Below, in pieces: positions 1 through 64,000 of a stretch of DNA of 64,000 bases. The notes under the pieces were generated by a model. The model was not told where the DNA came from. It made no database searches and saw nothing but the letters and a program-made list of their open reading frames with translations. Each line of letters begins with the position of its first letter. Within the stretch, counting starts at the first letter, position 1. Position numbers and translations under genes: made by a program. Origin of the DNA: Tridacna crocea (lineage: Eukaryota > Mollusca > Bivalvia > Cardiida > Cardiidae). Location: positions 11,318,119 through 11,382,118 of the forward strand of contig OX031071.1 in the NCBI GenBank assembly GCA_943736015.1. Reading direction: 5' to 3'.

Positions 1-118
1 GGTTGGGTACAATACTGAATTCTATTCGATGAGTACACTGCAGAACCAGTCTATATTTTGGATGAGGCGAAAGCCGAGTCCAAAATATAGACTGGCTATA
101 GTATTGTACCCGACCATG
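1..118. mobile_element. Palindromic MITE-like element
   Basis: Bases 1-16 pair with 100-115 (15 of 16) and bases 46-62 pair perfectly with 79-95, so the segment folds into a two-stage hairpin. It has no coding capacity. It may extend beyond the left edge of the window. Confidence 0.6.
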
Positions 119-690
119 CTAAATGACCTCTTTATTTCACACTTGCGTATTGACTTTAAAGTAAACGACAAGTACATGCATGTGGTCATTTCATTTTGAA
201 TAATTAGAAAAAAAAAATATCAAAAGAGGGTTTTGAAGTTGCCTTTTTACAACGGATTTCGGTAGACTACTCTTCCGGTCCAATATCGATATTCGGGACT
301 CTAGCCTCTTTTTGAAAAATCCGTATCGGACTCTTGCCTCGTTCTCAAAAATCCGTATCGGACTCTTGCCTCGTTCTCAAAAATACGTATTGGACTCTAC
401 AGCGTCTAATATAGGCTAAGATGTTCTATACTAACGTGGTAGTATTAAAGCGATTTCATTGGACGTTAGATTGTAGGTGTGAAATAATACTCATTTTTAA
501 TCTTAGCAAATTTCTTAGGATAATATTAGTGTTGAAATAGCTGTTTTCTATTACGGGTCCACTACGTTAAACCTTTATCTGTTTGAATAAGTGAAATGAA
601 TCTTTTGGGCTGATAGAAAAAAAAAATGTTGCTATTTCAAAGGCATTTTGTGTATTGGGGAGGGGGAGGTTAAGGTTAAATATGCCCTTA
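119..690. other. Non-coding stretch with a short tandem repeat
   Basis: No exon recognised. Bases 300-400 contain about three tandem copies of a unit of roughly 38 bp built around ATCCGTATCGGACTCTTGCC. Bases 575-650 resemble 17250-17335, so a further unnamed dispersed repeat is present. Confidence 0.5.
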
Positions 691-780
691 ACGGACAGCG
701 TAGATCAAAGATCAGACTGCCCTTTCTGTGCAGTCTGATATTTGATCTACACCGTCATGAAAGGTCAGTGAGTCGCGCTT
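691..780. mobile_element. Short hairpin repeat, GATCAGACTGC family
   Basis: An imperfect hairpin pairs AGATCAAAGATCAGACTGC with GCAGTCTGATATTTGATCT and is followed by a GAGTCGCG motif. Related hairpins occur at about 17835-17915, 20455-20540, 52975-53045 and 60970-61030. Confidence 0.55.
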
Positions 781-814
781 AACAGCTCACGGGTTAATAA
801 AAAAGTATACTCAC

Positions 815-976
815 CGCTTGGACTACCAGGAACACATCTTCTGGCCTTGTTGTCAAAATGCATGTTTGCAGGACATATCTTATAGTAGCGTTTGCCATCG
901 ACACACTGCCAGTAGTGGCTGCTATCCGCGGGATCCGGGTAGTTACCGTCTGATTTACCGTAACAGTTGAATTGTC
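815..976 (-). CDS. Chitin-binding (CBM14/peritrophin-A) exon of a secreted protein
   Basis: Read on the minus strand this is an open exon of 162 nt, bounded by an AG acceptor just above 976 and a GTGAGT donor just below 815. It starts and ends in phase 1, the usual phase for shuffled extracellular domains. The encoded segment has the CBM14 pattern: a cysteine followed by Y-G, an N-Y-P-D-P segment, Y-W-Q-C-V-D-G, then Y-Y-K-I-C-P and F-D-N-K-A-R-R-C-V. CBM14 domains bind chitin in extracellular matrices such as shell, cuticle or peritrophic membrane. The phase-1 signal-peptide exon at 12794-12902 joins in frame, giving Gly at the junction. I infer one gene across an 11.8-kb intron, but other exons could lie between and later exons lie left of the window. 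The domain call is firm; the gene model is moderate. Confidence 0.8.
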
Positions 977-1418
977 CTTAAGTAGACAGAAAAAACAGTG
1001 GGTGGGGAGGGAGAAAATATACTAATGAACCATGCTCTGGCATAAACGTAACTCCGTGATGCAGTATACCAAGTATACCAAGCCAGCCATCACAGTATTT
1101 TAGAATTCACAATGGTCACTTTGGTTTAATAACTTACTTTATTAAACGGTACAATAGTCCTACATACTGACGTCAGTTAGAAACGCATCATCTCCCTCTG
1201 TCGCGTCATATTTCAAATTCAAATTCAGATTCAATGAACTTTATTTCTTCCACAACATACAGTATGGAAATAAAAAAAAATAAATGAATGTCATAGAGAT
1301 AATAATGTGATTGGACCTTGAGAGTATAAGAAGAGAGAGGATAGAAAGTTTAGAGGAAGGGTAACATTTGTCTAAAACGGGAAAATCAGTAAAAGCTTGC
1401 AACAGGTACATATCTTAA
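977..1418. other. Intronic stretch, nothing recognised
   Basis: No coding signal or clear element. A degraded member of the family carrying CCATGCTCTGGC lies at about 1029-1100, and the rest is A/T-rich. Confidence 0.4.
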
Positions 1419-1512
1419 CTCTTTACCAAACATCAAAATTTTGGACTAGTCCAAACTGAAGGCATTGGCAGATGACAAAATAAATGTGAATCACAACTTG
1501 AAATCAGGCTGC
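1419..1512 (-). mobile_element. hpA fragment (outer arm only)
   Basis: Matches the arm of hpA that carries the ACTGGTCCAAATTGAAAGCA stretch and stops before the hairpin core. Confidence 0.65.
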
Positions 1513-2296
1513 ACTGCATATGATGTATAGATAAAGTGCATTTTGATCTGAAATAGAGTTAAAAATAGCAGAGATAATCACAGGAAGAAGTACAATTAAT
1601 TACAGCAATATTGATAACTATAATAAGATTTAGTGATGGACAAAATCAACGTATATATAGACTGGTGTGTACAGCCAGTCACAACTTAATACTACGCTAA
1701 TTACAACAATAAACTTCTGAAATACACAAATCGTGTCATCCGTATAACGGATACCGTAACTGATTTTCCATTGGACCAGGTACCGTGATATTTTAGGTTC
1801 ATCCGGATCATTCGCGTGCTGCACGCTTTTTTCCTGAGAACGTTCTAGTTGAGTCAGTCAATGAAGACATTCTACTCGTTTGTAAAACGTAAAATTTTGT
1901 TGTCAAGAAAATGTGTACATGTGGTGAAACGAAGAATATTTGGACTATGGTTAAAGGTAAGGTTTTTTTGTTCCTATTTTAGACTAGTCTTATTTCGTTT
2001 ATAACTCAAGTGTAAACTGTGCATGGCTATGTTGCTTACAATATGTGTTATTAATGGAGTTACTTGATCTACTCCTGTCAGATTGACCCAAATTAGCGTG
2101 AGCGGCGGTGGAAACGGGTAAATCCGTTTAGTGCCTACAGTGCAAACAAGATCAGACTACAAGTAATATGCCATCCGATCAGGAACTCACAATGCGTGCA
2201 TTAAACAGGTTCTAGTAAGATAACTAATCACATTTCTACAACATAGATCTAAATTACTTTTAGCTAAACAATGATGAAATTAGGTGTGATCAACTA
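1513..2296. other. Non-coding stretch, nothing recognised
   Basis: Neither strand shows an exon with convincing homology. The short open frames here lack recognisable motifs. Confidence 0.4.
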
Positions 2297-2500
2297 CAAC
2301 CCTTTACCACACAATCTCAGATTTTATATGATGACGAGAAAGAGGCCATAATTTGAGAGGGAGAAAACGCTAGCAACTAGTCTTTTCTCCCTCTAACACA
2401 GTATTCCACTTTGCCTAAAAGTTTTTTGTCGTTCTAGCGGAATCTCTTCTGATGTTTGCAAATGCCAACCAAGTTGGGCAAGTCGGAAGTTCTGTCGTCT
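2297..2500 (+). mobile_element. Strongly diverged hpA element
   Basis: The outer arms and a decayed hairpin (GGGAGAAAA against TTTTCTCCC) remain, but many substitutions separate it from other copies. It is probably an old insertion. Confidence 0.5.
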
Positions 2501-2566
2501 GCCAAAGGAACAACTGCTTTCAGCATAACCAATATCAAATAGCACATGATGTGCAATATGAACTTA

Positions 2567-2736
2567 ATTTTCTACCAAACGACAAAATCTCAGACTGGTC
2601 CTAATTGAAAGCATTGTGCAGATAACTGAAAAAATCAAACTTGATCTGGGGAGGGTAGGAAACATTGCCCACAATGCCTTCAAAAGGCTTCTCTCCAAGG
2701 GTCGTCGAGAGTCGGGATTGTGTGGTAATGGGTTAA
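2567..2736 (-). mobile_element. hpA element with its hairpin core deleted
   Basis: Both outer arms are present and it ends in GGTAATGGGTTAA. The central palindrome is reduced to about 20 bp (ATTGCCCACAAT). Confidence 0.75.
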
Positions 2737-3740
2737 GCCATGCTGTGTCGTGTATCATGTACTCAAAAGGGTAGCTAATTACAAATGCACAACAAATTAA
2801 ATACTCAAAATAAACAATAATGGAAAATAAATAGACACATGTTGCATCTAACAGTGTATATACAATCGGGCTGCACATTAGGTGAACAATGATGCTACTT
2901 AAATTATTTCAACATGTATCTATTACTGCACACACACACACACACACCCACACACCACACACACACACAGAGCTTATAGTATATATATTATCATGCTGCA
3001 TACACCGTGCCAGCTGACCCAAAATCTGCACTCTTACAGATGAGTGACTATTAATTTTGGAATTGTGATTTAGTTGAATAGAGACAACAGTGAATCGGGT
3101 CAAATGCTCACAGTATAGACAGTATCAGGCTGCACTGCATATGCTGTGGTCAAAGATCAAAGCTATGTATTTGTCAAATCCTTAATTAGTACTTATTTGC
3201 ATATGTAATCAAGGTCAACAATGATAACATTATGACTGAATAGATACTCACAGTGCAGACAATGTAAGGCTGCACAAACGTTCCGCCCAACCACAAACCC
3301 ACACTGTAAGCGTTTTTCTCAAAGGATTATTGTTTATGTTTGTACTAAGAAAGAAAAAAACAGTGACAATAGTGGATAAGATAAAAAGGGCACAGTGAAA
3401 ATATTACATGAATGCAGTTCACTTGATATGCTGCCTTATCTACTGGCTGCATCAAGCCAAATTTTTATGAATGACCATTTACTTTGGTAGAACAATATTT
3501 AGTATGGGATACTCCATATTAACAAAATTAGCAATGGGTCAGATAAACAAATGCTGCTCACGAATTTAACATCGAATGCATGGTTTTGTAGTTAAGAAAT
3601 GGACTTTGTCAATATTTCTACACATATTACATGACACAGACGTTTAGCTAAACATTACACAAATTTAACAGCGATTTCAACAAACTCACCCCGTAATTAT
3701 TCATCAATAACGTGTATGGCCTCCTTGACTTGCTATCAGT
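2737..3740. other. Intronic stretch with a CA microsatellite
   Basis: A CA/AC-rich simple repeat lies at about 2929-2969. No exon or element was otherwise recognised. Confidence 0.45.
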
Positions 3741-3803
3741 GCCAGTGTAATGTAGAGAAATGGGTCATTTTGTAGGAGAGGGCCATTTCTCTGCATTACA
3801 CCG
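3741..3803. mobile_element. Minimal palindromic element made of two inverted ends
   Basis: The two 23-bp halves, starting GCCAGTGTAATG and ending CATTACACCGGC, are near-perfect inverted repeats around an 18-bp spacer. The same ends bound the longer element at 13411-13587. Confidence 0.65.
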
Positions 3804-3814
3804 GCAGTCGCCGT

Positions 3815-4440
3815 CCCATGGACCCACACAGATTACGCAGGAGATAGCGTGGAATGCGAGCCCACTCTTCACGAAGAGCATTTGTCAATTCTTAGATGTT
3901 TTGCGGCTGTGGGTTACGTCGACGTAAACTATGTCCAAGGATGTCCCACATGTGTACGATTAGGTTACAATCGGGGGAGTTACCAGACCATGTCAGCACG
4001 ACAATATTATTGGCCATGAGAAAGTTTCTGGTAAATCTGGCCGTGTGGGAGCGCGCATTGTCATGTTGAAATGTAAGGCTACGGCATTGCTGAAACATGG
4101 GAACGACCACAGGACGAAAAACTTGGTTTACATACCGTCTGCCATTTAAAATACCATTAATAACCGCTAGATCAGTTCTAAATGTTTGGTTTCTTGCTGC
4201 CTAAACCTTTATACCACCACCAACAAAACGGTTGTGTTCCAGAACACAACTATGGGTGTACCCTTCATTACGTCGACGGTAAACGCAGACTCCTCCTTCG
4301 GCACAGGAGAAGTTAAAACAGGATTCATCACTGAAGGCCACATCGCGCCAACGTCTGCTGTTGTTTCGAGGCCACTGCCGACGTTCCCGACGGTGATGGT
4401 CAGTTAGCACATCACCGCGGTTCAACCGCCTGCACAATAT
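3815..4440 (-). pseudogene. Tc1/mariner-type transposase relic (catalytic region)
   Basis: Minus-strand reading gives a Tc1-like DDE transposase from just before the first catalytic aspartate, in the motif F-S-D-E-S. It continues through the second, in H-D-N-A-R-S-H-T-A-R, to the S-P-D-x-N motif ahead of H-M-W-D-I-L-G. These motifs are diagnostic of Tc1/mariner enzymes, which cut and paste DNA at TA sites. The N-terminal DNA-binding part is missing. A TAG stop near 4200 and a TAA stop near 3891 interrupt an otherwise single frame. The third acidic residue, normally Glu in the P-I-E-H context, is Val (L-I-V-H), so the copy is dead. A shorter relic of the same family lies at 10096-10222. Confidence 0.85.
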
Positions 4441-4454
4441 TCCATGCTCCCGTA

Positions 4455-4860
4455 GAGAGAAGAAGAATTTTTAAGAATTTCTTCATTTCTGTATAGTGCA
4501 AGTAGCCCCTATTCACCAGAGCCATGATCCTCGAAGGATCAAAATTTCGCGAACATTTTTTAAAAAGGTCACCCAAGGAACATCTCTGTGAAATTATTTT
4601 AAAATCTGGCCGGCGGTTTTAGAGAAGTAGACTTTTAAAGAATTTCTTAGAAAATTCCATTTGGTTGCCATGGCAACCAGAGTTTTTGACGGAATCAAAT
4701 TCTGCCAGAGGACCGCCTAAGGAACATTCCAGCCAAGTTTGGTCCAAATTGACCTAGCGGTTTAGGAGGAGTTGATGTTTAAAGAATTGTTGACGACGCA
4801 CGACAGACGACGCACGATAGACGACGGACACCGGGTGATCCTAAAGGCTGACCTAGGTTG
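4455..4860 (-). mobile_element. Fragment of a HINE/pearl-like repeat, reverse orientation
   Basis: The sequence includes GGTTGCCATGGCAACC, the GCGGTTTAGGAGGAG motif and repeated ACGACGCACGA/ACGACGGACA units. These are the reverse complement of the head of the larger elements at 6149 and 7158. Confidence 0.55.
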
Positions 4861-4954
4861 ATACTTTTCGCAAATGCCTTCTGCCCAATGTTCATAGAGC
4901 ATGGCTCATATATGATAGAGGATAAAAATAGGACCAATCATTTCATTTCATGAT

Positions 4955-4983
4955 AATGATGATGATGATAATGATGATGATAC
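4955..4983. repeat. ATG/ATA microsatellite
   Basis: A short run of (A)TGATGATG-type repeats. Confidence 0.7.
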
Positions 4984-5029
4984 ATAGTACACATTTTCCA
5001 GCGTTCCAAATCAAATAAAACTGTTTTCT

Positions 5030-5328
5030 CCTGCAACTATTGAGAAAGTACGAAAGGATACAACACGAAAGCTTACAATGGTCAAAATCAAGGTAAAAGG
5101 TTTTTCAAAAAACACGTATAAATAACGTGAATTTAAAACACGTAAAAAAAAAAGGCGCATTAACGCGAAAGACCTCATAATAACGTGTTTTAAAACACGT
5201 AATAACATGTTTAAAAGTTGTAGTAACGCAAGAACTATCATGTTTGAAAAACGTAATAACGCAGAAAAATGTACCACTAACGTGAAAAAATCTCGTTATA
5301 ACTAGCTTTCGTACACGTAGAACCGTGT
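5030..5328. repeat. Degenerate ACGTTATTACG palindromic satellite, segment 1
   Basis: Short related words such as TAACGTGTTTTAAAACACGT recur on both strands with no coding pattern. The same texture resumes at 5559-5640, 5985-6148 and 9032-9230, which suggests one array split by later insertions. Confidence 0.55.
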
Positions 5329-5558
5329 TTAACCCATTACCACACAATCCCTACTTTTGACGCCCCTGAGAAAGAAGCCTTTTGAAAACACTGTAGGAAA
5401 AGGAGAAAATGCTGGTAACCAGCATTTTCTCCTTTTCCTACAGTGTTTTCTACCCTTCCCAGAACAAATTCCAATTTTTCAGTCGCGTTTATTTTGTCAT
5501 CTGCAAATGCTTTCATTTTTGAACCAGTCTAAAATTTTGTCGTGTGGTAATGGGTTAA
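5329..5558 (+). mobile_element. hpA element, complete; family description
   Basis: This is a clean copy of the dominant repeat. TTAA stands at both ends, followed inwards by CCCATTACCA and ending TGGTAATGGG. The left arm carries CCCTACTTTTGACGCCCCTG and the right arm TCATCTGCAAATGCTTT. The centre is a near-perfect palindrome of about 68 bp running from GAAAACACTGT to ACAGTGTTTTC, with the loop CTGGTAACCAG. There is no coding capacity. TTAA at both ends together with CCC/GGG termini resembles piggyBac-type target duplication; assignment to that superfamily is inference. Confidence 0.85.
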
Positions 5559-5654
5559 AAGTTGCAGTAATGCGAATCGAAAACTCACAGTAACGTCTCT
5601 TTTTTTTTTAATTTACTGTTTTCATTATGGTTGAGTACTGCGAAGTCCAGTCAT

Positions 5655-5971
5655 ATGAAAAAACTTGGTAAAGGTTTACTAGGATGTGCTACATAGCTCT
5701 ACGCCTTTTAGTTTCAGAGAAGAAGATTTTCAAATATTTTGCAATTTTTCCTTTTAGTTGCCATGGAAACTAGAGTTATAGATTGAATTCAATCTCATGA
5801 ACAACTTTGGTAGAGCTTCACCCAAAGAACATCCCTGCCATGTTTCATCAAGATTTGCCCAGTGGTTTAGGAGGAGAAGATATTTAAAGAAATTGTGGAC
5901 GACGCACGATGGACGACGGACATTGGGCGATCACAAAAGCTCATCTTGAGCAATTCGTGCTCAGGTGAGCT
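5655..5971 (-). mobile_element. HINE/pearl-like fragment, reverse orientation
   Basis: It contains ACGACGCACGATGGACGACG and ends in a hairpin of GAGCAATTCGTGCTCAGG type followed by TGAGCT. This mirrors the start of the elements at 6149 and 7158. Confidence 0.6.
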
Positions 5972-6148
5972 AAAAAAGTTTTGGCGAATTTTCGATTCCT
6001 GTCACTACGACTTTTAAACGCGCTATTACGAGATTTTTTTCACGTAAGTACGCTTTTTTTTTTTTGCGTTGTTACGTATTTTGAATTCACTTTCTTACGA
6101 GATTTTTCGCGTTACTGAGACTTTTAAACGCTTTATTACATTTTTAGC

Positions 6149-7150
6149 TCACCTGAGCACATAGTGCTCAGGGTGAGCTATTGTGATCGATCGTTGTCCG
6201 GCGTCCGTCAGTCCGTGTGTCCGTCCGTCCGTCCGTGAACAATTACTTAAAAATTCTTCTCCTCTGAAACCGCCCAACAGATTTCAGTGAAACTTCACAG
6301 AAATGATCCTTAGGTGATGCACTTTCAAAATACTTCAAAGATTTGAATTCCATGGAGAACTCTGGTTGCCATGGCAACCGAGAGAAAAAACTTTAAAAAT
6401 CTTCTTGTCCCAAACCGTAAGGGCTAGAGCTCTCATATTTTGCATGTAGCATCATCTAGTGACCCTCTATTAAAATACTTTAAATAATGGCCCTAGTGTG
6501 GAAATTGGCCATATGTTGTGGGTTCTCCGATTCCACATAGAGATAAAGAAGGAAATCTGTAAAAAACTTTATGTCCCAAACCTTAAGGACTAGAGCTTTC
6601 ATATTTGGCATGCAGCATCATCTAGTGGCCCTCTACCAAAATACTTCAAATTATGGCCCTAGTGTTGAAAATGGCCCTATGTTGTGGGTTCTTGGATTTC
6701 ACATAGAGATAAAGAAGGAAATCTTTAAAAATCTTCTTGTCCCAAACCATAAAGGCTAGAGCTCTCATATATGGCATGTAGTATCATCTAGTGGCCCCCT
6801 ATTAAAATACTTCAAATAATGGCCCTAGTATGGAAATTGGCCCTATGTTGTGGGTTCTCGGATTTCACATAGAGATAAAGAAGGAAATCTTCAAAAATCT
6901 TCTTGTCCCAAACCTTAAGGGCTAGAGCTTTCATATTTGGCACGTAGCATCATCTAGTGGCCCTCTACCAAAATACTTCAAATTATGGCCCTAGTGTTGA
7001 AAATAGCCCCATGTTGTGGGTTCCTGGATTTCACATAGAGGTAAAGAAGGAAATCTTTAACTATACTAGCTAGGGTTATGAAATTTCATGGGTGGATAGA
7101 TCTCATCAAGGGGGAGTGCAGTGCACAGGAATCATAACTCCTGCTCCCTT
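6149..7150 (+). mobile_element. Helentron/HINE (pearl)-like minisatellite element, copy 1
   Basis: It opens with a hairpin (GCTCACCTGAGCAC against GTGCTCAGGGTGAGC), then a GTCCGTCC microsatellite at about 6205-6237, then a GTTGCCATGGCAAC motif. About four tandem units of 165-175 bp follow, from about 6400. Each unit contains GGGCTAGAGCT, TCATCTAGTGGCCCTCTA and TTTCACATAGAGATAAAGAA. A subterminal head plus internal minisatellite is the layout known for bivalve pearl elements and other HINEs. There is no coding capacity. Confidence 0.65.
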
Positions 7151-7157
7151 AATTTTT

Positions 7158-9031
7158 AGCTCACCTGAGCATGAAGTGCTCAAGGTGAGCTATTGTGATT
7201 GATCAATGTCCGTCGTTCGTCCGTCTGTCTGTCCGTCCGTTCACAATTACAAAAAAATCTTCTCCTCCTAAACTAACAATCAGATTTCAGTCAAACTTCA
7301 CAGAAATGATCCCTAGATGATGCACTTTCAAAATACTTCAAAGATTTGAATTCCATGTAGAACTCTGGTTGCTATGGCAACAGAGTGAAAAAACTTTAAA
7401 AATCTTCTCGTCAAAAACTGTAAGGGCTAGAGCTTTCATATTTGGCATGTAGCATCATCTAATGGCCCTCTACCAAAATACTTCAAATTGTGGCTCTAGT
7501 CTTGAAATTGGCCCTTTGCTGTGGGTTCTCATATTTCACATAGAGATAAAGAAGGAAATATTAGAAAATCTCCTTCTCCCAAACCGTAAGGGCTAGAGCT
7601 CTCATAATTTGCATGTAGCATCATCTAGTGGCCCTCTACTGAAATACTTCAAATTATCACCTTAGTGTGGAAATTGGTCCTATGTTGTGGGGTCTCGGAT
7701 TTCACAAAGAAATAAAGAAGGAAATCTCAGAAAATGTTCTTGTCCCAAACCGTAAGGGCTAGAGCTTTCATATTTGGCATGCAGCATCATCTAGTGACCC
7801 TCTACCAAAATACTTCAAATTAAGGCCCTGGTGTGAAATTAAACCTATGTTGTTGGTCTTGGATTTCACATAAAGACAAGGAAGGAAATCTTTAAAAACC
7901 TTCTTGTGCAAATGGTAAAGGCCAGAGCTTTCATATTTGGCATGTAGCATCATCTAGTAGCCCTCTACCAATTTTCGTCAAATTATGTCCCTGATGTAAA
8001 GAATTTGCCCTATTTTGTGGGTCTCGGATTTCACATAGCGATAAAGAAGGAAATCTTAGAAAATTTTCTTGTACCAAACCGTAATGGCCAGAGCTTTCAT
8101 ATTTGGCATATAGCATCATCTAGTGGCTTTCTATCAACATACCTCAAATTATGGCCCTATGTTGTAGGTTCCCGGATTTCACATAGCGATAAAGAAGGAA
8201 ATCTTAGAAAATCTTCTTCTCCCAAACCATAAGGGCTAGAGCTTTCATATTTGGCATATAGCATCATCTAGTGGCTTTCTATCAACATACCTTGAATTAT
8301 GGCCCTATGTTGTAGGTTCCCGGATTTCACATCGCGATAAAGGAGGAAATCTTAGAAAATCTTCTTCTCCCAAACCATAAGGGCTAGAGCTTTCATATTT
8401 GGCATGTAGCATCATCTAGTGGCCCTCTACTAAAATACTTCAAATTATGGTCCTGGTGTGAAAGTTAGCCCTATGTTGTTGGTCTCAGATTTCACATAAA
8501 GATAAAGAGGGAAATGTTTAAAAGTGTTCTTGTGAGCACTCTTGAGACCACATTTCTTGCTAAGCTGAATTGAAAATTGGTTAGAATGTTTTTCTCAATA
8601 AAATCTCACATGAGTCTGCATTGAATGCTTGTTTGGAATATAACTTTGTCATCTCAAGTCGGAACGAATTCAAAATTGGTATGCATGTTTGTTGTGATAT
8701 TACTGAGTACTCGGTTCAAGAACAATAACTCTACTTAGCGTGGATTTTGAGAAATTCCACTTTGATCTTTATTTTAATAGTATTGTTTGCTTGTCCAGAG
8801 TGGAATTTTGAAGTCTCAAGTCAAATTGTCTGTTGCATTGCCAGCCCTTTGCAACTACTATACCTCCTATACAACTGGTGGTGGGATTGCATATCTTTCG
8901 ACAATTTGCCGCTCTTTTTTCATCATCATTAGCCCTTGAACCTCAGTATTTGGTAATTATAGTCTTTGTTGTAGACCTTTGCTGCTTAGTACTCAGGTGA
9001 GCGATATAGGACCATCATGGTCCTCTTGTTT
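7158..9031 (+). mobile_element. Helentron/HINE (pearl)-like minisatellite element, copy 2
   Basis: The head matches copy 1: the GCTCACCTGAGCA hairpin followed by GTCCGT repeats. About seven tandem units of 145-175 bp follow. After about 8540 the sequence is non-repetitive and ends in ACTCAGGTGAGC, then a small hairpin (GGACCATCATGGTCC) and CTCTTGTTT. A short palindrome close to the 3' end is typical of Helitron-type elements. A reverse copy of this tail (ACAAGAGGACCATGAT) lies at about 20649-20664. Confidence 0.65.
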
Positions 9032-9230
9032 AAAACGCTATCACAAAATTTTTTTGAGTTAGTGCAACTTTGTTTAGGTTGTTATATGTTTTAAATTCGC
9101 GTTGTAACGTCTTTTAAAACACATTATTACGAGATTTTTCGCCTAGGTGCAACTTTCTTTTTGCCTTAAAAGGTGTTTTGAATTTACGTTATAAGGTGTT
9201 TTTGATAAAAATATTTTACCTTCTTTTTGA
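9032..9230. repeat. Degenerate ACGTTATTACG satellite, continuation after insertions
   Basis: Words such as CACATTATTACGAGATTTTTCG recur, matching the texture of 5985-6148. The 6149-9031 elements appear inserted into this array. Confidence 0.5.
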
Positions 9231-10095
9231 CCTCTGTAAGGCTTCGTATGCAGCCTTTCGTAAAAAAGTGATACTTTTCCGAAATCGTTTTCGCTTCCAT
9301 ATTTCTATGTTTTTAAAGTAAAGTATATGCGACTTTGAAGTGAGTGTAATAATGTATGAAAGGAATGTATTTAGCATTGACCACTTTCATATACAACTGT
9401 GACTATAAAATTGTTACAAACAACTTAATATCGTTACTTTCTGAAACAAATTGAGAAGACAAGGCCTATTAGACAAATCCGCCCACGCCCTCTCTCCTTC
9501 TCTCTCTCTCTCTGTCTCTCTCCTTTGCTCTCTCACCATTTTTTCACGATGAGTGTCTGATTCTGACAGCTCAATAAAATTGGGGAGAGAAATAAAGAAC
9601 CCCAGATCGCCTGAATACATGCCCAATAAGATTAGGCCTATTGATAGAAAAAAAAAGGTTCAGCGTGTTTTAGAATTGTATTGCCATTCAAGTACTCATA
9701 TTTATCAAACTGCACATCTAAACCGACCTATATCAATAGGGATCTACATGTAGTTGCAGAAAACAGTGTAAATTGTGACTTAACTGAAAGATACACGTAC
9801 TTATCTCATTGATAGAATACAATGTGAGAAAAGGAAAAACATGCCCAATGTTTTGCTTAGCATTCTACATCAGTTTATTCAAATAAGGAAATATTTTGTA
9901 CAGAGTGTAAACAGACACTTGTTCTTTTGGGTGTATTGTATTCCTGTAGAATTTACTATTTAGCGTCTAACTAATTACATAAACCGATGTCTATAGATGT
10001 ACAGCTTATTTGAATATACAATCGGTCGTGCATATTGATGATTTTTGTGTTTATTAACGATGACGAACCTATGACTTTGACTACGATAATTAATC
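9231..10095. other. Intronic stretch with a CT microsatellite
   Basis: A CT-rich run lies at about 9490-9535. No exon or element was recognised elsewhere. Confidence 0.45.
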
Positions 10096-10222
10096 ATTCT
10101 AGCCGGTCGTGGGAGCGCGCATTGCCATGTTGAAATGTACGGCTACGGCGTTGCTGAAACATAGGAACGACCACAGGTCGAAAAACTTGGTTTACATACC
10201 GTCTGCCATTTAAATTACCATT
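10096..10222 (-). pseudogene. Short Tc1-type transposase relic, second copy
   Basis: Nearly the same translation as 4080-4170: N-G-R-R-Y-V-N-Q-V-F-R-P-V-V-V-P, then the second catalytic block, where Asp is replaced (H-G-N-A-R). Only about 40 codons survive. Confidence 0.75.
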
Positions 10223-11021
10223 CACCAGAATGATAAAATTGTTTACTGTAACAGGAATCCATACGCTTACCGTATTTTCAGCTCGAGAGCTGGATCGTTG
10301 TGTAGAATTTAGGAGCATATTGCGTTGTAATGCAAAAATGGACAAATGTTATTTAATAACTGCAATTTGATTTTTTTTTCGATTTATAGTTGTGAGGATA
10401 ACATCATATTGGTCATCTGACGCTGCAAGCACTCCAGAATATCGAGTGTATATGTTTTCCAAAGGTTTTTGGAGACTCCAAGTAGTGTTTTTTCCAGAAA
10501 TCGTATTCGCCGACGGAACTATGTCGGATTAAACGTCTTTAACAAACGATTAACTGCCAAAAGAAGTACAGATTAACGTGCACTGACATCCCGGACATTC
10601 CGTGCAACAACCTGCGACTGTATGTCTATTTAATAACGTGTAAAAATGTTTTTGTGGTTACCTTGTGGAATCTTATGGTGCAGCCATGTTTTTTACTGTA
10701 GCAGAAACGTTAAATTGATAGGAGCAGCAACGTTGACCGGGAGCAAGTACGTAAGGTCTCTCCAGTTTGTTATTAAGCGTGGTTTATCAATTCCGATTGA
10801 AGTTTTCACCGACAGATAAACAGATTTGAATAACTTTATCGAGGTTGTTTATGTCGTTGCTAAACGACTGACAGTGGCGGGCAATGTTTAAGATCACGTG
10901 ATTCGCAGTTCAAATGGAAACAACCGTTATATGGACGAAGTTAGATGTAGGTACGGAGTCGGCCGAGTTGTGACGAGTAGATAAGGTGCATCAGTCGGTT
11001 GCTAGACATAATTGGATTTGA
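10223..11021. other. Non-coding stretch, nothing recognised
   Basis: No exon or repeat boundary could be supported here. Confidence 0.35.
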
Positions 11022-11278
11022 AGTGCAACACGCGAAAAGGTGCATTCGGACATTTGCGTAAAGTGTCGTCTCGGATCAGCCTGTGCCGTCCGCACAGGCT
11101 AATCCGAAACGACACTTTCCGATTTTATGTGATTTTCTGTTTTACGCAAGTTTACTGTAGCACAAAATCTAATGTAGTCGTAAAGTGTCGTCTCGGATTA
11201 GCCTGCGCGGACTGCGCAGGTTAATCCGGGACGACACTTTACGCAAATGTCCGAATGCACCTTTTCGCGTGTTGCACT
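11022..11278. mobile_element. MITE family D (GCAACACGCGAAAAGG ends), complete
   Basis: Inverted ends of about 55 bp (AGTGCAACACGCGAAAAGG against CCTTTTCGCGTGTTGCACT) flank a core. Each half of the core has its own inner palindrome around GCCTGCGC/GCGCAGGC. There is no coding capacity. Other copies lie at 12225, 13963, 14165, 18340, 24732 and 29952. Confidence 0.8.
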
Positions 11279-11311
11279 CCATTTTATGGATCTAAAACTC
11301 TGTGATAACGC

Positions 11312-11627
11312 ATGGGCGGATACAGAGGCGGGAACCGGGGGTCCGGACCCCCCCCCCCCCTGGAATTTTGGCGAAAATGTGGTTATCTGATCCGTGAATG
11401 GGACTGGTTTAATAATGCACAGAATTTTTGTAAAATACAGTCATAAATTAAAAAAAAAAAAGTTCTAAATGTGGAGAACTCCTCATGTTTAGAACTGGAA
11501 ATGTTGAATTTTCTTGTAAATGGCTTACCTCCACTGAAATCCGGAAATCAAAGTATCATATAATAAGACGAGTGCGTTTTCGGTGGGACCCCCCCCTTCC
11601 CCCCGAGAAAGATATCTGGATCAGCGC
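11312..11627. mobile_element. hAT-like MITE, copy 1 (diverged)
   Basis: It resembles 18001-18295 throughout, with a G/C homopolymer block near each end and ends reading GGGCGGATACAGA and TCTGGATCAGCGC. The terminal inverted repeat is recognisable but mutated. Confidence 0.65.
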
Positions 11628-11785
11628 TTGTAACATGCTTGGTATCATGCATAACGAAGTTGCAATAAGCCCCCTTTTTACAGATCATAGCTCGTACTAA
11701 TTTAAAACTGTAAGCAAGAGTCAATTCCCATACAATCTTTTTTTCCCTACGATGTTGATGACTACGAAACAAACAACGTCGATAC

Positions 11786-12186
11786 CATCTTCGCGAGCCA
11801 AGTTTACGATCACTACGTGGATCTTACCTTGGCTGATTGAGCCCGATTTCGAGATTCCTGTGATGCGCCCTCTGTTGGATGCTGGTTATTACTCCCCTTT
11901 ACATCATGTTTATAAAAGCAAATGAAATATCGTTTTACAAATCTCTTACGAATACACATGAAGCGATAAGCAGACACCCACGTGGGTTTCCATGTTTTAC
12001 CTATTATTCGAAAGGTAGAGACCGTGTTCTATTTTTATCAAAGATGAAATGCTACGAGCGATTTCATTCGTTGCAGCTAGAGCTGGCTGCATCCAATGAA
12101 AAGGCGTATCGGGGGGTTGTAAAGATCAAGCTCAATCCGCCAAGGGTAGAGTAGCGTAGTGATCGTAAACTTGGCTGGCGAAGATG
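11786..12186. mobile_element. Mutator-like MITE with 9-bp target duplication
   Basis: Terminal inverted repeats of 31 bp with one mismatch (11786-11816 against 12156-12186) begin CATCTTCGC and end GCGAAGATG. They are flanked by the perfect 9-bp direct repeat CGTCGATAC at 11777-11785 and 12187-12195. A 9-bp duplication with long inverted ends is characteristic of Mutator-like elements. The internal open frame has no recognisable domain. Confidence 0.85.
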
Positions 12187-12224
12187 CGTCGATACTGATG
12201 ATAGTAAAAAATCATAATTGAATG

Positions 12225-12484
12225 GCCTGCAGCATGTCAAAAGAGGTATTAGAACATTTGCGTGAAGTGTCGTCTCGAATTAGCGTGCACAGTCCGCGCA
12301 GGCTAATCCGAAACAACACTTTCCATTTTTTATGTAATTTTCTGTTTTGCGCAGGTCTATTGTATCACAAAATCTAATACGGTCGTAAAAGTGCAGCTCG
12401 GATTATCCTGCGCTGACTGCGCAAACTGATCCGAGACGACACTTGACGCAAATGCCCGAATGTCTTTTTTCACGTGTTGCAAGC
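12225..12484. mobile_element. MITE family D, diverged copy
   Basis: It has the same order of inner palindromes as the 11022 copy. The left end is decayed and the right end reads TTTTTTCACGTGTTGCAAGC. Confidence 0.7.
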
Positions 12485-12492
12485 TATTATGT

Positions 12493-12720
12493 TTAACCCA
12501 TTACCACACAATCCCTACTTTTGACGCCCCTGACAAAGAAGCCTTTAGAAAACAATGTGGGAAAAGGAGAAATGCTGGTAACCAGCATTTTCTCCTTTTC
12601 CCACAATGTTTTCTACCCTTCACAAACCAAATTTCAAATTTTCAGCCACTTTTATTTTGTCGTCTGCAAATGCTTTCAATTTGGACAAGTCTAAAATATT
12701 GTCGTCTGGTAAGGGGTTAA
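12493..12720 (+). mobile_element. hpA element, complete
   Basis: TTAA stands at both ends. The hairpin pairs AATGTGGGAAAAGGAGAAATG with its complement, loop GGTAACC, and one A is lost from the left arm. Confidence 0.85.
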
Positions 12721-12793
12721 GCAGATGTGAAAAATCATAAAGAGAAGGCATGGTAGCCCAGCATAGGAAACGAAACAACTGTATGAAACATAC

Positions 12794-12902
12794 CCAATTC
12801 TTTGGCTTCAAGCTCGGTCACGGCCTTTGTTTCATGGTCGCAGCACTGGATCGAACCAACAACAGCCACCAAAAGTAGGATTGCAACGTGGAATCTCGCC
12901 AT
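12794..12902 (-). CDS. First exon of a secreted protein (signal peptide)
   Basis: ATG at 12902 opens 36 codons plus one base before a GTATGT donor below 12794. The start M-A-R-F-H-V-A-I-L-L-L-V-A-V-V-G-S-I-Q-C is a typical cleavable signal peptide with a hydrophobic core at residues 5-17. A short acidic stretch (D-H-E-T-K-A-V-T-E-L-E-A-K-E-L) follows. The exon ends in phase 1, matching the CBM14 exon at 815-976 on the same strand. A TATA box lies about 115 bp upstream of the ATG. The product is therefore probably exported, and a small chitin-binding matrix protein is the simplest reading. The link across the long intron is inferred. I could not assign a named family. Confidence 0.7.
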
Positions 12903-13017
12903 GTCTATAGCTCGGAACAGAGAGTCAGTCGACAAGGTGTTCGTCAAACAAATCGGCCACGCTGTGTCTACCAAGAACAACGAGTCGGTGTTGTAGAAAT
13001 GTGGCCGAGTACACCGG

Positions 13018-13025
13018 TTTATATA
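13018..13025 (-). promoter_or_regulatory. TATA box of the secreted-protein gene
   Basis: TATATAAA on the minus strand lies about 115 bp before the ATG at 12902. This would place a transcription start near 12990 and give a 5' leader of roughly 90 nt. Confidence 0.65.
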
Positions 13026-13130
13026 GATTCGGCACAGGAAAAATGTCAGTCTGTGGCCATCGATAAGATGAAGTACTCGGAAAGGGCTTAAGGTTGATGC
13101 AATTTATGCAGGCCCCTTCAAGGGTGCTTA

Positions 13131-13358
13131 TTAACCCTTTTCAAAATGACAAAATTTAGACTGTCCCAAACTCAACGTGTTTGCAGATGACAATTTTGAA
13201 TTTAATGAGAATGGCAGAAAGTTGTCCGATAGGCTAGAAAACACTGTGGGAAAAGGAGAAATTGCTCGTAACGAGCAATTTCTCCTTTTCCCACAGTGTT
13301 TTCCAAAGACTTGCACTGCAGACACGTAAAAACCAGGGCTTGTTTGGGAAAGAGTTAA
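13131..13358 (+). mobile_element. hpB element, complete; family description
   Basis: It is TTAA-bounded, with ends TTAACCCTTTTCAAAATGAC and TTTGGGAAAGAGTTAA. The hairpin core is homologous to hpA but the inner stem and loop read AAATTGCTCGTAACGAGCAATTT. The arms differ from hpA: the right arm contains GCAGACACGTAAAAACCAGG. There is no coding capacity. Confidence 0.85.
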
Positions 13359-13410
13359 GTTCTACTTTCGACCGCGGCCAAGGCCGGGAACTCAGTTGGT
13401 AATGTGCAGG

Positions 13411-13587
13411 TGTAATGCACAGAAATGACCCCATTTACAAAATGACCCATGGGTCATTTCACTTCGTTGAGAAACAACCCGGGTCATTATTTTACATAGA
13501 GAAATAACCCTCTATAGGGTCATTTCTCTACATAGTGAAATGACTCGTGGGTCATTTTGTAGGAGAGGGTCATTTCTCTGCATTACA
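13411..13587. mobile_element. MITE with TGTAATGCA ends
   Basis: Inverted ends TGTAATGCACAGAAATGACC and GGTCATTTCTCTGCATTACA match at 19 of 20 positions. The interior is built from repeated GGGTCATTT/AAATGACCC words. The same ends form the minimal palindrome at 3741-3803. Confidence 0.75.
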
Positions 13588-13799
13588 TAGGCTTGAAATC
13601 ATGGAGCCGTTAGTTCAGATCCAAAGCTCTTTCAATTTATTTCATAGGACGGATAATTACCTTTTCGGCAGGAGTCATCCCTGCCTTACCCCTGACCATT
13701 GTCTCCACGATAGTAATGTTGTAAGCAGCTAGTGTATTGAGAAAAATGCTCTACAAAATGTAGACAAGAGAAAAATTGATTGTATGAAGTTTAACGTCG

Positions 13800-13962
13800 T
13801 TATCATTATTATTTCAGTTATATAGCGGCGGCCAGTGCACCTATCCATGCGTTCCTGGAGTTTCTTTTACCAGTACTTCGCACAATTTTCTACCCAAGGC
13901 ACTGGCTAATTTCCCACATGATCATCGTCGAAAATATGGTCAGTGGTGGGAAAGGAATGAAT
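13800..13962 (-). mobile_element. SINE body fragment, reverse orientation
   Basis: The reverse complement matches the body of the tRNA-headed SINE at 30099-30409, including the segments around AGCAGCCA, TACTGAGTGGTAAAAGA and CCACCATTACCA-like words. The tRNA head is missing. Confidence 0.55.
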
Positions 13963-14151
13963 CCTGACACAGTCCGCGTAGACTAATCCGGGACGGCACT
14001 TTACGACTGCGCTAGATTTTATACTACAGTAAACTTGCGCAAAACAGAAAATTACATAAAAACAGAAAGTCTCGTTTCGGATTAGCTTGGGTGAATTGAT
14101 CCGAGACGACACTTTACGCAAATGTTCGAATGTCCTTTTCTCGTGTCGCAC
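13963..14151. mobile_element. MITE family D, partial
   Basis: It lacks one terminal segment. The inner part and the right end (ACGCAAATGTTCGAATGTCC) match the 11022 copy. Confidence 0.7.
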
Positions 14152-14164
14152 GCCATATGGGCTG

Positions 14165-14400
14165 TAACACGCAAAAAGGGGCATTCGGACATCTGCGTAA
14201 AGTTTGCAGACTGCCCAGGCCAATCCCAAAGGACATTTTCCGATTTTACGTAGTTTTCTGTTTTGCGAAAGACTACTCTGGCACAAAATCTAATTCATTC
14301 GTAAAGTGTCGTCTCGGATGAGCCTGCGCGGACAGCGCAGGCTGATCCGAGACGACACTTTACGCAAATGTCCGAATGTCCCTTTTCTCGTGTCGCAGGC
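14165..14400. mobile_element. MITE family D, nearly complete
   Basis: Ends GTAACACGCAAAAAGGGGCA and CCCTTTTCTCGTGTCGCA are present. The inner palindrome at about 14318-14360 (GCCTGCGCGGACAGCGCAGGC) is intact. Confidence 0.75.
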
Positions 14401-14439
14401 CATATGTAACAAGTAAAAAAATTGTCCCTTTTCGAATAT

Positions 14440-14625
14440 TGTCCATATGGTGTTAACGTCCATTTTAACATTATTACATTTATAATGCAGCAGCCAATGT
14501 ACCCTTCCTTGAGCTCCACCAGTATTTAGCAAAATATAATTCCCAAAACCATTGGCTGCTCTCCCACGAAACCGTCGTCGAAACAATAATCAGCGGTGAG
14601 AATCGAATGAATCCTGTCGCAATGA
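14440..14625 (-). mobile_element. SINE body fragment, reverse orientation
   Basis: Same body as 13800-13962 and 53715-53915, with the segment ATGCAGCAGCCAATGTACCC near its start and AGCGGTGAGAATCGAATGAA near its end. Confidence 0.55.
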
Positions 14626-15268
14626 CTATCAACAAGACTTGGATAGAATTTCGCCAATCTTGGGATTCGATTTGAACTAACGAGACTCAGTTTTCAAGTC
14701 CTATACGCAAACAGCTAAGTTACCGATACCTGGCTCCTTGAAGGAAAAGACACCCTTCAGGAACATTAACCTGAAGTTTGTAGTTATTTGCTTATTTTGA
14801 GAATACGGTCTGTGAGGCCGAGAAGGTGGTCGAACTACACGATTGGGCCAATCATCGGGCATCTTCAGAGTGAAATTAAATTTCTAAGATACAACTCTTA
14901 CGGTTTAATATCCATAGTTATTTCATGCTTTCTGGTAGGTAATCGAGAAATATTGGTGAAATATTTTTCGAAATTTCATGGTTACGACCTGTGAAAAGGC
15001 CGATTTTTTTGTGTTCTAATTCTTCAATTGAAGGCGGAAACAATTGTTCCCACGCACTAGTTACCAAGGTTACTAGGCATGCCACACAACCAGATGGAAA
15101 TATGACGTAATTTAGATTACATTTCTCGCGCTTGACGTAATATTGTGATGCCTTGATTTGCAGAGGCGGGCATGCCAAGGGGAATACCCGAAAAGAACAG
15201 TACTGGATTTTGATTATTTCCCCTTAGAAAGGCTTAAAAGCATGACATAAAAAAAATATTGTTCTTTG
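14626..15268. other. Intergenic stretch, nothing recognised
   Basis: No exon or delimited element found on either strand. Confidence 0.35.
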
Positions 15269-15401
15269 TTACGGTGAAAGATCGAAATTTATTTCATCGG
15301 GTGAACATCATCGGTAATATGTTCACGAGGGGCGCCGTCACTCGTGAAAATATTACAGATGATGTTCACTCGATGAAATAAATTTAGATCTTTCACCGTA
15401 A
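15269..15401. mobile_element. Long palindrome (foldback element)
   Basis: TTACGGTGAAAGATC at 15269 pairs with GATCTTTCACCGTAA ending at 15401. A second nested stem of ATGTTCACGAG type and a short loop containing GGGCGCCGTCA complete the structure. Confidence 0.7.
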
Positions 15402-15498
15402 AAAAATAAATATCCTGTATGTAATTGGACCAAAGTTTCAATAAAATAGCCAATAACCGCTCAGCTTATATCGCGTAACGCTCTTTCATCCCATGTGG

Positions 15499-15883
15499 TT
15501 TAAGGTAAGACCTGTGTAATGGAAAACAGATATTTCCACTAAAATATCATCCTTCAAAATTAGCTATAATTAAAAATGAGTATTATTGAACTACTTTCAC
15601 CTTTTCATTTTTTCCATTTTTTCCTTCTTTGAATTATCATTTATAGATAAAAAACCGCTGTATTCTCAATTGAAAAAGAGATAATAATTACCTCCCTTTT
15701 TAGAAAACAAACAAAAGTATCAAAATATAGTTTCAAGATAGACATAAACGGAATTTCTGATCCACTAGAAATGTGCAAAAATATTATTTTTGCACAAATC
15801 CTTATTTATCCTTGTTATTAAACAACCAATTACAATTTTTGCCCAATGTTCACCGGAAGTGCATTACACAGGTCTTACCTTAA
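15499..15883. mobile_element. MITE with 21-bp perfect inverted ends
   Basis: TTAAGGTAAGACCTGTGTAAT (15499-15519) is the exact reverse complement of 15863-15883. The interior is A/T-rich and non-coding. The ends contain TTAA, so the target duplication may be TTAA. Confidence 0.8.
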
Positions 15884-16075
15884 GATAAAAAAAAATATTG
15901 GGGGGATTGTGGACCGTCCATAATGACATTGTCACTTATCCAAAAATTAACTTTAAAGAACTTAACTTAACTTTAAGGAAGACAACTCCAACGCTAGTCT
16001 ATGTATATTAATTAGCCAATCAGCGCTTAGCATTAGTTCTGTATGTATGGAATACAGAACGCTTTACCATCCAGT

Positions 16076-16378
16076 ACCAGCCGATATAGCTCAGTAGGTA
16101 GAGCGTAGGACTTGTGAACACAATGTCCTACAGGTTGTGGGTTCGAATCCCCGGCTGGCCAACTAAAAACTACTAATAGTCTTTCGGATGAGACGTTAAA
16201 CCGAGGTCCTGTGTGACGGTGCTACACACCGAGCACGTTAAAGAACCAGGCGGTATTCTCAGTAGTTTCGTCCTGTATCCTTGCACTATCCCCCCGTAAC
16301 AACTAACCGTCTTCTGGGGGCGTCGCTCAGATGGGCAACCGGTAGCGACGATAAATAAACGAAAATAATCAAATCAAA
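16076..16378 (+). mobile_element. tRNA-derived SINE with 12-bp target duplications
   Basis: The head carries an A box (TAGCTCAGTAGG, about 16087) and a perfect B box (GGTTCGAATCC, about 16140), so it is tRNA-like. The body contains TTTCGGATGAGACGTTAAAC and CACGTTAAAGAACC, which resemble the conserved domain of invertebrate Meta-type SINEs (from memory). The tail is A-rich. The direct repeat TTACCATCCAGT flanks it at 16064-16075 and 16379-16390. Confidence 0.85.
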
Positions 16379-16585
16379 TTACCATCCAGTTTCATCAAAG
16401 TCAGATACATGAAAGCTCGTTAGGATATTTATCTCATTCGTGCTAGTATATTTGATACTCGTATAATCGTGCGGTAGTACTCGGGAATGTGCATTCGCCA
16501 ATGCTCGTGTATATTCCCCGAATACATCGGCACTACCTTTCTGTCCCATACATGGTCGGACCACTGGTTAGGGCCCGAATGATCA

Positions 16586-16814
16586 TTAACTCTTATCACA
16601 TAATCCCGACTTTTATCGACCCTGAGATAGAAAGATTTTGAAAACAATGTGGGAATAGGAGAAAATGCTGGTAACCAGCATTTTCTCCTTTTCCCACATG
16701 TTTTCTAATCTTCCAAAATCATATTTCAATCTTTGAGTTGCATTTATTTTGTCGTCTGCAAATGCTTTCAGTTTTGGACCAGTCCTAAATTTTGTCGTTC
16801 AGTAAAGAGGTTAA
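16586..16814 (+). mobile_element. hpA element, complete
   Basis: TTAA at both ends; loop GGTAACC. One G of the right-arm CCCACAATG motif is lost (CCCACATG). Confidence 0.8.
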
Positions 16815-17415
16815 GCGCGCGCTCTTCAAGTGCACTTGTCAAATTACCTTTGTAATCACTGCATCCCCCGATAAGATCAACATAGGAAATCGTCTGTACG
16901 TCACTTCGAGAGTTTCCCAAACAATGATGTGCTCCAACAGTCCTTTGAAAACATCATGGAAAAATCAGAAATTGCTGGATATAGACATTTTCTTATTTTT
17001 TCCGCTATGTTTCTGACTTTTTCATCGCAAAATCTCACGTTTTTATGCGCTATTAATGTGTAATCAGCAATTACTCTCTGCACTGATGCGTCCAAAATCA
17101 TGTCATTCGGCGAAGAGGCCATGGATGGATGATGCACTTGTATACGTACATCCTGAGATCCTGTATCCCGATAGAAAATTCCGGATGGGTAAACGTACAC
17201 CGGATATAGCCGTCCGATTGAGCATCCAGTGTTATCAATCGTCATTGAACTTTATTCTGCTAAACAACTGAAATGAAACTTTTCAAGCTGATAGTAAAAC
17301 CCGAAATGTTGCTATTTCAGGAATATTTTATGTTACCCATCCTGCGAAACGGAATATTCTGCAAAATCCGTACATCAATACGATATAAAAGAAATCAAAG
17401 ATACCGCTAGTCTAT
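16815..17415. other. Intergenic stretch, nothing recognised
   Basis: No supported gene. A decayed hpA-like core (TTGAAAACATCATGGAAAAA) lies at about 16943-17010. Confidence 0.4.
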
Positions 17416-17643
17416 TCAACCCTTTCCCAAACGACATTTTTTAGACTCTTCCAAACTAAAAGAGTTTTCAGACGACAATTTTAACTTTCATATCAATGGC
17501 AGACAATTATTCGAACGGGCAGAAAACACTGTGGGAAAAGGAGAAATTGCTCGTTATGAGCAATTTCTCCTTTTCCCACAGTGTTTTCAAAAGACTTGTA
17601 CTGCAGACACGTAAAAACAAGGGCTTGTTTGGGAAAGAGTTAA
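17416..17643 (+). mobile_element. hpB element, complete
   Basis: The left end reads TCAACCCTTTCCC, so TTAA is mutated there; the right end is TTAA. The loop is CTCGTTATGAG, and the stem from AAAACACTGTGGG to CCCACAGTGTTTT is perfect. Confidence 0.85.
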
Positions 17644-17834
17644 GATGATAGTGAAAAAATTACTGTATAGTAAGGTACAATGACCACTTTTCATACAGAA
17701 AATATCTTAAAAGTAAAAAGTGTCGACCGGCAAGCTGCGTAGGCTGATCAGGGTCGACATTTTTCGCAGTTCCCAGAAGGGCCCTTTTTGCGTGACGGGT
17801 CACATATTCGTGAAAAAATTTATCTGTAGCGAAC

Positions 17835-17915
17835 AGTGTAGATGTAAGATCAGACTGTACGTTTTGTGCAGTCTGATCTTTATCTACGCTATTCGATCAT
17901 GGTAAGCGAGTCGCT
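17835..17915. mobile_element. Hairpin repeat, GATCAGACTGC family
   Basis: AAGATCAGACTG pairs with CAGTCTGATCTT and the flanks contain GAGTCGCTA. Same family as 691-780. Confidence 0.55.
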
Positions 17916-18000
17916 ATTCGCTTTCTGAAGGTTATAATAGATAAGCCAAGCTGAGGCAAAAAAAGGCTTAATGCAACTCCGTAATGCATGAAACTAATCA

Positions 18001-18295
18001 GGGGCGGATCCAGAGGGGGGAGAACCGGGGGTCCGAACCCCCCCCCCCCCTGGGATTTTGGCAAAAATGTGGTTATCGGATGCGTGAAATGGTACTGGTT
18101 TGATACTGGTTTGATATTGCACAGCATTTATGTAAAATACAGTCATAATTTTTTTTAAAAAAAAAGGAACTAAATGTGGAGACCTCCTCATGGTTAGAAC
18201 TGGAAACGTTGACTTTTCTTATAAACGGCTTACATCCACTGAAATCGTTTCGGTGGGACCCCCCCCCCCCGAGAAAGATATCTGGATCCGCGCTT
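18001..18295. mobile_element. hAT-like MITE, copy 2
   Basis: The ends GGGGCGGATCCAGA and TCTGGATCCGCGC are inverted and flanked by CTAATCA on both sides (7 bp, possibly an 8-bp duplication with one mismatch). Poly-C runs lie near each end. End sequence and duplication size fit hAT elements. Confidence 0.75.
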
Positions 18296-18339
18296 GCTAA
18301 TCAAGTTAGCACATATTTACGAATCCATAACAACCGATT

Positions 18340-18591
18340 TGCCTGTAACACGCGAAAAGGAGCATTCAGACATTTCCGTGAAGTGTCATCTCGGATCAGC
18401 CTGCGCAGGCTACACCGAAACAATATTTTCCGTTTTTATGTAATTTTCAGCTTTGCCCATGTCTACTGAAGGACAAAACCTAATGTAGTCGTAAAGTGCC
18501 ATCTCGGATCAGCCTGCGCGGACTGCGCAGGCTGATCCGAGAGGACACTTTACGCAAATGTCCGAATGTCCCTTTTCGTGTGTTGCAAGCC
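18340..18591. mobile_element. MITE family D, complete
   Basis: Ends ACACGCGAAAAGGAGCATTC and CCCTTTTCGTGTGTTGCAAG. The right inner palindrome GCCTGCGCGGACTGCGCAGG is intact. Confidence 0.75.
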
Positions 18592-19158
18592 GTTTTGTCT
18601 TAGAACCGACTAAATCATGATATAGAATGGTCTTTTTACAAGCAGACAAAAATACAAATAGCAAAATTTTTAGATACATGTCAACCTTCGCGGATATCTA
18701 TAAACAAGGGTAAAAGATGACAAATCCATATCACATTACATGAAATAACGTGTGAAATATTTTGAATTTCGAAGGAAATATCATCCCTAGTTGACAATAT
18801 TCAAATATTTATTCACACATTTGCTCAGTCATTTGGGCTATTTCCGGTGTACGCCTACGTGAGCTTGTTGTACGATAGAATATGCATGCGTGAACACACT
18901 TTCGGCGTTTTGCATGTGTCAGCATTATTCACACTTCAAAGGCATCCGATAGGAAATTTCAAGACAGACAGAGAGAGAGAGAGAGAGAGAGCAAAGGTGA
19001 AAATACGAAATATTTAAACCGAAACTGCTGAATAGATAAGTTGATTAATAATCTGTAGTCAGTAGCAAAAACCCTACTACCGAGATTTAAAAATTTTTTT
19101 CACATGAAAAAAAAAAATGACAAAAGACAATATCTGATATTGTATATCCTTGATCAGT
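18592..19158. other. Intergenic stretch with a GA microsatellite
   Basis: GA repeats lie at about 18969-18992. Nothing else recognised. Confidence 0.45.
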
Positions 19159-19686
19159 TTAAAGGTGGGTATTTAGATTTTTCACATCTCACCAAAATAT
19201 ATACCAAAATATATACCACTAAAATTTATATGAAAAAACAATACAAATCATCAATAATTAAGAATCATAAAATTACCCCCCAAAAAATTCTTGACGGTTT
19301 TCCCTTAAGAGGCTACGTAGCCTCCTAAGGTATATTTAGATTTCACGCAAAAATGAAAAAAAGCATTGTAAAGTGACCGGCACATGACTAATGACGCTTA
19401 AATTCCATAATATAACAAACAATAATTATTTTCCATAATGTCTTCTTCGGACGCTCTGTTTGAAGCGTTGTCTGTGTACTTCCGGTGTATAAATGATCAA
19501 GCTGCTCATCTAAAAATAGACCGTGATTCCCGTCGGTGTCGACCTGGGCCGTAGTAAATCTCTAATTTCTCTTGTTGTCGGATGGTTTTCAACTACTTGG
19601 GTTTTATGAATGAATTAAATTAAAAGGCCTTTGGAATATAAGGATGAATTTTTGGTATTTTTGTAAAATTTTCGTGCCACCTTTAA
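19159..19686 (+). mobile_element. TTAA-flanked MITE with AGGTGG ends, complete
   Basis: Left edge TTAA then AGGTGGG; right edge CCACCT then TTAA. An inner stem contains AGGCTACGTAGCCT. A longer-lived relative lies at 55808-56354 and a truncated one at 31953-32203. Confidence 0.7.
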
Positions 19687-19869
19687 GACGCATTCGGATC
19701 CTGAACTACACGTTCAGCAAAATGTACTGAAAGCCGTCTTGCCATCTCAGGGTATTGATTTGTTTGTCTGAATATCTCGGAGATTATTGGAAACAAAATA
19801 TCAAAGATCAAACTCCACATTTCAAGTATAAAATCATCTGCTAAGGTGCAGCAAATAGTTAATATAACA

Positions 19870-20140
19870 ATGGCTTCCAACACGCGAAAAGAGGTATTTG
19901 GACCTAAGCGCAAAGCGTCCTCTCAGGTCAGCCTGCTTAGTCCGCGCAAACTAATCCGAAACGGCACTATCTGTTTATATGTTTATTTCATCCTCGGATA
20001 CCCCGGGGTCTCCCTATTTGTTACGCTACATCGACGTAGCGTAGCAAATAGGGAGACCCCGGGGTATCCGAGGATGTGTTTATTTTGTCTCTGCAAATAC
20101 TTTCAAGTTGGACCGGTCTATAAATTTGTCGTTTGATTCT
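19870..20140. mobile_element. Composite of MITE D (left) and hpA arm (right), host of an 88-bp palindrome
   Basis: Bases 19876-19980 match the first half of MITE D. Bases 20077-20140 match the hpA right arm (GTCTCTGCAAATACTTTCAA). The palindrome 19989-20076 interrupts them. Confidence 0.55.
19989..20076. mobile_element. 88-bp palindrome with 9-bp target duplication
   Basis: CATCCTCGGATACCCCGGGG begins a left arm that is repeated inverted, with one mismatch, to the end GTATCCGAGGATG. The direct repeat TGTTTATTT flanks it at 19980-19988 and 20077-20085. The arms equal the ends of the 363-bp element at 23357-23719. Confidence 0.9.
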
Positions 20141-20268
20141 CTAGTTAAGGTACATCATACCTGTGGAATGTGTGGCTTCAGAAGACTTTGGGAAAAGGAG
20201 GAGTATTTGATGATTTCTTTCGCCATTTTATTTTAAATTCTGGTAAATGTGATGGTGTTTTGCCACAT

Positions 20269-20370
20269 GGAAGTCTGACACTATAATCATACTTCAACCC
20301 TTTTCCGGCTAAATAGCTAAAATGAAAGTCTGACACCATAATCATATACTTTAAACTTTTTCCGGGTACA
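20269..20370. repeat. Short tandem duplication
   Basis: Two imperfect copies of a unit of roughly 50 bp starting GAAGTCTGACACTATAATCA. Confidence 0.55.
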
Positions 20371-20454
20371 TATTTTTTAAATGATTTTTTCAGTTCGGTG
20401 GTAAAAACCGTAATATTCATATTTCAAAAATATATTTTGGGGAATGATATCACC

Positions 20455-20540
20455 TCGGAGAGTGCAGATCCAAGATCAGACTGCACGTTCTGTGCACTCT
20501 GATCTTGATCTACACTGTCCGCAAAAGGTCTTTGAGTCGC
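20455..20540. mobile_element. Hairpin repeat, GATCAGACTGC family
   Basis: CCAAGATCAGACTGCACG is followed by the inverted GTGCACTCTGATCTTGATCT, and GAGTCGCGAT lies downstream, as at 691-780. Confidence 0.6.
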
Positions 20541-20648
20541 GATCTGCAGCTTTAACAGGTTAAATAGAAGTAGACATTTAATGATAGTAGCTGTGGTTCT
20601 CTCAGTGATATACAGAAATAGAGACAAATTATACTGATATCACAATAG

Positions 20649-20725
20649 AACAAGAGGACCATGATTGAATTTCACTCAAAAGCTATAGTCTAAGGTGAGC
20701 CTTCCAGGACCAATGGCCCTCTTCT
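20649..20725 (-). mobile_element. HINE/pearl 3'-tail remnant
   Basis: ACAAGAGGACCATGAT is the reverse complement of the tail of the element ending at 9031. A second degraded GGTGAGCCTTCCAGGACCAA tail follows. Confidence 0.45.
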
Positions 20726-22192
20726 TTTAACTTCTGTCTTTGAAAGGTTAAGAATTCGACTGAAACATTGTTGGAAAGGAGAAAATTCTTTCATTTTCTC
20801 CGTTTTCCTTAATGTTTTCATAAGGTATTAAGAATCCGGGATCGTAAGGTAAAGGGTTCAGGGTCTGTTTTAGATTCATGTCGGTTTACACATACTCCCG
20901 TATCTGATTTGTTGAGCCCAGCAGTTCATATCACGTCTGATAGATTTGTTCTTCCTTGTAGGTTTAGTCTAATCCCAGCTTTTCCATTGTTTTGAAAGTT
21001 CATAGGTTCGCTTTTTAGGGTCGGTCTAGGTCCTTTCCGGTTTTTCTACAATCGAGTATCTCAGCTTTTCAATTAATTTCATTTTTATTCTGATGATCAT
21101 CATTCCTTCGTCCAATTTTAGTTTCCGAAATTGTCTTAGCTTCTCATATGTTTCCTCTATGTTTTAAAATTGTACAGGTTAGCCAATTATTATTTGCTCC
21201 GGTCCATTCCGGTCAATTCTGGTATGTTCCATTGAGCCCCGGTTCATTTTGGTCCGTATCAGTTTTCTATCCACCGGAAGTTGCCTACGGAAAATCGTAA
21301 ATATTGCCTGTTGTATCTGTAAGATTTATGATTTGTGGTAACATTATACAAAAAAAAAAGCTTGCTCTCAGTTTTCACGAAAATGGTAAACCTATCTCAC
21401 TTCAATATGCGAAATTATTTATGTGTAACTAGCTATGTTAAAATGCAGCCACAAACATCCATACCCCACCCACACAGGATAGATAAGTTAGTGTTAAATA
21501 CGCCCTTGCAGTACGTCAGATCTAGTAAGATGTTTAGTCTGGCTACAAAGCGTCAATGATTTCGTGTGTTTTTAACCCTTCATGCAACTGTAACATGTAA
21601 TATCACCTCCGACAATTTTTTGATTGATTTGTTTGATTGGCTGTCAAAGCCAACTGTAGGAATCGTTGTCAGGGCAGTGTGCATCTACTGATCTAGCCTT
21701 GCTTGGAAAAGAGTGAAAGGGGGGGGGGGGTTGGCAACAGGCCAACCGACATTGAGATAGAGGGTCATATGGATAAAACTAGCATAATATAGATAAATTC
21801 CCCAGAGTTCTCGATCATACAAAATCGTAAGTGAAACACATATTGAAGTCATTTGTCCTATGGGACGAGTGCTTTTTCTTGAAATTTTTGGACCCTGCAA
21901 ACTGCACTGTTTAAGTCTAATTTTCTTGTTGTGCTAACCACTTGAGTCACTGTTTATAGTCTCTTGAACTAGGCAGGTAGTTGCCCAATTGTGCTTTCCA
22001 AAGTAGTATTTCAACAGGATTTGCACTTTTCACACCATTTCAGCTTCTATAATACTCAGAAATTCACTTTATTGTGATGTTGAATGATCAGAAGACGTTG
22101 AAAGATTCGTAACCAAACTAGTACACTTTGTGTCTGCTGTCAGATACAAAAGTTGAAAGCAGGATACTAGCTTGTTTGTAATCTTGAGTAGA
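20726..22192. other. Intergenic stretch, nothing recognised
   Basis: A decayed hpA core (GGAAAGGAGAAAATTC) lies near 20772-20822 and poly-G at about 21720-21730. No exon with homology was found. Confidence 0.4.
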
Positions 22193-22262
22193 AAACAGTG
22201 GGGGGAAAGGAGAAAATGGTGGTTACCAGCATTTTCTCTTTTTCCCATGGTGTTTTCAGAAT
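22193..22262 (-). mobile_element. hpA hairpin core remnant
   Basis: Only the central palindrome is left (GAAAACAGTGGGGGGAAAGG to CCATGGTGTTTTC), loop GGTTACC. Confidence 0.7.
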
Positions 22263-22474
22263 GCGTCTTCCTAGTAAATGATTAAAAAAAGTATCTGCAG
22301 CCATGTGCTTGCACCTACATGAGATGCTCTTGTTTTTTTTTCAGGTATGAAAGGTATCTACAGATAGATAACATGAAGAGGACCAATTGTAAGATGACAA
22401 GGAAAGAGAAATGATGTGTTTATACAAGAGGTGGTATAGATCAGAGTTTGCTTTTTTCTGTTTTGTGAAAATGA

Positions 22475-22703
22475 TTAACCCTTTACTCCACAGATACTCA
22501 TTTCTACACATTGCTTGTAGGAGCCTTTAGAAAACATTGTGGCAAAAGGTGAAATTGCTCGTGACGAGCAATTTCACCTTTTGCCACAATGTTTTCTTTG
22601 CTATCAAAAGGTGTCATATACACATAAGAAACGGCTTCATCATTGCTGTTATTTAGGGTCTATTAGAGATACTATAGAAATGCCTTATGGGGTAAAGGGT
22701 TAA
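22475..22703 (+). mobile_element. hpC element, complete; family description
   Basis: It is TTAA-bounded (TTAACCCTTTACTCCACAG to GGGGTAAAGGGTTAA). The core stem reads GTGGCAAAAGGTGAAATTGC with loop CTCGTGACGAG, perfect over about 30 bp per arm. The arms are unrelated to hpA: left TTGCTTGTAGGAGCCTTTAG, right CGGCTTCATCATTGCTGTTA. Other copies lie at 25709, 27719, 30801 and 61663. Confidence 0.85.
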
Positions 22704-22754
22704 TCCTTGACCAAACAAGACCTAAGTTTTAATGACCCAGATGAAGTTGGGCTT

Positions 22755-22983
22755 TTAACTCGTTACCACACAATCCCGACTTTTAACAACTCTGAGAAAG
22801 AAAGCCTTGGAAAACATCCTAGGAAAAAGAAAAAATACTGATAACCAGCATTTTCTCCTTTCACCGAAGTGTTTTCTACCCTTTCCAATTCAATCTGTAA
22901 GCTCTGATTCAAATTTATTTTGTTGTCTGCAGATGTTTTCAGTTTTGACTCGTCCAAAAGTTTGTCGTTTGGTGAAGAGTTAA
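22755..22983 (+). mobile_element. hpA element, complete
   Basis: TTAA at both ends. The loop is TGATAACCAGC and the stem is partly decayed on both sides. Confidence 0.8.
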
Positions 22984-23176
22984 AACACTATAGATGGGGA
23001 AAAGGAGAAAATGCTTGTTTTCCCATAATGTCTTTCTACTCATTGCATGAAGCTCTTTATGTTTGGAGTAGCTTAATATCAGTTCTGCTTCTTCTTTTAG
23101 TTTGGACAATTCATAAGATTTTGCTATGTGGAAAGAGCCTTAGACAAGGTTGTGATTAACCGCCTTTCAGAAACAT

Positions 23177-23765
23177 GTCTGGGTGGCTCAGTGGTTAGCA
23201 TATGTGACATGTAACCTGTTGGTTGTGAGATCAATGTCCGCTTTATTTGCAGCGATTTTGCATCAGTCTCACCGTTGAAGCAAGGGAGAAAAGTAGTCAG
23301 TGACTTTGAAAGCATTTGTGCTAGTACTAGTGTTAGAAAGGCAGGAGACAGCTATGCATCCTCGGATACCCAGGGGTCTCCCTATTTGCTACGCTACATC
23401 GACCCCTGGGACAATTAGTTGAATTTCCTTCGCTTTACCGCTGGCCGAATGCTGGCTTTTCATTGGTTCCATCATCATTTTGTGATGGGCGAGTGTACTG
23501 TACGCTATGACGTTTCGTATAGATTTTCGGCGGCTCGCTTTACCGCTGGCCGAATGCTGGCTTTTCATTGGTTCTATCATCATTTTGTGGTGGGCGAGTG
23601 GACTGTACGGTATGACGTTTCGTATCGATTTTCGGCGGCTGATTCAAAGTTTTATTAGTCAATTGTCCCAGGGTCGATGTAGCGTAGCAAATAGGGAGAC
23701 CCTGGGGTATCCGAGGATGACAGCTATGTAGGTGCACTGACAACTATATGGTTTGCGCTGTTAAA
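23177..23765 (+). mobile_element. tRNA-derived SINE (GGGTGGCTCAGTGG head), interrupted
   Basis: The head GGGTGGCTCAGTGGTTAGC at about 23180 is A-box-like, followed by a body with GAGAAAAGTAGTCAGTG. The foldback element 23357-23719 splits the copy at ACAGCTATG, and the SINE body resumes at 23720. Relatives lie at 34068, 49074 and 54805. Confidence 0.7.
23357..23719. mobile_element. Foldback MITE with about 60-bp inverted ends and 9-bp duplication
   Basis: The ends start CATCCTCGGATACCC and finish GGGTATCCGAGGATG, and the inverted similarity continues for about 60 bp. The direct repeat ACAGCTATG flanks it at 23348-23356 and 23720-23728. The interior holds two tandem copies of a unit of roughly 107 bp starting CGCTTTACCGCTGGCCGAAT (about 23432 and 23539). 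The 9-bp duplication suggests a Mutator-like parent. Confidence 0.9.
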
Positions 23766-23770
23766 ATGGC

Positions 23771-23860
23771 CTTAACCCTTCTCTGAGGAAGAAGCCTTTT
23801 GAAAACTTTGTGGGAAAAGGAGAAAATGCTGAAAAACAAAGTTTTTCCTGCTCGTAAGGA
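23771..23860 (+). mobile_element. hpA left-half fragment
   Basis: The left arm and the first stem strand are present, and the copy stops in the loop region (AATGCTGAAAAAC). Confidence 0.65.
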
Positions 23861-24009
23861 TCTACTCTGAAATGATGTACAGAAGGCATGCCCTGTGAAA
23901 AGGGGGCTTAATGCATCCACGTAAATCATCAGTCCCACTGACCTGGGCTGATACTTTTTGCTATAGGTAAATTTTCTGTATTATGCTCAAGTACCAGTCT
24001 CTCTTAAGA

Positions 24010-24238
24010 TTAAACCATTACCACAAAATCCTTACTTTTGACGCCCCTGAGAAAGAAGCCTTTAGAAAACATTGTGGAAAAAGGAGAAAATGCTGGTAAC
24101 CAGCATTTTCTCCTTTTCCCACAATGCTTTCTACCCTTCATAAAACAAATTTCAAATTTTCAGCCACTTGCATTTTGTCTTCTGCAAATGCTTTCGATTT
24201 GGACAAGCGTAAACTATTGTTGTTTAGTAATGAGTTAA
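24010..24238 (+). mobile_element. hpA element, complete
   Basis: TTAA at both ends; perfect loop GGTAACC. The right outer end is GTAATGAGTTAA. Confidence 0.85.
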
Positions 24239-24505
24239 GGCAGTTGTTATATTGGATATTGTGGATCCATGAGTATACGATTTCTACCTTTGTATCACGG
24301 ATCACGGAGATGCATTAAGCCCCCTTTTGTCTGAGCATGGCTTACATGTATTCTGAAGTAGTAAGGGTGGGGGGGGGGAAGAAAGGAGGTAGAGTATTTG
24401 TATCATACATCTTTTATTTTCTTGTAACATGATAGTTGTTACAGTCATGTTTAACATTAAGTTTTAAAATTGCTACTCATAGCTCTACAGCCCTGATAAT
24501 ATCTA

Positions 24506-24698
24506 TATCATATAGAAACCTTTTGAAAACATTGTGGGAAAAGGAGAAAATGCTGGTAACCAGCATTTTCTCCTTTTCCCACAATGTTTTTTACCCTGCT
24601 GGAAACAAATTTCAATCTTTTAGTTACACTTATTTTGTCGCCTACTAGTGCTCTCAAGTTGGACTAGTCTAAAATTTTGTCGTTTGGTAAAGGGTTAA
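24506..24698 (+). mobile_element. hpA element, left end truncated
   Basis: Starts inside the left arm at GAAACCTTTTG. The stem is perfect and the right end is AAAGGGTTAA. Confidence 0.8.
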
Positions 24699-24731
24699 AG
24701 AAGAAAACTGATGTTGCTTTTATAATTTGCT

Positions 24732-24890
24732 TTGCAACACGCAAAAAGGGACATTTGAGTAAAGTGTTGTCTTGGATCAGCCTGCGCAGTCTGCCCAAGT
24801 GAATACAAGATGGCACTTTATGAATAGTAATAGACAAGATTTTTGGCTACAGTAGTCTTGTCCAAATGTTCCTTTTTGCGTATTGCAGGC
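24732..24890. mobile_element. MITE family D, internally deleted
   Basis: TTTGCAACACGCAAAAAGGG and CCTTTTTGCGTATTGCAGG mark the ends; most of the centre is lost. Confidence 0.65.
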
Positions 24891-24946
24891 AATTTGATAA
24901 CACCTTCCTCTTATGTTGAACAACAGTGACTTTTTAATTTTTGCAG

Positions 24947-27900
24947 CTGGAATTGATCACATTATAATTATGGCCACTGTGGACTACCATCAAACAGCTG
25001 AGGATCATCAGAGTTTTCTGGTTCTCATTAGACATGCAGGTAAGTACATGTGTAGTCTTTTTCTAGATCACAACATTTTGGACTTACCCAAACTGAAAGC
25101 TTTTGAAGACAACAAATAGTAATATGATGAAGGAATTTGAATAGGAACAATATATTGTAGAGTAAAAAGAAAATATAAGCGTAACATTCTTTTCACATAT
25201 TGTTTTCTTCCATTAACGCTTTACCAAATAATCCCTGGTTTTCACGGCCCTGAGGAAGAAGCCTATTGAAAACATTGTGGGAAAAGGAGAAAATGCTGGT
25301 ATCCAGCATTTTCTCCTTTTCCCACAATGTTTTCTACTCTTCAAAAGACAAGCTTTAATATTTTAGTCACTCTAATTTTGTTGTCTGCAAATTCTTTCAA
25401 TTTGGAACAAGCTCAAACTTTGTCATTTGGTAAATAGTTAACTGTTTATCACACAATCCTGACTTTAACTGTTTATCACACAATCCTGACTTTAACTGTT
25501 TATCACACAATCCTGACTTTTGAAGACCCTGAGAAAGAAAGCTTATGAATATATTGTAGAAAAAGGAGAAAATGCTGGAAAATTCTCCAATGTGGTAAGT
25601 GTCTCAACAAGCATTCAGCTGCAAGACCGGAGAAAGTTTATTATAGGCAGACCCAAAGCTGGCCTAAATAACACAAAGTAGAATTATCGGAATGTGAAAA
25701 ATTACCCTTTAACTCTTTACTTCATAGATACTCATTTCCACACATTGCTTGTAGGAGCCTATGGAAAACATTGTTGCAAAAGATGCAATTTCCCCCTTTG
25801 TCACAATATTTTTATGCTTTCAAAAGGTCTCATGTACACATAAGCAATAGCTTCATCCTTGCTGTTATTTAGCATCAGTTAGAGTTACCATAGAAATGCC
25901 TTATGGGGTAATGGGTTAACTCTTTACCAAACAACAAATTTTTTGACTAGACCAAATTCAAGGCATCTGCAGACAACAAATTAACTGTTTCTCAAAAAAC
26001 AAAATTATAGACTGGTCCAAATTGAAAGCATTTGCATACAACTTGGCTCAGATGGCTGAATTTGTTTTTGATACAGTATAAAACATTGTCGGAAAAGGTG
26101 AAAAGGTTGGTTGTCAGTATTTTCTCATTTCCCACAATGTTTTGATAAGGCTTTGTTTGTAGGGTCATCAAAACCCAAGATTGTTTGGTAAAGAGTTAAA
26201 TTGTGTTGATATGATGATTTTTCTGACTTCAATGGTGTAGAAAATTTTGTGTCAAAAGGAGTTACCAGCATTTTTTGCTTTTCTCACAGTGTTTTTCTCT
26301 ATGCTTTTTCTCCGGGTTGTCAAAAGTGAGGATTGTGTGGTTAAAGAGTTAAAACCATTTTGAAAAGATTGATTGAGACAAAACTAATAATTCCAACATT
26401 CTTCAGTATTCTCAGTATCTATCAGTTTTATGTCATGTTTGTATAAAAGTCAGTTTTGACTGCATTAGTTAACCCTTTACCACACAATCACGACTTTTAA
26501 CGATCCTGAGAAAGAAGCCTTTTGAAAACATTGTTGGAAAAGGAGAAAATGCTGGTAACCAGCATTTTCTTCTTTTCCTGCAATATTTTTTATCCACCCT
26601 AAAACAAATTTCAGTTTTTGTGTCGCATTACTTTTGTCATCTGCAAATGCTTCTAGTTTGTACCAGTCTAGGATTTTGTTGTTTGGTAAAGAGTTAAGGA
26701 AATGAATTTAACTTTCCTGATGTTTGTCTCACTTTTCTTTAATTAAAGGAAAACATTTGTCTTGGAAGCAGTTTTCCTGTAGTTGGGAGAGAATATGCCA
26801 GAATACTTGTGTTGCTATACCAGGCCAAAAGCGTGACATGTGGATTCGTTATCGCCGTTCATATTCAAAAGCAAACAATGAGTGGGGGGATATTCAGGCC
26901 CATAGAAAAGTGCTTGGTCTGATCTGTATTGGAAAATGTTCAACTGAGAAAGACTTCGAAGAATTATTCCAGAGCTATAAAAATGAGAAGAGCGAATATT
27001 CAGAGACGCTTTTCAATTCACGTTTGTTGGTATATGGAATGAACAAAGATGGAACCCCTTTAAGTGAGGAACAGAAATTGCAATACAATGATGAACAACA
27101 GAAACCAATAACTCTGAAGATTGATGACAATGCCAACGATAATAATACTAATGATAACATGCCTAATGTAACATCAGAAAACGCTAAAAATATCAACAGC
27201 CAGACTGTGGTTCAGCCTACAGATCCTCTAAGACAAAATCTATCACAAACTGTGAAGCCACTTGAAAGAAAGCATAGGAAAACAAACTCAGAACCATCTG
27301 TGACTATATTTAAAAAGGAGACTAAACCCCCTTTGTCTCAGAGTCACAATCTACAAAACAAAGATACACCGGGGTCTGAAGTGGTTTTCTTTCCCATGTT
27401 GGATAACTTTGAAGATGAATTAGAGGATAGTGTAAGGGAGTTTGTGACCTCTCTGTTCTTTGTGTTAGAAGGTAAGATTTATGAGCCGATTGTTGTTATT
27501 TTTTGTCCTGCAAGGACTGATGAAACCCAGGAAACACATGATTCAAAGAGCTGCTGCTGAAGTGTGACTGAATTGTAGCTGAAAGTAGTGTAAAGCACCA
27601 TTCATTCCCTACCAACCCATGAAATGTGAGAACAATTCATATTGAAACATTCACTCATAATCAAATGACAGTGTTGGTCTCTCAACCAAATTTAAAGTAT
27701 TTGAAAGGAGATGACAGATTAACCCTTTACCCCATAAGGCATTTCTATGGTATCTCTAATTGACCCTAAATAACAGCAAGGATGAAGCTGTTTCTTATGT
27801 GTATATGACACCTTTTGATAGCAAAGAAAACATTGTGAAAAAGGTGAAATTGCTCGTCACGAGCAATTTCACCTTTTGCCACGATGTTTTCCAAAGGCTC

Positions 27901-30900
27901 CTACAAGCACTGTGTTGAAATGAGTATCTATGGAATAAAGAGTTAATGAGCCATGCTCTGGCAAAAGAGGGCTTATTGCATCCCTGTTATCCATGGTACT
28001 AAGCAAGCCATCACATAATTAACTTGTTACCAAACGACAAAATTTTGGACTAGTCCAAATCGAAAGCATTCGCAGACAACAACATAAATGTGACATCAGT
28101 GTTGGGAAGGGTAGAAAACATTGTGAAAAAAGGAGAAAATGCTTTTCCTACAATCTGTTCAATAGCTTTTTCATGGTTGTTAAACGTTGGGATTGTGTGG
28201 TAAATAGTTAGGGCCCTCTAATAACCACTTCTTTTAATAACCCACTTAACTCTTTACCACACAATCCCGACTTTTAATGACCCCCAGAAAGAAGTCTTTT
28301 GAAAACACTGTGGAAAAAAAAGAAGATGCTGGTACCCAGCATCTTCTCCTTTTCCCACAGTGTATTCTACCCTTGCCATCCCAAATTTTAATTTTTCAGT
28401 CGCCTTTATTTTGTTATCTGCAAATGCTCTCAACTTGGACCAGTCTAAAATTTTCTTGTGTGGTAAAGAGTTAATCCCAAGGTAGACTGGTCCTTGTGCA
28501 TGTAGAAAATTTACCAATAGCAAAAAGTTTCGGATAAGGTCAGCCTGCACTATGTTCTGGCAAAAGAGGACACTGTGATTATGCATTACGCCAAGCAGTC
28601 GTAATCATGGATCCATTAAAACCATCTTATCTAACAACCAGTGGAATTCTGGGGTAGCATGGTCCTTTGACATGCAGGAAATTGTTGAAAAGCAAAAAGT
28701 TTCAACCCATGAATGCACAGGCTGGCATGGGTCGATATGATAATTATTATGCAGAAGCATTAACTCTTTACCACACGAGAAAATTTTAGACTGGTCCAAA
28801 TTGAAAGCATTTGCAGAAGACAAAATAAAGGTGACTGAAAAATTTAAATTTGTTCTGGGAAGGGTAGAAAACACTGTGGGAAAAGGAGAAAATGCTGGTT
28901 ACCAGCATTTTCTCCTTTTCCCATAGTGTTTTCAAAAGGTTTCTTTCTTAGGGGCGTCAAAAGTAGGGATTGTGTGGTAATGGGTTAAGCCTCCCTTTCA
29001 AACAGCATGTCTCATATATATTGATATGTGATAAAAGTTATGTATTGTTCCAGGCAAGAGGCTTGACAGATCCTTCGAGAGAGCAGACAGACAACAGTTG
29101 CTCTGCGCACCCTTTGAGAAAAAAGATTATGTGGGAATAGATCCCGACTCAAAGTAAGCCCTTGTCTATCACATGAAAAATTGCGATGTTGTTTTGTATA
29201 TCATAGATCATCAGCCATAAGTTTGACCTTGTGTTCACTCTAGAGATTATGTTTTTAGACAAGGCTTAACAAAAAAAATATCAGTGTTTAGGGTTTTGGT
29301 TCAAGATGCTATGGGAAGTGATTTCTTTTTTTTTTTTCAGGGTTTTATTCACTTAGATCATATACTGAAATCTTATCAAGAAAAAGATTTTTTTTTTTTA
29401 ATTGTAGGGTAAAAAGTTTACAGTTGGCAGCATTTTCTAGGTAGGGTTGAGAAACCCGAAACACAGATAGTTTTTTTTTCTTCAGGCCCTAGTGTCCAAC
29501 ATGGTCTGATATATCTCAGATGAGAACAAATATGGGTCATATGGGATACAAAATTGGTCACTAGGTCAAGTGGTTTTGCATCTTTTTCAGTCCATATTCA
29601 TGCAAAAGTACAAAGGTGCAAATTAAGCAATCCTGGATAGTTTTCTGTGTATTTCTTTCAAAACCCTGGATAATGCAAATTAATATACAATGGTTATTTG
29701 TATTCCTGTAGATCCTTCCGCAAAAAGTGTCAAGGGCGTTTACGGAAGCATTTGGCTGACCTTTGTTTGCTGGCTGGTTTACCAGGGGAAGCGATTCTAC
29801 ACTACACAACAGCTTTAGATATTCTGAAACCAGTCAATGATTGGTTGTGGATGGGAGGTAACCTTTACTTGTCTGATTGACCTCCAAGGTCATGAGTGGA
29901 AATTGCCACTGTTGCGCAGACATACCAATCATTAACTACCCCATTATAGGGTCTGCAACACACGAAAAGGGGCATTTGAACATTTACGTAGACAATTCCG
30001 AAACGGCACTTTCTATTTTTATGTAATTTTCTTTGTTTTGCTCAAGTTCGAATGTAGCACAAAATTTATCTATGCAGATTGTTGAGTCTGACCTTGGAGC
30101 TGAGGCCCGGTAGCTCAGTCAGTACTGTGGAGGATTTGAGAATAGGGTGTCATGGGTTCGATCTCTGGCTCGGCCTGTTTCTTTCCGAAGATTGATAATG
30201 GTCATTGCAACAGGATTCATACCTCTCTCACCGCTGACCATTGCTTGGACGATGGTAATGGTGGAAAGCAGCCATTAGCTTTGAAAGAGAATTGTGCGGA
30301 GTACTGAGTGGTAAAAGAGACTGGAGGAAAGCACTGATAGGATCATTGGCCATAGCAGTATAGCTGAAATAATGTTGAAAGCGGATAGTGTTAAGCACTA
30401 TACAATCAATCTGACCTTGGATATGTACTGTCTGCTTGTTTAGTTAGGCCTGTAATATAGAAATCATTCAGTGTTTCAGTAGACTATGTATGTAAAGACA
30501 GAAAAGACCACTTGAGCTATGATAACTTGTCGTATACAAATTCTTGGATTCTTTACCAACAACGACGACAAAATACAATGTAAATTCGGCTTAAAAATTG
30601 AAAATTGTATTGTGGAGGGTAGCAAACATTGTGGGAAAAGGAGAAAATGCTGGTTACCTGCCTTTTCTCATTTTCCTACAATGTTTTCAAAAGGCTTCCT
30701 TCTGAGAGTCATTGAAAGTCAGGAATGTGTGGTAAAGAGTTAATAAGGTCAGGCTCAAAATTGTATTTGCATTACTTTTGATCATCATGTTTATAGTATC
30801 TTAACCCTTTACTCCATAGATACTCATTTCTCCGCATTGGTTGTAGGAGCCTTTGGAAAACATTGTGGCAAAAGGTGAAATTGCTCGTGACAAGCAATTT

Positions 30901-33900
30901 CACCTTTTGCCACAATGTTTTCTACACTATCAAAAGGTGTCATACACATTAAGAAACGGCTTCATCCTTGCTGTTATTTAGGATCAATCAGAGATACCAT
31001 AGAAATGCCTTGTGGGGTAAAGGGTTAATACTTTTTACATTTATTTATAGCTTGTTATGAAGGGTTGTGTTCAGCAGCTGTTGTAAACAGTGGAGGAGGA
31101 GCTCTGGACAATGGTGCAACACTACGCAGGAACCAGTCATTTTCTGTCAAGAGAGGCAACTCTGCCCTGGATAAGCAGATGGAGAAACACAGGGCAGGTA
31201 AGGGTGTTTTGGTGTGGTAAAACTTCTGTATCACTTTTAGCCCTTTTTGAGAAAATATCAAGGCATTGCTTGTATCATCATCTTGCAAAAACATTGAAAT
31301 TTTTTATTATATTTCTATCAGTGAATTACTGTGATTTTTCAGTGTATTATTTTTACAGTTTTCACAGTGAATAACATCACTAGTGATGATATAGTTTTGG
31401 AATGTTTGCAGGAACTACTCTTTTCCTATATGCTCACAGTAAAGATTGTGTTTCTGTCTATACTCCAAAGATCTTTGGTAAACAATAGCACAGTCAACAG
31501 ATTTTCGCTACAATCTTTCCAAACAACCCAGAGTTAACGGCTTTTTGGGAGAGATCTTTTTAAGATCTCGAGAAAAGAAAACAGCTTTTGTGGGAGAGAA
31601 TGGGGTTTGATATCGTTTAAAAACTCATCTTTCTGAATCGTTTTTCAACCCCATCACAGGCCATTCTAGTGACAGATTTTAACTCCTTACCACACAATCA
31701 CGACTTTTAACGAGCCTGGGAGAGAAGCCTTTTGAAAACATTGTGGGAAAAGGAGAAAATGCTGGTAACCAGCATTTTCTCCTTTTCCCACAATGTTTTC
31801 TACCCTATTAAAGACAAAAATTATCATTTGAGCAATATTCATTGCGTCATCTGCAAATGCTTTCAAATTGGACTGGTCTTAAATTTCCTTGTGTGGTAAA
31901 GAGTTAATATCACACACCCAGTTGATTATCATCTGTATACCGCTGTTATTACTTAAAGGTGGGTATTTAGATTTTTCACATCTCACCAAATTAAAAAGAA
32001 TGTATATCTTAGAAATTTATATGAAAAAACAATACAAATCATCAATATTTAAGAATCGTAAAATTGCAAAAGAAAGTTTTTTATGTTGTTCCCTTAAAAG
32101 GCTAAGTATTTTTAGATTTCATGCCAGAAATTAAAGAAGCATTGTTGGAATGTCAAGTGACTGGCAAGTGACTAATGACGCTTAATTTCCATAACATAAC
32201 CCAGTTAGGATAAGAGTGCCTCCATTAATCAAACCAAATTGCACCAAGAAAACGCATCATATTCGCAGTACTGCAGCACAGTCAGCTGAATTATTCAGTA
32301 CAAATCAAGAAAGTCTACTTTTTGCTTCAATCCATAACACAAGTCTGGTTATTTGAAATAGCTTTTGAGAAATTAGTACTTTAACTGACTGGGAATTTTA
32401 GCATCATATTATGAGAAATTCTTTCAGCAAAGTTGGGAAGCTCTCTCACCATAGTTGGGGAAAAATGATGCTTTGTGCAATTTGAAAGTCAATTTGAATA
32501 TTGGCCTCAATTATAGAAGGAAAAATAAGCTCTGAACATGAGTACATTTTGTTGTATTTTTATACTAGGAAGCATTAAACATCATACTGGAAGCTATGCC
32601 AATGGTCTACAAGATTTACCAGACCTTGCTGGGAAATCAACTCTAAACACCGAGGATCTTATTGAGAAGTACAAGGAGGCCATGATGTTTTACAGCAAGG
32701 TGAGCCGAGGCACAGTAGCTCAGTAATAAAGTCAAAGGACTAGTAATCAAGAAGTCATAGGCGAAAATATTTGTTAACCCTTTCCCAAACAGCAAATTTT
32801 GGACCAGATCAAATTCAAGTTTAAGTGAGGTGATTTGTTTTTTGAAATGGTAGAAAACGTTATGGAGAAAGGAGAAAATGGTTATTACCACCATGTTTAT
32901 ATCATTTTATGTATTCAAGAGGCCTGTACCTTAGTGTCTTAGAACTCATTGTTGTTTCTAACAAGGTTAACCCTTTCCCAAACAGCAAATATTGGACCAG
33001 ACCAAATTGAAAGCATTTTGCAGATGACAAATAAACAGTTGCTAATAAGATGATTTTTCTGTATGATAGGGTAGAAAACAATGTGGGAAAAGGAGAAAAT
33101 GCTGGTTACCAGCATTTTCTCCTTTTCCCACAATGTTTTCAAAAGGTTTCTATTCATGACCCGTAAAAAACCAGGGATTGTTTCGAAAAGGGTAAAGTTG
33201 TTTGCATGGGATTGTTTGGTAGAGGATTGACACATTGTCTACACTTGTTTACAATAGTTCAATGTTAGGAAATTTAATGTTTCTGAACATACCTTATCTT
33301 ACTTCTGATTTTGTTTTTCCACATTTTTAAATAGTACAAGAATGCAGGAATCATCGAAATGGAAGCCAGTTTCAAAGCTGCCAGGATACTGATACAGCAG
33401 AAGGTATGAACTATTCAAAGAGTATAGGCCCCAGGCCAATACGTCTGACCTCGGACCTGTAACTGGGCCAATACGAAATCACTTGATTAATGACAATTTT
33501 ATTAATTACCCTTTACCAAACAATCCCTGGTTTTTACGACCCTGAAAAAGAAGCCGTCTGAAAATATTGTGAGAAAAGGAGAAAATGCTGGTAACCGGCA
33601 TTTTCTCGTTTTTCCCACAATGTTCTCTACCCTGCTTGAAACAGATATCAATTTTTGGGTTACGTTTACTTTGCTGCCTGCAAGTGCTTTCAATTTGGAC
33701 CAGTCTAAAATTGTGTCCTTTGGTTAAAGTTTAACTGCTGGCCCAGATTCAATATGACAACCTAAGAGAAGTGAAAGTAGGGTTTCTTGAACACAATTGA
33801 TTAAAAGTAAGCGCAGATGCTCACGCGACTGAACTCTTAATCAACCACGTTCAAAGATTTCTGTATTGGTCGCAAGTCATCAATATTGATACGAGGTCAA

Positions 33901-36900
33901 CTGTATTGATTAGAGGTCAAGTCTTATTAGGCCGGGGTCACAACCTGCATACTATACAAAGTCAGAAAATGTTGCTAGTATCGCAAGGACCGGTTTCCAT
34001 GTATAACTCCTATATATCCAAAAGTTAATAAATGAATAGGCTGTATTAATTCTGTATCAAACATCAAGTGTGTCCAGGTAGCACATTGGTGAGCTTATCA
34101 GACTCATGTCATGGTGGTTGTTTGTTTGCTACCTGTTCAAGGGGAACTTTGTGTGGATTTTACGTCTCTCACCTCTATGCATGTGAGAAAAGTAGTCAGC
34201 AACATGGAAAGGTAGGTGTGTCAGTACTGGTGTGAGAAATCCAGGAAACACAGCTATAGGTGCACTTACCGCTGTGATATGACCTTAACTCTTTACCAAA
34301 CGACAAAATTTTGAACTAATTCAAATTGAGAGCATTTGCAGATGACAAAATAAAAGTGACTGAAAATTTGAAATTTGTTTTGTGAAGGATAGAAAACATT
34401 ATGGGAAAAGGAGAAAATGCTGGTTACCAGCATTTTCTCCTTTTGATACAATGTTTTCAAAAGCTTTCTTTTTCAGGGTCGTTAAAAAGTCGGGATTGTG
34501 TGGGAAAGAGTTAACTCATTACCAAACAACAAAAATTTAGGTTTGTCCAAACCGAAAGCATTTGCAGATGATACAATGAAAGTGACTGAAAATTTGAAAT
34601 TGGTTTTGTGAAGGATAGAAAACATTGTGGGAAAAGGAGAAAATGCTGGTAACCAGCATTTTCTCCTTTTTCCCACAATTTTTTTTATAGGATTCTTTCT
34701 AAGGGTCTTCAAAGGTAGGGATTGTGTGGTAATGAGTTCAACAAGACTCATCAAAAAAATATGAATTTCAAAATTTTAGACTGCTCCATGTTGGAAGAAT
34801 GTGCCATGGACATATGAAGTGAAGCTCAAGTGATTGACTTTGCCTGGAAACAGTGTTAAACACTGTGGGAAAAGGAGAAAAAGCAGAAAAAGCAATTAAC
34901 GCTTTCCCAAACAACAAATTTTGGACTCTTCCAAACTAAAAGAGTTTGCAGACAACAATTTTAGATTTGGAGAAAATGCCAGAAAGGTCTCAAACAGGGT
35001 TGAAAACACTGTGGGAAAAGGAGAAATTGCTCATTATGAGTGCTTTCAAAAGACTTTTACTGCACACACGTAAAAACCAGGGTTTTTTAGGGAAAGGGTT
35101 AACTCTTTATCGAAGGACAAAATTTTAGACTGGTCCAAATTGAAAGCACTTGCAGATGACTAACAAAACCTAACTCAAAAATTGAAGTTTGTTTCCAGTA
35201 GGGTAGAAAACAATGTTTTCAAAAGGCTTCTTTCTCAGGGTCGTCAAAAGTAGGGATTGTGTGGTAATGGGTTAACCAGCATTTCTCCCTTTCCCACAGT
35301 GCTTTCCACCCAACCAAAGAATTGAAGCTCATACTTACTTGCTTATTTTGAATTTGTGGTCTTAAATATTTTGAGTTTTGAAGAGACAAAAGAAATTTGT
35401 TTGGGATAGAGTTTGTGTCATTGTGTCGTCTACAAATGCTTTCGGTTTGGACAAACCTAAAATTTTGTCGTTTGGTAATGATAAAGTACCTTGTACCAAA
35501 TCACAAAAATGTAGGCTTGTCTAAATTAAAAAGATTTTCAGATGATAATTGAAATGTGGCTGCAATGATGGAAATTGTTCTTGACAGAGTAGAAAACATT
35601 GTGGGAAATGGAGAAAATGCTAGCCACCAGTATTATAAGATTACCTCAAGTTTATATCTGTTTCATAGTGAGTTTATTTGCAAGTATATACAAAATAGTC
35701 AATTATGATAATTCAACTATACAATAGCACATTTTTGTGTTTTGGAGGGTATTTACATAAATATACAAGTTATATGCAACAGATACATTTTTAATTAGAG
35801 CCATGCTGTGTGAAAAGGGGACTTAATGCATCTGCGAAAAGTATCAACCCAGGTCAGCCTGCGCAGGCTGACTGACCTGAGTCGATACTTTTCGCTATTT
35901 CTATATGTTCATGGGCCAGTCGCCCTCATGATTAAGTTGGTTGAAAAAAAAAAAAAAAAACTTGGATACTGTTGATCAACGAAATATGTGATACCTTGCT
36001 AGGTACCATGGTTCATGGAGATGCATTTAGCCCCCTTTTGCCAGAGCATGGCACATATATTTCAGGATATCGGTAAAGTCTTAAAATCTTAATTACAGTG
36101 CATAACTGTTTTCATGATTGAAAATTTTGAGATATGTTAGCAGGCAGTATGGTAATTGACTGGAAAAGAAAGATAGTTCCATGGATCATAGATTTGCAAC
36201 AACTTAGTCTGCCATTCTGAACAGTTTGTCAGAATTTATTTAACTCTTTACCACACAATCCCGACTTTTAACGACCTTTAGAAAGAAGCTTATAGAAAAA
36301 ATTGTGGGAAAATGCTTCTACTATTTAACTTTTTACCACACAAGCCTGACTTTTAATGACACTTAGAAAGAAGCCTATAGAAAACATTGTGGGAAAAGGA
36401 GAAAATGCTGGTAACCAGCATTGTCTCCTTATCGCACAATTTTTTCTACCCTTCCGAAATCAAATTCAAATTTTTCAGTCACATTTATTTTGTCATTTGC
36501 AAATGCTTTCAATTGGACCAGTTTACAAGTTTGTCGTTTGGTAAAGAGTTAACTCTCTCCCAAACAAGAAGATTTTAGATTTGTTTTGTTGAAAACACTC
36601 GTATACAACAAATTGAATTTGACTGAAGTGAAAGATTTTGTCTGTATTAGGGTTGAAAATACTGGTTACCATAATGTTCTCACCATCCCAGTTTCTCAGC
36701 ATTTTTAAAATCCAAGATTGTGTAAAAATGGGGTTAAAGTCCGATAGAGGAGTAAACAACTAATCTAAAAATAGAACTGTGGCTGTATATACATGACTTC
36801 GTTGATCCTTCGCCGTTTTATCATCCTGGATTCCTCACGTTTTTGTCCCACTAAATGTACCAGCTGCGAGTACTCGGGATGTTTATTCAGGAAGTAGTTG

Positions 36901-39900
36901 GGAACTTGTCTCTTGGTATTGTTTGTACGGTTTCTCTTGTTTGCAAACCATGATTTCACTTGACTGACGGTAATTGAGCACAATTCAGCTAGTGACTTTT
37001 TCTCTTCGTCTGTTGGGTAAGGGTTTGTGACATGATTGTCATACCAATTGTTTAGAACCTGTTTAGCACTTTCACTTAACATAGAGTAGCTTGGTTTTTT
37101 ATCTCCAGTTGTTGAGTCACAGTCATTGTTTTCTTTTTCTCCCATGGAAGAGTTGCTTTTTCTTTTGCGACCTTTACTGGTGTACTTGTATTTAATTGGA
37201 TGCTGGTTGCCTGTGATGGACAAAGTGTTAAAACAGCGGACTCGTTTGTTTGCCATCCATTTTTTAACCTGTCGTGTTGTAATACCAGTCATTTGAGCTA
37301 GTTGCTCCACTTCCTCTTCATTGGGGTAAGGATAGTTCACATGGGCATGATACCAGTGAGAAAGGATATTTGTGGCCTCCGCATTGAGCATTTTGTGTGT
37401 TCTGAAGACTGGGTTCTTTAGCTCAAGGTCTGTGTCAGAAGAGTCTGTGTTACTACTGACATTTGTTGAACTGTTTTGGTTGATATTGTTGTTTATAAGA
37501 TCAGTGTGTGGCTCACTCTCATCACAAACACTTTTTCTTTTTCTTGATTGATTTGTTTGGCTGTTACTGGTTCCTCTTTCTGGTATCCCTGGATTTGACC
37601 ACATTGTATGACTGGCTCCATGCTGTTGAATAGGATTAAATGTTGGAGATGGATTGGAAGAATAATTTCCCTGAATAGAGTTGACACTTGGATATGTAGG
37701 GTAGACCAGGGAATGATCACTGAAAGTTTGTGTTTTTGCTGGGAACTCTGGTGTTGAATTTGGTGTGTAGTATCGTCGTGACTCCGGTGTGAAATTGATT
37801 GATGGAGCTGAGCAAACCTTCTGCATATGAGACAGAGCCATGTTGATATTCTCTATTGGTAGAAATTTCATTGGTTGATACAGAGATGTCAGACTGAATG
37901 GCTGACTGGACAAAGTGGAAGGGCACTTGGCTTCTTGAATCTGACTTGTTGACTGTTTGGATTCTAGCATAACACTGGTATGTTCTGTGTTTGGACTTGA
38001 GTTAGACTTCACTGAGTCCAGGCTCATTGGTGACAGACAACTGCTTTCACTGGACGGTTTGTCAGAACTGGTGTTTAATTCTGGTGAGAAAGGCTGCTGT
38101 TCTTCAACTATTCCACTTTCCTCAATACATTTCTGTAGTAAATCTTCTACTGGAGCATCATTTGAGACGGACTGACTGATAGTGTTTGATTGAAGCTGTG
38201 TTGTCACACTTTGTTGTGTTGTTTTCGTTGCTAATGTTTGATTCTGATTCAGGTTTTCATCTTTTTCCACAGTTTCCACATCAATTTCATCAATTTCAAA
38301 ATCTTCCGAGTTAACACTCCAGTTGAGGTAGTCATCATCTTCCTTGGTATCGTCACTGTTGTGAAACTGAAGTTTTCTAACTGCAGTCATTTTCTCTTCC
38401 TGTTGAAGAAGTAGAGATGCTCCATCAACTTTTCCAGAAAGTTTTTCAACAAGTTGTTTTGAATTCTGTACTTTGTTTTTGTCATGCATGGTATCAGCTG
38501 ATGTTTGTTTTTGGTTCACATTTGTTACTGACTTTCTGATTTTGTCAGCTTTGTCTATAAGTTTATCCAGTTCTCTCTCTGTTTTATCAGCCAGGGATAG
38601 TCTTTCTTTGTCATAGTAAGAGTTGATGGTAGATTTTAGCTGTAGAGGGCAGGAGTTCAGTGCTTTGTATCGCTCCATCTCGGTGGTACCAACTTGTGTA
38701 CTGTACTCATTCTCGACAGTGAGACCATCTGCGCTTACAGCAGGATCAATTCGCACTTTCAGTATCTTATCTTGTAGGCTCATGTGTCGAACATAAACAT
38801 TATCACAGGTGTCGGTTTTAGCTGCTTGGCAAGACGTTGTTGATGTTGTTACTTTGTCACTGGTTGTTGGATTGAGCTGCATCAAGTTCCAACTGGTTGT
38901 AATCAGGTTGGCTGGCACTTGCATCTGGGGATTTAAGAGTACAAATAAGCAGTGCTCTATAAAAAGGTAACATAATGTGTATGCAAAAAGTTTGACCTAT
39001 GTCATCCTTTGCAGTCAGCAAATGCTGACATTGGTCAAATCTTTTACGCTAGTTGTGAATTTTCTGTTCATGGAGGGACTTTTCTACATCAGGATTTGTT
39101 CAATCTTTTTGACAAAATGGATTTTATGGGACAATAATTACATGTTGATGTGCTTGGTGTGATGCATTATGGAATTGCATGAACTCTTGAATGAACTTTG
39201 GATACCAACATTTTCTCCTTTCCTCTAAATGCTTTCAAAAGGTATTCTTCATCAGGGTTGTTAAAAAATGGTATTGTTTGGTAAAGGTTTAAAAGACTTG
39301 TTGCATCCCTGAGGCAAGCAGCTTTTGAAAACATTTGGATAAGGGAGCAAGGTATGTTAGTCCATATATCAAAAATACTTATGGAATTCTTTGTGTAATT
39401 CTTCAAGGTTTTCTAAATTTGAAAGTAACACAACCTCTGATTGGCTTAACCATTTGGTTCAGCCAATCAGAAGTTAAGTTACTGTCAAATTTAGAAATCC
39501 AAGAGAATAAGGAAAAGAATGTTCTTAAAGATCAATGGTTCATAGAGACTATAGAAAACTCACCTGTGTACATTCTTGTAGAAGAACCGATTGTAGATCT
39601 CTGAAAATGGCATTGCTCTTTAGTTTTCGGAGGTAAGATGGGTCATACAGTGGGCTCACATGCTGGCTAGGCGATGGCGAATACAACCCATAAAATGGGC
39701 TGCTGGGTGGGGTCAGACTGGGAAAGTTGAGTGGGCTAGGAATCACACCTGTAGAAAAGGGAAGGAAACTTTATGATTCTAAAATTCATAATGGCAGTCA
39801 GGTACTTTGATGCATGTTTGATATTTGAGCTTCTGAAAACATTTTGGCAAAAGGAATAGCTTCTCTTTTGTCATGAGAACCTATCTTTTATGAGGCCCAT

Positions 39901-42900
39901 ACTGTAGTGTTACACTGCTGAAATGACAATCCATGTAAAATATGTACATGCATCTTTCAAAATAAAGGAATGATGCAGAGCTCCAGATAGGGGGAGTGAT
40001 TTTGATTTTTAAATTAGAAATGGTATTTATTCTCCACCAAAGCCCATGTTGTGGGTACTCAGATTTGTCTCACCGAGACGATTCAAATAAGTACCCACAA
40101 CATAGTATTCTGAAGAGAAATAATGGATTCAGAATACCATCACTCCCTCTTATCTGGAGCTCTGATAATGTAAATCTCATATCTCGATAGGCGAGTGCAA
40201 CGCTATTCTAAGTGCCTGTACATTGTACAGGCACTTAGAATAGTGTTGCACTCACCTATTGATCTGACAACATTTCTGTCAATGGGTGATCTTGATCTAC
40301 ACTGTTATCAGAAGTAAATAACTCTACCAATCTTGAAAATTTATTGTCTATATTGTAAGTATAGGCAGACAAATTAATGGATTTTTTTCTTTGAAAGATA
40401 GAAAAACAGTGTGGGCAAAGGAGTAAATGTTGGTAGCCAGCATTTACTCCTTTTTCTATAATGTCCAAAAGCCTTCCTCCTCTCCTTAAACCTCAGGAGT
40501 GTGTAGTAAGGTTAACCCTTTACCACACAATCCAGACTTATAATGACCCGTAGAAAGAAGCCTTTTGAAAACGCTGTTGAAAATGGAAAAAAACACTTTC
40601 TCCTTTATCAGCATTGTTTTCTACCCTTCCCAAAACAATTTTCAGTAACTTCTCTGTTGTCGCCTTAAAATGATTTCAATTGGAACCATCTTAAATTGTG
40701 TCAACTTGAAAGTTATTACTGAGGACAGATGTGGCTCAAATGGTAACATTTCCTTGTGAAAAAGAAACATTGACAGGAAAAAGGAAAGAAACATTGACGG
40801 GAAAAATGAAAGAAACATGGAGGGAAAAAAGGATCACAGCATTTTTCTGAAAGGCTTCTTTTTCAGTTTTGTTAGATCTTTGGATAGTCTAGGAAAGGGT
40901 CTACCCTTTACGAGACAAAAAAATTTTAGCCATGTCCAAATTGAAAGCATTTGCAGATGACAAGTTCAGTATGGCTCAACTGGTGCAATGTTTCTTTGGT
41001 GAGGTAGAAAACATTGTGGGAAAAGGAGAAAATGCTGATTACCAGCATTTTCTCCTTTTCTTGCAATGTTTTCAGAAGGCTTCTTTCTCAGGGTCGTTAA
41101 AAGTCCCCATCGTGTTGGAAAGAATTAAGCCTTTCCACAACATGGAAATGTGGTAAAGAGTTAAATAAAATGGATTAGGACTAAATATCGAAAAGAAATT
41201 GTCCCTCTACCTACTAGATCTCTGAAGGGTAAAAAAGGTTTTTGGAAATATTGTGGAAAAAAAACAGAAATTGCTGGTAACCAGTATTTTATCTTTTTTC
41301 CCAAATTTCTTGCTTAATATTTAATTTTTGATCTGCAAAATGTGATACTTTCATGTGGAAAAAAAGAGAATAATACCATAAACATTTCTTTACCAAAGTT
41401 TTCTCTGCGAAAATGGGCTCTTGGAAACATTGTAGGAAAAAAGAAAATTCTGGTACTTTCAACCATTGACATAATTGTTTTTTTATCCCCCGCCGTAGGC
41501 GGAGGGATATAGTTTTAGCGTTGTCCGTCCGTGTGTCCGTCCCGGCAAATATCTCCAATACCATTGGACGGAATTTCGTGAAACTTTATACACATATACA
41601 ATGACCCATTCTCCCGAGACGGTTTTTTTGTTTTTTTGATTCGATGCAAAATGGCCGACTGAGAGCGATTTTAAGTTTCACTTAAGTTACACTTAAGTAC
41701 ACTTTTAATGTTTGGAGTCTTCTCTTCAAAACTATACAAAGTTTTTACATGGAACTTGTCACATCTGCCAACCTCCATTAGGAAATGCAGGAAAAAAAGT
41801 TTCACCTACATTCACCGTGCAACACCACAGTTATTTGCCCTTGTTTTTGTAATAAGGTGTCATGGAAAAAGGGGGTTTCATGTTATATTTCATTCCATTT
41901 CTTTTGAAGGCAACTCATTCCACATTTCTTGACGGAATTGAATAGAATTTTGACAGAATATTTCTTGTCATGTCACCTATTGCATATTGTCAACATTTTG
42001 CAATTTGTACCTGCGTCATGAAAAAAGGGGGCTTCATGTTTTATTTCATTTTTATTTCTTGTGAATGCAACTAGTCCCATATTTCTTGACAGAATTGAAA
42101 TGAATTGCACAGTGTTTCTCATCATTTGACCTATTGCATATTCTCAAGGTTTTACGATTTGTACCTGCGTCATGAAAAAAGGGGGCTTCATGTTTTATTT
42201 CATTTTATTTCGTGTTAATGCAACTCGTCCCATATTTCTTGACAGAATTCAATGGAATTTTCACAGAATGTTTCTTATCATCTGAGCTATCGCATATTCT
42301 CAAGGTTGTGCAATTTGTGGCTACATCATGAAAAAAGGGGGCTTCATGTTTTATTTTATTCTATTTCTTGTGAAGGCAACTCCTCCCACATTTCTTGGTA
42401 GATTTGAATGGAATTTTTACATTATCATGTGACCTAAGACAACACCTCCCACATTTCTTGGCAGATTTGGATGGAATTTTCACATGATCATGTGACCTAC
42501 GCCATATTGTCAAGGTTTTGGGATTTGTAGCTGCATCATGGAATACGGGGGCTTCATGTTATAATTTCATTTTTCACCTGTATCTCTTTAATTACAGGAC
42601 ATATCTCAACAGATTTGGACGAGATTTTCACAGATCATGCGACCTAGCACATGTTGTCAGGGTTTTGCAATTTATCACTGTATCATGGAAAAAGGGGACT
42701 TTATGTCAAATTTAATTATTCTTTGTCAGTGTATCTCCAAGTTTTATGAAATGCCAAGTTCTGCCAAAAGATACTTAATGTATAATCCTGTTATGGACCT
42801 CTTTTATATTTTTTTATCCAATGAAATCCTGTGCCATGGAACAAGGGAGCTTAATGTATAATTACTTCATGGACCAATAACAAAAAGGCCACATGTACAT

Positions 42901-45900
42901 GCAAAACAGAATACCTCCTATACGTTTGTATCAAAAAAAGGTCTTTTTCGGCGGGGGATATCATTTCAACGAAATTGCTTGTTCTTTTTAACCTTTGTGA
43001 GATGAATTATATTATTTCAGGCTCATGTTTGTCTCAGGACAATCATGACCTTAACAACTCTGAAAATGAAGAATTTAAAAAAAATATATGGTGGGAAAGG
43101 GAAAAAATGCTGGTTACCAGCAATATATTGTCCTTTTCTAACAATGTTTATTACAAATTATAATTTTTGAGGCATGTTTATTTTCTCATCTGATCAAAAT
43201 TTTTCATTTTTGGCAAGACTAAAACTTTGTCATTTGGTAAAGAATCAAAGTATTTTTCAGAGATCAAATTTGTATAAATCTTTACCAGACGACAAAAAAA
43301 ATAGACTGGTCCAAATTGAAAGCACTTGCAGACGACAAAATAAACCGAACTCAAAAACCAAATTTTTTACCAGCAGGGTAGAAAACAGTGCGGGAAAAGG
43401 AGAAAATGCTGGTTACCAGCATTTTCTTCTTTTCCCACATTGTTTTCAAAAGACTAATATCTCCGGGCCGTAAAAACCAGGGATTGTTTTATAAAAGGTT
43501 ATCAGGACTCTTTCTTGTAAGAATTCTCATGAAAAGGATTGTGTTCGAAGGATGAAAACATTTTTGCCAAAGAATTAACTTACTCAAAACAAGCAACATT
43601 AATCCTTTACTGTACAATGCCGCCTTTTGACGCGCCTGGGAAAGAAGCCTTTTGAAAACACTGTGGGAAAAGGAGAAAATGCTGGTAACTAGCATTTTCT
43701 CCTTTTCCCACAATGTTTTCTACCCTCTCAAAAAAAAGTTGCACCATTTGAGCCACACTGAAATACCGTATATCTCTGCAAATGCTTTCAATTTGGACAA
43801 GGCTAGAATTTTGTCGTCTGGTAAAGGGTTAATCCGTCCAACAGCAATATTTTCACATTTACTTTATGATTATGTCTTTACTAATCAACATTCATTCATT
43901 CATTTATTCGGCAAATCAGCACAAAACATGCTTTTGGCCATAACAATATGTTATGAAAAATATGGCAAAAACATAAAGACTCAATGAAATATGAAAATAT
44001 CATACAAAATAAAAAGTGACAACAAAAAGTGAAAGCGCTGAACGCTACAAAATTTCTGAGAAAGTGAAAGCTTCTGTTCATTTAATAGTAGACAATTGAA
44101 ATGTAACATGTATGTACATGTAACATTTAAAAGTGCATAGGAGTTTATGCTTACGCTCAAATATTTAAGTATAGTCAAAGATTAGTATCAACAATAGTTT
44201 ATTTTATAGTGACCCCGGTGGCACATATTTTCTCCTTATTCCACAAGGTTTTCTACCCTGTAAGGAATAAATTCTATAATTTGAGTCAAATTTTATTTGT
44301 CGTCTGCAAATCCCTTAATTTTGGACAGGCCTGCAATATTATCTTTTGGCAAGGAGCTAGCCCTGTACCACACGATCATAACTTTAACCCTTTCCCAAAC
44401 AAGCCCTTGTTTTTACGTGTCTGCAGTACAAGTCTATTGAAAACACTGTGGGAAAAGGAGAAATTGCTCGTAACGAGCAATTTCTCCTTTTCCCACAGTG
44501 TTTTCTACCCATTTGGAGAACTTTCTGCCATTTTTATCAAATTTGAAATTGTCGTCTGCAAACTCTTTGAGTTTGGAAGAGTCTAAAATTTGTTGTTTGG
44601 GAAAGGGTTAAATGACCCTGAGAAAGAAAGCTTTTGCGGGAAAAGGAGAAAATGTTGGTAATCGGCATTTTCTCCTTTCTCACAATGTTTTCTACCCTTC
44701 CCAAATCGTATTTCAATTTTTGATTCATGTTTATTTCGTTGCCTGCAAATCCTTTCAATTTCGACCTGTCTTTTTGTCTCTTGGCAAGGAGTGAAGAAAC
44801 ATTTAGATGATATTTTAGATTTTCATATTATTAACTATGTACCAAACTACAAAATTTTGGATATGACCAAATTGATAGTATTTGCAGACAACAAAATAAT
44901 CGCTGTTAACTGTTTACCACATAATGAAAATTTCAACATGTCCAGATTTAAAACATTTCCAGACAACAATTAAAGGTAACTCAAATTATGAAATTTGACC
45001 TAGATAGGGTAGAAAACATCAAGGGAAATTTTTCCTACATTGTTTACAAAAATTTCTTTCTGAGTGTCATTTAAAGTTGGGATTGTGTGGTAAAGGATTA
45101 AATGATGATTTCTATTTTTGATAGGATAGAAAACATTGTGGGGAAAGGAGACCAGCATTTTCATCTTTTCCCCACAATGTTTTCAAAAACCAATTTCAGG
45201 CTTGTTAAACTGGGAAGTATGTAGTAAAAGAGTTGAAAATCAATGGCTTTTATATGAAATATATTTTTGCATGCTTAATGCAGTCAGATCCAGAATGTGC
45301 AATGTATGATAAAGTTTCTCATTTAGCTTTTTAACCCATTACCACACAATCCCTACTTTTGATGCCCGTGAGAAGGAAGCCTTTAGAAAACATTGTGGGA
45401 AAAGGAGAAAATGCTGGTAACCAGCATTTTCTCCTTTTCCCACAATGTTTTCTACCCTTCACAAAACAAATTTCAAATTTTCAGTCACTTTTACTTTGTC
45501 GTCTGCAAATGCTTTCAATTTTGACCAGTCTAAAATATTGTCATTTTGTAATGAGTTAAGCTTGCAGAAGCATTACATGACTCCTTAACTTGTAAAAATT
45601 TTACGAGCATTATTCCTTTTCCTACAATGTTTAACTCTTTACCCCACCATCCCATGTTTTAAAGACCCTGATAAATAGTCTTTGAAAACTCTGAGCAAAA
45701 AGGAGAAAATGCTGGTACCCAGCATTTTCTCCTTTTCTCTCAAGGTTTTCTACTCTCTTACAGACAATTATCATCATTTCAACTAGTATGTTGTCTGAGA
45801 AATGCTTTGAATTTGGTGTTGTCTCAAAATGTATTGTTTGGTGAAGAGTTATGAAGCTTTTTCTTTCTGCCCTTTGGGTTTCTAGAACTCAGGATTTTGT

Positions 45901-48900
45901 AGAAAATGGTTGAAATACTAATGAAAGTTAGGTACTTACCAGGTGTTAGTGTATTAGCACTATAAGATCTGTTCATGCTGGGTGGAGCTGGTGTAGCAAA
46001 GGGCTGGTATAGGGGTTTTGAGCCCGCTGTCTCATGGCATGAACTTAGTCTTTGCACACTTAAATCCATCTTTATAACATTCGCTCACAGAAACACTGTA
46101 TGCTTATTAAGTTTTGAATATCAGTATCACAAATGTTTGTACATTTAACTCTGTATGATTTATTTGTATTCAGAAAGCAAGTTTTCCTGTACTGTTTAGT
46201 CTCCTTTTAAATGTCAGGAACCACTTTATTCATAAAAGTAAAGTTTTCTCCACATAAGTCATCATAGTCCAAAACAAATCACATAAATTTGTGTACAAAA
46301 GTCACAGAAGTAGATATATTCAAAACAGCTGAAACTATTTTCCCACTGTCAAAATGTTGTCACATTTCTTAGCACTGTGTCCCATAGCACCATGAGTATT
46401 ATCCCTGTACAGTGTACTCAAAATTCACTGATTGGTTGAGATAATCTTGATTGATTGACAGTTTTACTTCCAGAGCTTTATTTAAATTCAACAGTTTCAT
46501 GTATAGCTGATATAAATGTTTAAAGCACAAAAATTGTGTTCTGGCTTCCACATGGCCAAGAATGGTATATATCTAAACACATTTTGAAGGTCTCATCTAA
46601 ACCTTCTCAACTCAAGAACATGCCAGGGTTTTCAGTAATTGTAGTACAAACATCACACAAACATTAAAGCTTTTTTCCCATTAATTGCATAAAATTGAAT
46701 TAAAATAGCAACCTTTGAAACATGTGGCCATAAGTATGGTCTCAACACATTCTCTTTAAAAACAATGACCAAACTGGGAAAGGTATTAAACAATCACCTT
46801 TAATCACAAGTTGATTAGGTAATAAAAGGTCCTAGTAATTATCTACCTTTTATCAAAATATTGTTGATATAATTGGGCTTGATTGGTCTTTAATATAATG
46901 CAAACATCAAAAAAGGGAGTTTCTTAAGGTCCAGGAACAGCTTCTCAAGAATGCTGATCCTTCTTAGGACAGATTAAAGGAAATTAGGGATTAAATCTGT
47001 GATGCAGATATGAATCAGAAATGGGCCTCAGATACATTAACCCATTACCAAACGACAAAATTACAGACTGGTTTAAATTGAAAGCATTTGCAGACGACAA
47101 AATAAAGGGGACTGAAAAATTGAACTTTGTTCTGGGAAGGGTAGAAAACACTGTGGGAAAAGGAGAAAATGCTGGTTACCAGCATTTTCTCCTTTTCCTA
47201 CAGTGTTTTCAAAAGGCTTCTTTCTCAGGGGCGTCAAAAGTAGGGATTGTGTGGTAATGGGTTAACCCGTTACTACATAATCCCTACTTTTAACGACCTT
47301 TAGAGAGAAGCCTTTGAAAGCATTGTTGGAAAAGGAGAAGATGCTGGTAACTGGCATTTTCTCCTTTTCCCACAATATCTTGTACCCTTCCCAAAACAAA
47401 TTTCATTTCTTCAGTCATTTTAGTTCTGTCATTGCAAATGCTTTGAATTTGGACCTGTCTACAATTTTGTCGTTTGGTAGAGAGTTAACTCATTACCACA
47501 CAATCTCTACTTTAGACTACCCAGACAAAGAATTGTTTTGAAAACATTGTGGGAAAAGGAGAAAATGCTTGTAACCAGCATTTTCTCTTTTTCCCACAAT
47601 GTTTTCTACTCTTCACATAACAAATTTCAAATTTTCAGTCACATTTATTTTGTCGCCTGCAAATGCTTTCAATTTGGACGAGCCTAAAATATTATCGTTT
47701 GGTAATGAGTTAAATTGCATATGTCTTGCTTGATCTGATTGTGTGAACCATTCACCATTCATGCCGACACAAGACCAGAGATGAAGGCACTTGAAAACAG
47801 TGGTGCAAAAAGAGAAAAAATGCTGGTAACCAGTATTTTCTCCTTTTCCCACAATGTCTTCTACTCTTCACAGAACAAATTCCATATTTTCAGTTGCTTT
47901 TATTTTGTGGTTTGCAAATGCTTTCCATTTGGACATGCCTAAAAAATTGTCGTTTGGTAGTATTGGAAACCGTCAGTGTCTCCTTTTCCCACAATGTCTT
48001 CTACTCTTCACAGAACAAATTCCACATTTTCAGTTGCTTTTATTTTGTGGTTTGCAAATGTTTTCTATTTGGACATGCCTAAAAAATTGTCATTTGGTAG
48101 TATTGGAAACCGTCAGTGTCTCCTTTTCCCACAATGTCTTTACTCTTCACAGAACAAATTCCATATTTTCAGTTGCTTTTATTTTGTGGTTTGCAAATGC
48201 TTTCTTCTGGGACATGCCTAAAAAATTGTCGTTTGGTAGTATTGGAAACCGTCAATGTAAAGAAGACCAAAATAACGAAGGAGATAGTTATACAAAATAG
48301 AATGAAGACTTTATAAAATAAAAAGATACAAATGATCCTTGTTATAAACACTTTCTTTTTATTTCCAACAAAAAGCTTCTACTTCAGGGATGTGAAAAAA
48401 ATAGAAACCCTGTTAATTAACTCCTTACCACACAACAATTTTTTGACTAGTCCAAACTGAAAGCACTTGCAGACGACAAAATAAAAGTGGCTGAAAAATT
48501 GAAACTTGAATTGGGAAGGGTAGAAAACATTGTGGGAAAAGGAGAAAATGCTGGTTACCAGCATTTTCTCCTTTTCCCATAATGTTTTCAAAAGGCTTCT
48601 ACCTCAGGTTCGTCAAAAGATGCCATTGTGTGGCAGAGGGTTAACTCTTTACCACACAATCCAGACTTTAAAGACCCAGAGAGAAAAGCTTGTAGAAAAC
48701 ATTGTGAATAAAGGAGAAAATGCTGGTAACCAGCATTTTACTCCTTTACCCACAATATTTTCTACCCTGTCAAGTCAGTAGATGCTTTGTATTTGGTCCA
48801 GTATAAAAAAAATTGTTGTTTGGTAAAGAGTTATGATTGGAACATACATGTAACTCATAAGGAACAAATCTTTCCTACTTTCATACTGGACTATTTTCTG

Positions 48901-51900
48901 CATCAACCCCCAAAAATGTTAATTTGACCTTGGAACTACAATGTAGTTATAGTTGTTGTTGGTTGAGTCACTTCTTGGTATTTCACCATGCAGGGAGAAG
49001 TATAATAATAAAGTTATTTGTATTGTATTGTATTGATCATGAACTGAACTTTGACCTTATGTTTAAGTCATCCTGCCCGCCCGGGTGGCTCAGTGGTGAG
49101 TGCGTTGGGCTCATGACCTGGTGGTTGTGAGTTCGATACCCGGTTGAGGCAAACTTTCTTTCAGGCGTATTTTCGCCTCTCACTTCTGCTGAAGCATGTG
49201 AGAAAAGTAGTCGGTGGCTTTGGAAAGAAAGTAATGTTAGTACTGGTATGAGAAAGCCAGGAAACACATGTGCGTCACAGACCGCCATGATAATGACCTT
49301 AGTGGCTTTAACTTCAACACAATCAATCAATCAATTAAGTTATCCCATTTAACTTTTCTGTTTTCTCACTTTCTTGGAAACATCAAACAAACAAGTGTGA
49401 AACTTTTATATAACTTAATGACCACTTTATTAAAATGAACATATTTGATCTGTTTGACCAATCAACTTTTCCTTTAATGTATCAATTACCGTGTTGTGAT
49501 AATTACCAAGGTGTATATATCACAGTTAATCCATATGTTTGGACAGTTATTACAGGGCTTTTACTCTTTACCACACAACAAAATTTTAGACTGGTTCAAA
49601 TTGAAAGCATTTGCAGACGACAAAATAGAGGTGACTGAAAAATTAAAATTTGATATGGGAAGGGTAGAAAACACTGTGGGTAAAGGAGAAAATGCTGGTT
49701 ACCAGCATTTTCTCCTTTTCCTACAGTGTTTTCAAAAGGTGTCTTTCTCAGGGGCATCTAAAGTAGGGATTGTGTGGTAATGGGTTAACTCTTTACCACA
49801 GAAGAAAATTTTAGGCCTGTCCAAATTAAAAGCATAAATTTTGTAGATGACAAAATAAATGTGACCAAAAATTGAAGTTTCATTTGTGAAGGGTAGAAGA
49901 CATTGGGGGAAAAGGAGAAAATGCTGGTTACCAGCTTTTTCTCCTTTTCCCACAATGTTTTGAAAAGGATTCTTTTTCAAGTAGGAAGTTAAAAGTCGGA
50001 AGTCAGGATTGTGTTACCCTTTACCAGACGAAAAGGTAGTCATGTAGAAATTCAAAGCAGGTGCCAATTTGAATATAGCTCAAAAGGTGGCGTCTGTCTT
50101 TGATATGGTAAAAAACATTGCAGGAAAAAGAAAACTAGTTTCCAGCTCTTACCAGCATTTTCTCCTTTTCCCCACAATGTTTTCAAAAGGCTTCTTATTC
50201 AGGGTCATTAAAACTCAAGATGGTCTGGTCAAGGCTTATTCCCTTGCTAGACGATGAAAGTTTCAAGTTGCTAGAATAGAAAGCATTTTACAGGCAACAA
50301 GTTTGCTAAAATTTTGCAAATTTGCGGGTTAGAAAAAAAGGTGAGAAGGATGAACTTATGAAATGTGTTACACCTTTCTTATCGTCTGCAAATGCCTTCA
50401 ATTTGGACAAGTCTAAAATTTTGATCTCAATATGGACCACTCAACAATTTTGTACTGAGTAATCCATTACCAAACGCCAAAATTTTAGACTGGTCCAATT
50501 TGAAAGCACTTGCAGACGAAAAAAATAAATGTAACTCAAAAATTGAAATTTGTTTCCAGCAGGGTATAAAACATTGTGGGAAAAGGAGAAAATGCTGGTG
50601 ACCAGCATTTTCTCCTTTTACCACAAAGTTTTCAAAAGGCTTCTACCTCAGGGTCGTAAAGACTAGGGATTGTGTGGTAATGGGTTAAGTGGCCAGGAGT
50701 CAATATATGTAACTTCTGAACACAAAATCTAGTCATTGTTGCTTATATGTCATTAATTTTCTTTTTTTTGTATAATTTCAGAAATACTTGCCAGCATCAG
50801 AGTTTTTACAGAATGTTGTGTACATAAACCTGCAGCTTTCAGATGAAGATAGGGTGAGTAAAGAAAGATTTTTGCTGGGTCATGTAGCTGCCACATTGTC
50901 TATCCATTAACCTGTTACCACACAATTGAGACTTTTGACACCCCTGAGGAAGAAACCTTTTGAAAACATTGTGGGAAAAGGAGAAAATGCTGGTAACAGC
51001 ATTTTCTCCTTTTCCCACAAAGTTTTCTACCCCATCAAAACAAAATTGCTACATTTGAGCAACTTTGAAATTGTCGTCTAGAAATACTTTCAATTTGGAT
51101 AGGTCTAAAATTGTGCTGCGTGGTAACGGGTTAAACATCAGGGAACATTGGTTGGTTTTACTGTTGTATGGGTTGACATTGTTTTTACGGAAAGCAGCCT
51201 GCAGTATGGGATTGATTAGTACAGTAGCTGCCATACATTAAAAAATAATGTAATTGATCCAAATAATGTTATATTGGCTAAGTTACAAGTTTGAGCTTTC
51301 CTTTTCCTACAATGTTTGTAAAAGCTTTCTTAGTCAGGCTTGTAAAAACTTTGGAGTGTTCGGTATGTTAAAATTTTTTATTGTTAGGTTAACCCTTTCC
51401 CAAACAACAAATTTTGGACCCTTCCAAATAGAAAGAGTTTTTTTTTTTTTTTTTTTTTTAGCCACGTCAACTGGTATGATGGGAGTCGTGGCCATCTCCC
51501 ACCATACCTTACAATTCAATGTTAGTAGGTTTCTAAATAATTTGTTAGTATACTCTTAAACAAAAGATGTTTCATATGTCTAACAAAAATTGTATTTTTT
51601 GTAAAGTTGTTCTATTACTTGAATGTGGCCTTATTAAGAAAGAGAGAGAGAGAGAGGGAGAGAGAGTAGAAAAAACATGAAATAGATGTAAGTATGTGTG
51701 TGTGTGTGTGGGTGAGTGGATATGCGACTATGGAGTAAAGAAACTGGAATCTTTCAGAAATTTTATAGAAATTCGTTAATATTTACTACCTGTACACTAT
51801 ACTGGCAATAGGAGACTTTGATAAACATGTTCTACAATTGTCATGTGACATTTGTCAATTTCATGTGTGTTTGTGCATTTATGAATATTCAAGGTTAAGT

Positions 51901-54900
51901 TTAAAGTATTTTTAAAGCCGATCATTGAGGGTATTTTTTTTTTATTCCTACAGTGATAAATATATTTCTTAAGTTCTAAAAGTAGCCTGTCTAATGGTAC
52001 GTTTGATGTACGTGTGCCTAAAAGTAAAGTTCGACTATCAATTTGCAGTGTATGGTCAAAAGTACTAAAAATTGTTGCTATATTATTAATTAATGATTTG
52101 GTGTGTTCACAGTCATGAAATAAATGTAGAATAGTTTCTTCATATCGTTTACAAAATGTACATGAGTTAGTATCTATCAATTTCATTTTAAAAAGCAGAG
52201 AATTTGTTGGAATTATTCTGTGTATTATTCTTGTTTGAAACCACTGTGTATAAGTGTCTTTTGTGCATTTAAACACATTTCTATGAACTTGCTTCCAATC
52301 TATATTTATGTTGTTATATAATGAGTCCCACTTAACTCTGCTCGAAAGTATTTCATCGTTGTGTGTCAAAGTGTTATAAACATGTTTATTTATGTTACTT
52401 TTAGTAAGCATATGAAAGAAATAGCAACTAATAGAAGGATTATGACATCCTTTTAAAGCATCCTTTTTAATCAAAAATGTGATTTTTTGAAAGGAAAGTT
52501 TTAACTGATGTTGTAATGCTATAGAAATTTAAAAAATTCACTTTGTTTCTAGTCATTGTTTTTATGTCCAACCAATTTTTAAAACTTCCATCTACATTTA
52601 ACAAGTCCTTTACATATCTTATACCACAATCGTATAATATTTTGTTATAAATATGCTTAGAATCTACCAAAATATTGCTATTAAAAAACAGAGGCATGTT
52701 AACTACATCCAGCAATTTTGTAAAACTACATTTAGAGATAAATACCATAAAAGATTTTAAAACAAATTGAAAGAGTTTGCAGACAACAATTTTAGTTCTC
52801 AAAAAGGGTAGAAAACACTGTGGGAAAAGGAGAAACTGCTCGTTGCAAGCAATTTCTCCTTTTCCCTCAGTGTTTTCAAAGACTTTTACTGGAGACACGT
52901 TAAAAAACAGGGCTTGTTTGGGAAAGGGTTAAGTGTAGTTCTAAGCTTTTTTGTCTGAATAACTTGCAAAGACGTGGATAGTGTAGGTCCAAGATCTGAC
53001 TGCATGTTTTGTGCAGTCTTATCTTGAACTACACTCCTGGAAAGCAATTTAGTTCAGGCTCAGAACTGTAAGTGGGAACCAATAAGCATAATTATTTCAA
53101 AGTTAACTTTTTTTTTTTTCAGATTAACCGGTACGGTACCCTGTCTTCCCTTTATTCTGAGATTGGTTTCCAGCGTAAAGCTTCCTTCTTCAGACGAGTT
53201 GCAGCCATGCAGTGTGTGGCCCCACATAACCCAAAACCTAACTGGTACCTCTGCCACCAGTTGCTGGTTCAAGCTTTAGCAGGATACAGAATTTATCTGG
53301 ATCCCAGGGAGAGTACAGTACGACCAGGTGACTCGAAGTAGATTTAGGACAATGTTTATGTCAGATGAACTCTTACAGCACAAATAAAACTTTTTGGTCT
53401 ATAAAAAGTGATAGTAGCAGTGATGAACTCCATATTACACAATGTCAAGTGTTAACAACCCTTGATGAAGGCTTTTGAAAACATTTTGGGACAAGAAGAA
53501 AATGCTGGTAACCTGCATTTTCTTCTTGTCCCAAAATGTTTTTTTTTACCTTATCAAAGACAGTTTTTATCATTTGGGCAACATGTATTTTGTCAGCTGT
53601 CAATGCTTTCAATTTGGTCTGGTGCAAAAGATTTGTGACTTGGTAAAGAGTCAAGACGCCAATCTGCCAAGTGATCACTAAATACAGACAATAGACTTAG
53701 GCCTCCAACTTTCCAAATGTTATGGAGCACTATCTTTAACACAGCATTTAACATTATTCCAGCAATATTGTGGCAGCCAATGCACCTATTCTTGCTTTCT
53801 TGGAATTTTCTTTTACCAGTGCTCTGCACAATATTCTTTCCAAGCCACTGGCTGCTATGATGCAACTGAAATAATGCAGAAAGCAGCATCAAACACCATA
53901 CAAACAAGCAAACCTATATAGTGTTTATCAATCAATCCTAAGTTTCAATAACCTGAAGCAAATACACTTTTTAACCCATTACCACACAATCCCTACTTTT
54001 GACGCCCCTGAGAAAAAAGCCTTTTGAAAACACTATGGGAAAAGGAGAAAATGCTGGTAACCAGCATTTTCTCCTTTTCCCACAGTGTTTTCTACCCATC
54101 CCAGAACAAATTTCTATTTTTTAGTCACCTTTATTTTGTCGTCTGCAAATACTTTCAATTTGAACCAATCTAAAATTTTCTCGTGTGGTAAAGAGTTAAA
54201 ACTTTCTCCTATTCTTACAACTTGTTTTACCATTTCTGAAACTTTCCACAGTTTAAATAAAATTTGATTTTTTTTTCTGCAAATGCTTTCAATGTGGAAG
54301 ACAAAATTTTACACTTGTCCTACTTTTAAATATCTGTACACAATAAATCAATTGTGATTAAAATATCAGGATTTGCTGTTAGATGTATAGAAAACATTTT
54401 TGAAAAAGGTGAAACTGTTGGCAAGCATTGGGAGAAAAAGAGAAGGTGGTGGTTGCAATATTTTTGTCCTTTCCACAATGTGTTGATACATCCTCTTCCA
54501 CAAGGTCATTGAAACATGATCAGATCTTGTCTGTAAATGGGTTGTTAAGATCATTTGTGTCTCTGACATGGGCACATAGAATTTTTTTTTCTGATTGCAG
54601 ATTGTATAAATGGCTGGCCTGTGATACAAACTAGAGTATTACATGAACTAATTTATTCTGCAAGACGTATGGGAAATTTACAGATAGCTGTAAGGTAAAA
54701 TGTACTCTGAATGCAACTTCAATTGGATGTTCAAAATGTTTTACTAAGCTTTCAACAGTTCTTCTAGTGGTTTGTCATGGCAACAACTTGCTTGTTTATT
54801 TTTCTACCCGCCCGCCCAGTGGCCCAGTGGTGAGCGTGTCAGACTCATGACCTGGAAGTTGTGAGTTCGATACCCAGTTGAGGCGAACTTTCTTTCTGGC

Positions 54901-57900
54901 GTATTTTCGCCTCTCACCTCTGCTGAAGCATGTGAGAAAAGTAGTCCGTGGCTTTGGAAAGAAAGTTGTGTTAGTACCGGTGTAAGAAAGCTAGGAAACA
55001 CATATGCATCACTGACCGCCATGAAATGACCTAATGGTTTAGCCTATCAGAATCTGTATTATTTTCAAATTTAGTAAATTGTTGAGAAAAAGGCTAAGAA
55101 CAATCTTAAGAATACGGACCCAGGGCTGTTTGGTAAAGGGTAATGAGATAACGCAGAAGTAATCTACAATCTGTTTTCTCCATGGAATTTGTTCTTTGGC
55201 AGTTAAAAACTGACATTATCAGTCAAAACTCCTGCTTGTATACTTTTACCTATTTTTTACCCACACTGCATTACAGCTTTAACCCTTTCCCAAACAACAA
55301 ATTTTGGACTGAAAGAGCTTGCAGACGACGATTTTAGATTTTGAAAAAATGGCAGAAAGTTCTCTTAAAGGGTAGAAAACACTGTGGGAAAAGGAGAAAT
55401 TGCTCGTAACGAGCAATTTCTCCTTTTCCCACAGTGTTTTCTACCCTTTTAGAGAACTTTCTGCCATTTCCCACAGTGTTTTCAAAAGACTTTTACTGCA
55501 GACACGTAAAAACCAGGGCTTGTTTGGGAAAGGGTTATGTGTAACAGAAAATGAGAAACCACCTCAAATTTTAACAATTTTAACTTGTTAAAGTTAATAC
55601 CTGTAACAAACAGTTCTTTGTGTAAAACATCCTTTGGCAAAGGGTTTTGAAAGCATTAGGGGAAAAAGAGAAAATTAAAGGTAGTGGATGTAATTTGCAT
55701 TCTATACTTTTCTGACAGTGATTCTTGTAGTCATTTTGATAGAGGTTGTTAAATCATGGGACTTCTGGTCAATTTTCTGTGTGACCAAGCAACAGTCTAT
55801 CTCATGACTGAAGGTGGTCATTTAGAATTTTTACATCTCACCAAATTAAAAAAATATATATTATCATTGAAATTCATATGAAAAAATAATACAAATCATC
55901 AATAATTAAGACTCATAAAATTACAAAAAAAATTTTTTTTGATGGTGTTCCCTTAAAAGGCTACGTAGCCTCTTAAGGTATTTTTAGATTTCCCGCCAAA
56001 AATCCATAAAGCATTGTGGGAATGTGAAGTGATTGGCATGTGAATAATAACGCTTAAATTCCATTACATAACAAACACGTAATAATTATTTTCCATAATG
56101 TCTTCTTTGGACGCTATGTTTAAAACTTTGTCTGTATTCCTGTATGTAAATGAGAGAATTGATCATCTAAAAATAGAACGTGTCTCCCGGTGTCAACCTT
56201 GGCCGTATTAAATCTCTAATTTCTCGTGTTGTCGGATGGTTTTCGACTACTGGGGTTTTATGGACGCAAATTAAAAGGCTTCGGGAGTATATGGATGATT
56301 TTTTTTTGCATTTTTGTAAAATGTTCGTCTGAAAATCTGAAGGGCCACCTTTAAATTGGTTGTTCAAAAAATTGGATATTGTATATCCATAAGTATGTGA
56401 TGGCTTACTAGGTGCTATGGATTATGGAAATGTATTGAGCCCCCTTTTGTCAGAGCATGGATCAAATGTAATTTCAGATACACCACATTGATGTTATACA
56501 CACTGTTAGATCAGCTAGGTCCACAGGAGAAGAGAGAGGTGGTCAGTAGTCTTGAGACCCTTACGGCCCAAGGTGAAGGGACCACACAGCCCCTAGCCCT
56601 GGAGTCGGGTGTCATTCTGCCCCCTATACCATTACTTAATGTACCTCTAGTCAAGTAAGTGAACATTTATGGTGATACATTAAGTAGTAGTGTTTTGTCC
56701 TCTGGCTTACCTTTAGCTAAACTGCATGCACATGAAACTTGTGTTCAAAGTTGATGTAAGCAAACGTCAAATCTAAAAACAAGTATCACTCAACTGCCTA
56801 ACTTAACGATTTGATTAAACAGTTGCCTAACTTCATGCAATCCAGAGTTCAACTTCAGAAATACTTTACACGTCATATGTCCACCTTAATCCTTTACTAC
56901 ACAATCCCAACTTTTAAAGACCCTGTGAAAGAAGCCTTTTGAAAACATGTGGGTAAAGGAAAAAATGCTGGTTACCAGCATTTTGTCCTTTTCTCACAAG
57001 GTTTTATTCCCTTCCTAAAACGAATTTTAGTCTTTTAGTCACTTTTATTTTGTCGTCTGCAAATGCTTTTGGTTTGGGTAAGCCTAAAATATTGTCATTT
57101 GGTAATGAGTTAACTGCCTTACTTATGATTTGAATAAACATTTGCCTAACTTTATGCAATCCTGTGTTGGACGTACAATCATATTTTGTGTATATGTCCA
57201 ATTTAATGAGATAACATGCTGAGTGGAGGTTTCACATCCCAGTCAGCAATGTCATGGGGTTCCAAGATCATTTTTATAATTTCTGTCAACTCCATATCTC
57301 CTCAAATGATTCAAACTAGAGGGTCAAACTGCAGGTTTTGTAAAGTCTGATTTTGCTGTACACTGTTTACAACATTTTCTGTAGTTGTGAAAGGTGCCTA
57401 GGGGGTAAATATGACACATGAAAATTTTGTTACAGATCTTTCAAATTAATACCACTTCATCCACACCTGGAGCCCAGACCAATGAACACAACAGACAGTT
57501 CAGCTAATAATGTGTTTATCTTTACTCCAATGAACCTTAATGCAACATCAGACAAAGTTAAAACAGATGTTGGTAAGTACATGATTTTTATATGAGCCAT
57601 GCTCTGGCAAAAGGGTGCTTAATTAATCTCCATTACACACGATACTAGCCCAATTTATCAAATAATTAGGGATAAATAGGAACTACTTTTTACAGTTACC
57701 GACCTAATCATGAGGGAGGTTGGTCCTTTGATAAACAGAAAATTGACCGATAGCGAAAAGTTTCGGCCCAGGTCAGCCTGTGCCAACTGAGCAAGGTGAC
57801 CTGGGTTGATACTTCTCGCAGGTGCATTAACCCATTACCATACAATCCCTACTTTTGATGACCCTGAGAAAGAAGCCCTTAGAAAACATTGTGGGAAAAG

Positions 57901-60900
57901 GAGAAGAAGCTGGTAACCAGCATTTCCTCTATTTTCCAAAATGTATTCTACTCTATCAGTTAGAAATCATCATTTTAGCAACATTAAATTCATCATCTGT
58001 AAATGCTTTGAACCTTATCAAGTCCAAAATTTGCAGCTTGGGAAAGAGTTAAATTACCAAGTTAATCCTTTACTACACAATCCCAACTTTAAATGACCTG
58101 TTGAAATAAGGCTCTTGAAAACATTGTGTGAAGAGAAGAAAATGCTGGTAAACAGCATCCTCTCCTATATACACAATATTTACTACCCTTCCCTGGACAA
58201 ATTTCAATCTTTCAATCACTTTAATTTTGTCATAGGCAATTGCTTTCAGTTTGGACCAGTCTAATATTGGGACATGTTGTAAAGGGTTAAATCTCATTAT
58301 TTCAGACAGATTTCATTTATTGTCAGCAAATTATTGTAGTATGAATGAATCTATGATTTTGTTGTCAGGTTAATGGTTATAGATTTGTTACTGTGTACAT
58401 TTCAGATTTTTGCTGGGTAGAAGGTGACGTCTGTGAAATACAACTACAAGTGTACAATCCGATGCCAGACGAGCTGAAGGTGGCGCACATGGGTCTCTTG
58501 TCCGAGGGTGTGGAGTTGGAGACCTTTCCTTCCAGTCCGTCTATTCCCGCTGAATCTGGTCCCTATCCTGTCAAAATTACGTCCAGGCCTACTTCCTCTG
58601 GTGACCTGAAGGTGTTAGGTATGAAAAATAAATGACCCATGTTCTGCCAAAAAGGTGCTTAACTCTTTACCACACAATGATGACTTTTGACAACCCTGAG
58701 GTAGAAGCCTTTTAAAAACATTGGGGGGAAAGGAGAAAATGCTGGTAACCAGCATTTTCTCCTTTTCCCACAATGTTTTCTACCCTTCCTAAATCAAATT
58801 TTGTTTTTTCAGTCACATTTGTTTCGTCATCTGCAAATGATTTCAATTTGGACCAGTCTGTAAATTTGTTGTTTGGTAAAGAGTTAATGTATCTTAGTGA
58901 TGCAATATAACAAGGGTGTCATCCTATGATTATAGGTCTATTAACCCTTTCCCAGACAATCCCTGGTTTTTACGGGTCTAGGATAGTAGGCCTTTGAAAA
59001 CATTGTGGGAAAAGGAGAAAATGCTGGTAACCAGCATTTTCTCCTTTTCCCACAATGTTTTCTACCCTATCATAGACAGAAATCATCTTTTCAGCAAGAG
59101 TTGAATTGTCGTCTGCAAATGCTTTCAATTTGGTCTAGTCCAAAAATTTGTCGTTTGGGAAAAAGTTAAAATCTATCTTTTCAAATGTTTGCATTTGAGA
59201 TTAAACGGTCCCTAGCAATGCAGAAAATTTACAAATAGCAAAAAGTTTGGATCCATGCCTGCCTGCGTTCATTGTGTGGGGTGACAGGAGTCAATATTTT
59301 TTATTAACAGATGCAGTAAGCCCCCTTTTCAGAGCTTGCCTCACATAGAGAGTATCTTTGGGTTCATTACCTTGCAATGTGAGTGTTTTAAAATTCTACC
59401 AGAAAACTTGGCAAATATTAGTCTTACAACAGTTACCTCTTTATCACTTAACGAAATGCAGACATGTCCAGATTGAAAATATTTTTAGACAACAATTTAA
59501 TGGTGGGTCAATGGATGGAATCATCATTTGATAGCTTAGAAAACATTGTACCAGCATTTTCCCCCATCCCTATAATGTTTTCACAGTTCTATAGTTATAC
59601 CCCCACAACAAAGTGGAAAGGTGGGGGCGGGTATACTGGAATCACTGTGTCTGTCTGTCTGTCTGTCCATCTGTCTGTCCATAGACACAAATTTGTCTGG
59701 TGAAATTCTCCAATACTTTTTAAGGTGCTGGACTCTAATTTACACTCAGTGTTCCTATATATTTGAAGTTGCGCATGTGCACTGTTCATGACCCTGCTGC
59801 AGTTTATTGTAGAATTATCTCCCCTTTAACTTTTTTCAACTCTTATTTTTGCACTGAACTATTCTGCATTCTGTGGAAAACACCTTTTTTTTGTGATAAG
59901 GAGCTGGTTGGGGGTATAATCTGATTTACTGATAGCTCTAGTTAACCCTTTACCACACAATCCCGACTTTTGACGACCCTGTGAAAGAAGCCTTTTGAAA
60001 ACATTGTGAGAAAAGGAGAAAATGCTGGTAACCAGCATTTTCTCCTTTTCCCACAATGTTTTCCACCCTTTCCAAGACAACTTTCAATTCCTAAGTCACT
60101 TTTGTTTTGTTGTCAGCAAATGCTTTCAATTTGGACCAGTCTATAATTTTGTCGTTTGGTAAAGGGTTAAAAAAAACATTGTCTTCAGAGTTGTGCAAAA
60201 AAGTGAGTATGGATTGTTTAGTAAGAGATGAAAACCATGTCCCTTGCCATACTGTTATTTACTGTAGTCTGGCTCATATTTACAGGTTATACTTCCAAAG
60301 TGTATGGGGTTAAAAGTAACTGTAAGCTGAAGGATTGTCCTGCAGTTGTCCAGCCCTACTTCAAAGTGAAAGTGGTTCCTGCCTTGCCACAGATACAAGT
60401 CACCACCTCTCTGTTGAAAAGTGCCAGTTTTCTCTCCTTTGGTGAAGAGTTTAATGTTGTGACGAGTGCAACCACAGTGTTGTATACAGGACAGAGGTAG
60501 AAAACTGTATCATTTCTTTACCACACAATGCCGACCTTTGACGACCCTGAGAAAGAAGCCTTTTGAAAACATTGTTGGAAAAGAAGAAAATGCTGGTAAC
60601 CAGCATTTTCTTCTTTTCCCACAATGTTTTCTACCCATCCCAATACAAATTTCAAATTTTCAGTCACTTTTATTTTGATGTCTGCAAATTCTTTCAATTT
60701 GGACCAGTCTAAAATTTTGTTGTTTGGTCTGCAGCATACAACAAAAATGTAGACATGTCCAATTAGAAAGCACTTGCAGACGACAATTCAGATGTGGTTG
60801 AAATGATGAAACTTGTCTTTGGTACATTAGAAAAGATTTGGAAAAAGGAGTAAATGCTGCTAACCAGCATTTACTCTTTTTCCCACAATCTTTTCAAGTC

Positions 60901-62466
60901 TGCCTCTTTAGAGTCGTTTGGTTTGGGGTTAACTGTGAAAGCCCCTGTCTTTACTAGAATTACCTTTGCTGCCATTTTAGCTCATGATCAGACTGTAAAA
61001 GGTGCAATCTGATCTTTGATCTATACTCTCAGCTTTACTTAACCCTTTCCAAAACAATCCTTGGTTTTTACAATCCTGAGATAGAAGCATTTTGAAGACA
61101 TTATGGGAAAAGGAGAAAATGCTGGTAACCAGTATTTTCTCCTTGTCCAGCAATTTTTTTTACTCAGCTTGAAACATATTCAATTTTTGAGTTAAGTTTA
61201 TTTTGTTGTCTGCAGATGCTTTGAATTTGGACCAGTGTAAAATTTTGCTGTTTGGTAAAGAGTTTAACAACTTATACAAAAGCAACAATGAAACCACAAT
61301 TATCTTGGTCATATTTTACAGTGAAAGTTTAGCTGGGTTTATTCTATGCTTTCATGGTTAGTAATTAACAAAAAGACATTTCTTTTTTACTCTTTTAAAC
61401 GGAAAGCATCTGCCAACAAATTCAAAATTGATACATATTAGCTCGAGACCTCTGTTAGGGTGGATAACATTTTGGAAAAAGGAGAAAATGCTGGTTACTC
61501 TTATTTTTTTCCTCTTTTCCCCTCACTGTTTTCACAATATTTTGCTTCTTTTATGAAAATTTCATGTTGATAAAAGGGGATAACTGAGTCAAAAATATTT
61601 CAATATTTACCTGTGCCTTTTTTTCATAGGATAATACCTTGACTTTTTTTTTCTTTTTTTTTTTAACCCTTTACTCCATAGGTATTCATTTTTAGTTTTC
61701 TACACATTGCCTGTAGGAGCCTTTGGAAAACATTGTGGCAAAAGGTGAAATTGCTCGTGACAAGCAATTTTACCTTTTGCCACAATGTTTTCTATGCCAT
61801 CAAAAGGTGTCATATACACATAAAAAACATCTTCATCCTCGCTGTTATATAGGGTCAATTAGAGATACCATAGAAATGTAAGTCTGCACAGTCGTAAGAC
61901 AGACCCATTGATAGGCAGAAAACTCCTGAAAAGCAAACAGGTTTGATCCATGACAGCGTGTGTGAGCTGCCCAGGTTGATCTGGGCCAACACTTTTTTGC
62001 AGATGCGTTAACCCATTACCACTCAATCCCTACTTTTGAAGAAGCCTTTAGAAAGAAGCCTTTAGACCCTGAGAAAGAAGTCTTTAGAAAACATTGTGGG
62101 TAAAGGAGAAAATGCTGGTCCTTTTCCCACAATGTTTTCTACTCTTCACTAAACAAGTTTAAAATTTTCAGTCACTTTTGTTTTGTCATCTGCAAAGGGT
62201 TTTGATTTAGACAAACCTAAAATATTGTAGTTTGGTAATGAGTTAAACTTGCTTTTCACAGAGTATAACCCAACCACTGTCCATTAATTGGATCATTTAT
62301 TTTTTGCTTTGGTACTAAAATTACCAATATCTCACCTAAAGGTTGATTCTATTTGAATTATCTGTCTAATTATCTAGTTGTGAATGTGTGGTAACAGTCC
62401 AGAATAATGGTAAACTGCCTGTTGAAATGGTTAAAACCAGTCTGGAATGCTCAAGGGAAAATAAAG
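24947..62466 (+). CDS. TRAPPC9: TRAPPC9 (NIBP, Trs120 family), 3' part beyond window
   Basis: Fifteen coding exons with GT-AG borders and matching phases give about 861 codons. The human protein is about 1148 residues, so roughly the last quarter lies right of the window. Translated segments align along the whole length with vertebrate TRAPPC9. Examples are V-D-Y-H-Q-T-A-E-D-H-Q at the start, N-N-E-W-G-D-I-Q-A-H-R-K-V in exon 3, the L-L-C-A-P-F-E-K-K-D-Y block, and R-V-A-A-M-Q-C-V-A-P. W-V-E-G-D-V-C-E-I-Q-L-Q-V-Y-N-P-M-P comes later. TRAPPC9 is a core subunit of TRAPPII, a tethering and nucleotide-exchange complex acting on Rab GTPases at the Golgi; the mammalian protein also binds NIK and IKK-beta. 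Oddities: an insertion of roughly 110 residues rich in Asn/Thr/Gln in exon 3, and a 17.4-kb intron holding an antisense homeobox gene. The start ATG at 24970 lies in an exon opening near 24947; any upstream non-coding exon was not found. Confidence 0.95.
24970..25039 (+). CDS. TRAPPC9: TRAPPC9 coding exon 1
   Basis: ATG at 24970 gives M-A-T-V-D-Y-H-Q-T-A-E-D-H-Q-S-F-L-V-L, the conserved N terminus, then a GTAAGT donor; phase 1 out. A TTTTTGCAG acceptor at 24946 precedes about 23 nt of leader. Confidence 0.92.
25068..25212 (-). mobile_element. Diverged hpA-like remnant
   Basis: The outer arm ACAACATTTTGGACTTACCC is recognisable and the core is decayed. Confidence 0.45.
25213..25441 (+). mobile_element. 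hpA element, complete
   Basis: TTAA at both ends; loop GGTATCC, one base changed from the usual loop. Confidence 0.85.
25438..25585 (+). mobile_element. Truncated hpA with triplicated end
   Basis: The terminal 27-bp segment AACTGTTTATCACACAATCC... occurs three times head to tail (starts about 25440, 25467, 25494). The left arm and a broken core follow, ending near ATTCTCC. Confidence 0.75.
25709..25919 (+). mobile_element. hpC element, hairpin partly deleted
   Basis: TTAA at both ends. The core reads TTGTTGCAAAAGATGCAATT then CCCCCTTTGTCACAATA, so the loop and one stem section are lost. Confidence 0.8.
25916..26199 (-). mobile_element. Nested pair of hpA elements
   Basis: An hpA end (TTAACTCTTTACC) runs about 70 bp and is joined to a second hpA beginning at TTAACTGTTTCTC. 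The pair ends GGTAAAGAGTTAA. It shares its first TTAA with the hpC copy to the left. Confidence 0.7.
26236..26352 (-). mobile_element. hpA partial
   Basis: Core remnant GAAAATTTTGTGTCAAAAGG with loop GTTACC and the right outer arm ending AAAGAGTTAA. Confidence 0.65.
26469..26697 (+). mobile_element. hpA element, complete
   Basis: TTAA at both ends; loop GGTAACC. It ends only about 50 bp before the TRAPPC9 exon 2 acceptor. Confidence 0.85.
26749..27471 (+). CDS. TRAPPC9: TRAPPC9 coding exon 2 (large, with low-complexity insert)
   Basis: Phase 1 in and out. It encodes the conserved I-R-Y-R-R-S-Y block, H-R-K-V-L-G-L-I and L-F-N-S-R-L-L-V-Y-G, then about 110 residues rich in Asn, Thr, Gln, Ser and Lys. 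It finishes with the conserved V-R-E-F-V-T-S-L-F-F-V-L-E before a GTAAGA donor. Confidence 0.92.
27719..27946 (-). mobile_element. hpC element, complete, reverse
   Basis: TTAA at both ends; loop CTCGTCACGAG. The left end is TTAACCCTTTACCCCATAAG. Confidence 0.85.
28019..28211 (-). mobile_element. hpA element with shortened core
   Basis: The left end is TTAA and the right end is TTAG. About 35 bp of the hairpin is missing between AGGAGAAAATGC and TTTTCCTACAAT. Confidence 0.75.
28246..28474 (+). mobile_element. hpA element with compensatory stem change
   Basis: TTAA at both ends. The stem reads GAAGATGC and GCATCTTC, where most copies have GAAAATGC and GCATTTTC, so both strands of the pair changed. 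The loop is GGTACC. Confidence 0.85.
28760..28988 (-). mobile_element. hpA element, complete, reverse
   Basis: TTAA at both ends; loop GGTTACC; ends 65 bp before the exon 3 acceptor. Confidence 0.85.
29054..29153 (+). CDS. TRAPPC9: TRAPPC9 coding exon 3
   Basis: Encodes K-R-L-D-R-S-F-E-R-A-D then L-L-C-A-P-F-E-K-K-D-Y-V-G-I-D; phase 1 in, 2 out, donor GTAAGC. Confidence 0.92.
29712..29857 (+). CDS. TRAPPC9: TRAPPC9 coding exon 4
   Basis: Encodes K-K-C-Q-G-R-L-R-K-H-L-A-D-L-C-L and V-N-D-W-L-W-M-G, both highly conserved; phase 2 in, 1 out. Confidence 0.93.
29952..30077. mobile_element. MITE family D, partial
   Basis: Head CTGCAACACACGAAAAGGGG and inner ACGGCACTTTCTATTTTTAT; the right half was lost. 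Confidence 0.6.
30099..30409 (+). mobile_element. tRNA-derived SINE with 12-bp target duplication
   Basis: A tRNA-like head has an A box (GGTAGCTCAGTCAG) and a B-box-like GGTTCGATCTC. The body includes CACCGCTGACCATTGCTTGG. The direct repeat TCTGACCTTGGA flanks it at 30087-30098 and 30410-30421. Headless reverse copies of the body occur near 13.8, 14.5 and 53.8 kb. Confidence 0.85.
30549..30743 (-). mobile_element. hpA element, left end eroded
   Basis: The loop region reads CTGGTTACCTGCC, with one stem base mismatched. The right end is AAAGAGTTAA. Confidence 0.75.
30801..31028 (+). mobile_element. hpC element, complete
   Basis: TTAA at both ends; loop CTCGTGACAAG. It ends 22 bp before the acceptor of TRAPPC9 exon 5. 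Confidence 0.85.
31051..31197 (+). CDS. TRAPPC9: TRAPPC9 coding exon 5
   Basis: Joins as A-C-Y-E-G-L-C-S-A-A-V-V, matching the vertebrate L-E-G-L-C-S-A-S-V segment, then a variable linker; phase 1 in and out. Confidence 0.9.
31198..31678. other. Intronic stretch, nothing recognised
   Basis: Part of TRAPPC9 intron 5 with no delimited element. Confidence 0.5.
31679..31907 (+). mobile_element. hpA element, complete
   Basis: TTAA at both ends; perfect stem with loop GGTAACC. Confidence 0.87.
31953..32203 (+). mobile_element. TTAA-AGGTGG MITE, right half missing
   Basis: The left edge TTAAAGGTGGGTATTTAG is intact; similarity to 19159-19686 stops near 32203. Confidence 0.65.
32569..32699 (+). 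CDS. TRAPPC9: TRAPPC9 coding exon 6
   Basis: Ends with the conserved E-D-L-I-E-K-Y-K-E-A-M-M-F-Y-S-K; phase 1 in, 0 out, donor GTGAGC. Confidence 0.92.
32774..32970 (-). mobile_element. hpA-like element, degraded
   Basis: TTAACCCTTTCCCAAACAGC at the left; the core survives as GGAGAAAATGGTTATTACCA. It shares the TTAA at 32967 with the next copy. Confidence 0.6.
32967..33197 (-). mobile_element. hpA element, reverse, right TTAA lost
   Basis: Perfect stem around loop GGTTACC; ends in AAAGGGTAAA. Confidence 0.8.
33335..33403 (+). CDS. TRAPPC9: TRAPPC9 coding exon 7
   Basis: 23 codons, phase 0 in and out: Y-K-N-A-G-I-I-E-M-E-A-S, aligned to the vertebrate Y-K-N-A-G-V-I-E-L-E-A. The next intron is 17.4 kb and contains the antisense homeobox gene. 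Confidence 0.92.
33504..33734 (+). mobile_element. hpA element
   Basis: Left end TTAATTACCCTTTACC, right end TTAA; loop GGTAACC. Confidence 0.8.
34068..34284 (+). mobile_element. tRNA-derived SINE, diverged
   Basis: The head CAGGTAGCACATTGGTGAGC and the body GTGAGAAAAGTAGTCAGCAA match the 49074 copy. Confidence 0.65.
34285..34514 (-). mobile_element. hpA element, complete, reverse
   Basis: TTAA at both ends; shares its right TTAA (34511-34514) with the next copy. Confidence 0.85.
34511..34741 (-). mobile_element. hpA element, reverse arms with GGTAACC loop
   Basis: The outer arms lie in reverse orientation but the loop reads GGTAACC. The right end is decayed to TTCA. Confidence 0.8.
34896..35102 (+). 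mobile_element. hpB element, hairpin arm deleted
   Basis: TTAA at both ends. The stem stops after GGAGAAATTGCTCATTATGAG, so the second strand of the palindrome is missing. Confidence 0.8.
35099..35275 (-). mobile_element. hpA element, core deleted
   Basis: TTAA at both ends, sharing the left one with the hpB copy. The core is reduced to AACAATGTTTTC. Confidence 0.75.
35276..35485 (+). mobile_element. hpA right-half fragment
   Basis: Begins inside the hairpin at CCAGCATTTCTCC and ends GTTTGGTAATGA. Confidence 0.6.
35486..35637 (-). mobile_element. hpA partial
   Basis: Left arm and first stem strand (GTAGAAAACATTGTGGGAAA), truncated in the loop. Confidence 0.6.
35803..35925. mobile_element. 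Repeat family E (CCATGCT...GCGCAGGC hairpin)
   Basis: A hairpin pairs CCCAGGTCAGCCTGCGCAGG with its complement and is flanked by GCGAAAAGTATC and GATACTTTTCGC. Related pieces occur near 23880, 28600, 57700, 59220 and 61890. Confidence 0.55.
36240..36328 (+). mobile_element. hpA left-end fragment
   Basis: Left arm to GTGGGAAAATGC, then directly joined through TTAA to the next full copy. Confidence 0.7.
36325..36552 (+). mobile_element. hpA element, complete
   Basis: TTAA at both ends; the right stem has drifted (GCATTGTCTCCTTATCGCAC). Confidence 0.82.
36549..36736 (-). mobile_element. hpA element, degraded
   Basis: Shares TTAA with the copy on its left; core mostly lost; ends GGGGTTAA just beyond the homeobox stop codon. 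Confidence 0.65.
36765..38924 (-). CDS. TALE gene exon 3 (both homeodomains)
   Basis: Acceptor CCCAG immediately precedes ATG CAA GTG at 38924 in phase 0, so this ATG is internal. Homeodomain 1 spans about 37236-37406 and homeodomain 2 about 36927-37100. A 45-residue basic linker separates them. Having both domains in one uninterrupted exon argues against an assembly or splicing artefact. Confidence 0.93.
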   Translation of the reverse strand: MQVPANLITTSWNLMQLNPTTSDKVTTSTTSCQAAKTDTCDNVYVRHMSLQDKILKVRIDPAVSADGLTVENEYSTQVGTTEMERYKALNSCPLQLKSTINSYYDKERLSLADKTERELDKLIDKADKIRKSVTNVNQKQTSADTMHDKNKVQNSKQLVEKLSGKVDGASLLLQQEEKMTAVRKLQFHNSDDTKEDDDYLNWSVNSEDFEIDEIDVETVEKDENLNQNQTLATKTTQQSVTTQLQSNTISQSVSNDAPVEDLLQKCIEESGIVEEQQPFSPELNTSSDKPSSESSCLSPMSLDSVKSNSSPNTEHTSVMLESKQSTSQIQEAKCPSTLSSQPFSLTSLYQPMKFLPIENINMALSHMQKVCSAPSINFTPESRRYYTPNSTPEFPAKTQTFSDHSLVYPTYPSVNSIQGNYSSNPSPTFNPIQQHGASHTMWSNPGIPERGTSNSQTNQSRKRKSVCDESEPHTDLINNNINQNSSTNVSSNTDSSDTDLELKNPVFRTHKMLNAEATNILSHWYHAHVNYPYPNEEEVEQLAQMTGITTRQVKKWMANKRVRCFNTLSITGNQHPIKYKYTSKGRKRKSNSSMGEKENNDCDSTTGDKKPSYSMLSESAKQVLNNWYDNHVTNPYPTDEEKKSLAELCSITVSQVKSWFANKRNRTNNTKRQVPNYFLNKHPEYSQLVHLVGQKREESRMIKRRRINEVMYIQPQFYF
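36765..46069 (-). CDS. Tandem TALE homeodomain protein, complete gene nested in TRAPPC9 intron
   Basis: Three exons (45940-46069, 39564-39748, 36765-38924) join in phase to 824 codons. They run from ATG at 46069 to TAG at 36765-36767. The N-terminal 600 residues are low-complexity, rich in Ser, Thr, Gln and Asn. Two TALE homeodomains follow at about residues 612-668 and 714-771. Both have the three-residue loop extension with its P-Y-P signature and recognition helices W-M-A-N-K-R-V-R and W-F-A-N-K-R-N-R, keeping Asn51 and Arg53 with Ala at position 50. Basic clusters (G-R-K-R-K-S between them, I-K-R-R-R-I after) probably act as nuclear signals. TALE proteins are sequence-specific transcription factors. 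I see no MEIS, PBC or IRO accessory domain, so the subclass is unknown. Lophotrochozoan TALE expansions are known, but I do not recall a tandem-homeodomain member. It is transcribed antisense to TRAPPC9. Confidence 0.9.
39185..39290 (-). mobile_element. hpA partial, diverged
   Basis: Second stem strand and right arm (GCTTTCAAAAGGTATTCTTC), ending GGTAAAGGTTTAA. Confidence 0.55.
39405..39500. repeat. Inverted repeat of about 35-bp arms
   Basis: TTTCTAAATTTGAAAGTAAC pairs with GTTACTGTCAAATTTAGAAA, and the inner CTGATTGGCT pairs with AGCCAATCAG. Confidence 0.7.
39564..39748 (-). CDS. TALE gene exon 2
   Basis: Acceptor CTACAG above 39748, donor GTGAGT below 39564; phase 1 in, 0 out. It encodes a Pro/Ser-rich segment and then S-Y-L-R-K-L-K-S-N-A-I-F-R-D-L-Q, which may be a small helical motif. 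Confidence 0.82.
39976..40163. mobile_element. MITE with CAGAGCTCCAGATA ends
   Basis: CAGAGCTCCAGATAGGGGGA is mirrored by ATCACTCCCTC and TATCTGGAGCTCTG at the right edge. An inner stem pairs ATGTTGTGGGTACT with AGTACCCACAACAT. Confidence 0.75.
40187..40261. repeat. Near-perfect 75-bp palindrome
   Basis: ATAGGCGAGTGCAACGCTAT starts an arm of about 34 bp that returns, with three changes, as ATAGTGTTGCACTCACCTAT. The centre is TGTACATTGTACA. Confidence 0.85.
40394..40515 (-). mobile_element. hpA partial with compensatory stem change
   Basis: The stem has GGAGTAAATG paired with CATTTACTCC in place of GGAGAAAATG/CATTTTCTCC. The loop is GGTAGCC. Confidence 0.7.
40512..40702 (+). mobile_element. 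hpA element, diverged
   Basis: Left end TTAACCCTTTACCACACAAT shared with the previous copy; core shortened. Confidence 0.65.
40898..41164 (-). mobile_element. hpA element with extended right end
   Basis: Intact stem around TGATTACCAGC; after a decayed end (AAGAATTAAGCC) a second short end GTGGTAAAGAGTTAA follows. Confidence 0.7.
41225..41310 (+). mobile_element. hpA core remnant
   Basis: AATATTGTGGAAAAAAAACA to CCAAATTTCT with loop GGTAACC. Confidence 0.55.
41487..42966. mobile_element. CCCCCGCC-type minisatellite element
   Basis: It begins with a GC-rich hairpin (CCCCCGCCGTAGGCGGAGGG), then a GTCCGTCC run, and closes with GGCGGGGGATATC near 42952. Between lie about six degenerate tandem units of 145-160 bp from about 41850 to 42720. 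Each unit contains an AAAAAGGGGGCTTCATGTTT motif. The layout resembles the HINE-like elements at 6-9 kb; smaller relatives lie at 59592 and 62512. Confidence 0.6.
43047..43249 (+). mobile_element. hpA element, diverged
   Basis: Loop region TGGTTACCAGC; both arms decayed; right end GGTAAAGAATCAA. Confidence 0.6.
43276..43502 (-). mobile_element. hpA element, reverse
   Basis: Stem AGTGCGGGAAAAGGAGAAAA, loop GGTTACC; both TTAA ends eroded. Confidence 0.78.
43599..43832 (+). mobile_element. hpA element, complete
   Basis: TTAA at both ends. The left stem has CACTG where the right has CAATG, a single unmirrored change. Confidence 0.83.
44221..44362 (+). mobile_element. hpA right-half fragment
   Basis: Begins within the second stem strand (ATTTTCTCC) and ends GGCAAGGAGCTAG. 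Confidence 0.6.
44394..44611 (-). mobile_element. hpB element, complete
   Basis: TTAA at both ends; loop CTCGTAACGAG; arms in the opposite order to the 13131 copy. Confidence 0.85.
44608..44793 (+). mobile_element. hpA element, left arm shortened
   Basis: Shares TTAA with the hpB copy; loop GGTAATC. Confidence 0.7.
44830..45103 (-). mobile_element. Nested, degraded hpA pair
   Basis: Two successive left arms (TTAACTATGTACC and TTAACTGTTTACC) precede one shortened core and a right end GTAAAGGATTAA. Confidence 0.55.
45100..45236 (-). mobile_element. hpA partial
   Basis: Core ATTGTGGGGAAAGGAGACCA with stem loss; ends AAAAGAGTTGAA. Confidence 0.6.
45331..45559 (+). mobile_element. hpA element, complete
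   Basis: TTAA at both ends; perfect stem and GGTAACC loop. Confidence 0.87.
45631..45852 (+). mobile_element. hpA element, diverged
   Basis: Left TTAA, right TTAT; loop GGTACCC. Confidence 0.75.
45940..46069 (-). CDS. TALE gene exon 1
   Basis: ATG at 46069 (M-D-L-S-V-Q-R-L-S-S) gives 43 codons plus one base, then a GTAAGT donor below 45940. It joins exon 2 as a Gly codon. This is the first in-frame ATG of the model. A non-coding upstream exon cannot be excluded. Confidence 0.8.
46070..47036. promoter_or_regulatory. MITE-free segment upstream of the TALE gene, candidate promoter
   Basis: About 970 bp without any hpA, hpB or hpC copy, unusual for this intron. It contains TTGATTGATTGACAG, with TGATTGACAG at 46452-46461, and a nearby CTGATTGGTTGA. 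No clear TATA element in a good position was seen. Function as a promoter is inferred from position only. Confidence 0.45.
46452..46461 (+). promoter_or_regulatory. PBX-PREP/MEIS composite site TGATTGACAG
   Basis: An exact match to the known decamer bound by PBX with PREP or MEIS TALE proteins. It lies about 385 bp upstream of the TALE gene ATG. A chance match somewhere in a 1-kb segment is possible but uncommon (of the order of 0.2%). Confidence 0.45.
47037..47265 (-). mobile_element. hpA element, first of a three-element chain
   Basis: TTAA at both ends; loop GGTTACC; right TTAA shared with the next copy. Confidence 0.87.
47262..47488 (+). mobile_element. hpA element, second of the chain
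   Basis: TTAA at both ends, both shared; loop GGTAACTGGC. Confidence 0.85.
47485..47713 (+). mobile_element. hpA element, third of the chain
   Basis: TTAA at both ends; stem end GCTTGTAACCAGC, one mismatch. Confidence 0.85.
47785..48258 (+). repeat. hpA whose right half is a 140-bp tandem triplication
   Basis: One hairpin (loop GGTAACC at about 47824) is followed by three head-to-tail copies of its right arm. The copies start CTCCTTTTCCCACAATGTCT at 47840, 47980 and 48120. Each ends with a short ATTGGAAACCGTCA tag. The copies differ at only a few positions. Confidence 0.88.
48417..48644 (-). mobile_element. hpA element, complete, reverse
   Basis: TTAA at both ends; loop GGTTACC; right TTAA shared with the next copy. 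Confidence 0.86.
48641..48834 (+). mobile_element. hpA element, right arm shortened
   Basis: Left TTAA; stem AAAGGAGAAAATGC with an extra A in the right strand; ends TTAT. Confidence 0.8.
49074..49334 (+). mobile_element. tRNA-derived SINE (GGGTGGCTCAGTGG head), complete
   Basis: Head with A box GTGGCTCAGTGGTGAG and B box GAGTTCGATACCC; tail of CAAT repeats. Flanked by TTAAGTCATCC (49063-49073) and TTAAGTTATCC (49335-49345), an 11-bp duplication with one change. Confidence 0.8.
49559..49788 (-). mobile_element. hpA element, reverse
   Basis: Left end TTTTACTCTTTACC (TTAA mutated), right TTAA shared with the next copy; loop GGTTACC. Confidence 0.83.
49785..50016 (-). mobile_element. hpA element, reverse
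   Basis: Left TTAA shared; stem ATTGGGGGAAAAGGAGAAAA; right end eroded at GTGTTACCC. Confidence 0.75.
50014..50425 (-). mobile_element. Two diverged hpA copies in series
   Basis: The first has a core AACATTGCAGGAAAAAG and ends near 50235. The second retains only outer arms (CTAGACGATGAAAGTTTCAA and GTCTGCAAATGCCTTCAATT). Confidence 0.55.
50459..50688 (-). mobile_element. hpA element, reverse
   Basis: Right TTAA; loop GGTGACC; left TTAA mutated to GTAA. Confidence 0.83.
50782..50853 (+). CDS. TRAPPC9: TRAPPC9 coding exon 8
   Basis: 24 codons, phase 0 both sides: L-P-A-S-E-F-L-Q-N-V-V-Y-I-N-L-Q, matching vertebrate A-S-E-F-L-Q-N-A-V-Y-I-N-L. It closes the 17.4-kb intron. Confidence 0.93.
50907..51134 (+). 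mobile_element. hpA element
   Basis: TTAA at both ends; the loop is one base short (CTGGTAACAGC). Confidence 0.85.
51440..52765 (-). mobile_element. 5'-truncated LINE (non-LTR retrotransposon), RT C-terminal part
   Basis: On the minus strand the element ends in a poly-A tail of about 20 nt (poly-T at 51440-51460). The flanks AAATAGAAAGAGTTT and AAATTGAAAGAGTTT form a target duplication of about 15 bp. Its open frames, at about 52470-52760 and 51797-52474, encode the end of a reverse transcriptase. They include W-F-Q-T-R-I-I-H-R-I-I-P-T-N and the C-T-F-C...E-T-I-L-H-L-F-H-D-C zinc-knuckle pattern typical of LINE C termini. The two frames are offset, so at least one frameshift exists. The endonuclease and the RT catalytic core are missing. 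Confidence 0.85.
51640..51718. repeat. GA and GT microsatellites in the LINE 3' region
   Basis: GA repeats at about 51641-51667 and GT repeats at about 51695-51712. Confidence 0.7.
52975..53045. mobile_element. Hairpin repeat, GATCAGACTGC family
   Basis: CAAGATCTGACTGCATG and TGTGCAGTCTTATCTTG pair imperfectly. Confidence 0.5.
53123..53327 (+). CDS. TRAPPC9: TRAPPC9 coding exon 9
   Basis: Contains the conserved F-F-R-R-V-A-A-M-Q-C-V-A-P block; phase 0 in, 1 out; preceded by a strong polypyrimidine tract and followed by a GTGACT donor. Confidence 0.93.
53452..53654 (+). mobile_element. hpA element with three mirrored stem changes
   Basis: The stem reads ATTTTGGGACAAGAAG and CTTCTTGTCCCAAAAT, differing from the usual ATTGTGGGAAAAGGAG and CTCCTTTTCCCACAAT at three pairs on both strands. 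The right end is decayed to TCAA. Confidence 0.85.
53715..53915 (-). mobile_element. SINE body fragment, reverse orientation
   Basis: Matches the body of the 30099 SINE in reverse; includes GCAGCCAATGCACCTATTC. Confidence 0.55.
53971..54199 (+). mobile_element. hpA element, complete
   Basis: TTAA at both ends; the left stem has CACTATGGG against CCCACAGTG on the right. Confidence 0.85.
54360..54550 (-). mobile_element. Diverged hpA-like remnant
   Basis: Two decayed cores (AACATTTTTGAAAAAGGTG and GGGAGAAAAAGAGAAGGTGG) and an outer arm. Confidence 0.4.
54601..54694 (+). CDS. TRAPPC9: TRAPPC9 coding exon 10
   Basis: Too short for a long open frame. Read in phase 1 it encodes G-W-P-V-I-Q-T-R-V-L-H-E-L-I-Y-S-A-R-R-M-G-N, which aligns with vertebrate L-L-H-E-L-V-Y-A-S-R-R-M-G-N. 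Acceptor TGATTGCAG, donor GTAAAA; phase 2 out. Confidence 0.92.
54805..55035 (+). mobile_element. tRNA-derived SINE, same family as 49074
   Basis: Head CCCAGTGGCCCAGTGGTGAGC and B box GAGTTCGATACCC; body ATGTGAGAAAAGTAGTCCGT. Confidence 0.75.
55279..55538 (-). mobile_element. hpB element with an extra stem segment
   Basis: TTAA left, TTAT right. After the perfect hairpin (loop CTCGTAACGAG) the arm AAAGGGTAGAAAACACTGTG is itself mirrored out to AGAGAACTTTCTGCCATTT. The foldback is therefore longer than in other copies. Confidence 0.85.
55808..56354 (+). mobile_element. TTAA-AGGTGG MITE, full length
   Basis: Left GAAGGTGGTCATTTAG, right CCACCT then TTAA; contains AGGCTACGTAGCCTCTTAAG as in 19159-19686. 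Confidence 0.7.
56478..56654 (+). CDS. TRAPPC9: TRAPPC9 coding exon 11
   Basis: Phase 2 in and out. Begins R-Y-T-T-L-M-L-Y-T-L-L-D-Q-L and ends I-L-P-P-I-P-L-L-N-V-P-L-V-K, the counterpart of vertebrate L-P-P-V-P-F-T-K-L-P-I-V. Confidence 0.9.
56886..57113 (+). mobile_element. hpA element
   Basis: TTAA at both ends; loop GGTTACC although the arms are in + order; right stem drifted (TTTTGTCCTTTTCTCAC). Confidence 0.82.
57436..57572 (+). CDS. TRAPPC9: TRAPPC9 coding exon 12
   Basis: Phase 2 in, 1 out; encodes K-S-F-K-L-I-P-L-H-P-H-L-E-P-R and F-I-F-T-P-M-N. Placed by phase continuity and weak alignment. Confidence 0.85.
57827..58052 (+). mobile_element. hpA element, diverged
   Basis: TTAA at both ends; loop GGTAACC, right stem decayed. 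Confidence 0.8.
58062..58290 (+). mobile_element. hpA element, diverged
   Basis: TTAA at both ends; the stem has lost pairing (GCATCCTCTCCTATATACAC). Confidence 0.78.
58406..58618 (+). CDS. TRAPPC9: TRAPPC9 coding exon 13
   Basis: Highly conserved: W-V-E-G-D-V-C-E-I-Q-L-Q-V-Y-N-P-M-P and M-G-L-L-S-E-G-V-E-L-E-T; phase 1 in and out; donor GTATGA. Confidence 0.94.
58659..58887 (+). mobile_element. hpA element, complete
   Basis: TTAA at both ends; begins 40 bp after the exon 13 donor. Confidence 0.86.
58941..59169 (+). mobile_element. hpA element, complete
   Basis: TTAA at both ends; perfect stem with GGTAACC. Confidence 0.87.
59440..59585 (-). mobile_element. hpA partial, diverged
   Basis: Left arm TTAACGAAATGCAGACATG and remnant core. 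Confidence 0.5.
59592..59830 (+). mobile_element. CCCCC-type minisatellite element, 5' part
   Basis: Head TACCCCCACAACAAAGTGG...GGTGGGGGCGGGTATACTGG, then CTGT tetranucleotide repeats to about 59690. Confidence 0.6.
59942..60170 (+). mobile_element. hpA element, complete
   Basis: TTAA at both ends; one unmirrored stem change (GTGAGAAAAGG against CCTTTTCCCAC). Confidence 0.87.
60286..60496 (+). CDS. TRAPPC9: TRAPPC9 coding exon 14
   Basis: Phase 1 in, 2 out; contains V-V-P-A-L-P-Q-I-Q-V-T-T-S-L, matching vertebrate V-I-P-A-L-P-R-L-Q-I-S-T-S-L. The donor GTAGAA is weak. Confidence 0.92.
60513..60731 (+). mobile_element. hpA element immediately downstream of a donor site
   Basis: Begins about 16 bp after exon 14. 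The stem has AAGAAGAAAATGC and GCATTTTCTTCTT, a mirrored change. The right end is cut at GTTTGGTC. Confidence 0.8.
60732..60932 (-). mobile_element. hpA element with mirrored stem change
   Basis: The stem has GGAGTAAATGC and GCATTTACTC; loop GCTAACC; ends GGGGTTAA. Confidence 0.78.
61039..61266 (+). mobile_element. hpA element
   Basis: TTAA at both ends; right stem drifted (TCCTTGTCCAGCAATTT). Confidence 0.82.
61370..61580 (-). mobile_element. hpA element, strongly diverged
   Basis: Core AACATTTTGGAAAAAGGAGA and a decayed partner strand. Confidence 0.5.
61663..61879 (+). mobile_element. hpC element, right end missing
   Basis: Left TTAA; loop CTCGTGACAAG; stops at CCATAGAAATG before the final end. 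Confidence 0.82.
62008..62245 (+). mobile_element. hpA element, loop and part of stem deleted
   Basis: TTAA at both ends. A duplicated GAAGCCTTTAG segment lies in the left arm, and the hairpin jumps from AATGCTGGT to CCTTTTCCC. Confidence 0.8.
62378..62466 (+). CDS. TRAPPC9: TRAPPC9 coding exon 15
   Basis: Phase 2 in, 1 out; encodes V-V-T-V-Q-N-N-G-K-L-P-V-E-M-V-K-T-S-L. It corresponds to the vertebrate I-I-K-L-E-N-I-G region. Acceptor ATTATCTAG, donor GTACAG. Later exons lie outside the window. Confidence 0.87.
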
Positions 62467-62511
62467 GTACAGTCCTCACTTTCCATTTAACTGTAATGTA
62501 ACATTTATTCA

Positions 62512-62925
62512 TACCCCCGCAAACGAAGTTTGTAGGGGGGTATACTGGAATCAGCCTGTCGGTCGGGCGGTCGGTCTGTCCGCAAAATCTTGTCCAGACA
62601 ACTCGTACAGTTTCAGTCCAATTGATACTTGGCAGAAGTGTTCATTAGGAGCTGTAGATGTGCAAGACGCAAATTTTGTGAAAATTCCATCAAGAATTAC
62701 TGAGTTATTGCCCCTGATTTGACTTGAAAATGCTTGTCCGGACATCTCCTCCTACAGTTTCTGTCTGATTCACTTTAAACTTGGCAGAAGTGTTCATTAG
62801 GAGTTGTAGATGTGCAAGACACAACTTTCATGAAAAGTCTATGAAGAATTAATGAGTTATTGCCCCTGTGACATGAAATATAGGGGCGGGGGTATTTATC
62901 AACTTTAGTGATAGTTATTCTAGTT
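62512..62925 (+). mobile_element. CCCCC-type minisatellite element, short complete copy
   Basis: Head ACCCCCGCAAACGAAGTTTG...GGGGGGTATACTGG, then CGGTCGGTCTGTCC. Two tandem units of about 130 bp share GCAGAAGTGTTCATTAGGAG, and the tail is GGGGCGGGGGTATTTATC. Confidence 0.65.
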
Positions 62926-62984
62926 TTTTTTTCTCACAAGATACTTGATAACATTATGTTACGGAGTATTATTGTGAGAAAAAA

Positions 62985-63255
62985 AAAAGAATATGCTGGT
63001 TACCATGATTTTCTCCTTTACCCATGATGGTTTCAACCCTTTTGAACACCTTTCAATTGTTTCAGACAAATTGTCATCTGTAAATGACTCCAAAATGAAC
63101 CAGTGTGAAATTGTGTTTTCTGATAAAGAGTCAACAGTGTTTTTCTACTCTACAGGAAAAAATTTCAATGTTTGAGTTATGTTTAGTTTTGTTGTCTGCA
63201 AGTGCTTTCAATTTTCAAAATTTCGTAGTTTGGTACAGAGTAATGTGTTAAACTG
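62985..63255 (+). mobile_element. Two degraded hpA fragments
   Basis: A decayed core (ATGCTGGTTACCATGATTT) is followed by a separate right arm (GTTGTCTGCAAGTGCTTTC). Confidence 0.5.
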
Positions 63256-63296
63256 CAAGACAATTCTGATAGCAAAGACTTTGAAAGCAAATTTAT

Positions 63297-63526
63297 TTAA
63301 GCCTTTACCACACAATGACGACTTTTGACGCCCCTCAGGAAGAAGCCTTTTGAAAACATTGCGGGAAAAATAGAAAATGCTGGTAACCAGCATTTTCTCC
63401 TTTTCCCAAAATATTTTCTACCCTATCAATGCAAAATTGCACCATTTGAGCCACTTTGAAATTGTTGTCTGCAAATGCTTTCAATTTGGATAGGTCTAAA
63501 ACTTTGCTGTGTGGTAAAGGGTTTAA
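63297..63526 (+). mobile_element. hpA element, complete
   Basis: TTAA at both ends; loop GGTAACC. Confidence 0.85.
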
Positions 63527-63616
63527 ACCATATCGCCAAGAATTTTAATGTTCGATCGTTAGCATGATACCTGGGACCACTAACTAGAATGATAATATTA
63601 TTGCCCTGATTCAAGG

Positions 63617-63836
63617 TTAACCCCTTCTTACCAAACAACAAAATATAAGCATTTGCAGATGACACAACTAACATGAGTCAGAAATTGATATTTGTTCTGG
63701 GAGAGTGGAAAACATTTTTAGAAAAGGAGAAAATGCAGGTTACCAGCATTTCCTTCTTTTCTCACAGTGTCTTCAAAAGGTTTCTTTTTAAGGGCCATGA
63801 AAACTAGGGATTGTTTAGGAAATTAACCCATTACCA
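63617..63836 (-). mobile_element. hpA element, reverse
   Basis: TTAA at both ends, the right one shared with the next copy; core CAGGTTACCAGC. Confidence 0.8.
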
Positions 63837-64000
63837 CACAATCCCTACTTTTGACACTCCTGAGAATGAAGCCTTTTGAAAAGACTGTAGGAAAAGGAGA
63901 AAATGCTGGTAACTAGCATTTTCTCCTTTTCCCAGAGTGTTTTCTACCCTTTCCAGAACAAATTTCAATTTTTCAGTCACCTTTATGATGTCGTCTGCAA
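63833..64000 (+). mobile_element. hpA element, cut by window end
   Basis: Left TTAA; stem with loop GGTAACTAGC; the right arm runs off the window. Confidence 0.83.

Follow-up and report, generated by a model that had tools for sequence, protein, structure and literature searches.

Genes for TALE proteins with two homeodomains have been described in lophotrochozoans. As reported by Barton-Owen et al. 2018 (PMC6118893), most members of the TALE-IV clade carry two TALE homeodomains per protein; they include TALE7, 8 and 14 of Crassostrea gigas, TALE-IV A and B of Pinctada fucata, and SPILE-B of Nipponacmea. The same account presents the multi-homeobox state as one not previously seen in any TALE gene. 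According to Morino et al. 2021 (PMC8524836), every B-clade SPILE gene has two homeodomains and most have a PADRE-like region, and B-clade SPILE is expressed at the 16-cell stage in mussel embryos. Mytilisepta virgata SPILE-3, -4 and -5 are assigned there to the B-clade, with two to three gene copies given for each of three bivalves and one for each of two limpets. Morino et al. 2017 is cited as the source of the name SPILE. In the leech Helobdella robusta, TALE-XIX A acquired its second homeobox, in the view of its describers, independently of TALE-IV, as part of a leech expansion (PMC6118893). A search of the literature on spiralian SPILE/TALE genes found nothing beyond PMC6118893 and PMC8524836 and, judged by title, only PMC8524836 was pertinent in a search for functional studies.

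The window examined here is a 64,000 nt stretch of the Tridacna crocea genome, within a 43.5-Mb contig of an assembly of 31 contigs (1.05 Gb). It carries a minus-strand gene that is very probably one more representative of the known TALE-IV / SPILE-B family rather than a novel gene type. A preliminary description of this DNA had taken the two-homeodomain TALE architecture to be undescribed, and had itself named a published account of the same arrangement as the observation that would count against it. Such accounts exist: the family was reported in 2018 (PMC6118893) and again in PMC8524836, on which an undescribed class is rejected. The subclasses it listed (PBC, MEIS, IRO, TGIF and MKX) do not cover the noncanonical TALE clades of spiralians; among these, the clade with two homeodomains is TALE-IV/SPILE-B. 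What the locus adds to this family is a chromosome-scale example, together with its genomic surroundings and a predicted exon layout. The features of the gene are:

45940..46069, minus strand: coding exon 1, 130 nt, ATG start and GT donor, joining in frame with exons 2 and 3
39564..39748, minus strand: coding exon 2, 185 nt, AG and GT borders, in-frame join
38562..39623, minus strand: PADRE-like region, aligned residues 86–226, split by intron 2 after residue 105, located with an HMM of paralogues
36765..38924, minus strand: coding exon 3, 2160 nt including the stop, with both homeodomains and the main part of the PADRE-like region (open frame, Pfam and join)
37221..37409, minus strand: TALE homeodomain 1 (HD1), residues 611–673 of the 824-residue model, W48 M49 A50 N51 (Pfam)
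36912..37100, minus strand: TALE homeodomain 2 (HD2), residues 714–776 of the 824-residue model, W48 F49 A50 N51 (Pfam)

At the DNA level, the three exons join in frame with GT donors and AG acceptors to give 824 residues, reproducing the length first proposed; exons 1 and 2 were predicted from splice signals and frame alone. The model has the PADRE-like region near its N-terminus, a long middle in which no Pfam domain was found, and the two homeodomains near its C-terminus. Exon 3 (38924..36765 on the minus strand) encodes both homeodomains completely, within an uninterrupted open frame at 36765..38996 (743 aa between stops). Its protein is matched in two stretches by Pfam Homeobox_KN (whole-protein E 5e-32, 109.9 bits; cut-off 24 bits), covering both homeodomains, and also in two stretches by Pfam Homeodomain (E 2.4e-17). 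The best Homeobox_KN stretch is HD2 (residues 651–690 of P0001).

The TALE class comprises homeodomains with a three-residue loop extension (P-Y-P). By their sequence, both window homeodomains belong to this class: Homeobox_KN is over its cut-off twice, and the domains align without gaps to PBX1 and EXD. W48, N51, R53 and R55 are kept in both; residue 49 differs, with M in HD1 against F in HD2, as noted at the outset. By canonical homeodomain boundaries the linker is 40 residues long, not 45. The cores of HD1 and HD2 are 49% identical (49 columns), and the initial view that the duplication is not recent is judged correct.

The PADRE-like region was scored with an HMM built from four hand-picked SPILE-like paralogues of the same genome. 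The first 540 residues scored 24.8 bits, against 9.7 for the top of 500 shuffles, while the exon 3 part alone scored higher (28.2 bits, against 9.6 for shuffles). Exon 2 alone gave no PADRE or family signal, falling outside the best 6 among itself and 500 shuffles. The alignment (residues 86–226) does span the exon 2/3 junction at residue 105, but since the signal comes from exon 3 alone, it supports family membership and lends no independent support to the splice between exons 2 and 3. As detected with the paralogue HMM, a PADRE-like region upstream of the homeodomains is a feature that the window protein has in common with the B-clade. It shares this region and the two homeodomains with Mytilisepta virgata SPILE-3, -4 and -5, and, going by the published description, two TALE homeodomains with most members of the TALE-IV clade, which includes the C. 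gigas, P. fucata and Nipponacmea genes.

The way exons 1 and 2 were derived, and the lack of a family signal in exon 2 itself, leave some room for an assembly or gene-model artefact, in which two adjacent single-homeodomain genes, or a collapsed duplication, are read as one gene. This is extremely unlikely, given that one unbroken 743-codon frame holds HD1, HD2 and the greater part of the PADRE-like region, that the two domains differ at half of their core residues, and that an equal architecture has been published for several species (PMC6118893).

An AlphaFold model of a 249-aa piece, run without an alignment (mean pLDDT 63.2, pTM 0.29), has three helices in HD1 (45–57, 66–76 and 80–101 of the piece) and three in HD2 (148–160, 169–178 and 183–200). 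Together with the two Pfam stretches, this bears out two TALE homeodomains in one exon, although with a pTM of 0.29 the model gives no reliable arrangement of HD1 relative to HD2. DUX4 chains are among the sequence and structure matches of the window protein, the structure comparison bearing hardly at all on HD2. DUX4 and other PRD-class double-homeobox genes likewise have two homeodomains per chain, but the sequence match to DUX4 (E about 1e-4) is far weaker than those to PBX, EXD or MEIS (about 1e-10 or better). DUX/PRD-class homeodomains do not have the three-residue loop extension, and both window domains are TALE by Homeobox_KN, which places the protein outside the DUX group.

Among at least 25 Homeobox_KN matches in the genome, the window gene is the only complete two-homeodomain gene of TALE type. 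The only other close pair of matches, on contig C2, consists of two copies of one PBX-type exon and was rejected as a second such gene. A locus on C10 (L027) with several homeodomains in one frame, presumably of Zfhx rather than TALE type from their appearance, was set aside. Scans for relatives confirmed none of the 14 stretches that fitted the pattern in viral contigs, and none of the 44 in genome contigs. ARAGORN, run with the bacterial code on three mitochondrial pieces, predicted no tRNA.

A tree was reconstructed from 49 columns, with 16 of the 25 own-genome matches and, from outside, PBX1 and EXD only. The nine omitted were L003 (homeodomain core the same as that of L002), L022, L023 and L034 (which we take to be SIX-class), the partial L024, L025 and two C2 exons, and L027. 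The IRX, MKX, MEIS, PKNOX and TGIF labels of the own-genome rows are our presumed identities, and the SPILE-like group was named after inspection of the sequences. Within this set of rows, HD1 and HD2 fall among the SPILE-like homeodomains and apart from canonical TALE, with modest support (77/71). HD2 is 59% identical to a SPILE-like homeodomain on C10, compared with 49% to HD1, and its partner in the best tree is this C10 gene (61/0). These values would fit an origin by the joining of two SPILE-type genes, HD1 from one lineage and HD2 from that of the C10 gene, rather than by doubling of a homeodomain. This origin, which is compatible with the SPILE-B assignment, is possible but rather unlikely; the pairing of HD2 with C10 is unsupported, HD1 and HD2 as sisters are not rejected (p-AU 0.362), and 49 columns are too few to settle the matter.

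The tree does not unite HD1 with HD2 and has little support inside the SPILE-like group, as might be seen if the gene were a lineage-specific, independent two-homeodomain TALE gene merely resembling TALE-IV. TALE-XIX A of Helobdella robusta, likewise a noncanonical TALE protein with two homeodomains, the second deemed independently acquired, provides a precedent (PMC6118893). We consider such an origin very unlikely here: the upstream PADRE-like region fits the published make-up of the B-clade (PMC8524836), and the genome is molluscan, where B-clade genes are expected. The putative orthology with TALE-IV / SPILE-B draws on the architecture, on the PADRE-like region as defined from own-genome paralogues, and on the own-genome 49-column tree, with its modest support. 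The number of copies counts against the assignment: a single one was detected here, compared with two to three B-clade genes in three bivalves and one in each of two limpets (PMC8524836).

The locus is very probably a functional TALE-IV / SPILE-B gene of this spiralian-specific family, most likely encoding a zygotic transcription factor of the early embryo. The family, its two-domain architecture and its expression are taken from the papers on relatives, as far as these describe them (PMC6118893, PMC8524836), and the gene would by analogy be expressed in this species. Because key residues of the DNA-reading helix are kept in both homeodomains, a single chain could engage either one TALE half-site or two, and may occupy both simultaneously. 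By analogy with relatives, the SPILE-B protein would most likely act as a zygotic factor whose binding may help to set the identity of second-quartet blastomeres (2d in bivalves). DNA binding by HD1 may be weak because of its long branch (1.04, against 0.36 for HD2) and M49. A more elaborate scheme, that SPILE-B joins homeodomains from two spiralian TALE lineages, that in cells of the second quartet a one-chain dimer recognises composite elements of two sites, that the preference of HD1 has drifted (M49), and that the nesting in TRAPPC9 is old and conserved, is improbable as a whole.

The gene lies antisense inside an intron of TRAPPC9 of about 17.4 kb (33404..50781), as the preliminary description had proposed. 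The host exons on either side are:

29712..29857, plus strand: TRAPPC9 exon upstream of the nested gene, Pfam E 1.2e-8 for frame 29674..29877, in-frame join
32569..32699, plus strand: TRAPPC9 exon continuing 29712..29857 in frame (join; alone without a Pfam match)
33335..33403, plus strand: last TRAPPC9 exon before the host intron, AG before and GT after, joining in frame on both sides
50782..50853, plus strand: first TRAPPC9 exon after the host intron, joining in frame on both sides, alone without a Pfam match
53123..53327, plus strand: TRAPPC9 exon downstream of the nested gene, Pfam profile 463–495, E 0.043 (below cut-off), joined model

Exon 33335..33403 was first recognised by what we took to be a TRAPPC9 motif. 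Three of nine scanned open frames match Pfam TRAPPC9-Trs120, and their plus-strand order agrees on both sides of the nested gene: frame 29674..29877 (profile 255–301, E 1.2e-8), the only one over the cut-off of 24.7 bits, and frames 53072..53338 (profile 463–495, E 0.043) and 58357..58632 (profile 693–762, E 4.1e-4), both below it. The other six, among them a 279-codon frame (26721..27557) that resembled TRAPPC9 on inspection, gave no TRAPPC9 match in Pfam, and two open frames of the region gave only chance-level matches to solved structures. At the DNA level, the five exons join into one open frame, and 202 residues, nearly all of its protein, match TRAPPC9-Trs120 with E 6.4e-12 (44.2 bits). 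Joining two exons within 58406..60496 gave another piece, which at 23.4 bits fell just under the cut-off. Genome-wide, the TRAPPC9 family search found one matching place only, at 29719..29856 of the window. The nesting may be new, yet it is mere genomic context.

An uninterrupted open frame of 743 codons lies on the minus strand at 36765..38996, and its protein is matched in two stretches by the Pfam profiles Homeobox_KN (5e-32) and Homeodomain (2.4e-17), values that exclude chance for the homeodomains. In-frame, splice-consistent joining of three exons gives a model of 824 residues, the length originally proposed, with two homeodomains (HD1 and HD2):

46069..45940, minus strand, exon 1, placed by splice signals and frame only
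39748..39564, minus strand, exon 2, placed by splice signals and frame only
38924..36765, minus strand, exon 3, joined in frame and consistent with splicing
residues 611-673 of the 824-residue model, HD1
residues 714-776 of the 824-residue model, HD2

The open frame and the paired Homeobox_KN matches bear out the two-homeodomain TALE gene of the preliminary description; the domains are separate and joined by a linker, as claimed, but this measures 40 residues and not 45. W48, N51, R53 and R55 are present in both domains, whereas residue 49 differs (M in HD1, F in HD2), and the cores share 49% identity over 49 columns.

The supposition that such a gene was undescribed is refuted, as the tandem architecture has already been published (PMC6118893, PMC8524836). 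The TALE-IV genes described by Barton-Owen et al. (2018; PMC6118893) include oyster TALE7, 8 and 14, two from Pinctada, limpet SPILE-B and annelid genes, and that account states that no earlier TALE gene was known with a multi-homeobox state. According to Morino et al. (2021; PMC8524836), B-clade SPILE genes all encode two homeodomains, and the majority also encode a PADRE-like region of slightly more than the usual length; two limpets have one B-clade gene apiece, and three bivalves have two to three. The window gene also has both features and, judged from its sequence, is a further member of this TALE-IV/SPILE-B family, not a new architecture.

The window belongs to contig C16 of a 1.05-Gb assembly (31 contigs), which contains 25 Homeobox_KN matches, two of them inside the window gene. 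A W-F-A-N-K-R-type homeodomain occurs in five further genes, on contigs C10 (L028), C12 (L030, L033), C13 (L031) and C3 (L032), each with a single homeodomain. The resulting six SPILE-like genes are fewer than the 12 to 13 (summed from Table 1) for the three bivalves in PMC8524836, a count to be read with the search by Homeobox_KN exon in mind, which may overlook some.

The PADRE domain is a conserved region of roughly 87 residues named by Paps et al. (PMC5322547). Upstream of the homeodomain, a common region is seen in four of the five single-homeodomain genes (L028, L030, L031, L033); it was taken for PADRE by its description and not by published PADRE sequences. A profile was built from four hand-picked segments of these genes, L032 being kept out because no PADRE-like region was seen in its open frame. 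The window protein scored 24.8 bits against it, with an alignment spanning residues 86-226; the best of 500 shuffles of the first 540 residues reached 9.7 bits. The exon 3 part alone scored 28.2 bits (best shuffle 9.6), while the exon 2 part alone was indistinct from its own shuffles, so the PADRE-like region supports the family assignment and not the exon 2 to 3 splice.

A tree was built over 49 columns from 18 homeodomains, 16 of this genome plus PBX1 and EXD; one of its branches, with modest support (77/71), sets the seven SPILE-like homeodomains apart from the others. Among these seven, HD2 pairs with L028 without real support (61/0), and HD1 and HD2 as sisters are not rejected (p-AU 0.362). 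HD1 is the more diverged (branch 1.04 vs 0.36).

Both homeodomains retain key residues of the DNA-reading helix, and relatives are described as expressed zygotically in the second quartet or 2d (PMC8524836). By analogy, the window protein would be a transcription factor helping to fix the identity of second-quartet/2d cells. The two linked homeodomains may dock on adjacent half-sites, although the divergence of HD1 counts against simultaneous docking. It is also disfavoured by annelid relatives in which the second homeodomain is degraded (PMC6118893), so that two domains are not always needed.

The gene lies antisense within TRAPPC9, the frames of which are on the plus strand. Nine frames were scanned against Pfam TRAPPC9-Trs120; six gave no match, and three matched in the order of the profile:

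29674..29877, plus strand, profile 255-301, E 1.2e-8, the only one above the curated cut-off
53072..53338, plus strand, profile 463-495, E 0.043, under the cut-off
58357..58632, plus strand, profile 693-762, E 4.1e-4, under the cut-off

Five TRAPPC9 exons with AG/GT borders join in frame:

29712..29857, plus strand, exon
32569..32699, plus strand, exon
33335..33403, plus strand, exon, initially picked out by a motif of human TRAPPC9
50782..50853, plus strand, exon
53123..53327, plus strand, exon

The joined protein scored 44.2 bits for 202 residues (Pfam cut-off 24.7). Because the five exons form one open frame, the host intron is 33404..50781, of which the SPILE-B gene fills 36765..46069; with the ordered matches, this upholds the antisense nesting of the preliminary description. 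A genome-wide search for the TRAPPC9 family found the window locus alone. Neither of two single TRAPPC9 exons matched a solved structure. TRAPPC9 had no occurrences among the matches listed in a literature search, which gives little ground for regarding the nesting as new to the literature.

Other loci had features of their own. At L029 (contig C2) a PBX-type exon covering the first three quarters of the homeodomain occurs twice in tandem, 761 bp apart:

L029 4676 (C2:67588675), first copy
L029 5437 (C2:67589436), second copy

Each copy is preceded by AG and followed by GT; 21 of 47 codons differ silently and 5 of 47 with a residue change. The exon continuing the homeodomain was not seen at the locus. 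From these sequences, selection may be maintaining the two copies as mutually exclusive exons. Three loci carry homeodomains that we take to be MEIS-like: L001 (C11:5679965..5680084) lies within a single 517-codon open frame and is possibly a retrocopy, unlike L024 and L025, which are short exons. Contig C31 (L042-L044) is mitochondrial, with a COX1 match (E 1.3e-120) containing three TGA; those of its long frames that are recognisable by eye as mitochondrial genes lie on one strand, an arrangement consistent with a bivalve but no proof of one. Its 29,009 bases, of which 5001-10000 read N, are large for animal mitochondrial DNA.

The window also carries a TTAA-flanked element of 228-230 bp; its ends are inverted, and its centre is a near-perfect palindrome. 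Its 35-bp core has 39 copies in the 64 kb at up to 3 mismatches (0 expected), for example at 5400..5434, 24081..24115 and 47160..47194, and five pairs of ends mark full elements:

5329..5558, full element
12493..12720, full element
44384..44611, full element
47037..47265, full element
59942..60170, full element

Exact core copies number 166,719 genome-wide (83,140 forward, 83,579 reverse). Per-column conservation among 164 copies was mostly 0.85-0.98 in the centre and about 0.4-0.93 elsewhere, the copies having been chosen by the inner 35 bp, which bears on the value for the centre. The TTAA and CCC ends suggest a piggyBac-type MITE. At 47795..48297, peptide frames recur in a way that suggests a unit of roughly 140 bp present in a few head-to-tail copies, the unit resembling part of the palindromic element.
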